DNA of 64,000 nt from Pseudomonadota bacterium (lineage in GTDB: Bacteria; Myxococcota_A; UBA9042; GCA-2863065). Positions within the stretch are counted from its first letter, which is position 1, and every line of letters begins with the position of its first letter. This document shows, piece by piece, positions 1 to 64,000 of this stretch. The position numbers and the translations under genes are program-made. The stretch covers positions 20,013 to 84,012 of the forward strand of contig SXOX01000185.1 of the NCBI GenBank assembly GCA_005776585.1, read 5' to 3'. Under the pieces are notes generated by a model that had not been told where the DNA came from, searched no databases, and saw nothing but the letters and a program-made list of their open reading frames with translations.

Positions 1-1
1 C

Positions 2-592
2 GGGCGTCCGGACGGCCTCCGCCAGTGCCTCGTCCTCCAGGGCGGGTCGACGTTCAAGGTCGACATGGAGCCCGGTCGGGACGTGGAGGTCGGCGACCTC
101 CGCATCACGCTGACGGGCGTGCGCCGGCGACCCGAGATCCCGGGCTTCGACGTCGTGGTCACCTCGGGCGATTCAAGGACGGTGCTCACCGGCTCGGTCG
201 CCGTACCATTGGATGTCGGTGGGGACGCGTCGGGCATCGGCCGGCTCGCGACCCTGGTCCTGACGGGGGCCGGAGCGGAAGATCCCGTCCTGGTATACGA
301 CGGTAGCCCTACCGGGCCCGCACCCGGTGACCTCAAGGTCATGACGCTCCCGCGCGAGGAGCTCACGTTTCGCCTTGCGACGACGACGCACGCTCCTTGG
401 GTCTTTGGCGCGCTCACGCTCCTCGTGCTGGGGCTCGGCCTGGCGCTCGTGTGGCCGTCCGCCCAGGTGCGACTGGAGCGCACCGGCACTTCCGGTTGGC
501 GCCTCACCGTGACGCCGCGTACGTTCACTGCGCGCGTTGAGCACCTCGTGGGTCGCGTCAGCGGCGCGCTCGGCGCGGTCCGGTCGCCATGA
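2..592 (+). CDS. C-terminal part of a membrane-anchored protein, possibly ResB-like cytochrome c biogenesis protein (5' truncated by window)
   Basis: Frame open from base 2 to stop at 592; single TM near the C-terminus (PWVFGALTLLVLGLGLALVW) followed by a short soluble tail; stop overlaps ATG of next gene, which is a CcsA-like candidate. Confidence 0.45.
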   Translation, partial: GRPDGLRQCLVLQGGSTFKVDMEPGRDVEVGDLRITLTGVRRRPEIPGFDVVVTSGDSRTVLTGSVAVPLDVGGDASGIGRLATLVLTGAGAEDPVLVYDGSPTGPAPGDLKVMTLPREELTFRLATTTHAPWVFGALTLLVLGLGLALVWPSAQVRLERTGTSGWRLTVTPRTFTARVEHLVGRVSGALGAVRSP

Positions 593-1851
593 TCGGCGCC
601 CTCGGACTGCTGGTCGCGGCGCTCGTGGTCGCCTGGGACCGAGACGCGCGGGGTCCTCGCCGCTTCGCTCCGGCGCTGACGGCGCTGGTCGCGGCGGGGG
701 TCACGCTGGCGCTGCGCGGGGATCTCCCACCGGCCGGCTGGGCGTCGATGCTGGTCCTCGCTGCCGCGCTCGTCGAGCTGCTCATCGTGGGCCTGGCCGC
801 GGACGTGTCGCCAACGGTCCGCGCTGGGGGCCTGCTGGTCGCTGCCGCGGCCGCGCTCACGGTGCCCGGCCCGGGCGTCATCGGCTGGTGCGGCTGGGCG
901 TGGCCCCATGTCCTCGCCAGCCTCTCGGCGCTCGCGCGTCTGGGGCTGGCCGGAGCAATCGCCTCGACGGCCGTGGCGCGCCAACCGCTCGTGCACGCCG
1001 CGGTGGCGCTCGTGCTGCTCGGCCTGCCGCTACTGGATGCGGAACGCGGTGCGGCCGTACACGCCAGCACCGCCGACGGCCCCGCCACGGCGCTCGTCGA
1101 GTTCCGCGATCCGGAGACCGGGCACGGCCACTCCGTCAGCGCACCGGCGCTGACGCCGGCTGCGGGCGCGCGGTCGGCTCGGTGGCTCGCCACGGGCCTC
1201 GCCCTGCTCGCGCTCCTGTCGGCGGCGGCCTGGAGCGCGGCGGGTCGGACAGTGCGCACCGGGCCCGTCCGGCTGGTCCTCGCCGTCGCGGGCGGTATCG
1301 CCTTGGCGCCACTGCTCTGGGCGCTCGTGCCGCGGGTCATCGACTCCGACGGCTCGGCCACAGTCGACCTCATGACGGCGCTGGCGCGTCGTGCAGCCAC
1401 GCTGGGAGAGGTGCCCAAGCTCACGCTGCCCGAGGGTCCGCTCACGGGCGGTCTGGGCGCCAGCGGCGCGCTCCTCGTCTGGTCGCTCGTCTGCGCATGG
1501 TTCTGCGCCGCGCCTCTCGCAACGAGCGACGTCCCCGCGCCGGCCGCGTCGCGCCCCCTCCTCCGCTTCGCCATGGCCCTGGGCCTGCTCAGCCTGAGCC
1601 TGGCCGGCGCGACGGGCATCATCTGGAGCAACTTCGCGTGGGGCGGCCCCGTGTTGCCGGATCCTCGACTCTACGGTCATGTGGCCGTCATGGGCCTGAG
1701 CGTGACGTTCTTCCTCGCGCGCACAGCCGTCCCCGCGGCCTCCGTCGTGCCGTCACTCCTGGCTCTCGGGGCCTGGGTCGCGCTGCTGGCGACCATGCTC
1801 GGCCCGGAGCTCGGCTGGCTGTCCCCGACGCTGCATCGCTTCGGACCATGA
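589..1851 (+). CDS. Polytopic membrane protein, possibly a degenerate CcsA/CcmC-like cytochrome c assembly protein
   Basis: 420 aa multi-TM ORF; ATGA overlap with upstream gene; C-terminal segment GIIWSNFAWGGPVLPDPRLYGH loosely resembles the CcsA WGxxWxWDPKE region but lacks its Trp residues. Confidence 0.5.
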   Translation: MIGALGLLVAALVVAWDRDARGPRRFAPALTALVAAGVTLALRGDLPPAGWASMLVLAAALVELLIVGLAADVSPTVRAGGLLVAAAAALTVPGPGVIGWCGWAWPHVLASLSALARLGLAGAIASTAVARQPLVHAAVALVLLGLPLLDAERGAAVHASTADGPATALVEFRDPETGHGHSVSAPALTPAAGARSARWLATGLALLALLSAAAWSAAGRTVRTGPVRLVLAVAGGIALAPLLWALVPRVIDSDGSATVDLMTALARRAATLGEVPKLTLPEGPLTGGLGASGALLVWSLVCAWFCAAPLATSDVPAPAASRPLLRFAMALGLLSLSLAGATGIIWSNFAWGGPVLPDPRLYGHVAVMGLSVTFFLARTAVPAASVVPSLLALGAWVALLATMLGPELGWLSPTLHRFGP

Positions 1852-1884
1852 GCGTGCCGCGCTCGATCTCGCGGAACCTCGGCT

Positions 1885-4440
1885 CTAGTTGCAGCCCTTG
1901 GGCGTCATCCCCGCGATCCACTGCTTGACGACGTCAAGGCCGACCTTCGAGATAGCGAGGTTCGGAAGCTCCGGCATCTTGATCGAACTCACCGTCGAGC
2001 TCATGCGAAAGACCATGATGCTCTTGTCGGGCTCGCCAGGCACGATGTCGTAGTAGAGGTCACCGGCTCCAGGACCGGCCGCAACCGGCTCTTTGCAGAT
2101 GCCGGACTTGACCTTGTCGGTCTCGCTCGCGGTCAGCCACAGCCCGGTCCCGCTCGCCGCGCCGCCCGTGCGATGACAGTGGGCGCAGTTGGCGTCGAGG
2201 AAGGACTTGGCCCGAGCCTCGATGCCCTTGGTCTCGTCCTCTGGGTTGACGAGCGTCTTGATGCCGTCGAGCGCCGGGAGCGCCTTGTCGAAGAGGCCGC
2301 GCGCCGCGAGCGCTTGGAGCTGGCCTTCGGTGCCCACGGGGCGGTGCAGCTGGCGCGCGGTCGTCCCAAGCGGCACGACCTTGTCATCGCGGCTGTGGCA
2401 GTTATGACACTGAAACACGCCTGGAATCAGGTACTTGCGGTCGGCGGGCTTGCCGTCGTCGCCGAGCACCTTGATGTTTGTCTCTCCCCCCGGCTCGACG
2501 CGCGTCGCCTCGGTCTGAGCGTCGTTCCACACGTAGACGTAGGACTGCCAGCCGCTGTCGGTCAATAGCAGCAGCCGAGTCTCGATGACGCGCAGCGGGC
2601 TCTTGGTGTCGGCGGGGTCGGTGTGGAACGCGAACGTCTTGACCAGGATTGTGCCCTTGGGGAAGGTCCAGTCGCCTTCGGCGTCGAAGGTGACCTTGCC
2701 GCCCTCAGGCAGAGCGATGTAGCGGAACTTGTCGGCGCCATCGGACCACAGCGGCGAGGTGACGTCGTAGAAATGCACGTTCTTCGCCGGCTTCATGTCC
2801 GCGAGCGGGCCCTCGAAGAGGCCGTACTCGGAGAGCGTGACGTAGGGGATGTCACACGTCGTCTTGACCGCCTTGGGCGTCACGGGCCACACGCCGGGCG
2901 TGCAGCGCTTCTTGCCCCCGACATCCGTCGGCACCCCGTTGGCGTAGCCCGTGCACGGATCTCGCGGCGCGAGGACCTTCTCTTTGGGCCACTCGCAGGT
3001 CACCGCGCTCAGGTCGTTGGACCACTTCGTCTTGTCTAGGTTCTCGCATTGCTTGAAGTCGAGGTACGTCGCGTCGTTCTTGCCTTCGGCGGAGCCGTTG
3101 TTCGACCAACAGTTCTTGCGCTCGGCCGCGGTCGCTGCCGGCTTGGTCGCGTCGATGCAGCCGCCACTCGACAGCTCGGGGATGGGCGAGGGGAAGCCGA
3201 GCGCCTGGAGCAGGCCCTGGGGCTCCTTGCCATTGCCGATAAGCACGTTGTCGTGCACCCAGTTGCCCTCGGGGTAGATGTCGAGACCCGGGTCGTTGTA
3301 CTCGCCGAAGATGCCCTTGTCGTAGGCGAGCACCACGATGCCCAAGCTTTTGTGGTTCGTGATGGTGTTGTGGCGCACCTCGGCGTCATCGGTCGCGAGC
3401 ATCACGAGGCCGGAGCCCGGGGGAACGCGGCTCACCGAGCTCCCGGGCACGGCGAACGTCGGCAAGTTATTGTTCTCAATCAGATTGTGATGCGCGAGCG
3501 TGCGCTTGCCCTCCTTCACGGGGAGGTTGGGCAGGTTGAATATCAAGATGCCGCCGGTGTTGTCGTGCGCGTGGTTGTACGCGACCTCGGCGTCCGACGA
3601 GTTCTCGATTTCCAGGCTCGCGACGTTGCCCTCCGTCTCGTTGTCGATGACGAGGATATTCTTGGACTGGCCCACGTAGATTCCGGCGTCGCGCGCGCCA
3701 TAGACGTAGCAGCGCTCGACGCGCACGCCATCGCTCTGAATCGGGTAGATGGCGTAGGCGCCGTTGGCCGTGGAGACGTCCTTCCAGCGTACGCTGACGT
3801 TCAGGAACGCGATGTTCTTCACCGCGGTCGCCTTCACGCCGTCACCGGAAGGCTGATAGACGTCCAGGTCGCGAATCAGGACGTCGTCGGTCCAGACCGA
3901 GATGCTCTGTGCGCCCGAGATCTGGTCAGTGAAGTCGAGGATCGTCTTGGGACCCGTGCTGTTCTTGGCCGCCCCCATCTCACGCATCTGACCGGCGCCC
4001 TTGAGCGTGACCTTGGGGGTCTTGATGACGACCTCGTAGATGGGCTTGAACGTGCCCTCCGCGAGGCAGATGACCTCACCGGGGACAGCCTCGACGAGCG
4101 CCGTCTGAATGGCCGCGTGATCGTGCTTGCCCGGCTTGACCGTCCAATGACAGCCGTCCTTGCCCGTGGGGTGGTGCGCGAGCTGGTCCTCGAGGCCGCG
4201 GGGCTCGTCGGGCTCACACTTCTTGGGGCCTGCGGTGTCCGTCGCGGTGTCTCCGGGGACCGGCGTGTCGGTCTTGGCGACGTCGGGCGGCGAGGCGGTG
4301 TCCGTGGCGACCGCGCCGTCCCCCGTCGTGGAGGTGTCGCTGGCCGGACCGGGCGCAGCCTCGTCCTTCTTCGCGCAGCCGGCGGCTCCCAAGCCAAGCG
4401 CCACGCACACCCCAATCGAGCCCAAAATTCGCTGTCGCAT
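1885..4440 (-). CDS. Lipoprotein: fused parallel beta-helix (TIGR03805-like) and CxxCH-bearing C-terminal domain (TIGR03806/HNE_0200-like)
   Basis: Lipobox LGLGAAGC after MRQRILG start at 4440; Asp/Thr-rich linker; beta-helix repeats (RVERCYVYGARDAGIYVGQSKNILVIDNETEGN); C-terminal haem-type motifs CHNCH and CAHCH. Confidence 0.8.
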   Translation of the reverse strand: MRQRILGSIGVCVALGLGAAGCAKKDEAAPGPASDTSTTGDGAVATDTASPPDVAKTDTPVPGDTATDTAGPKKCEPDEPRGLEDQLAHHPTGKDGCHWTVKPGKHDHAAIQTALVEAVPGEVICLAEGTFKPIYEVVIKTPKVTLKGAGQMREMGAAKNSTGPKTILDFTDQISGAQSISVWTDDVLIRDLDVYQPSGDGVKATAVKNIAFLNVSVRWKDVSTANGAYAIYPIQSDGVRVERCYVYGARDAGIYVGQSKNILVIDNETEGNVASLEIENSSDAEVAYNHAHDNTGGILIFNLPNLPVKEGKRTLAHHNLIENNNLPTFAVPGSSVSRVPPGSGLVMLATDDAEVRHNTITNHKSLGIVVLAYDKGIFGEYNDPGLDIYPEGNWVHDNVLIGNGKEPQGLLQALGFPSPIPELSSGGCIDATKPAATAAERKNCWSNNGSAEGKNDATYLDFKQCENLDKTKWSNDLSAVTCEWPKEKVLAPRDPCTGYANGVPTDVGGKKRCTPGVWPVTPKAVKTTCDIPYVTLSEYGLFEGPLADMKPAKNVHFYDVTSPLWSDGADKFRYIALPEGGKVTFDAEGDWTFPKGTILVKTFAFHTDPADTKSPLRVIETRLLLLTDSGWQSYVYVWNDAQTEATRVEPGGETNIKVLGDDGKPADRKYLIPGVFQCHNCHSRDDKVVPLGTTARQLHRPVGTEGQLQALAARGLFDKALPALDGIKTLVNPEDETKGIEARAKSFLDANCAHCHRTGGAASGTGLWLTASETDKVKSGICKEPVAAGPGAGDLYYDIVPGEPDKSIMVFRMSSTVSSIKMPELPNLAISKVGLDVVKQWIAGMTPKGCN

Positions 4441-4619
4441 CGCGCCCTCCGTGCCGCGCAGGTTCGATGAAAGGCCCACGCGAGTCAAGACGCGACTGCG
4501 CTGGTGGACCGGCCCGTCCGCTGCGGCCGGAGTCACCCCTAGAACGGGTACATCCAGCGCAGAACATGTCGATTAGTGGAAGTTGAAGCGCGGCTCAAAA
4601 GGACCGATAACTTGACGGG

Positions 4620-7514
4620 GTGGCTGGGCGCATCGGTCGGTTCGAGTTGGTGTCGGTGCTGGGCGAGGGTCCGGCCGGAACGACGTGGCTCGCGCGCGGC
4701 AAGGACGAGACGGAGCGCGTCGCTCTCAAGGCCTTTCGCGGCATCGACGACCTGCTGGGGCCGTTCATCGAGTCTGCACAGCAGTCGGTCGAGCGGCTCA
4801 AGACGGTCCGGAGCGGCGCGGTCGCCCTGCCCTTCGAGGCCGCACCGCGCATGTCGCGTCCCGCGTTTACGGTACGAGAGTACGTCGAGGGCACGACGCT
4901 CGAGCAGGTGCTCGGCGCGAGCCTCAAGCTGCCGCCGACGTTCGCTGCGGGGCTCATTCACGCGGCGGCGATTGGGCTTCAGATCATGCACCGCCAACGG
5001 TGCTCGCACGGGAACCTCAAGCTCACGAACGTCTTCGTCGACAACCAGGGTCGCGTTCGCCTGGTGGACCCGTTGGTCGCGGCGCCGGCCTTGGTCAAGG
5101 CCGGCCTCGGCGTCGCCTCGGGGCTCGTGGGAAACCCGAGCTACCTGGCCCCGGAGCAGCTCACGAGCGGGCACCCCTCGGCGTCCAGCGACGTATATGC
5201 GCTCGGCGTGCTCGCCTATCGCCTGCTGTGCGGGCGCATGCCGTTCGAGTCGCTGCCGCTCGATCAGCTGCGGCGCAAGAAGATCTTCTCCGAGTATCCC
5301 GATCCCAAGGAGCTGGAGCCGACCCTGTCGACGCCGCTCGTGGCCTTCATACACCAGAGCCTGGACGCGCGTCCCGCTCAGCGCGGACTGACGGCCGAGA
5401 CCGTAGCGCAGACGATCGCGCGATGGTTGAACGGGCTCGGCCTCACGCCAGCCGCGGCGCTCGAGGAGGGCCTGGATCGTGTCGGTGGCCAGGTCCGGTC
5501 ACCGAAGGCTGCTCGACTGGCCTACGAGGTCGCGGGGACAGCGCCTTCTCGGGCGCGCTCCGCTCCGCCCGTGGGGGCCCCGCGTGTCGAAGCGGCCGCT
5601 CCGGCCCAGGCGCGGGCCACCGACCTCCGGTCCGCCGTGATCGTCGACCTGCCCGCGCCGACTCGAACCAACGTGGCTCCCGTACCCCTGGCCCGGAAAG
5701 AGACCCCACACATCGACTTCGTGCCGTCGGGCGCCGCTGTCAGCGCAGCACGAGCCGCACCACGCCCTCGGGAGGTGGTCCAGGAGCTGGGCTTCGAGGC
5801 GCCGGCGGAGCTGTCCATGCTCGAAGATCGCGTGCCCAAGTGGGCCTCGGCACGCTCGGAGCCGATGCCGGGCTCGGAGCCCGCCTTCGATGTCCTGCTT
5901 CATCCCGATTCGCAGGGCTCCGACGTCTCCGGGCCGCAGTTCTGGGCCCCCGAGGCGGCCTCGGAGTCGAGCCCCGTCGTGCGCTTCCGAGAGGGCCTGT
6001 CCGTGGCCGCCGAGGAGTTCCCGCAGTGGGCGACCCACGGAGAGTCGGACGGCCCGGCGACCGCGAGCCCACGGCCCGCGGGACGCTCGTCGGGTGAGAT
6101 CCCGATCGACGCGGCCCCGACCGGCGCGACCCAGGCGGCCCAAGAGTTTCCGGAGTGGGCCACGTCTGAGGTCGCTGCGTCAGTCACTGCGCCACCCGGC
6201 GCGACCCCGGCGACGCCGGCTCCCCCGCCCACGGCCGCGAGACCGGTGTGGACCCCGTCGCCTCACTGGCGCCGCTGGGCCGTCGGCGCAGCGGCGGGTG
6301 TGGCCATTGCGCTCGCAGCCTGGTTCGCTTCGACGCGCCCGCGGGAGACGCGTACCGCGGCTGCGGGAGCGACTCCGGCCACAGACTCGCGCGTGGACGG
6401 GCTCGAGCTCCTGGGCGCCGCTAAGCGGGCCGCTGACGGTCCGCCGGAGGAAGCAATGCGCGCGGCGAGCGCTGCCGTCGCGGCGCTTCCAGGCAACGTG
6501 CAGGCGCTCGTGCTGCTTGGGCGCGCAGAGCTGCGCGCGGGCAAGGGCGAGCAGGCCCTGGCGACCGCAGGGAGGGCCAAGTCGCTCGCATCCAACGATC
6601 CCGACCCGACGCGGCTCGAGGCGGAGGCGCTCCTGGTGCTCGGGCGCGGCTCCGAGGCCATCGCGGCAGCCCGCGCGGCGGTGGCTCTGCGACGGACCGA
6701 TCCCAAGGCCTGGATCGTCGTCGCGCACGCGGCACTCGCGGCGCGCCAGCTCGACGAGGCCGAGAGGGCACTCGGGGAGGCCACGCTGCTCGATCCGGCC
6801 GACGCAGAGGCCCACCGATCGCTCGGCGATGTGCACCTGCAGTCGGGGAAGCCTGACCGGGCCCGAGACGCGTATCGCCGCGCCATCGATCTGCGACCGG
6901 AGGACGTGGCCGCCTATCACGGCTTCGGTCGCGCTGCGTTGCGCGCCGGCAAGAGCCCCGGTGCAGCCGACGCGCTGGTCCGCGCATTGACGGTGGCCCC
7001 CGCAGACCGCACGCTCCGTCGCCTGGCAGGGGAGCTGCTCCTGGCCGAGGGCCGCCTCGAGGACGCCGTGTTTCACCTCGGCCGCGTGACGAAGGACACG
7101 CCCGACGACTGGGCAGGGCAGCTCGCACTCGGACACGCGCTGCTTCGGATCGGGCGGATCCCGGAGTCCGTCTCGTGTTTCGAGACGGCCGAGCGTCTGC
7201 ATCCGACCGCGGAGGTCCGATTCCACCTTGGCACCGCTCGCGTCGCCGCCAAGGACGACGCGGGAGCGCTGGCGGACTTCGAGGCTGCCGAGAAGCGCCG
7301 CGATCGCCTGTGGCAAGCCGCCTGTGAGGCGGGACGCGCTCAGGTCCGCCTGGGCAAGCCCGCCGAGGCGCGGCTCGCCTTCGATCGCGCCGCCAAGCTC
7401 GCACCCGAGCGCTTCGCGAAGCTGACGGACGCCGCACTTCAGAGCGCGGCCGCGCTGGAGCTCACGGGACTCACGTGCACGGGTTCGGGCGCCGAGCTCC
7501 TTCCGGTAGAGTAG
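4620..7514 (+). CDS. Ser/Thr kinase-fold protein (predicted pseudokinase) with TM segment and C-terminal TPR repeats
   Basis: GTG start; G-loop GEGPAG, VALK lysine, APEQL activation-segment motif and DVYALGVLAYRLL helix; HRD replaced by SHGNLKLTN and DFG by DPL; TPR-like repeats in the C-terminal third. Confidence 0.85.
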   Translation: MAGRIGRFELVSVLGEGPAGTTWLARGKDETERVALKAFRGIDDLLGPFIESAQQSVERLKTVRSGAVALPFEAAPRMSRPAFTVREYVEGTTLEQVLGASLKLPPTFAAGLIHAAAIGLQIMHRQRCSHGNLKLTNVFVDNQGRVRLVDPLVAAPALVKAGLGVASGLVGNPSYLAPEQLTSGHPSASSDVYALGVLAYRLLCGRMPFESLPLDQLRRKKIFSEYPDPKELEPTLSTPLVAFIHQSLDARPAQRGLTAETVAQTIARWLNGLGLTPAAALEEGLDRVGGQVRSPKAARLAYEVAGTAPSRARSAPPVGAPRVEAAAPAQARATDLRSAVIVDLPAPTRTNVAPVPLARKETPHIDFVPSGAAVSAARAAPRPREVVQELGFEAPAELSMLEDRVPKWASARSEPMPGSEPAFDVLLHPDSQGSDVSGPQFWAPEAASESSPVVRFREGLSVAAEEFPQWATHGESDGPATASPRPAGRSSGEIPIDAAPTGATQAAQEFPEWATSEVAASVTAPPGATPATPAPPPTAARPVWTPSPHWRRWAVGAAAGVAIALAAWFASTRPRETRTAAAGATPATDSRVDGLELLGAAKRAADGPPEEAMRAASAAVAALPGNVQALVLLGRAELRAGKGEQALATAGRAKSLASNDPDPTRLEAEALLVLGRGSEAIAAARAAVALRRTDPKAWIVVAHAALAARQLDEAERALGEATLLDPADAEAHRSLGDVHLQSGKPDRARDAYRRAIDLRPEDVAAYHGFGRAALRAGKSPGAADALVRALTVAPADRTLRRLAGELLLAEGRLEDAVFHLGRVTKDTPDDWAGQLALGHALLRIGRIPESVSCFETAERLHPTAEVRFHLGTARVAAKDDAGALADFEAAEKRRDRLWQAACEAGRAQVRLGKPAEARLAFDRAAKLAPERFAKLTDAALQSAAALELTGLTCTGSGAELLPVE

Positions 7515-7595
7515 GCGCGTGTTTCGGAGGCACCGTCAATCGCCGTTGGGTCGCCCCCAGCCGCCGTGCGCGCCAGTTCTTGTGGACGAGCACCC

Positions 7596-8246
7596 ATGAG
7601 ACCGGCCTCTGAGGGTGTCGTCCAGTTCGGCTACAGGCTCACTCCCGCGCCGCCGCCGCGAGATCCGGTCGTCGGCGAGCTCACGCGGTGGCGCGCCGAG
7701 CTCTTTCGACGCGACACGATAGGGTGTGACCTGTCCCGCTATGGGGCATGCTACGGCAACCTGAGCGCGCGCACCGGTCCCTACGCGATGGCTCCAGGGC
7801 GACGCGAGTTCCTGGTCTCGTGCACGCAGACCGGCGGGGACCCGGTGGGCGGTGCGGCCACACTGGTGCGTGTCGTCGGTTACGACCACGGCCGAAATCA
7901 CGTCACGAGCGTCGGCAGCTGTCCGCCGTCCTCGGAGACGATGACGCATGGTGCGATGTACGACGCCAGCTTGGACGTGCGCGCCGTCGTGCATGGCCAC
8001 GACCCACGTCTCTGGCGGTGGCTGCTGTCGACCGACGCACCACGGACGCCGGAGGCCGTAGCGTATGGCACGCCCGCGATGGCACGCGCCGCGTTCGATT
8101 GCGTCCGCCAGGATCACGAGCGCCCGTGGCGACAACCCGGGGTGCTCGCGATGGCCGGCCACGAGGACGGCGTCGTCGCGTGGGGCGGCACCGTCGCCGA
8201 GGCGGCGCGCCGCTTTCTATCGGCCTGGCACGTCGCCCGGACCTGA
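7596..8246 (+). CDS. Class II aldolase/adducin family protein
   Basis: CYGNLSAR, VVHGHDPRLW and AGHEDGVVAWG motifs typical of FucA/AraD-type class II aldolase fold. Confidence 0.75.
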   Translation: MRPASEGVVQFGYRLTPAPPPRDPVVGELTRWRAELFRRDTIGCDLSRYGACYGNLSARTGPYAMAPGRREFLVSCTQTGGDPVGGAATLVRVVGYDHGRNHVTSVGSCPPSSETMTHGAMYDASLDVRAVVHGHDPRLWRWLLSTDAPRTPEAVAYGTPAMARAAFDCVRQDHERPWRQPGVLAMAGHEDGVVAWGGTVAEAARRFLSAWHVART

Positions 8247-8254
8247 ACAAGCGG

Positions 8255-11200
8255 TCAATGGCAGATCTGCTGCCGCGCCACCGTGTCGGCGCTGCAGCTG
8301 AAGAAGCCCGACGAGCAGCCCGTGACCCACGTCCCGTTGTTGCCGCACGCGGGCGGCAAGCTGCCCGTGAACGCCTGCTGCGTGCCGCTGCAAAAGCCAA
8401 GCACCGTGTCACAGTGCCCCCCGACTTGCGTATACAGCGGAGTGCTCGCGCCGTCGCAGTCGAAGTCGAAGCTGCCATCCCCCCGGTGAGAGGCGAACCA
8501 CCCGGGCTGACCCGGGTAGGCGTACCCGTTGTAGTCGTAGCAATCGCTGGCGTTGGTCACGTTATAGCCGTTGCCGGCACCACAGCGGCACTGTCCGCTC
8601 GAGCCGCCGTAGCCATCACTGTCGTTGTCCACGTAGAACCAAGAGCAGCCGCCGGCGCCAGGCTCATCCGACTGGCCATTGCAGTTCTCGTCGGGCCCAC
8701 CGCAGATTTCCGACTTGCCGGGGTTCACGTTGCCGTTCGAGTCATTGCAGTCGAACTGCCCCTTGTTCGAAGCGTCGTACTTGCCGCTCACCGCGCAGAG
8801 GCACTTCTTCTGGTCGATAGGCCAGCCATCATCGTCGCCATCGTAGTAGTAATTCTTGCACTGCGCAGACCCCTCGGGATCGACCTTCTTGTCGCAGTCG
8901 TCGTCCTTGCCGTTACAGACTTCGCCGGCACCGGGCTTGACGTTCTTGTCCTTGTCGTCGCAGTCGCCCGACAGCAGCGCCGTGTGCTTGCCCGAGGGCG
9001 GGGCTTGAGGGCAGCCGCACACCGAGTCGTTCTCGAGCCCCCAGCCATCGCCGTCGCCGTCTTGAAAGAGCGTGACACAGCCGCCCGCGCCGAGCTCGTC
9101 AGTGCCAAAGACGCAGTTGTCGTCCTTGCCGTTGCACGTCTCCTGCGCCCCATGCCGCGCCGTGGGATCGGCAGGCGCGCAATCGGTCACGTTGGGGTCG
9201 CCGTCGTTGTCGATGTCCAAGTCGCAGGCGTCGCCCTGGCTGTCCTGGTCGAGGTTGGCTTGCGCCGCGTTGGAGACCGTCGGGCAATTGTCGGCCGCGT
9301 TCAGGACGCCGTCGTTGTCCATGTCCGGGTCGCACGCGTCGCCGAGCTTGTCCGTATCCGTGTCCGTCTGATCGCTGTTCTTGGTCGCAGGGCAGTTGTC
9401 GGTCGCGTTCAGTACTCCGTCACCGTCGAGGTCGCCGTCGCACACGTCACCCTGACCATCGCCGTCCGTGTCGACCTGAGCGGGGTCGGCCACGTCCGGG
9501 CAGTCATCGGCGCCATTGGCGACCTGGTCGCCATCGCGATCCGGATCGCAGGCATCCCCGATGCCGTCGCCATCGAGGTCGGCCTGCGTCGGATTGGCGA
9601 CGTCCGGGCACGTGTCGGTCCCGTTCGGCGTGCCATCGCCGTCCTTGTCGGGATCGCAGGCGTCCCCGGGCCCGTCGCCGTCGAGATCGGCCTGATCCTT
9701 GTTGGCCGCGTCCGGGCAGTTGTCCTGCCCGTTGGAGATGGTGTCGCCGTCGCGGTCCTGATCACACGCATCGCCAAACGAATCCTGGTCCAGATTGGCC
9801 TGCTCCAAGTTGGGCACGAGCGGGCAGTTGTCGGTCGCGTTGGGCACGCCGTCCTCGTCGATGTCCGGATCGCACGCGTCGCCGAGGCCGTCACCGTCGG
9901 TGTTCTTCTGGTCGGCGTTGGCGACCGTCGGGCAGTTGTCCGACGCGTTCAGGAGCCCGTCATCGTCCGCGTCGGCGTCACAGGCGTCGCCCTTGCCGTC
10001 CTGATCGGCGTCGAGCTGATCGGGGTTGGGCACGAGCGGGCAGTTGTCCTCGGTATTGAGCTTGCCATCGTCGTCCTTGTCCGCGTCGCAGGCGTCGCCC
10101 TTGCCGTCCAGGTCCGAGTCGGTCTGGTCCGGATCGTAGGTCGCGGGGCACGCGTCCAGTACGTCGGCCACGCCATCGTTGTCGTCGTCCTCGTCACAGC
10201 CGTCGCCCTTGCCGTCCTGATCGACATCGGCCTGGTCCGCGTTGGGCGTGATCGGGCAGTTGTCCTTCGCGTTCTGCACGCCGTCGCCGTCGATATCCTT
10301 GGCGCACACGTCGCCGATGCCGTCGCCGTCAAAGTCGTCCTGACCCGGATTGGGCACGACCGGGCAGTTATCGACGCCGTCGAGCAATCCGTCGTTGTCG
10401 TCATCCTCGTCGCAGACGTTACCGAGGGCATCGCCGTCGGTGTTGATCTGCTCCGGATCAAAGATCGTGGGACAGTCGTCCAGCGCGTTCATGACCGCGT
10501 CGTCGTCCTGGTCGTCGTCGACGCAGTCCTTGGTCCCGTCACCGTCCTGATCCGGAAAGCCCTCGTCCTTCTGGCCGTTGCAGTCGTCATCGACGGCATT
10601 GCACGCCTCGACCGCAGGCTCTTGACCCGAACAGGTGACCTTGCCACCGGAACACAGCGTCTTCCCGGGACACGTGCCGTGGTCATTGGTCAACGCACAG
10701 AAGATGCCGTCGAGCCCTTCGTCAGTCGCGCCATTGCAGTCGTTGTCCTTGCCGTCGCAGACCTCGACGTTGGCCGGTGGCGCGTCACACGCCGACAACC
10801 CGCCGGGGCCGCACCACCGCAAGCCAAGGCAGGTCCCCGTCGCGTTCTTGCCCGACGCGCACGTCGTCTTGGCCGCCTGCTGGATGGCCCACTTGGAGCA
10901 CGTGCACTGGCCTGACGTGGGGATGCACTGCTTGACGTTGGCGCCGCCGACCGAGACCTCGCCGCAGGTGTAGCCCTCGGGACAGGCGCCGTTGGCGCAC
11001 GCGATCCCGCAGAAGCTGCCCTCCTCGGCCGACTTTGGGATGCAATAGCTGTCCAGGCCCGCGCCGGCGTTGCCGCAGTCCGCGTGGGACAGACACGGCC
11101 GGCAGAGCTCGAGCGAGCGGTCGAGGCAGAGGAAGACTAGGTCGGTCGAGCCCTCGTACTTCGCGCAGCCGTAGCCGGGCGGACACGCATCGACGCAGCT

Positions 11201-11554
11201 GATGGTGCAGACCTGGCCGTCCTTCGAGGGCACGCAGTAGCCGCTTTGACAGTCCTCGCCCGTGACGCACGGCGTGCCCAGGTGGCCTTGCCCCGGCTCC
11301 TTGCTGTCCGAGCCGTCAGACGGCGAAGGCCCCGCATCTCCGGAGCCATCGGCGCAGCCGTCACACGGCGCGGGTGTCGAGCCGTCCTTGCCCGCTGCGT
11401 CCTTGCCCGACGCATCCGCGGGGGCGATGCCATCGGCGCCTAGCGCGTCGGCCTCTGGGACCGGGAAGAAGACGCCGTGCCCGTCGGTCTCCTCGTTGGT
11501 ACAGCCGAGCGCGATCCAGAGCACGATAAACCCGATGATGCGCGCCACGTTCAT
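8255..11554 (-). CDS. Secreted lipoprotein with MopE-type metal-binding motifs and a long thrombospondin type 3 repeat array
   Basis: Start MNVARIIGFIVLWIALGC (lipobox); CDGKDNDCNGATDE/CNGKDDDCDKKVD motifs (PF11617-like); many DxDGDGxxDxxDNCPxxxNxDQxDxDxDGxGDxCD repeats. Confidence 0.9.
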   Translation of the reverse strand: MNVARIIGFIVLWIALGCTNEETDGHGVFFPVPEADALGADGIAPADASGKDAAGKDGSTPAPCDGCADGSGDAGPSPSDGSDSKEPGQGHLGTPCVTGEDCQSGYCVPSKDGQVCTISCVDACPPGYGCAKYEGSTDLVFLCLDRSLELCRPCLSHADCGNAGAGLDSYCIPKSAEEGSFCGIACANGACPEGYTCGEVSVGGANVKQCIPTSGQCTCSKWAIQQAAKTTCASGKNATGTCLGLRWCGPGGLSACDAPPANVEVCDGKDNDCNGATDEGLDGIFCALTNDHGTCPGKTLCSGGKVTCSGQEPAVEACNAVDDDCNGQKDEGFPDQDGDGTKDCVDDDQDDDAVMNALDDCPTIFDPEQINTDGDALGNVCDEDDDNDGLLDGVDNCPVVPNPGQDDFDGDGIGDVCAKDIDGDGVQNAKDNCPITPNADQADVDQDGKGDGCDEDDDNDGVADVLDACPATYDPDQTDSDLDGKGDACDADKDDDGKLNTEDNCPLVPNPDQLDADQDGKGDACDADADDDGLLNASDNCPTVANADQKNTDGDGLGDACDPDIDEDGVPNATDNCPLVPNLEQANLDQDSFGDACDQDRDGDTISNGQDNCPDAANKDQADLDGDGPGDACDPDKDGDGTPNGTDTCPDVANPTQADLDGDGIGDACDPDRDGDQVANGADDCPDVADPAQVDTDGDGQGDVCDGDLDGDGVLNATDNCPATKNSDQTDTDTDKLGDACDPDMDNDGVLNAADNCPTVSNAAQANLDQDSQGDACDLDIDNDGDPNVTDCAPADPTARHGAQETCNGKDDNCVFGTDELGAGGCVTLFQDGDGDGWGLENDSVCGCPQAPPSGKHTALLSGDCDDKDKNVKPGAGEVCNGKDDDCDKKVDPEGSAQCKNYYYDGDDDGWPIDQKKCLCAVSGKYDASNKGQFDCNDSNGNVNPGKSEICGGPDENCNGQSDEPGAGGCSWFYVDNDSDGYGGSSGQCRCGAGNGYNVTNASDCYDYNGYAYPGQPGWFASHRGDGSFDFDCDGASTPLYTQVGGHCDTVLGFCSGTQQAFTGSLPPACGNNGTWVTGCSSGFFSCSADTVARQQICH
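9180..10560 (-). repeat. Tandem TSP3-type Ca-binding repeat-coding region
   Basis: Repeated coding pattern for DNCPxxxNxDQxDxDGxGDxCDxDxDxDG visible in the 8255..11554 translation; boundaries approximate. Confidence 0.75.
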
Positions 11555-11654
11555 GGGTGCAGCGTCGTGAGGTCGGCCTTGGCTGTCAAGCACGACCGAC
11601 CATTGACCACTTCCAGCGCCAGTGCTACGCGGCGGGCCCGATGAGGAGGACCCC

Positions 11655-13316
11655 ATGAGCCAGCCCGGCGCGATCGCAACGATGCTCCAGAACCTGCGGA
11701 CCTTGGGCGACAAGCCTGCGCTGTTCGAGGTCCGTGGCCGCGAGGTGGTGCCGGTGGCCGGGCGCGAGCTGCACCTGCTGGTCGGTCGCGTACGCGGTCT
11801 GCTCACGACGCTCGGGGTCCAGCCGGGCGATCGCGTCGCCCTGCTCGCGGGCAACAGCGCGCGTTGGGTGGCGGCGGACCTCGGCATCCTGGCGAGCGGT
11901 GCCATCGCCGTACCGCTGTATTCGCGCCAGGAGCCCAAGGAGCTCGCCGCGATGCTGCGCGACTGCGAGCCCACGGTCCTGCTCGTGTCGGACAAGGACC
12001 TCGCCGACAAGCTGCTGGAGGCATGGCCCGAGGGTCGCGAGCGCACGGCGTTGTTCGACCTCGCCTTCGCGCACGAGCCCACGGCCGAGCCGGAGCACGC
12101 GCATCGCCCCGACGACGTGGTCACGATCATCTACACGTCCGGCACGAGCGGCGAGGCCAAGGGCGTCATGATCACGTCAGGCAACCTGGACTTCATGGTC
12201 CCGGTCACCGCCAGCCGGGTCGAGGAGCTCACCGGCAAGCGCGGCCACCCGGACAAGGTGTTCCATTACTTGCCGTTCTGCTTTGCGGGCTCGCGCATCG
12301 CGCTCTTCACGCAGCTCGTACGGCCAAACCCGGTGCTGCTCTCGACGGACCTGACAAAGGTGCTCGACGAGATGCTGGCGGCCGATCCGCACTACTACCT
12401 CAACGTCCCGGCCGTGCTCGAGCGCATCAAGGCCGGGGTCACCGCCAAGATTCGCGAGAAGGGCGGCATCGGCTGGACACTCTACAGCCGCGCGCTCGAC
12501 GCCAATGCGCGCATCCTGGCGGGCAAGGGCGGGCTGGGCGATCGGGCGGCGGTCGCCATCGCGCGTAAGTTCGTGTTTCCCAAGATCAAGGAGGTGCTCG
12601 GCAAGAGCCTGGAGTTCCTCATCTGCGGCTCAGCCCCGCTGTCTCCGGAGACGCAGAGCTTCTTCGAGCTGATGAACGTCCCGGTGTATCAGGTGTACGG
12701 CCTCACGGAGACCACGGCCATCGTGACCATCGACCGGGCGCGGCAGCCGGGCGCATCGGGCGAGCCGGGGAAGGTGGGGCACGCCATCCCGGGGGTGGAG
12801 ATGAAGCTCGGCGAGGGCGATGAACTGCTCACGCGTGGACCGCATATCTTCCACGGCTACTGGAACAAGCCGGAGATCTCGGCGGAAGCGCTCGTCGACG
12901 GCTGGTTCCGCACGGGCGACCAGGCCGAGATCGACGCGGCGGGCAACCTGCGCATCGTGGGGCGCGTCAAGAACCTTATCAAGCCGGAGTCGGGCCACTG
13001 GGTCGCGCCGGAGCCACTGGAGGAGCGGCTCAAGGAGGCGTGCGAGGGCGCCGAGCATGTCGTCGTCATCGGTCATGGGCGCCCGTTCCTCGGCGCGCTG
13101 GTCGCGGGCACCGGCCTCGACGTGGCACGCATCCAGGCCGCGGTCGACAAAGTCAACGCCGATCTGCCGCATTACCGCCGCATTCGCGCCTTTGCGCACG
13201 TGGGTCCAGCGCTCACCATCGAGAGCGGGCTCCTGACCGCCAACGGCAAGCTCCGCCGCAAGGTGATCGAGGCCGCGCACGCCAGCGCGATTGCGGCCAT
13301 GTTCTCCAAGCCGTAG
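11655..13316 (+). CDS. AMP-dependent synthetase / long-chain acyl-CoA ligase
   Basis: P-loop-like TIIYTSGTSGEAKGVMITSGN, YGLTETTA, GWFRTGDQAEID and GRVKNLIKPESGHWVAP motifs. Confidence 0.95.
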   Translation: MSQPGAIATMLQNLRTLGDKPALFEVRGREVVPVAGRELHLLVGRVRGLLTTLGVQPGDRVALLAGNSARWVAADLGILASGAIAVPLYSRQEPKELAAMLRDCEPTVLLVSDKDLADKLLEAWPEGRERTALFDLAFAHEPTAEPEHAHRPDDVVTIIYTSGTSGEAKGVMITSGNLDFMVPVTASRVEELTGKRGHPDKVFHYLPFCFAGSRIALFTQLVRPNPVLLSTDLTKVLDEMLAADPHYYLNVPAVLERIKAGVTAKIREKGGIGWTLYSRALDANARILAGKGGLGDRAAVAIARKFVFPKIKEVLGKSLEFLICGSAPLSPETQSFFELMNVPVYQVYGLTETTAIVTIDRARQPGASGEPGKVGHAIPGVEMKLGEGDELLTRGPHIFHGYWNKPEISAEALVDGWFRTGDQAEIDAAGNLRIVGRVKNLIKPESGHWVAPEPLEERLKEACEGAEHVVVIGHGRPFLGALVAGTGLDVARIQAAVDKVNADLPHYRRIRAFAHVGPALTIESGLLTANGKLRRKVIEAAHASAIAAMFSKP

Positions 13317-13343
13317 CCTCTCGGCGGCGGCAAGGAGGCGGGT

Positions 13344-15107
13344 GTGCGTGCAGCGATTGGGATGACCTTGGTAACGGTGTGCCTGGGCTGCGGCGACGCA
13401 GGTACGACGGGCGCGCTGGTGACGGCGGACGTGAGCGCGACGGCCGACGGGACGTGCCTCGACTGCGACGCGACGGTGACGCCGGAGGTCGCGACGGCGG
13501 CGGATACGACTACCGTTGCGCCAGACGTGAGCCCGCCGTTCGACGGCGACACCTCGCCCACCGACACGGCGACGCCGCCCGCGTGCACGGTGGACGGCGC
13601 AGCGCTCGCGGCGAAGAACCTCGCCTCCCTCCAGCGCTTTGGGCTCGCGCGCTCCGGTGCGATCGTGCGCGGCACGTTCTCCGGCGTCATCACGCTCTAC
13701 AACGAGCCGCACGGCACGTTGACCCTCACCGAGGTGCCGTTCGGCTGGTCGTTCCTCGCCGGCCAGACCGTGCAGGTACCGCTGCCAAAGGGCGTCACGC
13801 CCCAGAACGGCGAGCCGTGGGTGCTGGGCCTGTCCCAGGCGTATCCGACGAAGGTCGCGACCAACCTCGTATGGAGCCCCGTCCACGCGGCGATGCCGGT
13901 GGCGAGCATCCCGGAGGGCGCGGCGGTGGGCTACCGTGCGTTGAAGGACGCCTCGGTCGCCGTGGTGCGTATCACCAAGCAGGACAAGTACCGCACGCGC
14001 TTCGAGGTCGTCGAGACGCTCGCGGGCACGCTCCCCGCCGCCTTCGAGGACAACTGGTACGCCGAGTGGGGCCTGCCGTATCCAAAGCCGTCCACAGAGA
14101 CGACCTGGCTCGCGACGGTCACTGGCGTCTCCACGATCGTGCGCACCGGCGACATCCTCGGCAGCGTGGTCGACTTCCGGCCCGACACGCCCGAGCAACG
14201 GGCGACGATCACGGCCGCGCTGAAGGCGTCGACGAGCCCGTTCGGCGGCAAGACGATCGCGTCGGTCAAGGCCGCACGTGAGGCGATGTACGACGCCTAT
14301 CGCTTTCGGAAGGCGCCGATGGTCGTCGAGTCGGTGGTCTCGGGCGTCGGCGAGGAGTGCTGCACTGGTGCCGGCGGCACGTTCGTCTCGAACCACGTCA
14401 CAGCGGTGCTGTTCGGCCAACCGCCTGCGGACTTCGTCGTCGGTGGCCACGCGCACTACAGCAAGGATCAGTGCAAGGACGCCATCCTCTACGCGCTGGA
14501 GTCTGCGACCGCCCCCTCGGCGGACGTGCTCGCGGCGCTGGGCTGCGAGAAGCCGTCCACGGTCGGGCTCGACACGTCGCACACCAAGGACAGCGCGCGC
14601 ATCTCCGCGCGGCGGGGCGCGACCGAGCCCAACCGCGCCCAGGTGAAGGCGTGGCTCGCGACGCGCCTGCCCGAGCTCGACGTGCGCCCCGTCGACGCGC
14701 CGCTGAACCCCAAGGCGAGCGAGGGCCAGCCCGGACCCTGGTCAGAGACGCCGGACGCCGCCGAGGCGTTTGCAATGGCAACGAGCGCCATCCTGCTCAC
14801 GATCGAGGCCGTGACGACCGATCCGGTGACCCAGGCCAAGACGGTGCGGTTCTCGACGACGTGGTCGCTCTACGAGTACGACCACTTGGTCAAGTCCGAG
14901 GCGGTGGTGACCTTCACCTGCGGCGATCCGCGGTGGCTCGAGCCCAAGTCGCGCTGGATCGCGCCGCTCGTGCTACTGGACGCCCAGTACACGGGGCCCG
15001 GCGCGCCGCCGGACCTGTCACGCGCGTTCTTCCTGCCAGACGTGCTCGTGCCGGAGTCCGCGATGACCATGCAGCTCGCCAACGATCTGGCGCAGGTGTT
15101 CAACTAG
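13344..15107 (+). CDS. Hypothetical secreted lipoprotein
   Basis: GTG start, lipobox VTVCLGC followed by Asp/Thr/Ala-rich linker, then globular region; no family recognised. Confidence 0.7.
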   Translation: MRAAIGMTLVTVCLGCGDAGTTGALVTADVSATADGTCLDCDATVTPEVATAADTTTVAPDVSPPFDGDTSPTDTATPPACTVDGAALAAKNLASLQRFGLARSGAIVRGTFSGVITLYNEPHGTLTLTEVPFGWSFLAGQTVQVPLPKGVTPQNGEPWVLGLSQAYPTKVATNLVWSPVHAAMPVASIPEGAAVGYRALKDASVAVVRITKQDKYRTRFEVVETLAGTLPAAFEDNWYAEWGLPYPKPSTETTWLATVTGVSTIVRTGDILGSVVDFRPDTPEQRATITAALKASTSPFGGKTIASVKAAREAMYDAYRFRKAPMVVESVVSGVGEECCTGAGGTFVSNHVTAVLFGQPPADFVVGGHAHYSKDQCKDAILYALESATAPSADVLAALGCEKPSTVGLDTSHTKDSARISARRGATEPNRAQVKAWLATRLPELDVRPVDAPLNPKASEGQPGPWSETPDAAEAFAMATSAILLTIEAVTTDPVTQAKTVRFSTTWSLYEYDHLVKSEAVVTFTCGDPRWLEPKSRWIAPLVLLDAQYTGPGAPPDLSRAFFLPDVLVPESAMTMQLANDLAQVFN

Positions 15108-15663
15108 CTGGGTCAGCGTCCTTGGCGCGCCAGAGCCGCCCAATGGCCTCGTGGGACAGGTTCTGCTCCGGCGCATTGGTGCACACGTAGCGCTCGCACT
15201 CGATGGGCCGCGCCGCGTAGATGCGGCAGCCGCTGCCATCGAAGAACACACACGGCCCGCGCAGGAAGCGGTAGAGGTCGTCCACGCGCGAGGCCGGCGG
15301 TAGCGCCGGCTGCCCGAAGCGATCGAGCTTGACCGGCACGAAGACGGGCACCCGCTCGCCGTCCACCTCGGCCTCGTCGATGACCAGGAACTGGCGCACG
15401 AAGGCGTCGGGCTCGAGTCCCAGCGTCGCCGCGGCGCGGTCGGCCTCACCCGGTCCGAACCAGCCGGGGCTCGTGCGGCAGCAGATCCCACGACGGACGC
15501 AGCCCTTCTCGGGCGCGGGATGGGGATCGGGCTCTTCGTCGAGCCAGTAGGGGTTGTCTGGTGCGTCCGAGCTCTCGGTAAGTGCTCCGGAGGCTCCGGA
15601 GGCTCCGGAGGCTCGTGAGACGGTTCGCTCGTCGAGGATGCGAAAGGCGCCGCGACGCCCCAT
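15100..15663 (-). CDS. YkgJ family cysteine cluster protein
   Basis: CVRRGICCRTSPGWFGPGEAD ... CVFFDGSGCRIYAARPIECERYVC pattern; ATGA overlap with upstream reductase gene. Confidence 0.8.
   Translation of the reverse strand: MGRRGAFRILDERTVSRASGASGASGALTESSDAPDNPYWLDEEPDPHPAPEKGCVRRGICCRTSPGWFGPGEADRAAATLGLEPDAFVRQFLVIDEAEVDGERVPVFVPVKLDRFGQPALPPASRVDDLYRFLRGPCVFFDGSGCRIYAARPIECERYVCTNAPEQNLSHEAIGRLWRAKDADPAS
15584..15610. repeat. Three tandem copies of 9-bp unit GCTCCGGAG
   Basis: Direct reading gctccggag x3; encodes (ASG)n near N-terminus of the YkgJ protein. Confidence 0.9.
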
Positions 15664-17420
15664 CAGCCCTCGGCGACGAGGCGCAGCCGGGGCAGCTCAC
15701 CGGTGCTCGCGTCACGCAGCTCGCCGGGGCGCGGCAGCCGAAACGCGTGCTTGGGCGTGTAGGTCTCCGGGTCCTTGCCCTCGATCTGAGGGAAGCACCA
15801 CTTGCGCAGGCCGGGCATCTGCACCTCGGTCCAGTAGTCGCGCCAGACGATGGCGTCGGGCTCCCACCGAAACTCGGGCTCGACCACGTCCACGCTGGCC
15901 AGGCCCTGGGTCTCGAAGACCCAGTGGTTGTCGTAGATGAACGGCTTGAACAGGTCCAGGATGCGATCGACGCGCTCGAGCTGCTTGTCGGTGCCGTCTG
16001 CGGCGTTCGCGAGCCGCTCGGCGTGGCCCTTGATGAACTCGGGCGCCTTTTCGGCGACGCGCTCGGCGACGGACTTGACGCCCCGCGCCAGCGCCCTGAC
16101 GTTGTCATTGGACAGCAGGTGCCCCTGCGGCGCGTTCTTCGCGTCGAGCCGCGACATGACCAGCCGCTCACGGGTCGTCTCGCCAAAGCGGCGGTAGTGC
16201 TTGCGATAGCCGAGCCCGGTGAGCTCGGCGGCCCGCCGGATCGTGAGCTGGTTCTGCTCCGAGGTGCCGCTCTGGTAGACCTCGCGGTGAGTCCCTTGGA
16301 GCATGGCCGCCGTCGCAATGGTGAGTCCGTTGCAGCACAGGTCGACCGGGACGACGTCGAACGGGAGGGTGGGCTTGGACACGAGGTGGCGAAAGCCGGT
16401 GCCGAGTAGGTAGACGAGCGGCCCGCTGGTGTTGAAGCCCTCGTTCCAACCCGGGAACGGGAAGCTGACCGCGCACTCGACGATCGCGGGCCGGAACACC
16501 GAGAACGCCACGCCGAGCTCCCTCGCGCGACGCTTGAGCATGCCCTCGGCGAGGCTCTTGGACCATGTATACGTATTTGGCCATCCGAAGCGTGCGGCGC
16601 GCTCACTGCCGAAGTCGGCCATGAGGCGCTTCAGGCGCTCTTTGCGCTCGCGGGCCTTCATGTTGCGCACGAGCGTCTGGTTGCCCGGGTTGAGCTTCTT
16701 TTCGCGAATGCGCTCCATGACCAGCGCGTCCAGCTCGGCCTCGCGCTCCGGCGTCTCCTCGGACGCGACGATGCGCTCGACCTCGGCCTGCACCTCGGCG
16801 TACTCCACGTCGGGGTCCATCGAGCCACCGTCAGGCCGGTAGTCCTCGCGCAGCACCTCGGCGATACGGCCTGGGCGATTGCCGGCGACGTAGCAGGTCG
16901 AGACGTGCAGGAGCTTGGCCTTCTGGCAGGAGGCCGTAAACGTGACGCAGTTTGTCGCGCCGTCGACGTTGGTGGCGATGGCCTCGCGGATGTCGGGGTT
17001 GAAGTCGACGAGCCCAGCGACGTTCACGATGACGTCGACGTTCTGCTGGAGCCGCGCCTTGACCTCGGGCTCGAGGCCGAAGTCGACCTCGGAGACGTCG
17101 CCCTCCACGACCTCGATGCGGTCGGCCAGGAACGCGCCGAGGTCGGCGCCATACTGCTCGTGGAGGCCCTTGAAGCAGTAGTTCGTCGCGATGATCTGCT
17201 CGAAGCGCTCGTGCGCGGGGCGGAGCCCCTTCTTGCGGAGGAGCACGTAGATGCGGCCGACCTCGGGCACGCGGTCGAGCACCATGGCGAGCCAGACCTT
17301 GCCGAGGAAGCCCGAGGCGCCGGTGACGAGCAGGTGCTTGCCACGAAACGAGTCACGAATCGAAAGACGGGAGCTGCTCACCAAAGTACCTCCAACCAGT
17401 CCCCGAGAGGCGATGTCCAT
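15663..17420 (-). CDS. Fatty acyl-CoA reductase-type SDR protein (NAD_binding_4 / male-sterility family)
   Basis: Rossmann motif GKHLLVTGASGFLGKVWLAMVLDRVPEVGRIYVLLRKKG; YTWSKSLAEG catalytic YxxxK region. Confidence 0.85.
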   Translation of the reverse strand: MDIASRGLVGGTLVSSSRLSIRDSFRGKHLLVTGASGFLGKVWLAMVLDRVPEVGRIYVLLRKKGLRPAHERFEQIIATNYCFKGLHEQYGADLGAFLADRIEVVEGDVSEVDFGLEPEVKARLQQNVDVIVNVAGLVDFNPDIREAIATNVDGATNCVTFTASCQKAKLLHVSTCYVAGNRPGRIAEVLREDYRPDGGSMDPDVEYAEVQAEVERIVASEETPEREAELDALVMERIREKKLNPGNQTLVRNMKARERKERLKRLMADFGSERAARFGWPNTYTWSKSLAEGMLKRRARELGVAFSVFRPAIVECAVSFPFPGWNEGFNTSGPLVYLLGTGFRHLVSKPTLPFDVVPVDLCCNGLTIATAAMLQGTHREVYQSGTSEQNQLTIRRAAELTGLGYRKHYRRFGETTRERLVMSRLDAKNAPQGHLLSNDNVRALARGVKSVAERVAEKAPEFIKGHAERLANAADGTDKQLERVDRILDLFKPFIYDNHWVFETQGLASVDVVEPEFRWEPDAIVWRDYWTEVQMPGLRKWCFPQIEGKDPETYTPKHAFRLPRPGELRDASTGELPRLRLVAEG

Positions 17421-17426
17421 GCGCTG

Positions 17427-18128
17427 CTAGGCGTCCTCGGTGTAGTCCACGATGGGCCAATCGGCCTCGTGGGCGGCCCGCCGCAGCGTGAAGTCCGGGT
17501 TGACAGCACACGGCTTGCCAACCGACGCCAGGAGGAGCAGGTCGCCCGCGTGGCTCCCGAACGCCGCGGAGCCGCGGGCGTCGAGTCCATGCTCCTCGCA
17601 ATAACGGTGTACGAAGCGGCCGGCATCGTGACCGCCGACGACCGGATCGAGCAGGCGGCCGGTGCAGTCCCCGTCGGCCTTGAACTCGATGTGATTGGTG
17701 ACGAGCCGATCGACGTGGCGCGCGCCGATCTTGTCGACGAGCGGCGCCATGAGCTGCGGCAGGCTCTCCGACAACAGCACCGTGCGGTAGCCCTCGTCCT
17801 TCATGCGCTGGACAATCTCGACGCCGCGGTCGAGCAGCTTGGAGGCGAGGACGTCGTGGAAGTACTCCTCGCCCAGCACCTCGATGCGGTCTTGGCTCAT
17901 GCCCCGAAACGCCAAGTAGGCGACGCGGTTGGCGAGCGTGCGGTCGTTCTGGCGGAGCAGGCCATAGGCGGGCGCGCCGAGCGCGAGGCCCACGGTGCGG
18001 AGCGCGCGCTCTTTCATGCCCTGCGCGTTACGCGCCACATACGCGGCGGCGGACAAGAGCCCCCGCTTGAAGAGGACTCCCTCGACTCGGATGAAGGCTG
18101 CGGCGTTGCGTTCGGGTGCGGTCATCAC
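17427..18128 (-). CDS. HAD-superfamily (HAD-IB-like) hydrolase
   Basis: FIRVEGVLFKRGLLSAAAYVA N-terminus, LLSESLPQLMAPLVD, GSHAGDLLLLASVGKPCAVNPDFTLRRAA C-terminal HAD motif; alternative ATG start at 18125. The nucleophile Asp motif appears altered (RVEGVLF). Confidence 0.7.
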   Translation of the reverse strand: MMTAPERNAAAFIRVEGVLFKRGLLSAAAYVARNAQGMKERALRTVGLALGAPAYGLLRQNDRTLANRVAYLAFRGMSQDRIEVLGEEYFHDVLASKLLDRGVEIVQRMKDEGYRTVLLSESLPQLMAPLVDKIGARHVDRLVTNHIEFKADGDCTGRLLDPVVGGHDAGRFVHRYCEEHGLDARGSAAFGSHAGDLLLLASVGKPCAVNPDFTLRRAAHEADWPIVDYTEDA

Positions 18129-18228
18129 AGCTCGCTTGTCGGGGCCTTCCGTCGCTGGCGGGAGCGTTCGAGCCAGCTCTCGGGTCGCGCCGGTTGTAAC
18201 GGATGGACGAAGCGAAGGGAAGTAATAT

Positions 18229-18249
18229 TAGACTGGACAGTTCAGTCTA
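18229..18249. promoter_or_regulatory. Perfect 7-bp inverted repeat TAGACTG-N7-CAGTCTA; TetR-type operator candidate
   Basis: tagactggacagttcagtcta read directly; adjacent TAATAT on minus strand could be a -10; lies in the divergent intergenic region. Confidence 0.55.
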
Positions 18250-18365
18250 GTTTCGTCCAATCATCCCCAGGCCATGATCGCCAGTCGGTGGCTGGCACAC
18301 CAACCCCGGATCGGGCAAGATGTGTGGTTGCACCTTCGGGTTGCGCCACGTTGGGGGGGACGCAC

Positions 18366-19289
18366 GTGAAAGCCGCAGCAGCGCTGGAAGCCAATACGGC
18401 CCCAATCCTTGTGCAGCTCCAGAACCAGCAGCCCGAGGAGCGGCAGGTCAGCGTCGAGCGCTTCCTCGGGAGCGTGGCTCAGTCCGTCGACGCGGGGACG
18501 GTCGAGCCGCCCACGCTGTCGAACATCTCCCAGCGCGTGCAACGCCTGAAGAAGGACGCGGAGGGACAGCTCGAGGCCCTGCTGCGGATCACGGAGAGCG
18601 AGCCGGCGGTCGCCGCGCACGTGATGCGCCTCGCGAGCACGACGACGCTTCCGGGCCACCGGCCGGCGCAGCACCTGCGAGCGGCCATGGTGCAGCTCGG
18701 GGCACCGGCGGTGACGAACGTGGTCGAGGCGGTCGCGCTGTCGGACTTCTCCCGACATGGCCGTGAGCTCTCGTTTCACCACCTGCGCAAGATCTGGACG
18801 TGCACGGTCTATACGGCGCTCGCCGCGCGGACCATCGCCTCCTGGAACGGCCGCGTGGATCCGGAGGTCGCCTTTCTCTGCGGGCTCTTGCACCGGGTTG
18901 GCGAGCCGCTCCTGCTGCGGCTCATCGGCGAGAGCGCTCCAGCGGAGGCGATGCCGTTTGCGAGCGACCCGTTCGTCCTCGACATCATCGCCGAGCACCA
19001 TGCGCAGGTCGGCAGTCGGTTCTTGCGCGCCTGGGGCTTGCCCGAGAGCCTCGTCGCCCTGGCCCGCGAGACGGCGAGCACACCACGGCCCGACGCGCCG
19101 CTCCATGCCGTCGTCACAGCGGCCTATCAGGGCGCGCTCCACTACGGGTACACCTACCTCAGCGCGCGGCCGAATCGGGGCACCTTCGAGCTGGCCGCAC
19201 GCGCCGCCGGCGTCGATCCGGACCAGGTCGAGGAGGTCATGTCCACGATTGGCGGGCGGCTCAATGAGCTGCTCTCGATGACGCGCTAG
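18366..19289 (+). CDS. HDOD domain protein
   Basis: GTG start; LLRITESEPAVAAHVMRLAST, AMVQLGAPAVTNVVEAVAL, VAFLCGLLHRVGEPLLLRL pattern of HDOD proteins. Confidence 0.75.
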   Translation: MKAAAALEANTAPILVQLQNQQPEERQVSVERFLGSVAQSVDAGTVEPPTLSNISQRVQRLKKDAEGQLEALLRITESEPAVAAHVMRLASTTTLPGHRPAQHLRAAMVQLGAPAVTNVVEAVALSDFSRHGRELSFHHLRKIWTCTVYTALAARTIASWNGRVDPEVAFLCGLLHRVGEPLLLRLIGESAPAEAMPFASDPFVLDIIAEHHAQVGSRFLRAWGLPESLVALARETASTPRPDAPLHAVVTAAYQGALHYGYTYLSARPNRGTFELAARAAGVDPDQVEEVMSTIGGRLNELLSMTR

Positions 19290-19311
19290 CCGCCGGCGCG
19301 AGAGACGCGAC

Positions 19312-20457
19312 GTGCCTCCGTCCAACCACCGCAGCCTCCTCATCGCGCTGTCGCAGGCGGGCCTGCTTCCCACCGATGGAAGCCCGTGGTCGGAGCCGCA
19401 GCGCATGGTCGTCGAGGCCGGAGATCGCCTCCTCGGCCTCGGCATCGACTCCGAGACGGTCCTGCGCCTCGTGCGCATCGGTGGCGCTCTCGGCGAGCTC
19501 GAGGTCGACGCGGTCGTGCTGGACGTCAAGTCGGGGACCGCACCGGGCTCGGCGCTCGAGCGCCTTCAGCGGCGGCGTACGGCGGTTACTCGGCTCTTGG
19601 CCTCGGTCCGGCAAGGTCACGTCTCGCACGCGCTCCGGCGGGTCGGTGGGATTGGAGCGCAGCTGCACGACTACGCCCGTGAGCTGCTCTATGTGCCGAG
19701 CCCCTTGTTCGCGGCACGCTACGGGCTGCCGTACCTGCTCGCGGAGGCGCGGGCCGACGCCGAACAGCTCGCGTCGCCGTCGGCCTGTCACCTGCATGGG
19801 CGCCTGCTCATGATCCTCGGTCGTCACGCGGAGGCGAGCCGCTGGTTCGAAACCGGTCTGGCCGCCGAGCGCACCGGCATCCTGCTGGCGTACCTCGCGG
19901 TCGCGCGGCTGTTCCTCGGCGAGCTCGGCTCCGCGCAAGCGGCGGTGGAGGAGGCGCGCCTCCTCGCGCCACGGTCGCTGCTGGTGGCGTGCTACGCCGC
20001 GGTCGTGCGCGCCTTTCAGGCGGGGAGCGCTGAGGATCTGACCACGGCGACGTCAGCAGTTCACGATGCGCTGGAGCTGCTGCGGGAGAGCGCGACGCTG
20101 CCGCCGCCGGACGAGGCGAGCGAGCACGTCGAGGCGCTCCTCGCCCGCGGCCGGGTCTGCCTGCTGATGCCGGCGCCGTTCGGGCTGCGCGAGCGCGGGG
20201 CGGCCGATCTCCGCCAGGTCCTCGCGATCGTCGAGGCGACCAACCTCGAGCCGCCTGGCGTGGCAGACATCTATCGCATCCATGCGCACTACTTCCTTGG
20301 AACGGCGCTCGCCGACGCGGCTGCGACCGACGACAGCGGCGCAACGCGACAGGCCGCCGTCCACGCGCTGCGTGAGGTGCTGCGTCTAGACCCGGGCTGT
20401 GCCTTCGCGGAGCGCGCTTACGACCGACTCGGGGCGCTCGACGCCCCCGTGAGTTGA
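19312..20457 (+). CDS. Hypothetical alpha-helical/TPR-like protein
   Basis: GTG start; helical repeat-like content (HLHGRLLMILGRHAEASRWFETGLAAER); sits between HDOD and gpmI genes. Confidence 0.6.
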   Translation: MPPSNHRSLLIALSQAGLLPTDGSPWSEPQRMVVEAGDRLLGLGIDSETVLRLVRIGGALGELEVDAVVLDVKSGTAPGSALERLQRRRTAVTRLLASVRQGHVSHALRRVGGIGAQLHDYARELLYVPSPLFAARYGLPYLLAEARADAEQLASPSACHLHGRLLMILGRHAEASRWFETGLAAERTGILLAYLAVARLFLGELGSAQAAVEEARLLAPRSLLVACYAAVVRAFQAGSAEDLTTATSAVHDALELLRESATLPPPDEASEHVEALLARGRVCLLMPAPFGLRERGAADLRQVLAIVEATNLEPPGVADIYRIHAHYFLGTALADAAATDDSGATRQAAVHALREVLRLDPGCAFAERAYDRLGALDAPVS

Positions 20458-20466
20458 CGGTTGCCG

Positions 20467-22065
<1,599 letters not shown>

Positions 22066-22072
22066 GCCGCGC

Positions 22073-22939
22073 GTGAGCCTCCTCTTCGGCGGACTCGCCG
22101 CCCTCGGCTGGGGCGTGGCGGACTACCTGGCGTCCATCGCGTCGCGCGAGGGCGGCACGCTGCGGGCCAACATCATCGCGCAAGTGTCAGGCCTGGCGGT
22201 CCTCACCCTCGTCGTCGTCGCCTCGGGGGATCTGGCGGCTGCGCTGTCGAAGGGCACGGCGGTCGTGTGGGCCCTCGGCTTGCTCGGGGCCGGCCTCGTC
22301 ACGTTTGCGACTCAGGCCTTCTACACGGCCCTCCAGCTTGGGAAGACGGCCATCGTCTCGCCGATCTCGTCGTCATATGGCGCGGTGACGACGCTCCTGT
22401 GCTGGCTGGGAGGCGCCGCGATCGGTGGACGCGCCCTGCTGGGGCTGCTCCTCGCGGTGGTCGGCGTCGCGGCCATCGCCGCGCGAGGTGGACCGGACAC
22501 GCCGCACCGGGCAGCGCCGCGCGCTCGACTGCCTCCCGGCGTGAGCTGGGCGCTGATGTCGGCGGTCGCCTACGGCCTCACGTTTCACGTCTTCGGCACG
22601 CTCGTGGCTCCCGTGTTGGGGCCCATGGTGCCCATCTGGCTCGCGCGGCTCGTGGCGCCGATCGTGCTCGTCGCCGCCGGTCGCCTGCGGCCTGCGCCCG
22701 CGCCGGGACCCTGGCGATGGTGGATCGCCAGCATCACCGGCGTCCTGGCCACGGCAGCCGGCGTCGCGTGCGGCTTTGGGCTGGTCTACGGCGACATTGC
22801 CGTGGTCACGGTGCTGGGCTCGTTGTCGACGGCGGTGACGGTCGTGCTGGCGCTCATACTCCGTGGAGAGCGCTTCTCGCGGGGCCAGGCCGTCGGCGTC
22901 GCCCTCACCCTGCTCGGGATCGTGCTCCTGAACCTGTGA
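22073..22939 (+). CDS. DMT superfamily (EamA-like) transporter
   Basis: 288 aa, about ten hydrophobic segments in two halves, GTG start. Confidence 0.8.
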   Translation: MSLLFGGLAALGWGVADYLASIASREGGTLRANIIAQVSGLAVLTLVVVASGDLAAALSKGTAVVWALGLLGAGLVTFATQAFYTALQLGKTAIVSPISSSYGAVTTLLCWLGGAAIGGRALLGLLLAVVGVAAIAARGGPDTPHRAAPRARLPPGVSWALMSAVAYGLTFHVFGTLVAPVLGPMVPIWLARLVAPIVLVAAGRLRPAPAPGPWRWWIASITGVLATAAGVACGFGLVYGDIAVVTVLGSLSTAVTVVLALILRGERFSRGQAVGVALTLLGIVLLNL

Positions 22940-22980
22940 CGGCCCTTCCCGTCGTGCCTCGAGTTCGGTACGCTGAGGCC

Positions 22981-24651
22981 ATGCGCCTCACGCTCGTCCT
23001 CATGCTCGCCGCTCACCTCGTGATCGGGTGCGCCGACGACGAGGTCGAGGGGATCGCCTTCGAGTTCGTCGGACCGGGCCCCGTCGTGGGCACGAGCGGC
23101 GATGTCACGGTCTCCAAGGACACGATCCCGGGGGACCTCACTGCCGGGGACCTTCTCCAGGCCGACACCGGACCGCTGCACGAACTGTCCGACCTGCTGC
23201 ACGCGGAGGACACGCACCTCGTCGTGGATGGCGTCGACTCCATCGACGGCGTGCCGGACACGGCGGACGTCCCCGAGCCAGACACGAGCGACGCCGTGGC
23301 CGACGCGGGTTGCACGAAGAACGCCGACTGCGAGAGCGGCCTTATCTGCGTGGACGGCGCGTGCGTCGATGCGCCGTGCGTCCCCGGAACCATCCTCTGC
23401 GTGCCAGCGGACACCGCGGCCGGCGCCGCGCGAACCTGCAAGTCCGACGGCTCGGGCTACGCGCAGGCGGTACCATGTGCGGACAGCAACCCGTGTACGA
23501 CCGAGAGCTGTACCGTCGGCCTCGGCTGCACGCAGGTAGCAACCCTGGGCGCCTGCGATGACAGCAACCACTGCACCGTCGGCGACACGTGCGCCAACGA
23601 CGGCCTGTGCCTCGGGACGCCCAAGGACTGCGTGGACGCCAATCCGTGCACGCAAGACGACTGCGAGCCGGCGACCGGCTGCCAGCACCTGCCCGCCGAC
23701 GGCGCTTGCGATGACGCCGATCCGTGCACCGTCGGGGATGCGTGCGCCAAAGGCAGCTGTGCCCCGGGTTCGAGCGCGCTCGCGTGTGATGACAGCGACC
23801 CCTGTACGATGGACGGATGTACCAAGGGCGCGGGATGCACGCACGCCAAGATCGCCGCTTGCTGTAAGTCGGCCGCGCAGTGCGATGACGGCACCGTGTG
23901 CACGACCGACGCCTGCCCCGCCGGAACGCACCAGTGCACCCACGTGCCGAACAGCTCCGGCTGCGAGGACGGAAGCCTGTGCACCGTGGGAGACGCGTGC
24001 GCCGAGGGCAAGTGCAAGGGCGGCGCGCCCGCCAACTGCACCGACAACGACCCCAATACGCTCGACACCTGTGATCCCAACCTGGGCTGCCAGCACGTGC
24101 CGAGCGACGGGCCCTGCGACAAGGACAGCGACTGCAACGACAAGAACGCGTGCACGAGCGACAAGTGCGTATCGGAGTGGTTTGGCCCGAAGAAGTGCAC
24201 GCACACGGCGATTCAGGGGTGCTGCGTCACCGCGTCCAACTGCGCGACGGGCGACTCGTGCAAGCAGGCATCGTCGTGCAAGGACGGCAAGTGCGTGCCT
24301 GGACCCAATCAGAGCGACGGCTTCCTGTGCACGATTCCGGAGAAGGACCAGTGCTTCACGGGACAGTGCAGCAAAGGGCAGTGCAAGCCGCTGGATGGAC
24401 AGGTGTGCACGACCGACAGCGGCGCGTGCCCCGCGGGCATCTGCCAGGGCGGCGCGTGCGCTCCGATTGCCGGGCAGCCGTGCGAGGCGACGTTCGACAT
24501 CGGCATCTGCGAGAAGGTCGTACTGAACGGGAGCTGCGGGCCGCTCGGCGGCTGCAAGCCGCAATCGATCCCGACGCAATATCAGTGTTCAGGGTGCAAC
24601 GGGCTGTGTGCGACGTGCCTGGGGCAGCAGATCTGTCTGCCCATCCCGTAG
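22981..24651 (+). CDS. Cys-rich secreted lipoprotein with CTDC-like repeats (smaller relative of the giant protein)
   Basis: Signal MRLTLVLMLAAHLVIGC; acidic linker; repeats such as CADSNPCTTESCTVGLGCTQV and CDDSDPCTMDGCTKGAGCTHA. Confidence 0.85.
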   Translation: MRLTLVLMLAAHLVIGCADDEVEGIAFEFVGPGPVVGTSGDVTVSKDTIPGDLTAGDLLQADTGPLHELSDLLHAEDTHLVVDGVDSIDGVPDTADVPEPDTSDAVADAGCTKNADCESGLICVDGACVDAPCVPGTILCVPADTAAGAARTCKSDGSGYAQAVPCADSNPCTTESCTVGLGCTQVATLGACDDSNHCTVGDTCANDGLCLGTPKDCVDANPCTQDDCEPATGCQHLPADGACDDADPCTVGDACAKGSCAPGSSALACDDSDPCTMDGCTKGAGCTHAKIAACCKSAAQCDDGTVCTTDACPAGTHQCTHVPNSSGCEDGSLCTVGDACAEGKCKGGAPANCTDNDPNTLDTCDPNLGCQHVPSDGPCDKDSDCNDKNACTSDKCVSEWFGPKKCTHTAIQGCCVTASNCATGDSCKQASSCKDGKCVPGPNQSDGFLCTIPEKDQCFTGQCSKGQCKPLDGQVCTTDSGACPAGICQGGACAPIAGQPCEATFDIGICEKVVLNGSCGPLGGCKPQSIPTQYQCSGCNGLCATCLGQQICLPIP

Positions 24652-24657
24652 CCACGC

Positions 24658-25941
24658 TCAGCTCGGCGGTAGGCGCACTTCGCGAGCGATGCGCTTGAGG
24701 CGCCGATCGATCCACCAGTAGACCGCACCAAGTACCAGGGCGACGAGGCCCACCACCATCACGGAGCCACGACTCAGCCAAGCGAGCCGACCCCAGCGTG
24801 GGCTACCTCCGGCAGGGACCCGCGTCACCTGAAGCTCCACACCCGCCGGGCCGCCCGAGGTGTAGATGAGCAACGTGGAGCCGACATGGCCAGCGTCGAG
24901 GAACGTCCGCGGGGACCCGTTATCGCTGACGAACCGACGAACCGAACCCGCGTTGCGTGCGGCGACGACGAAGCCGTCGCGCAGTCCGACGACCACGTGC
25001 TCGCTCGAAGACCACCGCACGGGCGCCCCTGGGGGCAAGTTTCCCGCAGGGACCAGCTCGCGAATCGAGCCATCGAGCTCCCGGACGGTGAGCCGGCCAT
25101 CGCCGTCCAACGCCGCGACGAGCCCGCCAGAGCCCACGGCCCCGACAGGACCATGGCTCGCCTGAAAGCTCGCGCCGTGGTCGGTGCTGACGAGCCACGA
25201 GGGTGACGCCACGGCTGAGGTGCCCTCGGTGTACGCGATGAAGCGCGGACCTCCATCGGGGACACCGGTCACGGCCGCAACGGGGCCCGGAGCGCGAGCG
25301 ACATCGCTGAAGGTGGTCTCCGACGGCCGGCGACGTAGGACTCGGCCATCGACGTCGCCAATGAGCGCGCTGCCATCGGAGAAACGCGCAGCTGCGGTCA
25401 CCTGGCGGTCGAGCAGGCGCCCGCACGGCTGTGGCGGCCCCCCGTCGGCGACGGTGCACTCGAAGAGCCCGCCGGTTGCACCCGCGACGAGCAGGCGCCG
25501 ACCATCGACCGGATCCGCGGCGACCGCACGTGGCGCGCTGCCCGGGAGGCGCACCGGAGGCAGCGGCTGCCGGGCGCCGGCGGGCCACTCGATGAGGTCG
25601 GTGCGGGCGCGCAGCGCGAGGCGGCCCCCTTGCGGGTCGCTCCGAAACGTCTCGGCGAGGGACTCGCCATTCGGCAACCGTAGCGGGGTGCTCGGCGGCA
25701 GCGGATCCACGGGCTTGCAGGGGCGCGGGCTCCAATGCCCCGGAGCGTCGCGGCCGAAGCAGCCGCGCGCCGTGCCAGCGAGGAGGGTCCCCGACTGCGC
25801 GTCGCGGCCCAGCGTCGTGACGATCCCACCCTCCAGCGTCGCGACGACTTGCGCGGGTGGGAGCTCGACCTCGTCCCAGGGCGCAGGCAGTGCGCAGCCC
25901 ACCACCATGACCGTAAGCCCCAGAGCTGCGACGCGCGCCAT
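24658..25941 (-). CDS. Hypothetical lipoprotein with beta-propeller-like body and C-terminal TM helix
   Basis: Lipobox LTVMVVGC; repeats of short beta-rich segments; C-terminal TM (GSVMVVGLVALVLGAVYWWIDRRLKR). Confidence 0.6.
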   Translation of the reverse strand: MARVAALGLTVMVVGCALPAPWDEVELPPAQVVATLEGGIVTTLGRDAQSGTLLAGTARGCFGRDAPGHWSPRPCKPVDPLPPSTPLRLPNGESLAETFRSDPQGGRLALRARTDLIEWPAGARQPLPPVRLPGSAPRAVAADPVDGRRLLVAGATGGLFECTVADGGPPQPCGRLLDRQVTAAARFSDGSALIGDVDGRVLRRRPSETTFSDVARAPGPVAAVTGVPDGGPRFIAYTEGTSAVASPSWLVSTDHGASFQASHGPVGAVGSGGLVAALDGDGRLTVRELDGSIRELVPAGNLPPGAPVRWSSSEHVVVGLRDGFVVAARNAGSVRRFVSDNGSPRTFLDAGHVGSTLLIYTSGGPAGVELQVTRVPAGGSPRWGRLAWLSRGSVMVVGLVALVLGAVYWWIDRRLKRIAREVRLPPS

Positions 25942-26036
25942 CGCCGGAGTATTGCGTGCAGACCGTGTGAGCGAAAGTGGGGCGATCGCGCCGGTCCCGC
26001 TAAAGGATCCCGGCGCGCGGCCGATCTTCTACGGTC

Positions 26037-26321
26037 GTGGGTCGTCGCATCACGCTCCGGAGCAAAAGGTTGGGCTTTCCGTCGCAGGCGGACTTCGACC
26101 TCTATCGGGTCAACGCCCTCCGCGAGCGCCTGCAGCGCGGCCGCTACGCCGTGGCCGGCGCGGACGTCGCCGAGCAGCTCGTCATCGATCACCTCACCAC
26201 CCTGCTGGCGGTCGAGGCCATCGAGGTCGCGCAGGCAGCGTCTGGCGCCAACGACGGCGCGATTGAGGCCGTCGCTCGACGCCTCTCGGTCACCGACCGG
26301 AGCGCCTGCGACGACGCTTGA
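26037..26321 (+). CDS. Small protein resembling the C-terminal half of FlgM-type anti-sigma factors
   Basis: LYRVNALRERLQRGRYAVAGADVAEQLVIDHL resembles FlgM VxxLRxxIxxGxYxVDxxxVAxxLI; 94 aa, GTG start. Confidence 0.45.
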   Translation: MGRRITLRSKRLGFPSQADFDLYRVNALRERLQRGRYAVAGADVAEQLVIDHLTTLLAVEAIEVAQAASGANDGAIEAVARRLSVTDRSACDDA

Positions 26322-26346
26322 CACGCTCTCGGGCCGATCTTATAAG
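26318..26346 (+). promoter_or_regulatory. Sigma70-type promoter for tRNA-Leu: TTGACA-N17-TATAAG
   Basis: TTGACA at 26318-26323, 17-nt spacer, TATAAG at 26341-26346; 43 nt upstream of tRNA. Confidence 0.75.
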
Positions 26347-26389
26347 CCGCTCACTGCGAGCACAGGCGCGCCTGGTGCTTTGCGGTGCT

Positions 26390-26476
26390 GCGGATGTGGC
26401 GGAATTGGTAGACGCGCTAGTTTGAGGTGCTAGTGGCCTTAACTCGGCTGTGGGGGTTCAAATCCCCCCGTCCGCA
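26390..26476 (+). tRNA. tRNA-Leu (GAG), CCA not encoded
   Basis: Acceptor GCGGATG/CGTCCGC with discriminator A, anticodon loop TTGAGGT, long variable arm, GGGGGTTCAAATCCCCC T-arm. Confidence 0.95.
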
Positions 26477-26969
26477 CTTTTGGTTCATCGTTTTGCTGCT
26501 CGGTTCGACCGGGTGTCGGCGGGACGGGCCCGTCGAGGTCTTCGATCGCTTTGCGACGGCCTGGGAGGCCGGGCAGATCGACGAGGCCGCGCTGTGGCTC
26601 ACCGACGACTCACGCGTGCTGTTCGACGGCATGCGCGCGGTTGCAGGGCCAAGCGCTTCGGTCTTCGGACCGGCGGGACGGACGCACTCCATTCGTGCCA
26701 TGGGCTTCGAAGATCGCGGCGGCATCGCCCTGGTCCAGGTACGCGCCGAGGCGCCGGGGGACGAGCGCGGCACGGTCATCCTGCGTGAGGAGCACGGCGC
26801 GTGGCGCGTCGACCTGGTCGGGACCGAGCTCCTCTGGAGCCGTGATTGGTCGACCTCGGGCGGTCCCGCCGAGCGTAGCCGCCCGGGGCAGGACGAGCCG
26901 GGCCCCAAGCCCGCGCTCCCCGAGCTCGAACCGCAGCCTCGGGTCGACGCGCACGAGACTTCACGCTAG
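26427..26969 (+). CDS. Small lipoprotein; likely N-terminus overlaps tRNA-Leu 3' half (start uncertain)
   Basis: Frame MLVALTRLWGFKSPRPHFWFIVLLLGSTGC gives a plausible signal peptide with lipobox LGSTGC; no start codon downstream of the tRNA leaves an adequate h-region. Confidence 0.6.
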   Translation: MLVALTRLWGFKSPRPHFWFIVLLLGSTGCRRDGPVEVFDRFATAWEAGQIDEAALWLTDDSRVLFDGMRAVAGPSASVFGPAGRTHSIRAMGFEDRGGIALVQVRAEAPGDERGTVILREEHGAWRVDLVGTELLWSRDWSTSGGPAERSRPGQDEPGPKPALPELEPQPRVDAHETSR

Positions 26970-26979
26970 GCTCGACGCC

Positions 26980-27420
26980 ATGGGTCAGAGCCATCACCGC
27001 CGACGCCTGCCCGCCGCGTTCGTCTCGCTGCTGCTCGTCGCGGCATGTAGCGAAGCGAGCCTGACGGAGCGCCTCGAGAGCTGTCGAGAGGCCGCCAAGG
27101 ACAAGGAGCGGCTGGACGAGGCCCTCGGATGTTTCACGGCGTCGTCGCGCTCGCTGCTCCGCTCCCTCGTGCTGCAGGAGAAGCAGACCGGCGGGACGCT
27201 CACGTACTTCGCGGGGCTCGGCGGGCTGGTGGACTTCGACGCCGTCGTCGGGAGCCCCACGTACGTCGGAAAGCTGGCGCTCGTCACGGTCACGACCAAG
27301 GCCAAGGAGCGGCAGACCCTGCTGATGGTCAATGAAGGAGACGTGTGGGTATTGGATCCGCTGGAGCTGCCGGCGTTTTGGGCACCGCTCGACGCGGCGG
27401 CGTCCGAGGGGGGCGGATGA
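26980..27420 (+). CDS. Hypothetical lipoprotein
   Basis: MGQSHHRRRLPAAFVSLLLVAAC signal/lipobox; stop overlaps start of next gene. Confidence 0.75.
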   Translation: MGQSHHRRRLPAAFVSLLLVAACSEASLTERLESCREAAKDKERLDEALGCFTASSRSLLRSLVLQEKQTGGTLTYFAGLGGLVDFDAVVGSPTYVGKLALVTVTTKAKERQTLLMVNEGDVWVLDPLELPAFWAPLDAAASEGGG

Positions 27421-27896
27421 CGCGCGCGACCAGATGGGGCCTGGGGCTCGTGCTCCTGCTCGCCGCGTGCAAGGAGGAGCCGAGCAAGGCCTACGACCGC
27501 CTGGTCTTCTTCGCGAAGATGGGCAACGAAGAGGCCTTCCTCGACGGCTTCACCGAGCGGAGTCGGCCACTCGTCCGTACGGTGCTCGCCTTGCGGCGCA
27601 CCTATGGAGACGACGTGAACAAAGACTCGGATCCCTACCTCGCGCTGGTCATGGACGAGGTCGAGAGCACCGAGATCGAGACGCAGTCGTTGCAGCGCGA
27701 CCTGCACGAGAGGACCAAGACCGCCGAAGAGGGCTTGGAGAAGGTCGAGCGCCGCGTCGCCACGCTCACGGTCAAGAAGGGCCCCATCAAGCGCCGCGTC
27801 AAGATGATCGAGCTCAAGGACGGCTGGAAGATCGACGCCTTTGACCTCCAGGAGCTGTGGCAGAAGGACCCCAAGGCCTTCTCGAGCCGCGACTGA
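27417..27896 (+). CDS. Hypothetical lipoprotein, coiled-coil-like centre
   Basis: MTRATRWGLGLVLLLAAC signal/lipobox; ATGA overlap with upstream gene. Confidence 0.75.
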   Translation: MTRATRWGLGLVLLLAACKEEPSKAYDRLVFFAKMGNEEAFLDGFTERSRPLVRTVLALRRTYGDDVNKDSDPYLALVMDEVESTEIETQSLQRDLHERTKTAEEGLEKVERRVATLTVKKGPIKRRVKMIELKDGWKIDAFDLQELWQKDPKAFSSRD

Positions 27897-27903
27897 GCGG
27901 CGC

Positions 27904-29253
27904 ATGGGAGCGCTCGCGCGACACCACCTCCAGTCGCTGCTCGCGGTGCGACCGCTCGAACGCCTCTATTCGGGGCGGGCCAATGACGGAGGGGCCGATG
28001 TGCTCGTCCATCAGGTCCTACCGGGCCTCCCCGCGATCGAGTGTCCGGCCGCAAGCCGCCTGTTCCTCGAGCACTTCGGGCGCCGCGCCGCGCTGAGCGA
28101 TCCGGGGACCTTGCCGGCCCGCGAGGTCGCCGCCCGCGAGGACGGCCCCTTCTACTACGTGACGGACGTGCCTTCGGGGACCACGCTGGGTGAGCTGCTG
28201 CGCGCCGCCGGGTCGCTGCCGGTGCCCGTGGCCGCGGCCGTGACGATCGCCATCGGGAACCGACTCGAGCACGCGCACGCCGCCGGTCTGTTCCACTGGG
28301 CCCTGCACCGCGACGCGGTCCTGCTCACGCCGGACGGGCAGACGACGGTCCTCGACCTGGGTCTCGTCCCCTTCCTGGATGCCTGCGCGCCCGATCGCCT
28401 TCGCCAGGCGCGGTCGATGTGGGACATCCTCTTCCCCGATCCCGGCGCGGTCGCGCCCGAGCTCTTGGCGGGAGAGCCGCTCGGCAGGGCCACGGACGTC
28501 TACGGCTTGGGCGCGCTGCTGTATCTGCTGGTGACTGCCGTAAGTCCGTATCCAGGGCGTGCCATGATGGCCATGAACGCGATCCTCGGGAGTCGTCGCC
28601 TTCCAGACCCCCGCCGCGAGATGCCCAACCTGTCACCCGAGATCGCCGAGCTCGCGATGGCCTGTATCGCGCGGCGGCCCGAGGAGCGACCCGGGTCGAT
28701 TGGCGAGGTGCTCGCCGCGTTGCAGCGCCACGCAGCCACTCTGCCCGACGCGCTGCGGTCCTATGGCTCCGTGCTCTCGACGACGCCGTACTCGACGCGC
28801 TACACCCCGCGCCTGCGCCTGGTCGCCGGTGGCGCCGAGGCCGCGGACGCCAGCCCGCCGGAGGAGCCGGCTCCGGTCGTCGTGGCTCTCTTTCGTCAGC
28901 CGGCCGCTCAGCCTGGCCGCTCGCCCGAGGCGGCGCTGCTGACGCAGATGACCACCGAGCAGCGCACGCTCTACCTCGCGGCCGGAAACCGGCGTGCTGG
29001 GGCAAGTGAGCTGAGCGCAACGCGCCTACAGCGCCGCCTGGAGATTCGGCGTGGCGCCATCGTCGGAGCGCTCGTGGCGCTCGTGTTGTTGGTCACCGGG
29101 CTTCCGGCATGGCTCGACAGGCAGTCGCAACCTGCGCCAGCGGCGGGTACGGCACGGGGGGCGACCGTGACGACTCCGCCCCCACTCGGAGCGCGCCGCG
29201 AGGCGGACGACGGCGACCGCGCCGATCGACGCTCCATCGTGCTGTACCGCTGA
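27904..29253 (+). CDS. Predicted pseudokinase (Ser/Thr kinase fold) with C-terminal TM helix
   Basis: HAHAAGLFHWALHRDAVLLTPDGQTTVLDLG, RATDVYGLGALLYLLVTAVSPYPG, RPEERP; VAIK Lys replaced (VLVHQV); HRDLKxxN and DFG not conserved. Confidence 0.75.
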   Translation: MGALARHHLQSLLAVRPLERLYSGRANDGGADVLVHQVLPGLPAIECPAASRLFLEHFGRRAALSDPGTLPAREVAAREDGPFYYVTDVPSGTTLGELLRAAGSLPVPVAAAVTIAIGNRLEHAHAAGLFHWALHRDAVLLTPDGQTTVLDLGLVPFLDACAPDRLRQARSMWDILFPDPGAVAPELLAGEPLGRATDVYGLGALLYLLVTAVSPYPGRAMMAMNAILGSRRLPDPRREMPNLSPEIAELAMACIARRPEERPGSIGEVLAALQRHAATLPDALRSYGSVLSTTPYSTRYTPRLRLVAGGAEAADASPPEEPAPVVVALFRQPAAQPGRSPEAALLTQMTTEQRTLYLAAGNRRAGASELSATRLQRRLEIRRGAIVGALVALVLLVTGLPAWLDRQSQPAPAAGTARGATVTTPPPLGARREADDGDRADRRSIVLYR

Positions 29254-29273
29254 AGCGAACCCCGCGCGGTCTG

Positions 29274-30827
29274 CTACTTCACAGGAGCCGCGTCGACCGG
29301 CTTCTTCTTGACCCACTCGTCGAAGTGGAGCTGTAGCGAGATCTGGAGCTGGTGGACCTGCGACTCGAACTTGCCGGCGTTGGCGGGCACGCCCGTGAGG
29401 CCGTCGCAGTACTTCGGGCACGTCGCGAACGGCCGCTGCTGGAAGACCTTGCCATCCTCCTCGGCGACTTCGCGGGTGAGCTGGTGGATGAACATGTACG
29501 CGATCGACAGGTCGACGCCCCAATGCGTGAAGCGAAAGCCCGTGCCCACGCCGAAGCGGTCCCACGAGAGGAAGTCGAGGTTGGTGTACTGCGGGGGGAT
29601 CGCGCCGCTCTCGAAGAGGCCGCCGAGCGACCAGGAGAACCAGTTGGGCACCGCGTTCCACGTGCCGCCGAGGCGCACGCTGTAGGTGTCCCGCCATCGC
29701 TTGTCGAGGCTGATGTTCGTCAGGTCCGTGATGGGGACCGGATAGAACGGCGAGCTCGGGTCCTGCGCGTTGGGCGTCTTCACGCCGGCCTTGCCCGTGA
29801 GCTTGACGTCGAACGCCTTGATGGCGCTCCAGGCCTCGTAGACGAAGTTGAGCTCCAGATCGAAGACCTCGTGACCATCGGGAGCCAGGTGCCGATAGCG
29901 GGCGCCGAGCCGCGCGTCCATGGGGATCGACAGCGCGATCTCGGCGTCGCCATTCTCGAGGACAGGCTCGGCATCCTTGTTCCCGACGAGCGTGATGCCT
30001 TCGACCGAGGCCAGCTTGACCTTGCCCTTGGGCTTCATGAAGACCGGCACGAGCCGTGCGGACGCGCCGATCTCGAACTGTGGGATGGGCCGCCACCAGC
30101 CGCCCCAGATCATGCTGAAGGCGCTATGGAACTTGAGATCCAGCGTGCTGAGCAGGTCGAACGTGGAGTAGTACGGCACGACACCGCCCGACGGGATGCC
30201 GTGAACCACGAGGCCAAACTCGCTCTTGGGCATGTCCGCGATCTGAAACGTGGCGCCGATGGCCCACTTCTCCTTCTCGCCGTACGCAAACGACAGCGAG
30301 TAGTACAGCAGGAGCATGTCCATGCTGGTCAGCATGTAGCGCTGGCCGCCGAGTTGGGGCAGCTCGACTTTGCCGAACGCGTTGGGGCCATACACGCCGA
30401 GCGCGAAGTGCCAGTTCTTCAGGCCGAAGTCCGAGCCGAGCCCGAGCATGGCGCCCAGGGGGAAGAGCTTGTTCTTGGGCCGAATGGTCTCCAGCGGGTC
30501 ACCCGGATAGGTCGGCGCGACGTTCTTGGCCGCGTTGCCGCCAAACTCCGTGAGCTGCGTGGTCAGGTCCATGCCCGAGGGCGCCCGAGTGAACGCGAAG
30601 TCGTGCCACATGAGGTTGTCGGAGAGGTAGAGGTGCGTACCGTCGAGCCGCAGCAGACCCGCGGGGTTGAGCGCCAGCGCCGTCAGGTCGTCGACGCCGA
30701 CCGTCCACGCGCCGCCGCGCCCCATGGCACGCGCGCCGTGCTCGGGGAACTCGAAGCCGCCGGCCGAAGCCACGGAGCCGCTGAGCGCGCCGAGCAGAAT
30801 ACTCAGCACGAGCCGTTGAGTACGCAT
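29274..30827 (-). CDS. FadL/OmpP1/TodX family outer membrane protein
   Basis: Signal peptide MRTQRLVLSILLGALSGSVASAGGFEFPEHGARAMGRGGAWTVGVDDLTALALNPAGLL, typical OmpP1 N-terminus; amphipathic beta strands. Confidence 0.9.
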   Translation of the reverse strand: MRTQRLVLSILLGALSGSVASAGGFEFPEHGARAMGRGGAWTVGVDDLTALALNPAGLLRLDGTHLYLSDNLMWHDFAFTRAPSGMDLTTQLTEFGGNAAKNVAPTYPGDPLETIRPKNKLFPLGAMLGLGSDFGLKNWHFALGVYGPNAFGKVELPQLGGQRYMLTSMDMLLLYYSLSFAYGEKEKWAIGATFQIADMPKSEFGLVVHGIPSGGVVPYYSTFDLLSTLDLKFHSAFSMIWGGWWRPIPQFEIGASARLVPVFMKPKGKVKLASVEGITLVGNKDAEPVLENGDAEIALSIPMDARLGARYRHLAPDGHEVFDLELNFVYEAWSAIKAFDVKLTGKAGVKTPNAQDPSSPFYPVPITDLTNISLDKRWRDTYSVRLGGTWNAVPNWFSWSLGGLFESGAIPPQYTNLDFLSWDRFGVGTGFRFTHWGVDLSIAYMFIHQLTREVAEEDGKVFQQRPFATCPKYCDGLTGVPANAGKFESQVHQLQISLQLHFDEWVKKKPVDAAPVK

Positions 30828-30919
30828 CTGGAGACCTCCCTCGCCTGCCGTGGGTAGCATCGCCCGTGGCCCAGGTCAACGGGCTGGCGTCGCGACGCGA
30901 CACCCGGTATGCCCGCGGC

Positions 30920-31684
30920 ATGAGCCTTCGCGTCGAACGTCAGGGACCCGTGACCACGGTCATCCTGTGCCGCCCCGCGGTACGCAACGCCATCGATCAC
31001 GCCACGGCGGTCGCGCTCGCCGACGCCTTTCGGGAATTCGACGCCGACGAGAGCGCCTCCGTCGCGGTCCTCTTTGGCGAGGGCGGCACGTTCTGCGCGG
31101 GGGCCGATCTCAAGGCCATCGCGTCGAGCACGCCGAATCGGGTCGCGCTCGACGGCGACGGGCCGCTGGGACCGACCCGATTGCGGCTCAGCAAGCCGGT
31201 CATCGCAGCGGTCGCGGGACACGCGGTCGCCGGCGGGCTCGAGCTCGCCTGTTGGTGCGACCTGCGCGTCGCCGAGGAGGACGCAGTGTTTGGGGTCTTC
31301 TGTCGCAGGTTCGGCGTCCCGCTCATCGACGGGGGCACGATCCGGCTGCCGCGCCTCATCGGGCAGTCCCGCGCGCTGGATCTTATCCTCACGGGGCGTC
31401 CGGTGGCCGCAGACGAGGCGTTGACGATGGGTCTCGCCAATCGCGTCGTCCCGCGCGGTACGTCCCGCGCGGCCGCAGAGGCCCTCGCGCTCGCGCTGGC
31501 CGCGTTCCCGCAGGCCTGCCTGCGCAACGACCGCGCCTCCGTGCACGAACAGTGGGACCTCGGCCTGGACGACGCGCTCGTCAACGAGGTGCGCCACGGC
31601 GCCGCCGTGCTGAGCGGCGAATCCTTGGACGGCGCGGTGCGCTTCACCGCCGGCGCGGGTCGGCACGGCCGCTTCGGCGACTGA
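30920..31684 (+). CDS. Enoyl-CoA hydratase/isomerase (crotonase) family protein
   Basis: NAIDHATAVALADAFREFD, GEGGTFCAGADLKAIAS, KPVIAAVAGHAVAGGLELACWCDLRVA. Confidence 0.93.
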   Translation: MSLRVERQGPVTTVILCRPAVRNAIDHATAVALADAFREFDADESASVAVLFGEGGTFCAGADLKAIASSTPNRVALDGDGPLGPTRLRLSKPVIAAVAGHAVAGGLELACWCDLRVAEEDAVFGVFCRRFGVPLIDGGTIRLPRLIGQSRALDLILTGRPVAADEALTMGLANRVVPRGTSRAAAEALALALAAFPQACLRNDRASVHEQWDLGLDDALVNEVRHGAAVLSGESLDGAVRFTAGAGRHGRFGD

Positions 31685-31745
31685 GGGCCGCGCGACGGCG
31701 CGAATTCCGCTGCAATCGCAGCAATTTCCGCACGGCGGACAACCA

Positions 31746-31773
31746 TTGACACGGGGCTCGCGGGTGCTATCTT
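31746..31773 (+). promoter_or_regulatory. Sigma70-type promoter: TTGACA-N16-TATCTT
   Basis: Directly read 48 nt upstream of the lipoprotein start at 31821. Confidence 0.6.
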
Positions 31774-31820
31774 GCGCCGGCTCAAAGGGCCGGTAGAGGC
31801 GGAACGAGCGCGGAGGAAGC

Positions 31821-32678
31821 ATGCGAACGCTGAAGATGACGATGATGATGACGGTGGCTGTGTTCGGGCTCGGCTGCGGCACGCTGGGCGGGCTCGGCAA
31901 GGGCCTCGGCGGTGCCACGGGCGTGGGCACTCAGAAGGACTACGTCGCGGAGGCGGAGAAGCACATGCTGGGCCTGAAGGCGGACTACGTTCTGCTCATG
32001 GGCGTCCAGCAGACGGTCGATCAGAAGGCGGACCTCTTCACGCGCGTGCCCGACGGCCTCAAGTTCCTCCAGGTCAACTGGAAGCAGTTCGAGGGCGAGC
32101 TCACCAGCTGCTGGAACACGCCCATCGAGACGATTCAGTCGGTCAAGGGCTCCTCGGTCGATGCGATCGAGGCCGGCAAGGCCTACCGGAGCAATGGCGT
32201 CTACCATGACCTCAAGTCCGTGCAGCTCACGGCGCAAAACGGCATCGATCGCGTCAAGCAGTGCCCCGGAGTCCTCGCAGCCGAGGTCAAGGGCTTCCCC
32301 AAGAAGACCGCGGACACCGCCAAGGCGTGGGCTCAGGAGCGGCTCAAGATCCTGAACGACCTGCGCGTGCTCATCAAGCAGGAGGTGCCCGATCGCGCCA
32401 AGGCCGTCGGCAACCGCGTGCTCGACACGCCCACGCAGATCGGCGGCGTCCTCGCCGAGGCGCAGGGCGCCTTCGAGGTGCTCAAGAAGAACCCGCTCGC
32501 CAACGACGGCGACCGCGCCAAGATGCAGGGCCAGCTCGACACGCTCAAGCGCATGCAGGGCGAGGCTCAGGACCTCGGCAACACGGTGCAGCGCGACGCC
32601 ATGGTGATCCCGGGCAAGAGCGCGGAGACGGGCACCAAGCTCGTCAACAACTTCAAGACGATCGGCCGGAAGAAGTAG
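31821..32678 (+). CDS. Hypothetical lipoprotein, largely alpha-helical
   Basis: MRTLKMTMMMTVAVFGLGC signal/lipobox; GGAGG SD upstream. Confidence 0.8.
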   Translation: MRTLKMTMMMTVAVFGLGCGTLGGLGKGLGGATGVGTQKDYVAEAEKHMLGLKADYVLLMGVQQTVDQKADLFTRVPDGLKFLQVNWKQFEGELTSCWNTPIETIQSVKGSSVDAIEAGKAYRSNGVYHDLKSVQLTAQNGIDRVKQCPGVLAAEVKGFPKKTADTAKAWAQERLKILNDLRVLIKQEVPDRAKAVGNRVLDTPTQIGGVLAEAQGAFEVLKKNPLANDGDRAKMQGQLDTLKRMQGEAQDLGNTVQRDAMVIPGKSAETGTKLVNNFKTIGRKK

Positions 32679-34155
32679 AGCGCGATCGAACCTCGAAGCG
32701 CTCGGGGTGCGGCGACGCGCCCTGAGCCACCTCGACGGGCCGGCCGACACGCGCGCCAAGCTCCGTCAAGACCGCTCCAAACCGTGCCAGAAGCACCGCG
32801 GATACCGCGGCCGGAACCTCCAACGTGAGACCCTCGATGTCGGGGCGTGACGCGATCACCTCGCGAGCCCGTGACAGGGCGCGAACGGCGACCTCTTCGG
32901 GTCGCAGCGTCTTGCCACGACCGTCGCAGGTCGGACACGCCTCGGTCAGCGTCGCCGACAACGGCTCCCGTTCGCGCTTGCGGGTCAGCTCGATGAGGCC
33001 CAGCCGCGACATCGGCATCACGTGCGTGCGCTCGCGATCGCGCGAGAGCGCCTGTACGAGCGCGTCTTGGATGCGCACCTGGTTGCCGGGCTCGGTCATG
33101 TCGATGAAGTCGATGACGACGATGCCGCCGATGTTGCGGAGCCGGAGCTGCCGCGCGATCTCGGGGACGGCCTCCAGGTTGATGCGGAGCGCCGTCTGCT
33201 CGAAGCTGCTCGTGCGGCCGACGTTGCGCCCGGAGTTGACGTCGACGGCCGTCAGCGCCTCGGCCTCGTCGAAGCAGAGGTAGGCGCCGCTCTTCATCCA
33301 CACCTTGCGGTCACGGGCCCGCGCCAGCTCCGTGTCGACGCCAAAGCGTGAGAACAGCGACGGCACGGTCCCTTCGAGGCGAAGCAGCGGCAGCAGGCTC
33401 GGCAACGACTCGGAGAGGAACACCTGGAGTCGCTGGAGCTCGGCTGGGTCGTCGACCAGGATGGCGTCACAGTCGCTCGTGACGAGGTCCCGGATTGCGG
33501 TGCGGCTGAGGTCGAGCTCTTCGTGCAGCAGGGCGGGAGCCGTCGTCGAGGCGGCGCGCGCGGAGATGGCGCGCCAAAGCGCCTGGAGGTACGCAACGTC
33601 GGCGGCAAACGCCTCTTCGGTCAGTCCCTCGGCGGCCGTGCGACTGATGAGACCGCCCTCGTCGGTGCGCAGGCTCTCGCCCAAGCGCCGGAGCCGCTCG
33701 CGCTCGTCGGGATTGGCGATGCGGCGCGAGACGCCGACCATCGGCTGGCCCGGCAAGTAGACGAGGCAGCGACCGGGGAGCGAGACGTGGCTCGTGACCC
33801 GCGCGCCCTTGGTCCCGATGGGATCCTTGGCGATCTGGACGATGAGCTCTTGCCCCTCGACAAGCCGCCGATCGATTGGCGCTTCGCTCGCGCGCTTGCT
33901 CAGGCCCTCGGGGATCGGCGCCTGCGCATCGTCGGCGAGGTCGCCGGCAAAGAGGAACGCGGCGCGCGGCAGGCCAATCTCGACGAACGCGCTCTGCATG
34001 CCGCGCAAGACGCGCACGACGCGGCCCTTGTAGACGCTCCCGACGAGGCGCGAGCCGTCGACGTCCTCGACGAGCGCCTCAACGGTCGAGCCACCCTCCA
34101 GGAACGCGACGCGGCGACGGCAGCCGACGACCGAGATGAGCAGCTGTGTGCGCAC
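32653..34155 (-). CDS. rng: Ribonuclease G/E family protein
   Basis: S1-like N-terminus LVGSVYKGRVVRVLRGMQSAFVEIG, RNIGGIVVIDFIDM, LTEACPTCDGRGK Zn-link motif. Confidence 0.93.
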   Translation of the reverse strand: MRTQLLISVVGCRRRVAFLEGGSTVEALVEDVDGSRLVGSVYKGRVVRVLRGMQSAFVEIGLPRAAFLFAGDLADDAQAPIPEGLSKRASEAPIDRRLVEGQELIVQIAKDPIGTKGARVTSHVSLPGRCLVYLPGQPMVGVSRRIANPDERERLRRLGESLRTDEGGLISRTAAEGLTEEAFAADVAYLQALWRAISARAASTTAPALLHEELDLSRTAIRDLVTSDCDAILVDDPAELQRLQVFLSESLPSLLPLLRLEGTVPSLFSRFGVDTELARARDRKVWMKSGAYLCFDEAEALTAVDVNSGRNVGRTSSFEQTALRINLEAVPEIARQLRLRNIGGIVVIDFIDMTEPGNQVRIQDALVQALSRDRERTHVMPMSRLGLIELTRKREREPLSATLTEACPTCDGRGKTLRPEEVAVRALSRAREVIASRPDIEGLTLEVPAAVSAVLLARFGAVLTELGARVGRPVEVAQGASPHPERFEVRSRSTSSGRSS

Positions 34156-34163
34156 TCCGGCGG

Positions 34164-35336
34164 CTACAGGTGCCGCTTGACGTCGAAGTAGCCGTCGGTG
34201 ATCTCGAGCGTGTTGGTCCCATCAGACAGCGTCCCGCTGAAGATGCCGATGACGCGGCCGCCCTTGCCTTGGAACTTCTGAAGGTCGACGTCGTACTTCG
34301 TGCTTTGATAGGGAAAGCCGCCCTGCGTGCGCTGCGTGCCGTCGCTGTAGAAGATCGTCACGTTGACGTCGCTGGCCTCGCCGCTCTTCCAATGGCTGAA
34401 GTCGAACTCCTCCAGGTTGGCGATGGACAGCTCGATCTTGTGCGGCGTCTTGTCCATCGTGATGCGCAGGTCCTTCTTGGTCGTGACGTAGTTCGCCGAC
34501 AGGTTGTTCGAGAACTTCACCTTGACGCCATTGATGGTCGCACGCGCCGTGTCGAGCGGCTCGAGCTCCGGCAAGGGGCCCTTGTCCTGCTCGAGCTGAG
34601 CGTCGCTCGCGACCGCGCCGTCCTCCAGCGCGACTCCGTCCCCGCCGACCACGTCGGTCGCGGTGATGGGCGTGCACGTCTTGGGGACACAGCCGCCGAC
34701 CTCGGAGAGGCACAGCTCGTCGGTCTTGCAGGTCGTGGTCGTCGTCGAGGTGCCGTCTCCCGCGCACGTCGCGACCTCCGTGGCGCTCTTGCACGAGGTC
34801 GTCCCGGGGCTGCACGTCTTCGGGACGCAGGCGCCCTTGACGCACGCTTCGGTGTCCTGACACTTGGTCGACTTCCACTGTTTGCCCGCCGCGCCACAGG
34901 TCCAGAACTCGCCGTAACCGCAAATCCTTTCGCCCGCGGTGCACTCGATGTTGCGGCAGTCGCCCGCCGCGCACGTCTTGCCGGAGCCGGGCGGGCACGT
35001 GACGGTCGTGAGCGTCCCACTGGAGGTGCATTGCGTCGCCGTCTTGAGATCAGAGGAGCAGGTGCCAAGCCCCGGGTAGGTGCACTCGCGGTCTTCGCAG
35101 CTGCCGGCCTTGCCGCACACCTGGAGTGCGCCGCAGGGGTTCTTCGTGAAGCTCATGGCGTCGGCATTGCACGTGGCGCTGACCGAACCGAAGCAGCGCT
35201 TCTCACCCGGTGTGCACAGCTGACTGGCGCACGTCGGCCCCGTAGGCGCGGGTGCGTCCTCGCCCTTGCAGCCGGTGAGCGCAGCGCACGTCACCATCGT
35301 TATCAAGAGAGCCGCTCGTCGAAATCCACAGGTCAT
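34164..35336 (-). CDS. Cys-rich repeat lipoprotein with C-terminal beta domain
   Basis: MTCGFRRAALLITMVTCAALTGC lipobox; tandem modules CTPGEKRC...C / CTAGERICGYGEFWTC... / CSPGTTSCKSATEVATC...; C-terminal non-Cys domain. Confidence 0.8.
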   Translation of the reverse strand: MTCGFRRAALLITMVTCAALTGCKGEDAPAPTGPTCASQLCTPGEKRCFGSVSATCNADAMSFTKNPCGALQVCGKAGSCEDRECTYPGLGTCSSDLKTATQCTSSGTLTTVTCPPGSGKTCAAGDCRNIECTAGERICGYGEFWTCGAAGKQWKSTKCQDTEACVKGACVPKTCSPGTTSCKSATEVATCAGDGTSTTTTTCKTDELCLSEVGGCVPKTCTPITATDVVGGDGVALEDGAVASDAQLEQDKGPLPELEPLDTARATINGVKVKFSNNLSANYVTTKKDLRITMDKTPHKIELSIANLEEFDFSHWKSGEASDVNVTIFYSDGTQRTQGGFPYQSTKYDVDLQKFQGKGGRVIGIFSGTLSDGTNTLEITDGYFDVKRHL

Positions 35337-35393
35337 GTTCGCCTCCACGCGCGAGACGTTATCCGATTCGACCGCCGCGAACAAAGGCGAGCG

Positions 35394-36761
35394 TCAGAAG
35401 GAGGCGACGAGGGCCCGACCCGCGGCCGTGAGCGCGGACCAGCCGGCGCGCGTCGAGAGGTCCGGGAGCATCGCACGCAGCGCCCGTGGCCGGGCATAGA
35501 ACCTCAGGAGCGCGTCGCGCTTCAAGCGGCGCAGCACCTGCGGTTCCACGTGCGCGAGCCCGGCGACGAAGCCATCGCCGCTAGCGTCGCCTCCGGGAAG
35601 GCCTTGTCGGTCGGCCTCGGCGCGCAAGATGGTGCCGGGGCGCGCCGCCGCGAGGTTGAAGCTCGCCCAGTCGAGGTCGAGAGCACAGGCGTAGTCGATG
35701 GTGGCGCGCACATCGTCGGCCTCCTCGCCGGGGAGACCGAGCACGAAGTGCCCGCAGACCTGGAGCCCCGCCTCGCGCGCGACGCGGACCGCCGCATCGA
35801 CCACGTCGTTGTCGAAGGGCTTTCCCGAGCGCTTGCGATGCACTGCGGAGCCGGACTCGATCCCGAACTGCACGACTGCGCAGCCCGCTCGCGCCATCGC
35901 GTGCGCCAACTCGGCGTCGAACGGCAAGACCGTGCAGAACGTATTCCAGCGAAGGCCGAGGTCGCGGCGACTGGTGGGGGCCAGCGCGCGGCAGAGCTCC
36001 AGCAGCGAGCGCCGATGGCCATTGGCCGTCGCGTCGCGAAGATAGACCCGCCGGTACCCGAGCGCGGCGACGGCCTCGAACTCGGCGAGCGCCTCATCGA
36101 CCGGCCGGACGCGGTAGCCGAGCTCGCCGGTATTGCAGAACGTGCAGCGAAACGGGCAGCCGTAGCTGGCCAAGACGGAGGCGAAGGGCAAGCCGCCGTG
36201 AAATGGGAGACGGTAGCCACGGGCGGGGAGGAGGTCATGGCGCGCCGTGGGAGCCGACCACGCTCGACCCGTGACGGGAGCCGCCCGACCATCCGGGAAG
36301 CGCAGCCCCTCGGGAAGTGCCTCGCCGTCGAGCCAGCGTGAGACGCCGTCGGTAGCGAAGTCGACGAGCACCGCGTCGAGCCCGGGGACCTCGCGAAAGG
36401 CGCGGTCGGGCTCGAACCGGGCGACGTCGCCGGAGAGCACGAGGCGCGGCGCCGCGCGTCGGTCGAGCGCACGCAGCAGCCGGCGGTAGAACCGAACGTC
36501 ACCAGCGAGGCTCGCGTCGCCGATGAGCCCGACGATGACCTCGGGCGCAAACGCCACGGCGCGGGCGAGCGCAGCCTCGGGGCTCAGCCGCGCGCCAATC
36601 GCGTCGATGAATGCGAGCGTGTGCCCGGCGGCGGAGAGACTGCCCGACTGGGCGAGCAGATCGAGTGGCTGCCAGCAGTAGCCGCTCTTCGAGGAGCTCG
36701 AGCAGTAGCCGTCCCGAAAGGTGGTCCGCTCCGCGGGTGGATTGAGCAGCAAGACACGCAC
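35394..36761 (-). CDS. B12-binding-domain radical SAM protein
   Basis: GTG start candidate MRVLLLNPPAERTTFRDGYC; radical SAM motif YGCPFRCTFCNTGELG; LRWNTFCTVLPFD, GHFVLGLPGEEADDV. Confidence 0.9.
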   Translation of the reverse strand: MRVLLLNPPAERTTFRDGYCSSSSKSGYCWQPLDLLAQSGSLSAAGHTLAFIDAIGARLSPEAALARAVAFAPEVIVGLIGDASLAGDVRFYRRLLRALDRRAAPRLVLSGDVARFEPDRAFREVPGLDAVLVDFATDGVSRWLDGEALPEGLRFPDGRAAPVTGRAWSAPTARHDLLPARGYRLPFHGGLPFASVLASYGCPFRCTFCNTGELGYRVRPVDEALAEFEAVAALGYRRVYLRDATANGHRRSLLELCRALAPTSRRDLGLRWNTFCTVLPFDAELAHAMARAGCAVVQFGIESGSAVHRKRSGKPFDNDVVDAAVRVAREAGLQVCGHFVLGLPGEEADDVRATIDYACALDLDWASFNLAAARPGTILRAEADRQGLPGGDASGDGFVAGLAHVEPQVLRRLKRDALLRFYARPRALRAMLPDLSTRAGWSALTAAGRALVASF

Positions 36762-36769
36762 GGACTCGG

Positions 36770-39190
36770 CTACCGAGGTGCAGGTGGCGAAGTTCCGGCC
36801 TCGGGGAGACGGAGGGTAAGGACCGTACGCCGTTGGTTGGACTCGAGCCTCGGGTCGCGCTGAAGCGTGAGATCGAGACGAGGACCGGTGACGGGGACGC
36901 TCCCGCTCCAAACCGCGCCCGCGAAGCGCGCCTCGAACGTGAGCGGGACGCCGGGGATGGTGAGCGCGGAGGCCGAGAGCGGACCGCCGGCGGCCATCTG
37001 CACTTCGACAAGGACGCGCGGAGGGAGCGGCTCGACGATTGGCAGGCGCAGGCGGACGACGTCCTCGGATTGGACGAGGCCCGTCTGCTGCGGGTGCAGG
37101 TGGTCCGGGAAGAAGCGGTAGTGGCGCAGGGGCTCGCTCAAGTCGACGCGCAGGACGCCGTCTCGCCACGCGCGCTCGGGCGCCGCGGGCACGACGAAGC
37201 GGTACAGACGTAGATAAGCGTAGTCCCAGCGGCCGTCGAAGACCAGATGCGAGGCCAGCCAGTCGAGCTGGTGCTGGCTCATCGACGTGTCGAACTCGTC
37301 GGTGCCGAACATCTCCTCGCGAAACTCGGCGACCCAGAGGCGCTCGAAGGCCAGGTGACCCGCGAGGGTCTCGAGCGTCGCGTTACGCGGATGGAGGGGC
37401 CCATAGAGCCCATCTCGCCACGTAGGAAACGCGAGGAGGTCGGCGGGTTCACGGGCCTGCACCGCGTAGTTGAACGTCTGCGCATAGTAGAGCGCAGGCA
37501 GCGCAGCGAAGGCATCGCCGGGGCGGCGCTCCGCGTCGAGGCGAGCGGCCGCGGCCCATTGATCCGGTCGCTGCGGCGTCCCGAGAATGCGACCGGCGAG
37601 CGCGATCGGTCCGAGCAGCAGGCCCAGGGCGGCCATGAGGCCAAGCCAGCGACGACGTTCGGCGACCACCGCGGCACCGAGGGCCAGCGCGAGCGCAATG
37701 GCAGGGACGAAGACCGTCGTCCATCGGTAGGCGAAGTACACACGGCCACCTGCAAAGCGCAGGTACATCACGTGGACGAACAGGACATAGCCGACGACCA
37801 TCGCCAGATGCAGCCACACGAGCGCCGCGACGTGACGGTCGCGACGACCGAGAGCGAGGGCTCCACGCAACGCGATGGCCACGATCGCGGGCGCCGCCCA
37901 GGCGACGTCGGGCGGAAGCCCGAAGGTCACCGCGGCGATGCGCGCGACGTAGTCGAAGAAGCCGGGATCGGGGAGGTAGTCGGCGCTCATGAGCCGTGTG
38001 GACATGCCGCTCGCGAGGAACGTCCGAATGAAGTGCACGGCCCAGACGAGCGGCAGGACGGAGGCCACGAGGCCTGCGATGAGCGCGGGGCGAGCGCGTG
38101 AGGCGTCGTGGGTACGGCGCCATCGGATGACCTCGGCCACTACGAGCGTGAGGCCGAAGACGGCGGAGGTGTAGTGCACGAAGAAGCCGACGACCTGAGC
38201 CAGGGCGAGCCAGGCGAAGCGGCCCTCGAGCCACGCGACGAACGAGAGCGCGGCCAGGAGCGCGAGCAGGGCGTAGGGGGTCGCGTCGCGTCCGTAGTAG
38301 ACCATGATCGGAGAGAGGCCCGCGAGCAGCCCTGCCATGCGCGCGGGGCCAACCCCATCCACGCACCGGCCAGCGCGGCAGACAGCCAGCACGAGGAGGT
38401 AGTGGCAGGCGACAGAGGGGAGCCTCAGGAGCCACTCGTCGCGTGTGACTGACGCCAGAAGCCGGAGCACCAGCGGCCACAGCGGCGGATGCGACAGCTC
38501 CGCGGAGATGGGATCGGTGAGCAGGGCGAGGGCCGAGACGGGCCGCAGCGCCTCCTGGAGGTAGGTGAACTCGAGCAGGCCGGGGGCCTCGGAGCCGAGC
38601 TTCGCCAGCAGCGGCAGGGTCGTCGCTGCGGCGAGGACGTGGGGGAGCCAGCGATCGTCGGGAGGTCGCGTGGGCCGGAGCGGCACGCGCGGGAGGCGAC
38701 GCAGCAGGAGCGCGCCGGCGCCGAAGACGAGGAGTGCGAGGCCCAGGGCGAGACCGAGGGAGACGCCGAGGCCCCGCTCGCGGACCTCGTGGGCCAGCTC
38801 CATGTCGCCGAGGTCGAAGAGCAGTCGGACGCCCGCGACGTCTTGGGGCCGATAGGGCAGGTTCCGCAGGAAGAAGGACTGGCTGGCGATGACGGAGGGG
38901 CCGAAGCGTTCGCGGTCGAGCACGCCCATGAGGTAGAACGCGCCCACATCGTCGGGCAGGCGCGCTTCGAAGAGGCCGGTCGCGGGCTCCGCCGTGGCGG
39001 TCGCGATCGGGTTGCGGGGATCGGCGAGATCGCGCGACGCAAGGACGATGACGTGAAACGGGTAGAGTCCGCGATAGCCGTCGAGCCGCCCGCGGAGGAC
39101 GACGTCGCCGGCTGCGGCGGTCTCCAGCAGCACCAAGCACGCGGTCACGAGCGGGACGAGGCGGCTCAGCGGTGCGCCTCGAGGCGCCAA
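36770..39190 (-). CDS. Polytopic GT-C-type (GT39/ArnT-like) glycosyltransferase candidate, paralog 1
   Basis: Multi-TM 806 aa with TDPISAELSHPPLWPLVLRLLASVTRDEW and MVYYGRDATPYALLALLAAL; long soluble C-terminal domain. Confidence 0.75.
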   Translation of the reverse strand: MAPRGAPLSRLVPLVTACLVLLETAAAGDVVLRGRLDGYRGLYPFHVIVLASRDLADPRNPIATATAEPATGLFEARLPDDVGAFYLMGVLDRERFGPSVIASQSFFLRNLPYRPQDVAGVRLLFDLGDMELAHEVRERGLGVSLGLALGLALLVFGAGALLLRRLPRVPLRPTRPPDDRWLPHVLAAATTLPLLAKLGSEAPGLLEFTYLQEALRPVSALALLTDPISAELSHPPLWPLVLRLLASVTRDEWLLRLPSVACHYLLVLAVCRAGRCVDGVGPARMAGLLAGLSPIMVYYGRDATPYALLALLAALSFVAWLEGRFAWLALAQVVGFFVHYTSAVFGLTLVVAEVIRWRRTHDASRARPALIAGLVASVLPLVWAVHFIRTFLASGMSTRLMSADYLPDPGFFDYVARIAAVTFGLPPDVAWAAPAIVAIALRGALALGRRDRHVAALVWLHLAMVVGYVLFVHVMYLRFAGGRVYFAYRWTTVFVPAIALALALGAAVVAERRRWLGLMAALGLLLGPIALAGRILGTPQRPDQWAAAARLDAERRPGDAFAALPALYYAQTFNYAVQAREPADLLAFPTWRDGLYGPLHPRNATLETLAGHLAFERLWVAEFREEMFGTDEFDTSMSQHQLDWLASHLVFDGRWDYAYLRLYRFVVPAAPERAWRDGVLRVDLSEPLRHYRFFPDHLHPQQTGLVQSEDVVRLRLPIVEPLPPRVLVEVQMAAGGPLSASALTIPGVPLTFEARFAGAVWSGSVPVTGPRLDLTLQRDPRLESNQRRTVLTLRLPEAGTSPPAPR

Positions 39191-41583
39191 CCACGGGACG
39201 CGAACGAGGAGGGCAGGTGCAGCGCGACGAGGTGGCGATCGCCCACCGTTGGCGCGGCAAAGCGCCAGTGCGGCCCGGCGTCACTCGTCTGCCGGCTCAC
39301 GAGGATGGCGGAGCGGCCATTGACGACGAGCGCGACGCGCTCGGTGACGGCCGCCCCTGGCGGGAGCCGAACGTCGAAGGTGGCGGCAGCGCCGGGGAGG
39401 ACGAGCTCGACGAGGCCGGGGGTCTTCGGCGTCGACGGCGTGAGGTAGCGCTCGGCGCGAAGCGGCTCGCGGGAGTCGACGACGAGCGCGTCACGTCCAC
39501 CCCAGGCGCGATCGGCGGGATTGCGGTACAGCCGAAGCTCGATGCCGGGGAAGGTGTGGGTCTGGAGGAGCTCGAGCTGCGTATCGAGCGCGGCGAGCTG
39601 ATGTTGGGTGAGCGCCTCGTCGAACTTGGGGATTCCGAAGTTGGTCTCGTGCAGGACGGCGACCCAGAGGCGCTGAAAGGCCAGGCGGTCCACCACGGTC
39701 TCCAAAGGCAGATCGTCGAGCCCCTCGACGAGGGGTCCATGCATCGTCGAGGCCCCCACCGCCAACGGGCGCGCCTGCATCCCGGTCAGGAGGTCAGGCG
39801 GCTTGCCTTGCGCGAGGTGGTACTGGAACGGATCGCCATAGAATGACGCGGGGAGGACGGCGTACGCGTCGCCGGGCGCGCCGAGACGCGCCATGGTCTG
39901 GACAGCGTGGTCCTGGGCTGGCCGCTGGGGCGTGGTCACGAGCACCACGGCCTGGACCAGCGAGCCGAGCGCCAGCAGCGCCACGGGCCACCGGCGCCAC
40001 CCCGTGGCGGCGGCGGCGATCGGCACGAGGAAGCCGACGAGCAGCGGCCGAACCCAGCGAAACGCGTAGTAGACCCGCCCGCCGCCGACGGTCGTGCTCA
40101 TCGTATGGCTGAACACTAGCAGCAGCACGACGCACGCGACGTGACCGGCGAGCAGCCAGGACACCGCGCGATGCCGTCGGTAGAGGTCGCGCAGGCCGAG
40201 CCCGACCAGGGGCAAGGTAACGAGGGCGAGCCATGCCGCCTGGGTCGGCAGCCCCGTCAGAACGGCGAGGAAGCGACCGACGAACGCCGCTGCGCCGGGG
40301 CTCTCGGAGAAGACCGGAGACATAAGCGCAAAGCGCACCGAGCTGTTCGAGACCATGGTCCACAGGCGGTCCGCATCACAGAGCGGCAGGATGAGCGCGG
40401 CGGCGAATGCCAGCAACGCCTCGGCCAACACCCTCGGCCGGTGGCGCCACCACGCGAACAGCAGCGCTCCGAGCTGTGCCGCCGAGACGGCCGCGAAAGC
40501 GTAGTGACTGAAGAACCCCAGGACGTGTGTGAGGCTGAACGCCGTCCACAGGAGCCAGCGACGTGAGCTGCGATCGTCGCCGACCCGAAGGAGCAACCAC
40601 ACGCTGGCGGCTCCCATGAGGCCAGCAAACGCATACGGCGTCGCATCACGCCCGTAGTAGAGGGCGAGGGGCATGGTCGCTGCGAGCAGGCCGGCGAGGG
40701 ACATGCGCCAAGGGTCGAGCAGACGGCGCGCGATGGCGACGACGAGGGCGACGAACCCTCCGAACGCGAGCACGGATGGGAGCCGAAGGGCTGTGGGCGC
40801 GGTCGTCACCGACGCGACGGCGCGGAGGATCAGCGGTTCGATGGGGGCATGGGAGAGCTCCGACGAGATCGGGTTCGAGATGACACCGAGCCAGTTGGAC
40901 GGACGCACGCCCTCGTGAAAGTAGGAGTACTCGAGGAGATCGAGGGGCTCATGGCCCAGGCCGACGAAACCGAGGCCGCCGGCCAGAACAGCGAAACTGA
41001 GAGGCGCCCACCGGACCGCAGGTCGCGGGTGTGGTTGGCGTGGGAGCGGCAGCTCGACCTCCACGTGGGCCGGTCCTTTCGCGCGCCGAGCTGCACGGAG
41101 CAGCCAAAACGCCAGCAGGACCAGGAGGCCGAGTAACCCGAAGCCCACGGACCGGTGGGGCCCCTCGGGTGCACGAGCCCCTGACCAGAGCACGTGGGTG
41201 CGCTCGAGGTCGGGGACTTGCACCGCGAGTGACTCGGGCGCGCCCTGTGCGCACGGCCCGAGGACCGGAAAGACGCGTCGACAGCCGTCGAATCGCTCCG
41301 CGACGAGATCGTCGTAGGAGCAGCCGCTCGCGACCATGGGGTAGACGACCTCCGCCGCCGACACCGTAATCGCAAAGGCTCCCGTGTCGCGATCCACGGG
41401 CGCGATCCCCGCAACGAGCCGTGACTCGCGCAGGTCGCGCCCACGAAGAGCGACGATCCACAGGCCGTCAGCCGCACCTCCGCCTCGAACACGACCGCGT
41501 AGCTCCCATGCCGTGGCCTCGGTCGACAGCGACATCGCACCTGCGACCGCAATCCACCCAAGCCACGAGCCACCCCGACGCAC
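39166..41583 (-). CDS. Polytopic GT-C-type glycosyltransferase candidate, paralog 2
   Basis: 805 aa; shares SNPISSELSHAPIEPLILRAVASVT and LYYGRDATPYAFAGLMGAA with paralog 1; 25-bp overlap with paralog 1. Confidence 0.75.
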   Translation of the reverse strand: MRRGGSWLGWIAVAGAMSLSTEATAWELRGRVRGGGAADGLWIVALRGRDLRESRLVAGIAPVDRDTGAFAITVSAAEVVYPMVASGCSYDDLVAERFDGCRRVFPVLGPCAQGAPESLAVQVPDLERTHVLWSGARAPEGPHRSVGFGLLGLLVLLAFWLLRAARRAKGPAHVEVELPLPRQPHPRPAVRWAPLSFAVLAGGLGFVGLGHEPLDLLEYSYFHEGVRPSNWLGVISNPISSELSHAPIEPLILRAVASVTTAPTALRLPSVLAFGGFVALVVAIARRLLDPWRMSLAGLLAATMPLALYYGRDATPYAFAGLMGAASVWLLLRVGDDRSSRRWLLWTAFSLTHVLGFFSHYAFAAVSAAQLGALLFAWWRHRPRVLAEALLAFAAALILPLCDADRLWTMVSNSSVRFALMSPVFSESPGAAAFVGRFLAVLTGLPTQAAWLALVTLPLVGLGLRDLYRRHRAVSWLLAGHVACVVLLLVFSHTMSTTVGGGRVYYAFRWVRPLLVGFLVPIAAAATGWRRWPVALLALGSLVQAVVLVTTPQRPAQDHAVQTMARLGAPGDAYAVLPASFYGDPFQYHLAQGKPPDLLTGMQARPLAVGASTMHGPLVEGLDDLPLETVVDRLAFQRLWVAVLHETNFGIPKFDEALTQHQLAALDTQLELLQTHTFPGIELRLYRNPADRAWGGRDALVVDSREPLRAERYLTPSTPKTPGLVELVLPGAAATFDVRLPPGAAVTERVALVVNGRSAILVSRQTSDAGPHWRFAAPTVGDRHLVALHLPSSFASRGWRLEAHR

Positions 41584-41605
41584 GTCAGGGAGACTAATGG
41601 GAGCG

Positions 41606-41628
41606 TCTGGCGCCGTCGAGGCGCCAGA
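41606..41628. other. Perfect inverted repeat TCTGGCGCC-GTCGA-GGCGCCAGA (9-bp stem, 5-nt loop)
   Basis: Read directly; abuts the stop codon of the 41629..41691 micro-ORF; no T-tract on either side. Confidence 0.85.
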
Positions 41629-41691
41629 TCACGCGGGCGGCGTAGGACGCGGTCGGGGCACGGGCGCGGGGCGCCAGTTTGTCGTGCTCAT
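41629..41691 (-). CDS. Proline-rich 20-codon micro-ORF (MSTTNWRPAPVPRPRPTPPA), candidate leader peptide
   Basis: ATG with GAGGAG SD 7 nt upstream; 9 of 20 codons are Pro; stop followed immediately by hairpin. Confidence 0.4.
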   Translation of the reverse strand: MSTTNWRPAPVPRPRPTPPA

Positions 41692-41742
41692 GGTGACTCT
41701 CCTCGGTTTCAGTTCATTGCGACGACGATCGCCGCAATGGGT

Positions 41743-41771
41743 AGCATCCTGAGCCTCTCGCGCCATGTCAA
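41743..41771 (-). promoter_or_regulatory. Candidate sigma70-type promoter TTGACA-N17-GATGCT
   Basis: Perfect -35 (plus-strand tgtcaa 41766-41771), 17-nt spacer, GATGCT; within the 41584-41817 gap. Confidence 0.45.
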
Positions 41772-41817
41772 ACGGTCCGGAGGGCGCGGGCGCCCGTTGT
41801 GTAATGTTTCTCGACCC

Positions 41818-43317
41818 TTAGAACTGAAACTCCACGAACGGGTACTCCGGGCTCGACCGATCGCGTGGCGTCGTCGGTTCCAGGAGTGAGGGTACGCGGA
41901 GTGACTGTGTGAGGGCGTCCCAGTGCATGCGTCGGGCCACGCCGCAGCCCGAGGCGGCCTGCCATTCGACATGCGCGAGGCCGGTAGAGACCGCCCGCTC
42001 GAGCCGCCCATCGCGAAGTCGGCGACACCGAACACAGCGAGATGCGTCGGCTCCGACGAAGACGTCCGCGTTGAGCACGACCTGACTGGCGACCTCATCG
42101 GCGTCGGTCTCGGAGACCGTCGTCAGCTCCAGTGGCGCGCAGCGCGGGCCTACGTGCGCTGCGAGCGCAGCGGCGACGCGATTGGCGGTCAGCGTCCCTT
42201 CTCGCCAGACCCGCTCATTGGCGACGCAGAGCGCCAGGAGCGCCGCGAGCGTCACCGCGACGACGAGCTTGGCACGCGCCCCCTCGACCGACTGCGGCAG
42301 GGCCAGCGCGAGCCAGATCGCGGACGCAGCGAGCGGCAGGTGAAAGAAGTACCAGCGAAGCTCGAAGCCACCCTCGGCCGCCGAAACGAAGCGCCACGCG
42401 TCGTGGTACTGCGGAAGGAACGGCAGCATCGTGGCCAGAACGACCGCGGTCCCCCGACGAAGCGGCCTGCGCCAGGCCAAGCCCACGACGGTCGCTGCGA
42501 GCAGAACGAAGGCGACGACACGGAGCGCGCCCGCGCCAGCAACGGCCGGATGCACGGGCATGAGCGGCCAACCAAGCGCAGCGAGGAGCGCCAACTGGGG
42601 AGACTCGACCCAATGAAACGAACCGGCCGTGCCGTGACCGGCCGCACGCGTCAGAGCGACGCGCACCGCGACGTGGAGTGCGAGCACGCCTGCATACGCG
42701 AGCAGCCACGCCCATCGCGAACGGTGCGACCCTGCCGTCGGAACGAGGAACACGAGCGCTGAAACACAGGCCGCGTTCTCCCTGGTCAGGGTGGCAAGGC
42801 CGAACCAGAGCAACGCGAGACGATGTCTCCCACGCAGCCACGCCAGCGCCCAGAGGAGGAGCGGCGCGGTGACCGTCATCCCCTCGAAGCCGCTATGGGG
42901 CCACGCGAGCGCTTCGGAGTGCAGCGGAAACGCCGCAAAGACGAGCGAAGCGACCGCGGCGCGTACCGTGCCCGACCCGACCACGACCGCGCATCGAGCA
43001 ATGAGCACGGACGAGGCGAGATGCAGCAGTGCATTGGTCACGAGCCGCGGAGCGGCGGCGCCACCAAACAGCGCAAACTCGACTCCGGCACGTGCAGTCG
43101 AGAGCGGACGCCACGTCGGCTCGGAGGTCCACAGCGTCGCCAGCTGCTCAAGCCGGTCGCCCCAACCTGCCGAGGCGACCGCCTGGCCCATGCGCAACAC
43201 GAAGGCGTCATCGCCATCGAGATAGCCCCCAGGCCAAGCCGCGCCCACCTGAACGGCTACGATGACGCCGAGCGCAACCCAGTAGCTGAGCGGAAGGCGC
43301 TCCGAGCCCGCCGTCAT
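41818..43317 (-). CDS. Polytopic membrane protein (GT-C-like)
   Basis: 499 aa, many TM segments; GYLDGDDAFVLRMGQAV early-loop acidic motif and TLWTSEPTWRPLSTARAGVEFALFG, compatible with GT-C; starts 1 nt after GT2 stop. Confidence 0.65.
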   Translation of the reverse strand: MTAGSERLPLSYWVALGVIVAVQVGAAWPGGYLDGDDAFVLRMGQAVASAGWGDRLEQLATLWTSEPTWRPLSTARAGVEFALFGGAAAPRLVTNALLHLASSVLIARCAVVVGSGTVRAAVASLVFAAFPLHSEALAWPHSGFEGMTVTAPLLLWALAWLRGRHRLALLWFGLATLTRENAACVSALVFLVPTAGSHRSRWAWLLAYAGVLALHVAVRVALTRAAGHGTAGSFHWVESPQLALLAALGWPLMPVHPAVAGAGALRVVAFVLLAATVVGLAWRRPLRRGTAVVLATMLPFLPQYHDAWRFVSAAEGGFELRWYFFHLPLAASAIWLALALPQSVEGARAKLVVAVTLAALLALCVANERVWREGTLTANRVAAALAAHVGPRCAPLELTTVSETDADEVASQVVLNADVFVGADASRCVRCRRLRDGRLERAVSTGLAHVEWQAASGCGVARRMHWDALTQSLRVPSLLEPTTPRDRSSPEYPFVEFQF

Positions 43318-43318
43318 C

Positions 43319-44032
43319 TCAGGCCGAAACCAGCTCTCGCCAGTGCGTCACGATCTCGCGAGCCGCGTGGCTCACGGCGAAGAGATCGGCCCCCTTGGGG
43401 CGACCCGCCTGACGGGGGCGATGCCTCACGGGAAGCTCGATGACGGCCAGACCCGCACGGGTCGCCTTGGCCATGAGCTCGGCTCCAAACAAGTTCCCTT
43501 CGCAGACGAGGCGAACTCGGTCGAGCACCGAACGCCGCATCACCTTGAGCCCGCAGTCGACGTCCAGGTACTGCGTCCCCGTGGCCAGCCGCACCGACGC
43601 GTTGTAGGCAAACCCGATGGCGCGCCGATGCGGCGGATCGACGCGAGCGTGGCGAGCCCCCGCGACGAGGTCATAGCCTCCGCCCTCCAAGACGGTCGTC
43701 AAGTAGCGCAGGTCCCCCGGGTCGAGCTGACCGTCCCCGTCGAGGTAGGCAACCCGAGCCGCGGTCGCCGACACAAGGCCCCGATAGACGGCCACGCCAT
43801 AGCCGCGACGTTGCTCGTTGCGCAGCACGCGGACAGACAACGCGGAGCACGCCGACCGAGCCACGTCCGCCGTCCCATCGCTGCTGCCATCGTCGACGAC
43901 GACGACCTCCGTCGCGCCAGCTGCCTCCGGCCACCCGCCGACCTGCTCCTCGAGACCCGCAAGCAGCGCGGGTAACGATTCACGTTCGTCGTGCGCCGGA
44001 ATGACGATGGACAGCCACGGGGGCGACGTCAT
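43319..44032 (-). CDS. Glycosyltransferase family 2 (dolichyl-phosphate mannosyltransferase-like)
   Basis: LSIVIPAHDERESLPALLAGL, EVVVVDDGSSDGTADVAR, VAYLDGDGQLDPGDL; ATG overlaps the stop of the giant gene. Confidence 0.92.
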   Translation of the reverse strand: MTSPPWLSIVIPAHDERESLPALLAGLEEQVGGWPEAAGATEVVVVDDGSSDGTADVARSACSALSVRVLRNEQRRGYGVAVYRGLVSATAARVAYLDGDGQLDPGDLRYLTTVLEGGGYDLVAGARHARVDPPHRRAIGFAYNASVRLATGTQYLDVDCGLKVMRRSVLDRVRLVCEGNLFGAELMAKATRAGLAVIELPVRHRPRQAGRPKGADLFAVSHAAREIVTHWRELVSA

Positions 44033-47000
44033 GGACAGAGCGGTTCGCCGACCTTTGCCGAGTTGCCGCACTTGTACTGAGGCTGGCCGTTCTTGGCGCA
44101 GAGGTCGTCGGTGCAGAAGTTGCCATCCTCACAGCCGTCGTCAGCGCTGCAGCCGTTGCAGCCGGGCGTGACCGTGAACTTGCATCCGCTCTGTGAGCCC
44201 GTGTCGCAGAAGTCGGTCGTGCACGGGTTGTAGTCGTTGCACACGCGGGGCGAGTAGACGCACACTCCCTGGAAGCACTCGGAGTAGGTGCACTGGGTCT
44301 CGTTTCCGCACTGCGCGCTCGGAGCACCAGGGGGATCCGTGCAGACCTTGAAGACCGAGGCAGGATCTGACGTGCAGACACCCGTGGCGTTGTCGCAGGT
44401 ATCGAGCGTGTTCGGGTTGCCGTCATTGCAGCCCGACTTGAGCGCGACGCTGCACTTGCCCGCGACACAGGAGGTCTTGTAGCACGGGCCCAGGGTCGGG
44501 CAATCCGTCGCCTGAGTGCACGTCTTTCCGCCGCAGGTGCTGTCGACCAGCTTCATGCAGCCCGAGTTCGTCGCGTCACACAGCGCCGAGCCATCGACCG
44601 TGCACGGGTTGCCGTCGTTGCACTCAACCGCCGTGTGGCTGCATTGCCCGGAGACCAGGTCGCAGCGGTCAACCGTGCAGTTGTCAACGTCCAGGCACTC
44701 GCGATCGAGCGTGCACTTCACAATGTTGCACTCCGGTACCGCGCTCGGCAGGTCGTAGCAGTTGCCGGTGGAGTCGCACAGGTCGATCGTACAGTCGTTG
44801 TTGTCGTCGCAGTCGAGCTCCTGAGACACCAGCTTGCACTTCCGACACCCTGCAATGAGCGTATGACTGCACTGCGCCGTCGACGTGTCACACAGATCCG
44901 TGCTGCACAGGTCGAAGTCGTTGCAGTCGGCGTTGTTGGAGCATCCCTGGCAGCCCGGGAGCGCGGTGAAGATGCAGCCAACCGCCGGATCGCAGGCGTC
45001 GGTCGTGCAGGGGTTCAGGTCGTTGCAGTGAATCGCGACCACGAAGCACTCGCAGTTGGCCTCACCAGACAGGCAGTTGCCTTGCGCGCCACTGCACGTG
45101 GCCGGGTTGCACTTGTCCCCAAAGTCGCAGTCGGCGTTCGTAGTACATGAGCCCGTCCAGTTGCACCCGGGCACAGACACGGTCTTGATGAGACCGGTCA
45201 GGTTGTCGCAGTAGTGCTTGGTGCACGGGTCATCCGGGGGAATCGGCACCAGCTCGGGCTCCTGACAGATGCCATTGAGGCACTTGTGAACCGAGCACTT
45301 GAGGCCATCATCGCAGTCAGCGTCTTGGACGCAGGTCGCCGTGCACGGGATGGCCGGCTGAAGCAGGCAGCCCGTCACCGGATCGCAGGCGAGCTTCGAG
45401 ACGGTGTTCGCGCCTGACCCGGTCGTCGTGAACTCGGTGGTACACGCAAGGCCGTCCTGGCAAGCGACGGTTCGAGACTCGCAGAAGCCGTTGACGCAGC
45501 GCTCGAACGTGCAGGCATTCGAGTCAAAGCAGTCCACGTCCTTGGCGCACGCCTTCTTGCCGCAGTTGGAGTTGTACTTGTTGGTGCACGCGTGCGTCGT
45601 GGGGTTGCAGATATCGGACGTACAGACGTCGGCGTCGTTGCAGTCGGCGTCGCTCGTGCCACACGCATTCTTGCAGTTGATGATCTTGGTGAACTGGCAG
45701 CCATTCGTCTTGCTGCACGTGTCAGTGGTGCATGCGTTCGAGTCGCTGCACTCGAGCGGATCGAGCAGGCAGTACCCGGAAGGCATGCAGCTGTCGACCG
45801 TGCAGGCGTCCGAGTCATTGCAGTCGAGGCTCGTCACGCACTTGCCCTTGCATCCCGCGACCGTCTTGGACGTGCACGTCCCGTTCTTGCAGGTGTCGAG
45901 CGTGCAGGGGTTGCCGTCATCGCACACGAGCACCTGTACGGCGCACTTGCCCGACTGACAGACGCCTGGAGCGCACTTGTTCCCGGTATCGCAGTCGGCG
46001 TCTGTGGCGCAGCTCGCCGTGCACTCCAGATCGGGCGTGGTGACGCAACCGCGCGTCGGATCGCAGATGGTCAATGAGGTGCAGGGCTTGCCATCATCGC
46101 ATTGGGTCGCCGTCCAGAAGCACTTGCCGGCGACGCGGTCGCAGCGATCGGCCGTGCACGCGTTGCCGTCAAAGCAGTCCATGTCCGCCGTGCAGTTCTT
46201 CGGACAGGTCACCGTCGTCACGGCGTCGTGCCAGCACTTCAGGGCCGAGGTCGGGTCGTTCTCTTCGGTTCGACAGTAGTCGATGGTGCAGTTGTCCCCG
46301 TCGTTGCAGTGGTAGTTCGTGGTGCACGGTCCGCCACCCCAGCCGCCGCACTTGGGCAGCGTCGGATCTGCGACGTGGAGACAGAATGAGAGCACTGCAT
46401 GACATGAATCTACGGTACACGCATTACCGTCGTCGCAGGCGACCGCCTGCGTACTCGCAGGCAGGGTCGGGTTGCACTTGGTGCAATCAGGCACCTTGAA
46501 GACGATACACCGGTGGGACGTCTGGTCGCACTGGCCAAACGAGCAGATGTCCGAGACGCCGCACTCCGCGTTGAGCGTGCACGGCAGACAGTTCGAGATC
46601 AGGTCGAACGTGCACACGCCCGACGTACACACGCCGGTCGTGCAGGCGTTGCCGTCGTCGCAGTCCGCACCCGTGACGCAGCCGGTACAGCCGGCAATCG
46701 GGACGAACTCGCACTTCTTGGTCGCGACGTTGCACGAGTCTACGGTGCACGGATTGTAGTCGTTGCATGCAATCTCGATCTGGAAGCACGCGCCCTCGAC
46801 GCAACGCGGTGGAGCACATCCTGCGACGCCGACGTCCGGGCAGTCCGAATCGGCGAAACACGCACCAGAGCACGTCGGATCGGCCGGATGACCACAGGCC
46901 TTCTTCACGGAATCGCAGATGTTGAACGTGCAATCGTCGTCGTCCTCACACAGGTTGTCACCTTCCAGCTTGCAAGCACCTGCGACGCACGTGTAGCCGC

Positions 47001-50000
47001 TGCACGCATCGACCTCCTGGCAATCCGCGGTCGTGTTGCACGGCTTCCCGTTCGGTACACGGTGCAGGTAGGTGCAACCATATCCCTCGATACAGGAGCC
47101 GTTCGCCGGAATGGCGGGGTTGGCCGAGTACACGCAGTCGGGAGCGAGGTGGCGACACAGGCTAGAGCCGACATAGCACTCGTCCCGAGTGCAGGTGTGA
47201 TCGTCGACACACTCGGAGTCCGTCTTGCAGTAGATGGTCGGGCAATTGGGGACCGGCTCATACGAGCATTGACCGAGGACGCAGGCGTCAGAGGTGCAGG
47301 CGTCGTCGTCATCACAGTCACTCGACGCCGAGCACTGGCCGTCGACGCACGACCCGGCGACCTTCGTGAACGTGCAGCCCACCGCAGGATCGCAGGAGTC
47401 AACGGTGCAGCTGTTGTAGTCGTTGCAGTTGTAGGACTCGAAGATGCAGGTCTTGCCGACCGGATCACAGCTCGAACGGAGGCACTTGTTGCCGAGAGCC
47501 AGACAGTCGTCGCTCGTCGCGCATACGGTCCCGCGATTGGTGCAGACGGTGTCCGACTTGTGGACGCACAGGCCATCGACCGGGTTGCAGTAGCTGAACG
47601 TGCACTTGTTCGCGTCATCGCAGACGACGAGCTGATGCTGGCACTTGTACTTGTCGAGGTCGCACACGTCCTTGGTACACGGATTCAGGTCATCGCAGTC
47701 CAGGTCCGCGTCGCAGCCGGCGCAGTTGGCCGTGGAGAAGAACTGGCACCCGCGCGATGGGTCACAGGCCACGGTCCCGAGCGTCGCGTCCACCTCACCG
47801 GTGCACGTGACCTCGTCGTTGCAAATCTTGGCCTTGGAGCCGCACGTAAAGTTCTGAGGCACCGAGGTGTCGCAGAAGTACTCGAGGCACAGGTTGGGAA
47901 CTGCCGGCACGCACTCGGCGTCGGTCCCGCCGGGGCAGGGCGTGCAATTCAACGAGGGCTTCCACGCGCACGTCCCGTTCGCGACGTCACCGGTTGCGCC
48001 CTGACACTCGTCCTGGGTACACGGGTTTCCGTCATCGCAGTCCGCGGCCTTGGCGCAGTACTCCACGCAACCCGCGTACTGGGTGTGGACGCACAGCTGC
48101 GTCGCCGACGTGCATGTATCGTAGGTGCAGTCGATCTTGTCGGCGCAGGCCTTGGGCGTATTGAGGCACTTTCCGCCAATGCAGACGTCGACGGTACATG
48201 CATTGGAGTCGTTGCACGTCGCTGCGGTGGTGCACGCCTGGCCGCACACGGTCGCGACCTTCTCGTGCTCGCAGGGATCGGCGCCCGACTTCGTCGGATT
48301 GCAGAAATCGCGCGTGCAGACGTCCGAGTCATCGCACGTCAAGACGACGTTCTCGCACTTGCCGGTCGTCGGGTTGCAGCTGTCCGCAGTGCATCGGTCG
48401 AGGTCCGCGCACTTCAGCGCCTTGAACTCGCACTGCCCGGTGGCGGGGTTGCAGCTGTCGTCGGTGCACTTGTTGCCGTCGTTGCAGGGCTTGAGCGTCG
48501 ACTTGCAGGTGCCGGCGTTGGCGTCACAGAAGTCGAGCGTACACGGGCTCCCGTCTTCGCAGACCAAGGCAACGCTCTTGCACGTGCCGTTGGTGCAGGT
48601 GTCGAGCGTGCAGTTGTCGCCGTCGTTGCAGGTCTGGGGCGTGAACTTGCAGAGACCTGTGGCCGTGTCGCAGGAATCGCTCGTGCACGCGTTGAGGTCG
48701 TTGCAGAGCACCGGCGAGTTCACGCAGGACCCGGTCACGGTGTCGCAGACGTCGGTCGTGCAGAGGTTGGTGTCCTTGCAGTCCTTGAAGGTGAAGGTAC
48801 ACGCGCCGGTAGTCGCGTCACACGTGTCGATTGTACAGGCCTTGCCGTCGTTGCAGGTGATCGGCGTCGAGAGACACTTGGCCAGGAGGACGTTGCAGAA
48901 ATCGGTCGTGCACTTGTCACCGTCATCGCAGACCAACGGGGTGTACTTGCATCCGGTCGTCTGGTCACACGTGTCGGTCGTGCACGCGTCGTTGTCGTTG
49001 CAGGCACCAATCTGGTCGTGAGCGCACAGGCCGGTCGTCGGCGAGCAGGAGTCCTTGGTGCACGCGTTCTTGTCGTCGCAGTCGATTGGGGTGGCGACGC
49101 AGCCGCCCTTGGCCTTGTCGCACACGTCGGTCGTGCACTTGCTGTTGTCGTCACAGACACGCGGCAACGACTTGCACGTCTTGGTCGCCTGGTCGCACTT
49201 GGCGATCTGGCACGGGTCACCGAACACCAGCGGTCCGCACGTGCCGTCGCTGCCATCCGGGCAACCCACGTCGGGGCAGGCCTTGGCCGGGTTCTGACAG
49301 CCCACGCCGGCCGCGCAGAGGTCGTCGGTGCACAGGTTGCCGTCATTGCACAGATTCGGTGCGTGCTGGCAGTCGCCGTTGACACAGAAGTCGATTGAGC
49401 ACGGGTCGCCATCGTTGCAGGTCTTCTGGTTGTACTTGCAGACCTTGTTCCCGCCCTGCTGGACGCAGACGTCGGTCGTGCACGGGTCGAGATCGTTGCA
49501 CTCGGAGTCCGCGGTGCAGGCGCACAGGACGCCCGGAATCGGGACGTTCTGGCAGCCGATGGCGGAGTTGCAGCTGTCGACCGTGCACGCCTTGCCGTCA
49601 TCACAGCTCTTCGCAGGGTAAGCGCAGCCCGTATCGGCGTCGCACTTGTCGTCGGTGCAGGGGTTCGAGTCGATGCAGACGACGCCCACGTTGCGGCAGC
49701 CCTTCGCGCCATCGCAGAAGTCGACGGTGCACACGTTTCCGTCGTTGCAGTTGACCGCCACATGGACGCAACCGAGGGTCGGCAAGCAGCCGTCGGAGGT
49801 GCACGCGTTCCCGTCGTCGCAGTTGACCAGCGTGTTCACGCAACCGACGAGCTTGTCGCAGTAGTCGTTGGAGCACAGGCTGCTGTCATCGCAGCTGACG
49901 ATCTCGTGGGCGCAGTTGCCCGTGGCCTGACTACAGGAGTCCTTGGTGCACGCGTCGCCGTCGTCGCACGACTTCTTGACGAACACGCAGCCCTTGGTCG

Positions 50001-53000
50001 GATCACAGGTGTCATTGGTGCATGGGTTGCCGTCGGTGCAGGTCAGCGGCGTGTAGCTGCAGCCGGTCGCGACCGAGCACGTGTCGACCGTGCAGGCGTT
50101 CTGGTCGTCGCACGCGGAGACCGTCGTGCATCCGAGCTCGGTGGTCGCATCGCACAGGTCCTTGGTGCAGGTGTCGCCGTCGTCGCAGACCTTCGGGACG
50201 TACTGGCAGCCGTGCTGCTTGTCGCACGTCTGGCCCAAGGCGTTGGACTCCACCGTGCACGGGTTGTCGTCGTTGCAATCGACCGGCTGATACGAGCACT
50301 GGCCAGTCCCCGGGTTGCAGAGGTCCTTGGTGCACGCGTCGAAGTCCGAGCAGTCCTTGGCGAAGTGGAGGCAGCCCGCAACCGAGTCGCAGACGTCGAA
50401 CGTGCATTGGCTGTTGTCATCGCACCCGAACGTGTACGTACACCCGATCGTGGCGTTGCAGGTGTCCGTGGTGCATGGGTCGGTGTCGGCGCATTGTAGG
50501 GGAACGTGGACGCACGCTCCGTTCGCCGCGCAGGCATCGCTCGTACACGGGTCGGCGTCGGCGCAGTTCTTCGGCACGAACACGCAGCCGCCGATCTTGT
50601 CGCACGCGTCGGTCGTGCAGGGATTGCCATCGGCGCACGTGGTCGCTGAGTTCTGGCACTTGCCACCGAGGCACTTGTCGGTCGTGCAAACGGAGGCGTC
50701 GTTGCAGTCGGCGTCATTCGAACACGGTGGCGTACACGGATTGAGCGCCGAATTGAAGCACCCGGTGACGCCATTGCACTGGTCGAGCGTGCAGTAGATG
50801 CCGTCAGAGCAGTTGATCGGCGTAAACTTGCAGCCTGTCGCCAGGTCGCAGGTGTCGGTCGTGCAGACGGAGCCGTCGTTGCACGTGATGGCCTTCGAGG
50901 CGCACTTACCGTCGAGCGGGGCGCAGGTGTCGGTCGTGCATGCGTTCTGGTCCGAGCAGTTCTTTGGCGTGTGCACGCAGCCCGTCGCGGAGTTGCAGGT
51001 GTCAATGGTGCACAGGTTCAGTGCGCCGCCGACCTGATCCTGGCAGTCGACCGGCCCGTGAGAGCAGCCCAGTGTCGTCCCGTCACAGACATCGACCGTG
51101 CAGGCGTCGTTGTCATCGCACTTGTTGCTGTGGAGGCAGCCCTTCGCCGGGTCGCAGGAATCCACGGTGCACGACGAGCCATCGTCGCAGTTGGTGGCCT
51201 CGTGATAGCAGCCGTCCTGCTCATCGCAGAGGTCCTGAGTGCACGCATCAGCGTCGCGGCAGACCGTCTCGATGAGGTTGACGTGAGAGCACACGCCGGT
51301 GGTCTTGTTGCACAGGTCGGAGGTGCAGTTCAGTCCGTCGCTACAGTCGACGAGCGGCGGATTCTGGCAACCGAGCACCGGGTCGCACAGGTCCTTGGTG
51401 CACACGTCCTTGTCATCGCAGGCGTACGTGTTGACGCAGCCGAGCGCCGGGTCGCACTTGTCGGCCGTGCACGCGTTGAAGTCGTTGCAGTCCTTGATGG
51501 TGTGCTGGCAGAGGCCCGTACCGGAGTCGCAGAAGTCGGTCGTGCACTTGAGGCCATCGTCGCAGTTGACGGCCTTCAGCTGGCACCCGATGACCTTGTC
51601 GCACACATCGATCGTGCATGGGTTCGCGTCGTTGCAGCTGATCGCGGTCTGCGTGCAGACCTTGCCCTTGGTTCCGCCAAGGTCCTGGCACTTCGACGCA
51701 GTGCAGGCGTTGCCGTCATCGCAGTCGCTGTCGAGCCCGCTCGGGCACGGGACGGTGCACGGGTTGATCGCCGAGTGGACGCACCCGGTCGAGACGTCGC
51801 AGAGGTCCTGCGTGCACGGCTTCTTGTCGTCGCAGTCGACCGCGACGTTGATCGGGGTCGCCACACAGCCGAGCTTCGTATCGCACGAGTCGAGCGTGCA
51901 CTTGTTCGAGTCGTTGCACACCTTGAGGGTGTACGCGCAGATTCCGGTCGCCTTGTTGCAGCCGTCAGTCGTGCACTCGTTCTGGTCGTTGCACGCCTTC
52001 TGCTGGAAGATGCAGCCCTTCTCCGGAAGACACGCGTTGAGCGTACAGGCATCGCCGTCGTCGCAGAGGATCTGCGTGTGGGAGCAGGCGAGCGTGTCGG
52101 AGCAGACATCGGCCGTGCAGGCGTCGCCATCGTCGCAGTAGGACAGGTGCACGCAGCCCTTGACCGGATCGCACACATCGACGGTGCAGACCGTCCCGTC
52201 ATCACACGACTCGGGCGGGTTCAAACAGCCGTCCTCCGGGTCGCACAGCGCGTTCAGGCAGTTCTGTCCAGGTGGGTTGCAGAAGAGGATCGAGTCCTGC
52301 GTACACGGCTTGCCGTCGTTGCACGGGTTGACCGGGTTGGAGCAGGCGCCGTTCGTCTTGTCGCACACATCCAGCGTACAGAGGTTGCCATCCGAGCAGT
52401 TCTTCTGCTTGTTGACACAGCCCAAGAGCGGGTCGCACGTGTCAATGGTGCAGGCATTCGCGTCATTGCACGCGTAGACGTTCGTGCACCCGGCGACCGC
52501 GTCGCACTTGTCGGTCGTGCACGGGTTGTTGTCGTTGCACGTGTTCTTCGGGTTGGTGCACTTGCCGGAGCCGGTGTCGCAGACGTCCTGAGTGCACGGG
52601 TTTCCGTCCGAGCAATTCTTCTGCGGAAACACGCACCCCACGAGCGGATTGCAGCCGTTGTCGGTGCAGGGGTTCTGATCGTCGCAGACGGGCGTCGTGT
52701 GAGTGCAGTTCTTGTTCGTCTCGCACTTGTCGATGGTGCACGCGTTGCCGTCGTCGCACTCGGCTTGTGTGCCGCCGGGGCACGGATTCGGACAGGTTGG
52801 CCCGAGCGGAACGAACACGCAGCCGGCCTTGGGATCGCACGTGTCGATGGTACAGATGTCCTTGTCCTTGCACGGAATTGCGTCGTGGAGGCAGCCCGAG
52901 AAGATGTTGCAGGAGTCGAGGGTGCAGGCGTCCTTGTCGTCGCAGCTCGTGACGGAGTAGGTGCACTGGCCCGTGAGCGCGTTGCAGACGTCCGTCGTGC

Positions 53001-56000
53001 AGGCGTTGCCGTCGTCGCAGTTGACCAGAGCGTTCGAGCACGCACCCGTCAGCGGGTTGCACGAGTCTTGTGTGCACGGGTTTTTGTCGTCGCAGGCCGT
53101 CGAGAACTTGCAGGTCGCGGTGGCCTCGTCGCAGACGTCCTTGGTGCACGGGTTGTTGTCGTTGCAGGTGAACGTCTCGTGGCCGCAGACGCCGGTCGCC
53201 TTGGCGCAGGTGTCCTTGGTGCACGGGTTATTGTCGTTGCAGTTCTTTGGGATGTGCCCGCAGGCTTGCGTGACCGGGTCGCACGTGTCAGTCGTGCACT
53301 CGTCGGCGTCCTTGCAGAGCGGCGGGTAGATACAGCCCGACGCCGCATCGCACAGGTTGACGGTGCAGGCGTTGGAGTCGTCGCACGAGACCGTGGTGTA
53401 GCTGCACGTCCCGGCGGGCTTGGTGCACTTGTCGATGGTGCAGACGTTCTTGTCGTCGCACTTGGACTGATAGGTACAGCCCTTGATCGGGTCGCAGCCG
53501 TCGTTGGTGCAGACGTCGTTGTCGTTGCACTGGACTGGCGTGTAATCACACGTCCCCTTGGTCGCGTTGCAGACCTCGGTGGTGCACGCCGAGCCATCGT
53601 CGCAGTTGAGCTTCGTGAAGGTGCAGCCCTTGACGGGATCGCACTTGTCGACCGTGCAGCCGTCGGTGTCCTTGCAGACGAGCAACGTGTAGATGCATCC
53701 AGTCACCTTGTTGCACGTGTCCGAGGTGCACTTGTCCTTGTCGTCGCACGGCTTCACCGGGTGGAGGCAGGTGCCCGTCGCGGCGTCACACTTGTCGTCG
53801 GTGCACAGGTCCGTGTCCGCGCAGTTCTTCGGCGTGTTGAGGCAGAGCCCGGTCAGCGAGTCGCAGGCGTCGTCTGTGCACTTGTTGCCGTCATCACACT
53901 TATTGACGGTGTTGACGCAATTGCCCGTCCCCACATCGCAGGTATCGACAGTGCAGGGGTTCTTGTCGTCGCAGTTCTTCGCGAGGTTCTGACAGCCGAC
54001 GCCCTCGGCGCACTTGTCCGTCGTGCACTTCTTGCCGTCGTCGCACGACAGCGGTGCGTTGATGCAGTCTCCTGTCGCCGGGTTGCACGAGTCCTGGCTG
54101 CAGACCGAGGAGTCATCGCACACCCGCGGGACGTGCAGGCAGCCCAAGGTCTGGTCACAGGAGTCCGCGGTGCAGTTGAGGCCGTCCTCGCAGAACTCGG
54201 GCTTGTGGGAACAGTTTCCGGTGTCCGCGACGCACGCGTCGATGGTGCACTCATTGCCGTCGCCGCAGTCGACCGGCTTATTCAAGCAGGAACCCGTCGT
54301 GGGGTCGCAGGAGTCCTGAGTGCACGGCTTCGAATCGTCGCAGCTCTTCGGTGGGTTGGTGCAGCCGCCGGAGGCGTCGCAGTTGTCGAGCGTGCACGGG
54401 TTCTTGTCGTCGCAGGCGCCGGGGTGCAGGCAGGCGCCGTCGTCCTTGTTGCAGACGTCGCTCGTACACACGTTGGCATCGTCACACTGCTTGGGCTTGT
54501 GGTCGCAGACGCCCGTGGTCTTGAGGCAGGTGTCATCGGAGCAGTTGTCGTTGTCCGAGCAGTTCTTGGTCGCGAACACGCAGAGCCCCGTCACGGTGTC
54601 GCAGGAGTCGTCGGTGCACTTGTTTTGGTCGTCGCAGACCTTGGGCGGGTGATCGCAGGCGCCCGTGGCCGCGAGGCAGACGTCTGCCGTACACGCGTTG
54701 CCGTCGCCGCAGTCCGTTGCGTCGTGGTCGCAGTTGAACGTCCCCGCGATCGGGTTGGACAGGCACTTGTCGAACGTGCACTTGTTGGCGTCGTCGCAGC
54801 CCTGTGGCGTGAAGGTACACTTGCCCTTGCCCGCCGTGATCGTGCACTTCGCCGAGACGCAGTAGTCGATGACCTTGGTGCCCGGCTTGAGCGGATTGTC
54901 GACCATGCGATACGGATCGCAGTCGCCGTCGAGCTTGCAGTCCGGCGGTCCGCAGTCGGGGCTCTTGGTGTCCCACGTGTAGCTACAGCCCGCGCCGCCG
55001 TTGCAGCTATCGATCGTGCACTTGTTCTGGTCGTCGCACGTCGACGGGAAGAGGCAGGCGCCACCAGAGCAAAGGTCGACGGTGCACGGATCAGAGTCCT
55101 TGCACTTGGCGCCATAGGTGCACGCGCCAGTGTCCGCCGCGCACGTGTCCGTGGTGCAGGCATCCTTGTCGTCGCACTTGTTCGGGAAGTCGCACGTCCC
55201 GGTCGCCGGGTTGCAGGTGTTCGCCGTACAAATATCTGCGTCCGTGCACACGATGGCGTTGTTGGAGCACGCTCCAGTGAGCGGATTGCACTGGTCATTG
55301 GTGCACTTGTTGCCGTCGTCGCACGTGACCGGCGGATTCTTGCAGCCGGTCTTGGGGTCGCACTGGTCGAGTGTGCACTTGCTAAAGTCGTCGCAGCTCT
55401 TGAGCGAGGTGGTGCAGGCGCCGGTGCCGGCCTCACAGGCGTCCACAGTACAGGCGTCCTGGTCGTCGCAGACCTTGGGCGTGTAGGTGCAGTTGCCCGT
55501 GCCCGTGTCGCAGGCATCGAGGGTACACTTGATGCCGTCGTCGCAGGTGATCGCCGTGCTGGCGCAGTTGCCGCTCGTCGGGTCACAGGCGTCCTTCGTG
55601 CAGAGCTTTCCGTCAGAGCAGTCCTTGGGCGGGAAGGTGCAGGACCCTAGCTTGGAGTCGCACCCATCGACGGTGCAAGGGTCGCCGTCGTTGCAGGTGA
55701 TCGCGGTGCTCGCGCACGCGCCGGTCCCGGCAGTGCAGGTGTCTACCGTACACAGATTCTTGTCGTCGCAGGACTTGGGCTTGGTCTGACACTGCCCGTT
55801 GATCGGGTTGCATGAGTCGACGCTGCACGGATCCTGATCATCGCAGACCTTGGGCGTGTAGATACACGCGCCGGTCGCCACGGTGCACGTGTCGGCCGTA
55901 CAGGGGTTCTTGTCGTCGCAGTCCGTGTCCAGGCCGCACTTGCAGTTCGCGCCGACGACGAACACGTAGACGCAGCCCTGGATCGGGTTGCAGGACTCCG

Positions 56001-59000
56001 TCGTGCACTTGTTGAGGTCGTCGCAGTTGCGCTGCGTGTGCGTGCAGCCCGTCTTGGGATCGCACGCGTCGTCGGAGCAGGCGTCGCCATCGTCGCAGTC
56101 GAGCGTCACGTGCGTGCAGGTGCCGGTCGTGCCCGGGTTGGAGCAGCCGTCGGTCGTGCACGCCGTGCCGTCGTCACAGTCCTTCGGAGGATACTGGCAG
56201 TTGCCGCTGGCCTTGTCGCACGTGTTCACGGTGCAGGCGTTGCCGTCCTCACACGTGATCGGGGCGTGGACGCAGCCGAGCGACGTGTTGCACGTGTCCG
56301 CCGTGCACTTGTCGCCGTCGTTGCACGAGTCCGGCGGATAGTAGCAGCCCACGTTCTTGTCGCAGAGGTTCGCAGTGCAGGGCTTGTCGTCTTCGCAGAC
56401 GACGGGGGAGTACACGCACAGACCCGTGGTCGGGCTGCAGGCGTCCATCGTGCACTTGTTCCCATCGTCGCAGGCCTTGGCCGGGTTCTGACAGCCGGCT
56501 CCCGGGGAGCAGACGTCGTCGGTGCACGGATTGCCGTCGCTGCAGTTCGCCGGCGGGTGGGAGCAGGTGCCGTTGGACTGGTTGCACGAGTCGGCCGTGC
56601 ACGGGTTGCCGTCGTCGCAGCTCTTGGGGGTCGAGCTGCACAGACCGGTGCTCTTGTCACACGCATCGACGGTGCACGCGTTCTTGTCGTTGCACTCCTT
56701 GGGCGTCGAGCTGCAGATCCCGGTATTCGGGTTGCAGGAGTCCGTGGTGCAGAGCAGGCCGTCGTCGCAGGTCTTGTTCGTCCAGAAGCACTTGCCGGTG
56801 GCGACGGTGCAGCCGTTCGTGGTGCAAGCGTTGTTGTCGTTGCACAGAGGGTCATCGATCGGAAGCTTGCAGACTTTGCCTGCGCACCCAGGGAGATTGG
56901 GGTTGAGCTTGTTGACGCAGCCGGAGATGGGGTCGCAAGAGTCTTCGGTACAATCGACGGCGTCGTTGCAGTCCTTGGCCGTGTGGTAGCAGCCATCGAC
57001 GGCCGGGCTGGCCTTGTCGCAGCCATCGGAGGTGCACGTGTTGCCGTCGTCGCAGTTCACATCGATGTTCTGGCACTGACCCGTCTGACCGTCGCACAGG
57101 TCCTTGGTGCAGGCGTTCTTGTCGCTGCAGCTCTTGGGCAGGAACTGGCAGGTGCCTCCCTGGCAGACGTCGTCGGTGCAGAGGTTGCCGTCGGCGCACA
57201 CGATGGCGACACTGGTGCACTGGCCCGTCTGCTGGTTGCACGTGTCGATCGTGCACGGGTTCTTGTCGTCGCACGACTTGGCCGGGTAGAAGCAGCCCGC
57301 CAGCGGATCGCACGAGTTCTGCGAGCACGGATTGCCGTCATCGCAGGTGATTGGGGCATGGACGCACGCACCGTTCGTCTTGTTGCACGACGAGTTGGTG
57401 CACACGTTGGCGTCGTCACACGTGATCGGGGTGTTGGTGCAGCCACCACCGGGCGTGCAGGTGTCGACCGTACACGGATCCTTGTCGTCACAGCCGACCG
57501 CGATGTACTGACATCCTCCCGTCTGAGGGTTGCACTGGTCTGCCGTGCAGGCGTTGGCGTCGTTGCACGCCTTGGGGACGTGGTTGCAGACGTCGCCGAG
57601 CTTGTTCTTGTCGCAGGAATCTACGGAGCACTTGTCGGTGTCTTCGCAGCCGTTGGCGGTGTTGTTGCAGCTGCCCGTATTCGGGTTGCACGAATCGAGA
57701 GTGCACGCGTCGTTGTCGTCGCAGTTCTTCGGCTTCGCGGAGCAGAGGCCCTCTTTGGCTCCCAGCGGGATCACACAGATGTCGTCGGTGCACAGCGACT
57801 TGTCATCGCAGCCAGCGTTCTCCGTGCAGACGATACAGGTGTTGATGAAGGAGCAGCCCGCGGACTTGGTGCACGCGGAGGCAAAGCACTCGGGCGGATA
57901 CTTGCCCTTGGGAGCAGGGACCACCAGATCGCACCAGACGTCCTTGGCGTTGCCCGGACACGGATCGCACGTCACGTCGGCATGGGCACAACCGGTCGTG
58001 GGGCTGCAAGAGTCGGAGGTGCAGAGGTCTCCGTCACCGCAACTGACGGCGGAGTACGAGCACGAGCCGTCCGCGGGGTTGCAGATGTCCTTGGTACAGT
58101 TCGAGCCGTCGTCGCACGTCACGGCCGTGTACACGCAGCCCTTCTTGGGATCGCAGGAGTCGATGGTGCAGCCGTCGCCGTCAGTGCAGGGCTTGAAGGT
58201 CGAGATGCAGCCGGACTTGCTGTCGCACTTGTCGTCGGTGCAGGCGCTTTGGTCGTCGCAGGTGATGGGGACGTTCTGGCAGGTGCACTTGACCGGATCG
58301 CCGATGTCATTGGTGCAGCTGTTGCCGTCGTCGCACAGGCCGCAGGAGACGTGCTCGCACTCGCCGTTCTGCGGGTTGCAGCTGTCCTTGGTGAGCGGAT
58401 TCAGGTCGTCACACGGGTTGACCTCGTGCTTGCAGCCGGTGGCCGGGTCGCAGAAGTCCAGCGTGCAGGGGTCGGTGTCCTGACAGTCCTTCTGCTTGTT
58501 GACGCACTTGCCGTAGTTGGGGTTGTCCTTGCCGTTCGGTAGGAGCTTCGTGCCATCGCAGGAGCCCTCGAGGCACTTGTCGGAGCCGACCTGGCAGAGG
58601 ACCGGCGCGTGGTTGCACGCACCCTTCTTCCCCGGGCAGCCGTTCGGAACGACGGACTTGATGTACGTCGGGTCCGAGTCGCACAGGTCGTAGGTGCACG
58701 GGTTGGTGTCGTTGCACTCCGAGGCCTGGTTGCAGCAGTTGATGGGCGGGCAGGCGACGTTGTCTGCCGGGTGGATGCAGGCCTTGATGATCGGATCGCA
58801 CTGGTCCTGCGTGCACTTGTCGCCGTCGTCGCAAATGACGGAGACGAGGTTGATGCAGAAGCCCTGGTCGCAGAGGTCGTCGGTACACGCGAGTCCGTCG
58901 TCGCACCAGGTCTGGTCCTGACAGGGGCAGCCCGGCTTCTTGTCGGGTGCGTGGGTGCACTCGTCTTTGACCTCGTCGCAGGCGTCCGCAGTGCACGAGT

Positions 59001-59430
59001 CGCCGTCGTCGCAGTTCACGGCACCGAAGACGCAGACGCCGAGCTGAAGCGCGTCGCAGTAGCCGGTCTTGCAGAAGAACTGAGAGTTGCAGAAGTCGTC
59101 CCACTGAGCCGCGGTCTTGGAGGCGTCGCCGCAGTCGAAGCAGTCCGCCTTGGCCGGGTGGTTGCAGCCGGTCGCCGGGTCGCACAGGTCGTCGGTGCAA
59201 GACTTGCCGTCGAAGCAGGTGATGGCGGTGAAGACGCACTCGCCGAACTTGTCGGCGTCCTTGGTCTTCTTGCAGCTGGCCTCGAGGCACTTGTTCGCGC
59301 CGTTGGTGGGGTGCTTCGCGCAGTCGGTCGCGAGCGTAGCGGCCTCGCACGGGTAGCAGGTCGGGAGCTTGGACCAGCTGCAGATGCCGCTGCCGGCGCC
59401 CTGTTGGTCGTTGCAGGTGTCGATGGTGCA
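44029..59430 (-). repeat. Very long protein-coding repeat array, unit roughly 24-35 codons (CDDxNxCTxDxCDxxxGxCxxxxxx)
   Basis: Repeats evident in translation; units diverged rather than identical at DNA level. Confidence 0.88.
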
Positions 59431-59760
59431 CGGATCGCCGTCGTCGCAGTCGGCGGGCAGGGCGCACTTCTTGCCCGCGTCGGCCGCGATGTCGGCGTCG
59501 CCGGTCGTTGCATCCGCGTCGCCCGTCCCCGTGTCGGGGAGGTCGTCGATGGGCGGTCCCTCGTCGTCGTCGCTGCTGCCGCCGGCGTCGGTGTCTTTGC
59601 CGACATCGTTCTTGCCGCCCGTGTCCTGGGTGTCCCCCGGGACGTCCGGAACGTAGGGGTCCCCAGGAGGGTCCTCGGGTTTCGTGCACGCCCCGAGAGC
59701 GACGAGCGCCACGAGAGCCCACACGGCCACCGAATTCGAAAACACGCTCTGGATGCGCAC
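44029..59760 (-). CDS. Giant (~5243 aa) Cys-rich surface lipoprotein made of Dicty_CTDC-like repeats
   Basis: Single uninterrupted ORF; GTG start candidate MRIQSVFSNSVAVWALVALVALGAC (lipobox); acidic Asp/Gly linker; repeats such as CDDGNPCTADSCNQSNGTCSHPPANC over nearly the whole length. Confidence 0.9.
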   Translation of the reverse strand: MRIQSVFSNSVAVWALVALVALGACTKPEDPPGDPYVPDVPGDTQDTGGKNDVGKDTDAGGSSDDDEGPPIDDLPDTGTGDADATTGDADIAADAGKKCALPADCDDGDPCTIDTCNDQQGAGSGICSWSKLPTCYPCEAATLATDCAKHPTNGANKCLEASCKKTKDADKFGECVFTAITCFDGKSCTDDLCDPATGCNHPAKADCFDCGDASKTAAQWDDFCNSQFFCKTGYCDALQLGVCVFGAVNCDDGDSCTADACDEVKDECTHAPDKKPGCPCQDQTWCDDGLACTDDLCDQGFCINLVSVICDDGDKCTQDQCDPIIKACIHPADNVACPPINCCNQASECNDTNPCTYDLCDSDPTYIKSVVPNGCPGKKGACNHAPVLCQVGSDKCLEGSCDGTKLLPNGKDNPNYGKCVNKQKDCQDTDPCTLDFCDPATGCKHEVNPCDDLNPLTKDSCNPQNGECEHVSCGLCDDGNSCTNDIGDPVKCTCQNVPITCDDQSACTDDKCDSKSGCISTFKPCTDGDGCTIDSCDPKKGCVYTAVTCDDGSNCTKDICNPADGSCSYSAVSCGDGDLCTSDSCSPTTGCAHADVTCDPCPGNAKDVWCDLVVPAPKGKYPPECFASACTKSAGCSFINTCIVCTENAGCDDKSLCTDDICVIPLGAKEGLCSAKPKNCDDNDACTLDSCNPNTGSCNNTANGCEDTDKCSVDSCDKNKLGDVCNHVPKACNDANACTADQCNPQTGGCQYIAVGCDDKDPCTVDTCTPGGGCTNTPITCDDANVCTNSSCNKTNGACVHAPITCDDGNPCSQNSCDPLAGCFYPAKSCDDKNPCTIDTCNQQTGQCTSVAIVCADGNLCTDDVCQGGTCQFLPKSCSDKNACTKDLCDGQTGQCQNIDVNCDDGNTCTSDGCDKASPAVDGCYHTAKDCNDAVDCTEDSCDPISGCVNKLNPNLPGCAGKVCKLPIDDPLCNDNNACTTNGCTVATGKCFWTNKTCDDGLLCTTDSCNPNTGICSSTPKECNDKNACTVDACDKSTGLCSSTPKSCDDGNPCTADSCNQSNGTCSHPPANCSDGNPCTDDVCSPGAGCQNPAKACDDGNKCTMDACSPTTGLCVYSPVVCEDDKPCTANLCDKNVGCYYPPDSCNDGDKCTADTCNTSLGCVHAPITCEDGNACTVNTCDKASGNCQYPPKDCDDGTACTTDGCSNPGTTGTCTHVTLDCDDGDACSDDACDPKTGCTHTQRNCDDLNKCTTESCNPIQGCVYVFVVGANCKCGLDTDCDDKNPCTADTCTVATGACIYTPKVCDDQDPCSVDSCNPINGQCQTKPKSCDDKNLCTVDTCTAGTGACASTAITCNDGDPCTVDGCDSKLGSCTFPPKDCSDGKLCTKDACDPTSGNCASTAITCDDGIKCTLDACDTGTGNCTYTPKVCDDQDACTVDACEAGTGACTTSLKSCDDFSKCTLDQCDPKTGCKNPPVTCDDGNKCTNDQCNPLTGACSNNAIVCTDADICTANTCNPATGTCDFPNKCDDKDACTTDTCAADTGACTYGAKCKDSDPCTVDLCSGGACLFPSTCDDQNKCTIDSCNGGAGCSYTWDTKSPDCGPPDCKLDGDCDPYRMVDNPLKPGTKVIDYCVSAKCTITAGKGKCTFTPQGCDDANKCTFDKCLSNPIAGTFNCDHDATDCGDGNACTADVCLAATGACDHPPKVCDDQNKCTDDSCDTVTGLCVFATKNCSDNDNCSDDTCLKTTGVCDHKPKQCDDANVCTSDVCNKDDGACLHPGACDDKNPCTLDNCDASGGCTNPPKSCDDSKPCTQDSCDPTTGSCLNKPVDCGDGNECTIDACVADTGNCSHKPEFCEDGLNCTADSCDQTLGCLHVPRVCDDSSVCSQDSCNPATGDCINAPLSCDDGKKCTTDKCAEGVGCQNLAKNCDDKNPCTVDTCDVGTGNCVNTVNKCDDGNKCTDDACDSLTGLCLNTPKNCADTDLCTDDKCDAATGTCLHPVKPCDDKDKCTSDTCNKVTGCIYTLLVCKDTDGCTVDKCDPVKGCTFTKLNCDDGSACTTEVCNATKGTCDYTPVQCNDNDVCTNDGCDPIKGCTYQSKCDDKNVCTIDKCTKPAGTCSYTTVSCDDSNACTVNLCDAASGCIYPPLCKDADECTTDTCDPVTQACGHIPKNCNDNNPCTKDTCAKATGVCGHETFTCNDNNPCTKDVCDEATATCKFSTACDDKNPCTQDSCNPLTGACSNALVNCDDGNACTTDVCNALTGQCTYSVTSCDDKDACTLDSCNIFSGCLHDAIPCKDKDICTIDTCDPKAGCVFVPLGPTCPNPCPGGTQAECDDGNACTIDKCETNKNCTHTTPVCDDQNPCTDNGCNPLVGCVFPQKNCSDGNPCTQDVCDTGSGKCTNPKNTCNDNNPCTTDKCDAVAGCTNVYACNDANACTIDTCDPLLGCVNKQKNCSDGNLCTLDVCDKTNGACSNPVNPCNDGKPCTQDSILFCNPPGQNCLNALCDPEDGCLNPPESCDDGTVCTVDVCDPVKGCVHLSYCDDGDACTADVCSDTLACSHTQILCDDGDACTLNACLPEKGCIFQQKACNDQNECTTDGCNKATGICAYTLKVCNDSNKCTLDSCDTKLGCVATPINVAVDCDDKKPCTQDLCDVSTGCVHSAINPCTVPCPSGLDSDCDDGNACTASKCQDLGGTKGKVCTQTAISCNDANPCTIDVCDKVIGCQLKAVNCDDGLKCTTDFCDSGTGLCQHTIKDCNDFNACTADKCDPALGCVNTYACDDKDVCTKDLCDPVLGCQNPPLVDCSDGLNCTSDLCNKTTGVCSHVNLIETVCRDADACTQDLCDEQDGCYHEATNCDDGSSCTVDSCDPAKGCLHSNKCDDNDACTVDVCDGTTLGCSHGPVDCQDQVGGALNLCTIDTCNSATGCVHTPKNCSDQNACTTDTCAPLDGKCASKAITCNDGSVCTTDTCDLATGCKFTPINCSDGIYCTLDQCNGVTGCFNSALNPCTPPCSNDADCNDASVCTTDKCLGGKCQNSATTCADGNPCTTDACDKIGGCVFVPKNCADADPCTSDACAANGACVHVPLQCADTDPCTTDTCNATIGCTYTFGCDDNSQCTFDVCDSVAGCLHFAKDCSDFDACTKDLCNPGTGQCSYQPVDCNDDNPCTVESNALGQTCDKQHGCQYVPKVCDDGDTCTKDLCDATTELGCTTVSACDDQNACTVDTCSVATGCSYTPLTCTDGNPCTNDTCDPTKGCVFVKKSCDDGDACTKDSCSQATGNCAHEIVSCDDSSLCSNDYCDKLVGCVNTLVNCDDGNACTSDGCLPTLGCVHVAVNCNDGNVCTVDFCDGAKGCRNVGVVCIDSNPCTDDKCDADTGCAYPAKSCDDGKACTVDSCNSAIGCQNVPIPGVLCACTADSECNDLDPCTTDVCVQQGGNKVCKYNQKTCNDGDPCSIDFCVNGDCQHAPNLCNDGNLCTDDLCAAGVGCQNPAKACPDVGCPDGSDGTCGPLVFGDPCQIAKCDQATKTCKSLPRVCDDNSKCTTDVCDKAKGGCVATPIDCDDKNACTKDSCSPTTGLCAHDQIGACNDNDACTTDTCDQTTGCKYTPLVCDDGDKCTTDFCNVLLAKCLSTPITCNDGKACTIDTCDATTGACTFTFKDCKDTNLCTTDVCDTVTGSCVNSPVLCNDLNACTSDSCDTATGLCKFTPQTCNDGDNCTLDTCTNGTCKSVALVCEDGSPCTLDFCDANAGTCKSTLKPCNDGNKCTDDSCNPATGQCEFKALKCADLDRCTADSCNPTTGKCENVVLTCDDSDVCTRDFCNPTKSGADPCEHEKVATVCGQACTTAATCNDSNACTVDVCIGGKCLNTPKACADKIDCTYDTCTSATQLCVHTQYAGCVEYCAKAADCDDGNPCTQDECQGATGDVANGTCAWKPSLNCTPCPGGTDAECVPAVPNLCLEYFCDTSVPQNFTCGSKAKICNDEVTCTGEVDATLGTVACDPSRGCQFFSTANCAGCDADLDCDDLNPCTKDVCDLDKYKCQHQLVVCDDANKCTFSYCNPVDGLCVHKSDTVCTNRGTVCATSDDCLALGNKCLRSSCDPVGKTCIFESYNCNDYNSCTVDSCDPAVGCTFTKVAGSCVDGQCSASSDCDDDDACTSDACVLGQCSYEPVPNCPTIYCKTDSECVDDHTCTRDECYVGSSLCRHLAPDCVYSANPAIPANGSCIEGYGCTYLHRVPNGKPCNTTADCQEVDACSGYTCVAGACKLEGDNLCEDDDDCTFNICDSVKKACGHPADPTCSGACFADSDCPDVGVAGCAPPRCVEGACFQIEIACNDYNPCTVDSCNVATKKCEFVPIAGCTGCVTGADCDDGNACTTGVCTSGVCTFDLISNCLPCTLNAECGVSDICSFGQCDQTSHRCIVFKVPDCTKCNPTLPASTQAVACDDGNACTVDSCHAVLSFCLHVADPTLPKCGGWGGGPCTTNYHCNDGDNCTIDYCRTEENDPTSALKCWHDAVTTVTCPKNCTADMDCFDGNACTADRCDRVAGKCFWTATQCDDGKPCTSLTICDPTRGCVTTPDLECTASCATDADCDTGNKCAPGVCQSGKCAVQVLVCDDGNPCTLDTCKNGTCTSKTVAGCKGKCVTSLDCNDSDACTVDSCMPSGYCLLDPLECSDSNACTTDTCSKTNGCQFTKIINCKNACGTSDADCNDADVCTSDICNPTTHACTNKYNSNCGKKACAKDVDCFDSNACTFERCVNGFCESRTVACQDGLACTTEFTTTGSGANTVSKLACDPVTGCLLQPAIPCTATCVQDADCDDGLKCSVHKCLNGICQEPELVPIPPDDPCTKHYCDNLTGLIKTVSVPGCNWTGSCTTNADCDFGDKCNPATCSGAQGNCLSGEANCECFVVAIHCNDLNPCTTDACDPAVGCIFTALPGCQGCSNNADCNDFDLCSTDLCDTSTAQCSHTLIAGCRKCKLVSQELDCDDNNDCTIDLCDSTGNCYDLPSAVPECNIVKCTLDRECLDVDNCTVDRCDLVSGQCSHTAVECNDGNPCTVDGSALCDATNSGCMKLVDSTCGGKTCTQATDCPTLGPCYKTSCVAGKCSVALKSGCNDGNPNTLDTCDNATGVCTSDPASVFKVCTDPPGAPSAQCGNETQCTYSECFQGVCVYSPRVCNDYNPCTTDFCDTGSQSGCKFTVTPGCNGCSADDGCEDGNFCTDDLCAKNGQPQYKCGNSAKVGEPLCP

Positions 59761-59858
59761 ATGGTGCGTCGCTTCGCGAAGTCGCACACCCACCTCCAAT
59801 GACCTTCCCACGCCAAAACCCCGAGGCCACCCACAGGACGGCCGCTTCCCAGCGTGGC

Positions 59859-59888
59859 ATCTTAGGCACATCGTGGCCGGAGGATCAA
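59859..59888 (-). promoter_or_regulatory. Weak candidate promoter TTGATC-N18-TAAGAT for the giant gene
   Basis: Plus-strand gatcaa 59883-59888 and atctta 59859-59864; ~95 nt upstream of the GTG start. Confidence 0.3.
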
Positions 59889-59998
59889 ATCCCAGGGACC
59901 CCGTCAAGGCCGCTCCGTTAGCGTTCCACATGCGTGTCGCGAGCGAGGCACGGCCCGCCGCTCCGGGTCATCGATGACCCGCCACCGGGTGGCGCGTG

Positions 59999-60027
59999 TT
60001 GACACCGCCAGGCCACCTCCGAAGAAT
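59999..60027 (+). promoter_or_regulatory. Candidate promoter TTGACA-N17-AAGAAT for the Kazal-repeat lipoprotein
   Basis: Perfect -35 hexamer; ~60 nt upstream of ATG 60088. Confidence 0.4.
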
Positions 60028-60087
60028 GGGGCGTCAGGGCGAGCCCCCGGGCGGGAAGTGCGCGCCAGGCCGGCAGTGGAGGGGAAG

Positions 60088-61656
60088 ATGCAAATCTCAA
60101 CGTGGCGTCGTGAATGGCTTCTGGGCGGCGTGGCCGTGATCGTCCTGGTGGCGTGCACCAAAGAGGACCCGGCCGTGGCCGGTCCCGGCGGCACGGATGC
60201 GACCTCCGACACCGGCGGCCCGGCCGGAGATCACGGCGCGACGGGGAAGGACGACAACGGCGGCACCGTCGGCGGCGACGCGGACGCCGGGAGCACGACG
60301 GGCGACCAGGGGAGCGGCGCCACTGGGGACGCGGACGTCCCGCTGAAGGACGGGAGCGTCGAGGATGGGAGCACCACCGCGGCCGGTGACGCCGACGGTG
60401 GCTCGGGCACGACGACGGGGGACGCGGCCGACGGGGGCACGGGCGGCGATGGCGACGGCGGGTCGACGGGGACGGGAGACGTGGGTCCGGACGGCAGCGA
60501 CGTCCCGCAGTGCGGCTCGGAGGAGCTGCCGTTCTGCTGTGACAAGTGCGACACCTACTCGACCTTCCCCGTGTGCGGCAAGGACGGCGTGACCTACCCG
60601 AACGACTGCCATGCCTACTGCAAGTTCGGCAACGTCGACGACTACACGCCAGGGGCGTGCAAGAAGGTGTGCGACCCGACGTGCGACCAGTACACCAGCC
60701 CGAAACCGGTGTGCGATCCAAAGTCGAACAAAACCTATGCGAACATGAAGGAGGCGTGTTGCAATGGGCTGGACCTCGGTGAGGTCATGCCCGGCGAGTG
60801 CGGCGGTGGCTGTGGGCTCGCGTGCTCGGGCGACCCGAGCCCGCTGTGCGCGAAGCTGAACGACGGGACCACGAAGACGTTCACGAACTCATGCGTGTAC
60901 GCCGAGTGCGCCAACAAGGTCGGAGACGCCGTGGTCTGCGTGGGTGAATGCACCAACACAGTCAAGTGTGGCGCGTGCAAGGCCCAAGGGTGCAAGCCGG
61001 TCTGCGGCGAGAACGGCGTCACCTACCCCAACGCGTGCGTCGCCAACTGCGAGAAGGCCGTCATCCAGTCAGTTGGCGTCTGCTGTTCGTGTCCGACGGT
61101 GGAGACGGGTCAGGAAGTCTGCTCGACGTTGGGCAAGACGTACAAGAGTGACTGCTTTCTGAACTGCAACGGCGAGATCAAGGCGTACGCCGGAAAGTGC
61201 GTCGACGGCTGCGCCCCGAAGGAGGGCGACAAGAAGGTCTGCGGCAGCAAGGGCGGTCAGATTCAGGTCTACGCGAACCTCGACTGCGCGAAGAAGGACT
61301 CAGCGACGTGCATCTTCGAGGAGACGCCGGACTGCGCGCTGCCCGCGGTATCGCCGTGCTTGAAGAGCAACCAGGCCTTTGCACCGGTCTGCGCGACGCT
61401 CTCCGACGGCACCGGCGGGACGTTCGAGAAGTCCTACGTCAACGACTGCTGGGCGGGCTGCGACAAGGTAGACCTGTCGAAGACCAAGCCTGGCGTGTGC
61501 AGCCAGTGCCAGACGATCTGCCAGGAGGCAGAGCCGAAGACATACTGCGCCAAGAATCTGTGCGCGCTGTTCCCGAATACGTGCGTGCCGGAGAAGTGCT
61601 TTGGCGTGCTACCGGCCGACCTCACGAAGGACAACTGCCCGGTCGAGTGCCAGTAG
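60088..61656 (+). CDS. Lipoprotein with multiple Kazal/follistatin-like domains
   Basis: GGAGGGGAAG SD, signal/lipobox WLLGGVAVIVLVAC; G/D/T-rich linker; PVCGKDGVTYPNDCHAYCK and PVCGENGVTYPNACVANCEKA Kazal signatures plus several degenerate modules. Confidence 0.85.
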   Translation: MQISTWRREWLLGGVAVIVLVACTKEDPAVAGPGGTDATSDTGGPAGDHGATGKDDNGGTVGGDADAGSTTGDQGSGATGDADVPLKDGSVEDGSTTAAGDADGGSGTTTGDAADGGTGGDGDGGSTGTGDVGPDGSDVPQCGSEELPFCCDKCDTYSTFPVCGKDGVTYPNDCHAYCKFGNVDDYTPGACKKVCDPTCDQYTSPKPVCDPKSNKTYANMKEACCNGLDLGEVMPGECGGGCGLACSGDPSPLCAKLNDGTTKTFTNSCVYAECANKVGDAVVCVGECTNTVKCGACKAQGCKPVCGENGVTYPNACVANCEKAVIQSVGVCCSCPTVETGQEVCSTLGKTYKSDCFLNCNGEIKAYAGKCVDGCAPKEGDKKVCGSKGGQIQVYANLDCAKKDSATCIFEETPDCALPAVSPCLKSNQAFAPVCATLSDGTGGTFEKSYVNDCWAGCDKVDLSKTKPGVCSQCQTICQEAEPKTYCAKNLCALFPNTCVPEKCFGVLPADLTKDNCPVECQ

Positions 61657-61663
61657 CGCGCGG

Positions 61664-62494
61664 TCAGCGCGTCGGGCGCATCACGTTGTAGGCGTCGCGC
61701 CCGCGAGCGAACGCGATGAGCGTGAGCCGGCCTTCGTGCGCCAGCTCCACGGCCAGGGACGTCGGCGCGCCGACGGCGACGACGGTCGATAGGCCGGCGC
61801 GCAGGGCCTTCTCCACGATCTCGAAGCCGGCACGTCCCGAGAGCCACAGGATGGACTCGGTTCGTGGCAATGCTCCCGCGAGCAGGAGCGCGCCGATCAC
61901 CTTGTCCGTCGCGTTGTGGCGCCCGACGTCCTCGGCCACGGCGAGCACGCGGTGGTCGGGACCGGGCCCGAAGAGCACGGCCGCGTGCGTACCGCCGGTG
62001 ACCGCGAACAGCGGCTGGAGTCCGGCAAGCCGCTCGGAGAGCTGACCCAGGAGCGCGGTCGGCACGGGGGCGAAGCTCGGGCGCGGCGGCACGTGCCTCA
62101 GCACGGCCTCGATGCGGTCCTTGCCGCACACGCCGCAGCTCGTCGATGACACGAGTGCCCGAGGCCGAGCCGGACGGCGGACGCCCGAGGCGAGGCGGAC
62201 GAGCATGACGTTCTCGCCATGGGGCCGATGCGGATCGGCGCACGGCTCGAGCGCGGCGAGGTCATCGGCGCCTTCGATGACGCCCTCGGACCGGAGGAAG
62301 CCGGCCACGAGCGCGCGATCGTGGCCCGGGGTGCGCATGAGCACTGCGTAGGGCGCGCCCTCGATGCGCACCTCCAGAGGCTCTTCGACCGCGAGGTGAT
62401 CGCGTAAGACCAGGCCGGCGGGGAAGCGAACGAGCTCGGTGACCCTTGTTGCCGCAGACACAGCCGCAGACTCGGCCTCCGACTCAGGGCGCAT
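61664..62494 (-). CDS. fdhD: Formate dehydrogenase accessory sulfurtransferase FdhD
   Basis: SSTSCGVCGKDRIEAVLRHVPP CxxC motif; MRTPGHDRALVAGFLRSEGVI; AEDVGRHNATDKVIGALLLAG; LSGRAGFEIVEKALRAG. Confidence 0.95.
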   Translation of the reverse strand: MRPESEAESAAVSAATRVTELVRFPAGLVLRDHLAVEEPLEVRIEGAPYAVLMRTPGHDRALVAGFLRSEGVIEGADDLAALEPCADPHRPHGENVMLVRLASGVRRPARPRALVSSTSCGVCGKDRIEAVLRHVPPRPSFAPVPTALLGQLSERLAGLQPLFAVTGGTHAAVLFGPGPDHRVLAVAEDVGRHNATDKVIGALLLAGALPRTESILWLSGRAGFEIVEKALRAGLSTVVAVGAPTSLAVELAHEGRLTLIAFARGRDAYNVMRPTR

Positions 62495-63587
62495 CGACCA
62501 GCCAGCTCCGCGTGAGCGCATAGCTCGCGGCGATGGCCTCGACGCTGACGCCCTCATTGCGCTGGTGGGCCTGTGCAGGCTCACCTGGCCCAAAGTTCAC
62601 CGCGTCCACACCAATCTCGCTGAAGCGCGCGACATCGGTCCACGCCTGCTTCGGCTCGGGCTCCCCCGTGCGTGCAACCAGCCGCTGCACCAGAGGGTTG
62701 TCGAGGCAGAGCCGACCCGAGGGTGACAGGTCGGTGAAGACCACGTCGGCCTCGCCGGCCACGAGCGCGAGCACGTCCTGCTGCGCCTCGGCGAGGCTCT
62801 TGCCGGGCGCAAAGCGCGTGTTCAGGTTCATCGCGAAGAGGTCGGGCACGATGTTGCGCGTTCCGGTGGCCTCGACCATCGTCACGCTCGAGACCTCCTG
62901 GTAGACGAGCGGCCCCTGCGCGACCACGCGAGGCGCGAGGCCATGCAGCCGCGAGAGGAACGGCGCTGACTTATGTACGGCGTTTTCACCCTGCCACGGG
63001 CGCGCCGAGTGCGCGCGCTTGCCGTGAAACGTCACCGTCGCGTGTATGCAGCCGAGGCAGCCGACCTGGACGCGGTTGGACGTGGGCTCCATGCACACGA
63101 CGAGCGCGGGGTCATGGAGGAAGCGCTCCTCGTTCAGCAGCGTGGCGAGGTAATTCTGGTCGAAGGGGCCCTCCTCGCGCTCGTAGAAGACGAGCCCGAG
63201 ATCCACCGGCAGGCTCGCGGGGTCGAGGTCCCGTGCGAGGTGGAGCATGACGGCGAGCGCGCTCTTCATGTCGGAGGCACCGGTGCCCTCGAGCCAGTCT
63301 CCCTGAACGTGCGCGGGCCGATCCTGCCGGGGCGGGACGGTGTCCGTGTGACCGGCGAGGACGACGAGCGGGTGACCGGCGCGCCGCGGCGGACGAACGA
63401 CGAGGCTGTGACTCGATCGCACGACGGCGCCACGATCGACCGGCAGCGCGCGCAAGGTGGACTCGAGCCAGTCGCCCAGCGCGGCCTCATCGCCCGTGAC
63501 GCTCGGGATCTGGCACAGCCGCAGTGTGGTCTCGGCCAGGCTGCCCGCGTCGGTGGGCCCGCCCGGGAGGCCGGCGGGGACGCTCAT
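62484..63587 (-). CDS. dapE: Succinyl-diaminopimelate desuccinylase
   Basis: VLAGHTDTVPPRQDRP, GTGASDMKSALAVML, YEREEG, FHGKRAHSARPWQGENAVHK; coupled to dapD by ATGA overlap. Confidence 0.88.
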   Translation of the reverse strand: MSVPAGLPGGPTDAGSLAETTLRLCQIPSVTGDEAALGDWLESTLRALPVDRGAVVRSSHSLVVRPPRRAGHPLVVLAGHTDTVPPRQDRPAHVQGDWLEGTGASDMKSALAVMLHLARDLDPASLPVDLGLVFYEREEGPFDQNYLATLLNEERFLHDPALVVCMEPTSNRVQVGCLGCIHATVTFHGKRAHSARPWQGENAVHKSAPFLSRLHGLAPRVVAQGPLVYQEVSSVTMVEATGTRNIVPDLFAMNLNTRFAPGKSLAEAQQDVLALVAGEADVVFTDLSPSGRLCLDNPLVQRLVARTGEPEPKQAWTDVARFSEIGVDAVNFGPGEPAQAHQRNEGVSVEAIAASYALTRSWLVDAP

Positions 63588-64000
63588 ATCGCGACGCTGA
63601 AGGCGCGGAGGGCGTCGTTGAGGCTGGTCTTGCGATCGGTGGACTCGGTCCGGTAGCCAATGACCAGCGCGCACGGCACGTGGAACTCACCCGCCGGAAA
63701 CTGGCGCGGCCGCATCCCGGGCACGACGACCGAGCGCGCGGGCACACGGCCCTTGAGCGTGACGGGCGTGTCGCCGGTGACGTCGACGATGGGAGTCGAG
63801 CTCGTGAGGACCGTGCCGGCACCCAGGACCGCCTCGCGCTCGACGATGACGCCTTCGACGACGATACACCGGCTCCCGACGAAGGCGCCGTCCTCGATGA
63901 TGACCGGAGTGGCCGAGGGCGGCTCGAGCACGCCACCGATGCCGACCCCGCCCGCGAGGTGCACGCCTTGCCCGATCTGCGCGCACGAGCCGACGGTGGC
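63584..64000 (-). CDS. dapD: 2,3,4,5-tetrahydropyridine-2,6-dicarboxylate N-succinyltransferase, partial (gene start beyond window)
   Basis: Hexapeptide-repeat region HLAGGVGIGGVLEPPSATPVIIEDGAFVGSRCIVVEGVIVEREAVLGAGTVLTSSTPI; open to window end. Confidence 0.92.
   Translation of the reverse strand, partial: ATVGSCAQIGQGVHLAGGVGIGGVLEPPSATPVIIEDGAFVGSRCIVVEGVIVEREAVLGAGTVLTSSTPIVDVTGDTPVTLKGRVPARSVVVPGMRPRQFPAGEFHVPCALVIGYRTESTDRKTSLNDALRAFSVAI

Follow-up and report, generated by a model that had tools for sequence, protein, structure and literature searches.

In a 64,000-nucleotide stretch of DNA (the window) from a 7 Mb genome (86.7% complete), a gene for a giant repeat lipoprotein is followed by genes for glycosyltransferase-like and membrane proteins and a B12-type radical SAM enzyme. 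Do these genes form one coupled system for decorating the giant, as a sequence-only reading had proposed, or do they belong to units that merely meet here? We compared the locus with its relatives in a family set of four genomes from three genera: the window genome, two genomes of one genus (G001 and G003) and one of another (G002). Genes were called with a simple codon model. The relatives are draft contigs, joined by exact overlap and in one case by homology only, and the frequency of neighbouring genes was compared with gene density informally.

Layout of the locus and the giant lipoprotein

On the minus strand of the window the order is giant, GT2, MEM (a membrane protein), a 234-nt gap, GTC1, GTC2 and the B12-type radical SAM gene. 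The junctions described by the sequence-only reading proved exact: the stop of the giant and the start of GT2 share an ATGA at 44032-44029, and the GT2 stop (43319) lies 1 nt from the ATG of MEM (43317). All cassette genes are on the same strand, and two GT-C paralogs and the radical SAM gene follow MEM as claimed. The paralogs were said to overlap by 25 nt. The pair was confirmed, and the length of the overlap depends on a putative TTG start of GTC2 (the pair overlaps by 4 nt in G003). The implied continuity of the cassette did not hold, since the gap between MEM and GTC1 (41584-41817) contains a micro-ORF and a hairpin. Scans for sigma-70 promoters and T-run terminators returned nothing beyond shuffled sequences, and no riboswitch or known RNA other than tRNA reached the Rfam cut-offs. 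The sole match of the window at gathering cut-offs was a tRNA gene (26390-26476, plus strand). A gene for a Kazal-domain protein (59974-61656, plus strand) is divergent from the giant, as it is in G001 and G002.

The giant gene (44029-59931, minus strand) encodes a protein of ~5,300 aa with 814 Cys and about 142 CTxDxC repeats (PF00526, Dicty_CTDC); all three segments tested matched this family, at 117 to 522 bits (cut-off 27). Its start codon (59931) is uncertain, and a lipobox (...LVALVALGAC) is found at residue 82 of the longest reading, which, with the repeats, bears out the earlier assignment as a CTDC lipoprotein. Orthologous giants were present in 4/4 family genomes, each with a lipobox and of nearly equal length: 5,300 aa in the window, 5,286 in G002, ~5,282 in G001 (pieced from two contigs) and 5,267 in G003 (from three contigs overlapping by exactly 55 nt). 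At 49-51% identity, the giants of G002 and G003 retain 792-793 of the 814 cysteines (97%). Note that the GC content of G002 is 53-55%, compared to 64-70% in the other family genomes, with the length of the giant almost unchanged.

PF00526 is the repeat of the Dictyostelium matrix proteins EcmA and EcmB (PMC9117722). In contrast to these, the giant is a bacterial lipoprotein of 5,300 aa with a fixed repeat register, and the likeness seen is one of repeat sequence.

CTDC giants occurred in all 55 genomes of the class, mostly without cassette genes. In family f7 no glycosyltransferase adjoins the giant, whose neighbours mark a conserved housekeeping location (L115, L117, L118, L122, L127, L130 and L131); the adjoining genes are presumably prs and thiI, names that we assigned by eye from the sequence. 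In another family, a DPMS-like GT2 gene lies directly upstream of a 1,801-aa CTDC protein (L126, G004:C262, 4246-10518, minus strand), a gene order opposite to that of the window.

GT2 and MEM beside the giant

GT2 (43319-44032, minus strand) encodes a 237-aa protein that lacks a membrane domain of its own. It matched Glycos_transf_2 at 5e-25, and its closest solved relatives were ArnC (5.7e-17), DPMS (6e-11) and the GtrB-type sll0501 (7.5e-4). By sequence, GT2 thus resembles the polyprenyl-phosphate sugar synthases ArnC, DPMS and GtrB. It had been described as making a polyprenyl-phosphate sugar; the family assignment stands, with the product predicted from these matches.

MEM (41818-43317, minus strand) is a 499-aa multi-TM protein without a match in Pfam, and its first loop carries a conserved D36/D37 pair. 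Its profile aligned with the GTC profile (hhalign E 2e-7, probability 93.6%) over 111 columns only. Run against PDB sequences, the profiles of MEM and of the GT-C proteins found no match, and a single-sequence structure model of MEM had a pLDDT of 40. The partial profile link makes MEM a likely GT-C glycosyltransferase and a candidate for acting on the giant.

Three genomes, from two genera, share the order giant-GT2-MEM (the window, G001:C52 and G003:C574), and the GT2 and MEM ORFs overlap by 23 nt in G001 and G003. Because the same order recurs in three genomes, with overlapping ORFs in two, the association appears to exceed chance. In G002 the giant is followed by a 637-aa multi-TM protein with no adjoining GT2, and the homologs of GT2 and MEM are located elsewhere, at two separate sites. 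The 637-aa protein was considered as a MEM homolog and set aside, as homology was not detected (hhalign probability 1%), yet both proteins have a [WY]RPL[ST] motif. Downstream of the giant, a multi-TM protein is therefore present in 4/4 family genomes and GT2 in 3/4. The claim that the giant is coupled with a downstream GT2 and membrane protein is upheld by the common order in three of the four genomes. Together with the family of GT2, these counts support a predicted, dedicated glycosylation of the giant.

We consider the locus to combine two modules, the first (giant-GT2-MEM) being a dedicated glycosylation unit and the second separable from it, and we give this reading an even chance of being correct. 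For module 1, gene order, coupling, conservation at the family level and the family of GT2 are observed. The giant would be secreted and anchored as a lipoprotein. At the inner membrane face, GT2 would load a sugar onto polyprenyl phosphate, and the loaded carrier would be flipped across. MEM, if it is a GT-C enzyme using the donor made by GT2, could then glycosylate Thr/Ser or Asn residues of the giant, the putative acceptor, during its passage through the periplasm. Counting against this scheme, GT2 is not beside the giant in G002, the membrane protein there has no detected homology to MEM, and the CTDC giants of other families lack such genes.

A similar division of labour is known from actinobacteria, where Ppm1 makes polyprenol-phosphate-mannose and Pmt uses it on secreted proteins (PMC5882110). 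The Ppm1-Pmt pair likewise joins a GT2 polyprenyl-phosphate sugar synthase to a GT-C enzyme acting on secreted proteins, the scheme proposed here for module 1. In contrast to that system, the enzyme genes of the window accompany the gene of a single giant as candidate acceptor, and sugar transfer is predicted from the genes. The PMT (GT39) domain was absent in Pfam searches: GTC1 and GTC2 matched PMT_2 (PF13231) only, and MEM nothing.

The second comparison is with ArnC-ArnT and GtrB-GtrC, since GT2 is nearest to ArnC in sequence and the fold of GTC2 is near that of ArnT. There the acceptor is lipid A or O-antigen, whereas in the window it is a protein gene to which the genes are coupled. Accordingly, GT2 and the GT-C enzymes might serve to make or alter a glycolipid of the envelope (LPS, lipid A or exopolysaccharide), their genes adjoining the giant only through a common neighbourhood of envelope genes. 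Two enzymes acting on lipid A would fit this explanation: ArnC is the closest solved relative of GT2, and ArnT ranks with the best fold matches of GTC2. So would the occurrence of GT-C pair and radical SAM gene at a distance from giants. Less readily explained is the direct succession of giant, GT2 and MEM in three genomes, where ORFs overlap, together with the multi-TM protein next to the giant in the fourth, and we regard this explanation as somewhat unlikely overall. For the GT-C enzymes in particular, the acceptor could be lipid A or another glycolipid, as for ArnT.

The GT-C pair and the radical SAM gene

GTC1 (39166-41583, minus strand, GTG start) encodes 805 aa, with a signal peptide, an N-terminal domain, a GT-C (PMT_2) core and a C-terminal domain. 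Its paralog GTC2 (36770-39190, minus strand) has 806 aa. PMT_2 scored 41.2 and 32.2 bits on GTC1 and GTC2, above the curated cut-off of 26.1. An AlphaFold model of GTC2 was of moderate quality (pLDDT 62.5), and its best 24 PDB matches (E up to 2e-3) were all GT-C enzymes or complexes holding one, with nearly all TM-scores <0.5. These matches included ArnT, OST, AglB and Emb/EmbB, at a probability of 1.00, as well as AftA and ALG9. The domain scores and the modelled fold support the assignment of GTC1 and GTC2 as GT-C glycosyltransferases, in agreement with the sequence-only reading, which had called them GT-C-like.

The radical SAM gene (35394-36761, minus strand) encodes a B12-type enzyme with a CxxxCxxC motif that is AprD4/HpnJ-like. 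Its start is most likely the GTG at 36761, 8 nt past the GTC2 stop. The B12 domain scored below the Pfam cut-off (27.3 vs 32.1 bits), and the protein fell far under every NCBIfam cut-off for AprD4, HpnJ, ApyD and PhpK, the best score being 108.7 bits for AprD4 (cut-off 500).

The positions of these genes vary among the relatives. In G002 the giant, the 637-aa membrane protein, a micro-ORF and the GTC pair again lie together; note that C5 and C462 are contigs sharing a 123-nt overlap, and that C62, which begins with the end of GTC1, was joined by homology reading. In G003 the pair is away from the giant and follows a gene that probably encodes a response regulator; behind the intact GTC2 lies a second, partial copy (L061, G003:C245, 2945-3928). 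G001 has neither a GTC pair nor a microprotein. The pair thus adjoins the giant in 2/4 family genomes. The same holds for the radical SAM gene and the giant region: in G002 it is on the other side of the giant, beyond the Kazal gene and a gene for a 998-aa FG-GAP/ASPIC protein, and in G001 and G003 its homologs (about 60% identical) are away from the giant. The proposed coupling of giant, GT-C pair and radical SAM gene is not supported as one system and is rescued only in part by G002.

Strong GTC2 homologs (E < 1e-20) were found in the four family genomes and G059 only. Outside the family, 51 class genomes have CTDC giants but lack any close homolog of GTC1 and GTC2; G059 carries GT-C and radical SAM genes without a CTDC hit. 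The sequence-only reading had held that a cassette conserved without the giant, or the reverse, would refute it; since both arrangements occur, the full cassette is not a conserved unit. A co-occurrence of CTDC giants with the cassette was rejected for the class, most giants being without these genes. Likewise, we rejected a single operon from the giant to the radical SAM gene as a conserved unit, in view of the intervening micro-ORF and hairpin and of the separation of the parts in relatives. The GTC pair and the radical SAM gene are looser partners of the giant than GT2 and MEM.

GT-C and B12 radical SAM genes are themselves recurrent neighbours, in the window, G001:C32, G003:C631, G002:C192 and a further family, f17. 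The large proteins of f17 (L166, L167, L165 and L145) have 1.6-1.9 kaa and 16-20 predicted TM segments, a multi-TM N-terminal half being joined in them to a GTC-type half (PMT_2), and their genes adjoin microprotein and radical SAM genes.

WRPAP microproteins

The gap upstream of GTC1 holds a micro-ORF of 20 codons, MSTTNWRPAPVPRPRPTPPA (41691-41629, minus strand), with a ribosome-binding site, GAGGAGAG, just 5' of it; the sequence-only reading had overlooked this gene. Directly after its stop lies a GC-rich hairpin with a perfect 9-bp stem (41606-41628, minus strand), which is terminator-like and has no T run; the 60 nt 3' of the stop gave a fold z of -3.6. Counterparts precede GTC1 in G002, M(M)SNNWRPAPLPKPKPTPAA, and in G003, VALTNWRPAPLPKPKPKPAS (GTG start), so that a microprotein adjoins the GTC pair in all three family genomes having that pair.

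A degenerate pattern search of 94 genomes returned 5 sites, and the reversed pattern none. With a looser pattern, 386 genomes of the phylum yielded 17 sites, including 7/7 f17 genomes. As the reversed pattern gave ~9 scattered matches, sporadic forward matches are to be taken as background. Still wider patterns added four copies in family f7. The resulting microprotein family comprises 16 copies of 19-23 aa in three families, a count that is exploratory because the patterns were widened after results had been seen. All 16 share W R P A P x P x P x P, the fixed Trp, Arg, Ala and Pro positions being required by the search itself. Start, stop, ribosome-binding site, Lys/Arg positions and gene context were outside the search criteria, and they are missing from chance pattern hits. 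The start codon lies 1-6 codons before the W, a ribosome-binding site is present in 14/16 copies, and third codon positions vary, with an entropy of 0.95-1.70 bits at the fixed Pro, Arg and Ala codons. We attribute to chance the hits in G113, G114, G021, G025:C225 and G341 and the 'WRPAPKPAPAP' hits of family f28, none of which had a proper start or ribosome-binding site. Searches of Pfam, NCBIfam and Rfam gave no match to the microprotein. In the open literature we found no matching peptide system, the letters WRPAP appearing only in two unrelated papers.

At all 11 loci outside the window's family, the microprotein adjoins B12 radical SAM and/or fused GT-C genes. The f17 copies read M(N/Q)WRPAP(I/V)PKPxPKP... 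and follow a 470-aa B12 radical SAM gene in 5/7 loci. The large protein (1.6-1.9 kaa where complete) adjoins the microprotein in 6/7, the contig of G267 being too short; its C-terminal half is GTC-like, with PMT_2 in both proteins scanned. In f7 the microprotein is upstream of the same tandem B12 radical SAM pair in 4/4 copies. At one locus, five radical SAM genes surround a single microprotein gene within ~8 kb (L239, G041:C69, 2966-10924). In the window the microprotein is 5 kb from the radical SAM gene, and those of G002 and G003 have no adjoining radical SAM gene. Two isolated copies have no radical SAM or GT-C neighbour, one in the window's own genome (L164, G000:C264, W at 2690, minus strand) and one in G002 (L146, G002:C97, W at 2154, minus strand).

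The micro-ORF might be a regulatory leader peptide (attenuator) for the next gene, with proline-rich stalling setting the hairpin. Its Pro-X repeats, the hairpin just past the stop and its place before GTC1 in the window's family, or before the radical SAM pair in f7, would agree with such a role. However, in five f17 loci the micro-ORF is downstream of the radical SAM gene, and the next gene is convergent or there is no same-strand follower, which leaves it no gene to lead; moreover, the conserved residues W, R and A should not matter for stalling. As enzyme genes come after the microprotein in two families but before it in the third, we consider a leader peptide quite improbable.

Alternatively, module 2 could be a small ribosomal-peptide pathway in which the WRPAP microprotein is the substrate of the B12 radical SAM enzyme, and of the GT-C enzyme where present, the giant being irrelevant. 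The recurrent context at 11/11 outside loci and in 3/3 family genomes with the GT-C pair speaks for this, as do good ribosome-binding sites in most copies and synonymous variation around the fixed residues. PqqA is similar in size to the microprotein. In PqqA-PqqE and other radical SAM peptide pathways, a peptide of ~20 aa is encoded beside the radical SAM gene, as is the microprotein; unlike these, the microprotein has no recognised precursor family or leader, the radical SAM enzymes beside it are of the B12-binding type, and GT-C genes are near. Indeed, the whole ORF has 19-23 codons, with no leader region. GT-C enzymes work outside the cytoplasm, whereas the microprotein lacks a signal sequence, and neither the G002 and G003 copies without an adjoining radical SAM gene nor the two solitary ones are expected from such a pathway. 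We therefore view it as possible and somewhat unlikely.

In the two-module reading, module 2 (microprotein-GTC1-GTC2, here with the radical SAM gene downstream) would be a separate unit that meets the giant in 2/4 family genomes. The recurring GT-C and B12 radical SAM genes and the conserved microprotein are observed, and the GT-C fold is seen in the model. Its GT-C enzymes may act on a polyprenyl-linked sugar, and the radical SAM enzyme may modify that sugar or the microprotein; all of this chemistry we infer. Our leading guess, a tentative one, is that the microprotein is a substrate, partner or accessory of the radical SAM enzyme. More broadly, and with comparable reserve, we suggest that WRPAP microproteins could be an undescribed class of leaderless ribosomal micro-peptides, processed or used by B12 radical SAM and GT-C enzymes in three families of the phylum and recruited beside the giant in the window's family.

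Should the giant receive sugars from enzymes of its own operon, an uncultured lineage would offer a pair of enzyme and acceptor on which protein glycosylation can be tested. It would then also be worth asking how a 5,300-aa protein with 814 cysteines is kept at constant length. The microprotein family is the more surprising finding: a conserved gene, too short for routine annotation, that is tied to B12 radical SAM and GT-C genes. Radical SAM enzymes whose function is unknown thereby gain a specific molecule to be tried as their substrate or partner.

Follow-up and report, generated by a model that had tools for sequence, protein, structure and literature searches.

A giant bacterial lipoprotein built of CTDC repeats, probably a disulfide-clamped stalk or matrix fibre

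We analyzed a window of 64,000 nucleotides from an uncultured Myxococcota bacterium and found that it encodes a giant lipid-anchored protein made almost wholly of approximately 180 small cysteine-clamped hairpins. This protein is probably a very long, stiff, protease-resistant and anionic cell-surface stalk or matrix fibre, that is, an outer-membrane lipoprotein forming a fully oxidised rod. The earlier note on this DNA had described an intact ORF of 15.7 kb encoding 5,243 amino acids; the ORF and its length stand, and its strand was corrected to minus. The gene is one unbroken minus-strand frame, and the plus-strand frame at 44029-59760 is full of stops. The longest possible frame begins at an ATG at 59931 (44029-59931, minus strand, 5,300 amino acids). 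The lipobox and the acidic linker named in that note were both recovered, the lipobox directly after a hydrophobic segment and the linker from residue 26 onwards. The features of the gene and its protein are the following:

44029-59760, minus strand: giant CTDC-repeat lipoprotein gene, GTG start, 5,243 amino acids, assigned by PF00526 and by orthologs in two other genera
59686-59706, minus strand: lipobox LVALGAC (residues 19-25), with Cys25 as the predicted lipidated residue
59473-59685, minus strand: acidic Cys-free linker of approximately 70 residues (26 to 96/97), between the lipid anchor and the repeats
44032-59472, minus strand: repeat region of approximately 181 hairpin modules, in runs split by CxxC-type spacers
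55693-56253, minus strand: seven-unit segment (187 amino acids) modelled with AlphaFold2, mean pLDDT 92.9, pTM 0.60

The giant contains 811 Cys (15.5%), 13.5% Asp and 10.9% Thr, and its acidic residues outnumber the basic ones (793 versus 325). The claimed match to PF00526 (Dicty_CTDC), a family that includes the EcmA, EcmB, PdiA and Psi proteins of Dictyostelia and also occurs in Physarum, was borne out at 1,577.7 bits (E=0, 82 significant stretches in residues 1-3920), far above low-complexity background and above the curated gathering cut-off of 27 bits. Single units reach 43 bits, and the 24-amino acid unit with four Cys and a CTxDxC core occurs in tandem. An HMM of the family built for this analysis detected 181 modules, which cover 4,227 of the 5,243 amino acids (81%). 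The modules follow the pattern C1-DDGNx-C2-TxDx-C3-x4-6-C4-x6, with a unit length of 23 to 26 amino acids, 6-5-6/7-7 as the commonest spacing, and strong conservation of D3, N/D5, T8 and D10. Beyond approximately residue 3,900 the repeats become less regular.

A misassembly or frameshift, which the earlier note had considered, is very unlikely in view of the orthologs, the Cys parity described below and the signs of selection. An independent assembly from another genus of the same family (L088) encodes an ortholog of equal size, with 5,296 amino acids and 155 core units versus 156 in the giant. The 2 proteins are 49% identical with 782 aligned Cys, and they share 7.5 non-Cys residues per 25 in register versus approximately 5.8 off register. 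In a third genus, the ortholog is split over 2 contig pieces (3,178 and 2,104 amino acids, with 100 and 52 units). Neighbouring genes are conserved across the three genera, and the number and order of the core units and the positions of the Cys are kept between them. Five close pairs of family relatives gave dN/dS values of 0.12-0.17, which indicates purifying selection. In addition, short-read collapse is unlikely because the tandem identity among the repeats is low at the DNA level. Because of the same-length ortholog, the conserved neighbours, the dN/dS values and the even Cys count, we consider the ORF real and intact. Elsewhere in the family, an ortholog group of exactly 44 core units (L023, L027, L036, L047, L062, L066, L075 and L080) retains approximately 215 Cys columns at 45-89% identity across genomes; seven of its members have 214-216 mature Cys, and L066 is without a lipobox call.

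Counting Cys residues proved informative on how the units are held together. The giant has 810 Cys, an even number, once the lipobox Cys is set aside. Parity requires that exactly this residue be set aside, which fits Cys25 as the lipidated residue that would anchor the giant to the membrane. The mature Cys count was even in 75 of the 78 complete family members bearing a lipobox (p ~5e-19; 63 of 66 in an earlier set). Among the exceptions, the lipobox of L076 offers two possible Cys (ACGC), the signal call of L079 is unconvincing, and L032 is a true exception. As controls, randomly truncated family proteins gave 725 even and 835 odd counts, and unrelated ORFs 316 even and 261 odd. Differences in Cys content between relatives also came in even packets: among 318 related pairs, which overlap and are not independent, groups of 1, 2, 3, 4, 5 and 6 Cys occurred 33, 497, 17, 276, 14 and 338 times, respectively. 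These counts strongly support that every Cys after the lipidated one would be paired in a disulfide.

To approach the partners, we collected co-loss events from related pairs aligned with mafft, requiring a substitution at both sites; the events were de-duplicated and limited to losses of exactly two Cys (n=28). The 2 lost Cys were three apart in the Cys order in 22 events (p ~2e-15 against 1/8), one apart in 3, four apart in 1 and five apart in 2. Thirteen of the 22 separation-3 events were independent losses of C1 and C4 of one unit, and in approximately 7 others the partner lost with C2 was the first Cys to follow a run. In one separation-5 event, C2 was lost together with C3 of the next unit. 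Such co-loss strongly supports a C1-C4 bond that would close each unit and suggests that C2, and C3 by elimination, would bridge outward to neighbouring Cys or units, and it turns cysteine bookkeeping into a testable bonding scheme. The AlphaFold2 model, through its hairpin register, had pointed to nested C3-C4/C2-C1' bonding, but this scheme was dropped: separation 1 accounts for only 3 of the 28 events, with no clear C3+C4 pair. Two other ways of scoring were also abandoned. A model trained on intact modules selects complete units and so yielded too few losses for scoring co-loss, and a first-pass pairwise scoring was dominated by gaps and was replaced by the mafft-aligned pairs. Units that lack C1 and C4 mostly keep D3, N/D/S5, T8 and D10 (28-31 of 33), and because of this retention the acidic loop appears to have a role of its own. 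Comparison of L202 with L199, L200 and L201 offers units naturally without C1-C4 that keep the acidic loop, as natural knock-outs of one disulfide.

VKOR-type disulfide oxidases were found in 25 of 26 relatives, the source genome among them. With 810 Cys in approximately 5,200 residues of the giant and 774 in approximately 9,500 of another family member, this uncultured class would devote many genes to oxidised rods, a disulfide load that would make demands on bacterial secretion and folding.

The AlphaFold2 model of seven consecutive units, computed with 87 related rows, showed one beta-hairpin per unit. C3 faces C4 in the hairpin register, which by itself would also permit a C3-C4 bond. Together with the even Cys count and the paired Cys losses, the predicted hairpins support the disulfide-stabilised fibrous architecture that the earlier note had proposed. 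Foldseek searches of the PDB with this model returned five matches below 1e-3, all of them to the heavy chain of the Entamoeba histolytica Gal/GalNAc lectin (HgL; arc and arm, PDB 9gja/b/c/f/g), with E-values of 2.7e-5 to 1.2e-4 and prob 1.00; the next match had an E-value of 1.9. Low TM-scores (0.20-0.26, taken by query length), which flexible elongated chains can be expected to give, mark the likeness to HgL as local. The significant match comes from one Foldseek search, and a second model from another genome (pLDDT 74.9) agrees with it by rank alone, its five best matches being HgL again at non-significant E-values of 0.03-0.4. No significant match was found in a viral fold library. PDB chains, HgL included, gave no sequence match when searched with the profile or with single sequences, at cut-offs of E=1 and E=10, and no solved structural relative of PF00526 was found by sequence in the PDB. 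By predicted fold, the unit comes nearest to the Entamoeba lectin arm, which ties PF00526 to an amoebic adhesin whose arm was solved recently.

HgL modules comprise 20-35 residues with four Cys, of which 1 and 4 are bonded within the module and 2 and 3 to neighbouring modules (PMC12948311). The giant would share this bonding logic, its C1-C4 bond being deduced here from co-loss. However, HgL modules are described as three-stranded whereas the model of the giant has two strands per unit, and the direction of the bridges may differ, as C2 would reach forward in the giant but reaches backward in HgL. Moreover, no light chain or lectin domain was found for the giant. EGF-like, TNFR and Notch-type chains likewise use tandem disulfide modules as stalks, but no EGF Pfam match was found in residues 1-3920 of the giant and the Foldseek matches to such chains were not significant (E 5.6 for the second model against Notch EGFs).

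The genes surrounding the giant are these:

43319-44032, minus strand: glycosyltransferase family 2 (GT2) gene (PF00535, 5.7e-25), whose ATG overlaps the stop of the giant (ATGA)
41818-43317, minus strand: multi-pass membrane protein without a Pfam match, next in the putative operon
39166-41583, minus strand: PMT_2-type (GT-C) glycosyltransferase, 805 amino acids (PF13231, 2.6e-10)
36770-39190, minus strand: second PMT_2-type glycosyltransferase, 806 amino acids (PF13231, 1.5e-7)
59974-61656, plus strand: divergent Kazal-repeat lipoprotein (PF07648), lipobox VLVAC, 52 mature Cys (even)

Because of the ATGA overlap, the GT2 gene and the giant are probably co-transcribed and translationally coupled. 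GT2 and membrane-protein genes also lie downstream of the ortholog in the third genus (L195), and the Kazal lipoprotein gene adjoins the giant gene on its upstream side, divergently, in three genera. The minus-strand genes at 36770-44032 could plausibly form a putative protein glycosylation cassette. A 611-amino acid frame at 37449-39284 was discarded as an overlapping artefact, the better gene call being 36770-39190.

Altogether, we propose that the ectodomain of this outer-membrane lipoprotein would be one continuous, fully oxidised rod of approximately 180 small beta-hairpins, with disulfides probably made by VKOR-type enzymes, C1-C4 closing the units and C2/C3 tying neighbouring ones. The chain may be stiff and may project outward from the cell from its anchor at Cys25, although the lipobox alone is silent on which face of the outer membrane the giant occupies. 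The D-D-x-N-x-C-T-x-D loop may, as a guess, bind cations such as Ca2+, and the coupled GT2/PMT_2 genes may glycosylate the many Thr, so that the rod would be decorated with both. It could serve as a capsule-like coat and/or an adhesion boom, and its build would resemble that of the amoebic Gal/GalNAc lectin arm. The adhesion role is a guess because no known lectin or adhesin domain or ligand-binding head was found in the giant by Pfam/NCBIfam in residues 1-3920.

Other functions would place the emphasis elsewhere. The giant could be a matrix or S-layer-like coat that depends on calcium and is glycosylated; what matters would then be its charge and glycans and not its length, the rod being a scaffold that carries cations and sugars. 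The excess of acidic residues, the conservation of D3, N/D5, T8 and D10 even in most units without C1-C4, and the coupled GT2/PMT_2 genes are in line with such a coat, but the cation site and the glycan are putative and the glycosyltransferases may serve other substrates; we regard this reading as rather unlikely. We attach still less weight to a role as a specific adhesin that recognises prey, kin or surfaces through ligand-binding units within the irregular last quarter of the chain. That the nearest fold is an adhesin arm (PMC12948311) and that the region past approximately residue 3,900 is more irregular speak for it, as does TraA, a cell-cell adhesin on the surface of Myxococcus xanthus that carries Cys-rich repeats (PMC6372800). 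Unlike the giant, TraA has a variable domain that is PA14-like, and it bears a MYXO-CTERM tag in place of a lipobox. Against an adhesin stand the lack of lectin or adhesin domains by Pfam/NCBIfam in the portion searched and the finding that the Cys-rich former 'CRD' of HgL does not bind sugar (PMC12948311). The high contents of Cys and Asp could also suit a metallothionein-like metal or thiol sink, or a redox store with reduced cysteines. This is very improbable: an even Cys count in 75 of the 78 members and the loss of Cys in pairs are expected of disulfides and not of thiolate clusters, the protein bears an extracytoplasmic signal, its Cys pattern is not dominated by CxxC or CxC, and VKOR is present. 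Slighter still is the chance that the gene is a fast-evolving array, driven by slippage or recombination, for surface variation. The many similar units in one gene and the many paralogs would be expected of such an array, but it is contradicted by the unit order and number kept between genera, the in-register similarity and the fixed 44-unit group, as well as by the low DNA-level identity of the repeats and by purifying selection. The oxidised stalk or matrix fibre thus stays our preferred reading.

CTDC proteins (PF00526/IPR001673) are known from Dictyostelia in an extracellular matrix setting, with 6-15 such proteins each in dictyostelids and Physarum and none in Acanthamoeba (PMC4931340). 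The giant resembles them in its 24-amino acid unit and consensus (1,578 bits over 3,920 amino acids) and differs in being a bacterial lipoprotein with approximately 180 units per chain, in a genome with at least 61 such genes versus 6-15 proteins. Kinship with amoebozoan proteins at the level of the repeat and the fold is supported by the profile matches and the model; the giant units share sequence positions with Dictyostelium and the fold alone with HgL. This likeness might reflect convergence on a simple Cys-clamped hairpin and not descent, which we hold to be a serious possibility, if short of an even chance, and which concerns origin and is compatible with a rod or stalk function. The units are short (24 amino acids), so that such hairpins could arise repeatedly, the profile matches no PDB chain by sequence, and the sampled bacteria share no PA14/fibro-slime architecture with the amoebae. 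In contrast, single bacterial units reach 44-52 bits against the 24-position PF00526 model, which implies that non-Cys positions are also shared with the Dictyostelium family. That the Myxococcota giants, the CTDC matrix proteins and the HgL arm hold one module by descent, moved between Myxococcota and an ancestral amoebozoan, seems to us unlikely; if it were true, multicellular slime moulds would owe their matrix, and an amoebic adhesin its stalk, to a module of bacterial surface rods. The link by fold makes the structure and origin of the slime-mould matrix repeat testable in a bacterial system. Co-occurrence with fibro-slime/PA14 was rejected as a mark of amoeba-bacterium transfer: the dictyostelid architecture of CTDC with PA14/fibro-slime was not found, with no CTDC unit in 40 sampled fibro-slime loci of the phylum. 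Of 189 genomes across the phylum, 36 contain fibro-slime, and the source genome lacks Fibro_Slime and has a single PA14 match. Genomes of the genus g107 (G183, G187, G153, G172 and G121) each encode 3-8 large fibro-slime proteins, without CTDC in the loci sampled.

The earlier note had framed the giant as a lone exotic protein, which proved too narrow. In the source genome, a MAG of 7.0 Mb with 87% completeness, no fewer than 61 frames carry at least three core units, a lower bound counted on part of its contigs; these contigs together have 1,120 core units, and their Cys number 8,940. One of them lies in the same window:

22066-24651, plus strand: second CTDC lipoprotein, 8 core units, 68 mature Cys, lipobox HLVIGC

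The distribution survey covered the phylum Myxococcota, 14 control genomes, phages and plasmids. PF00526 was present in 36 of 36 relatives and in 52 of 52 sampled genomes of the class, and the CTDC repeat is thus ubiquitous in this class. Outside the class, 85 of 232 genomes of the phylum had it (E<=1e-6), mostly in few copies. The 14 control genomes gave no PF00526 match, and phages and plasmids gave no CTDC-repeat matches. The open-access literature that we searched held no account of this bacterial family.

A frame of 9,562 amino acids on another contig of the source genome (G000, C177; L091 and L090) is longer than the giant, with 43 core units, a lipobox, and 774 Cys (even) in a mature protein of 9,528 amino acids. 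In other family members, CTDC units are fused to an FGE-sulfatase-like domain (L109, 6772-12483, minus strand), to a lamin-tail domain (LTD; L192, 3791-7960, minus strand), or occur with Glucodextran_B and a weak LBP/BPI match (L095, 2376-6731, plus strand), which is consistent with CTDC units being a general-purpose stalk beside folded domains. L046, L085 and L058, whose MAG records bear the names Klebsiella pneumoniae (CAMDBH) and Candidatus Uhrbacteria (JACRJU), also carry the repeats; these bins are probably mislabelled or chimeric. The named relatives are MAGs of Myxococcales/Deltaproteobacteria, and several of them, to judge from their titles, come from lakes or groundwater.
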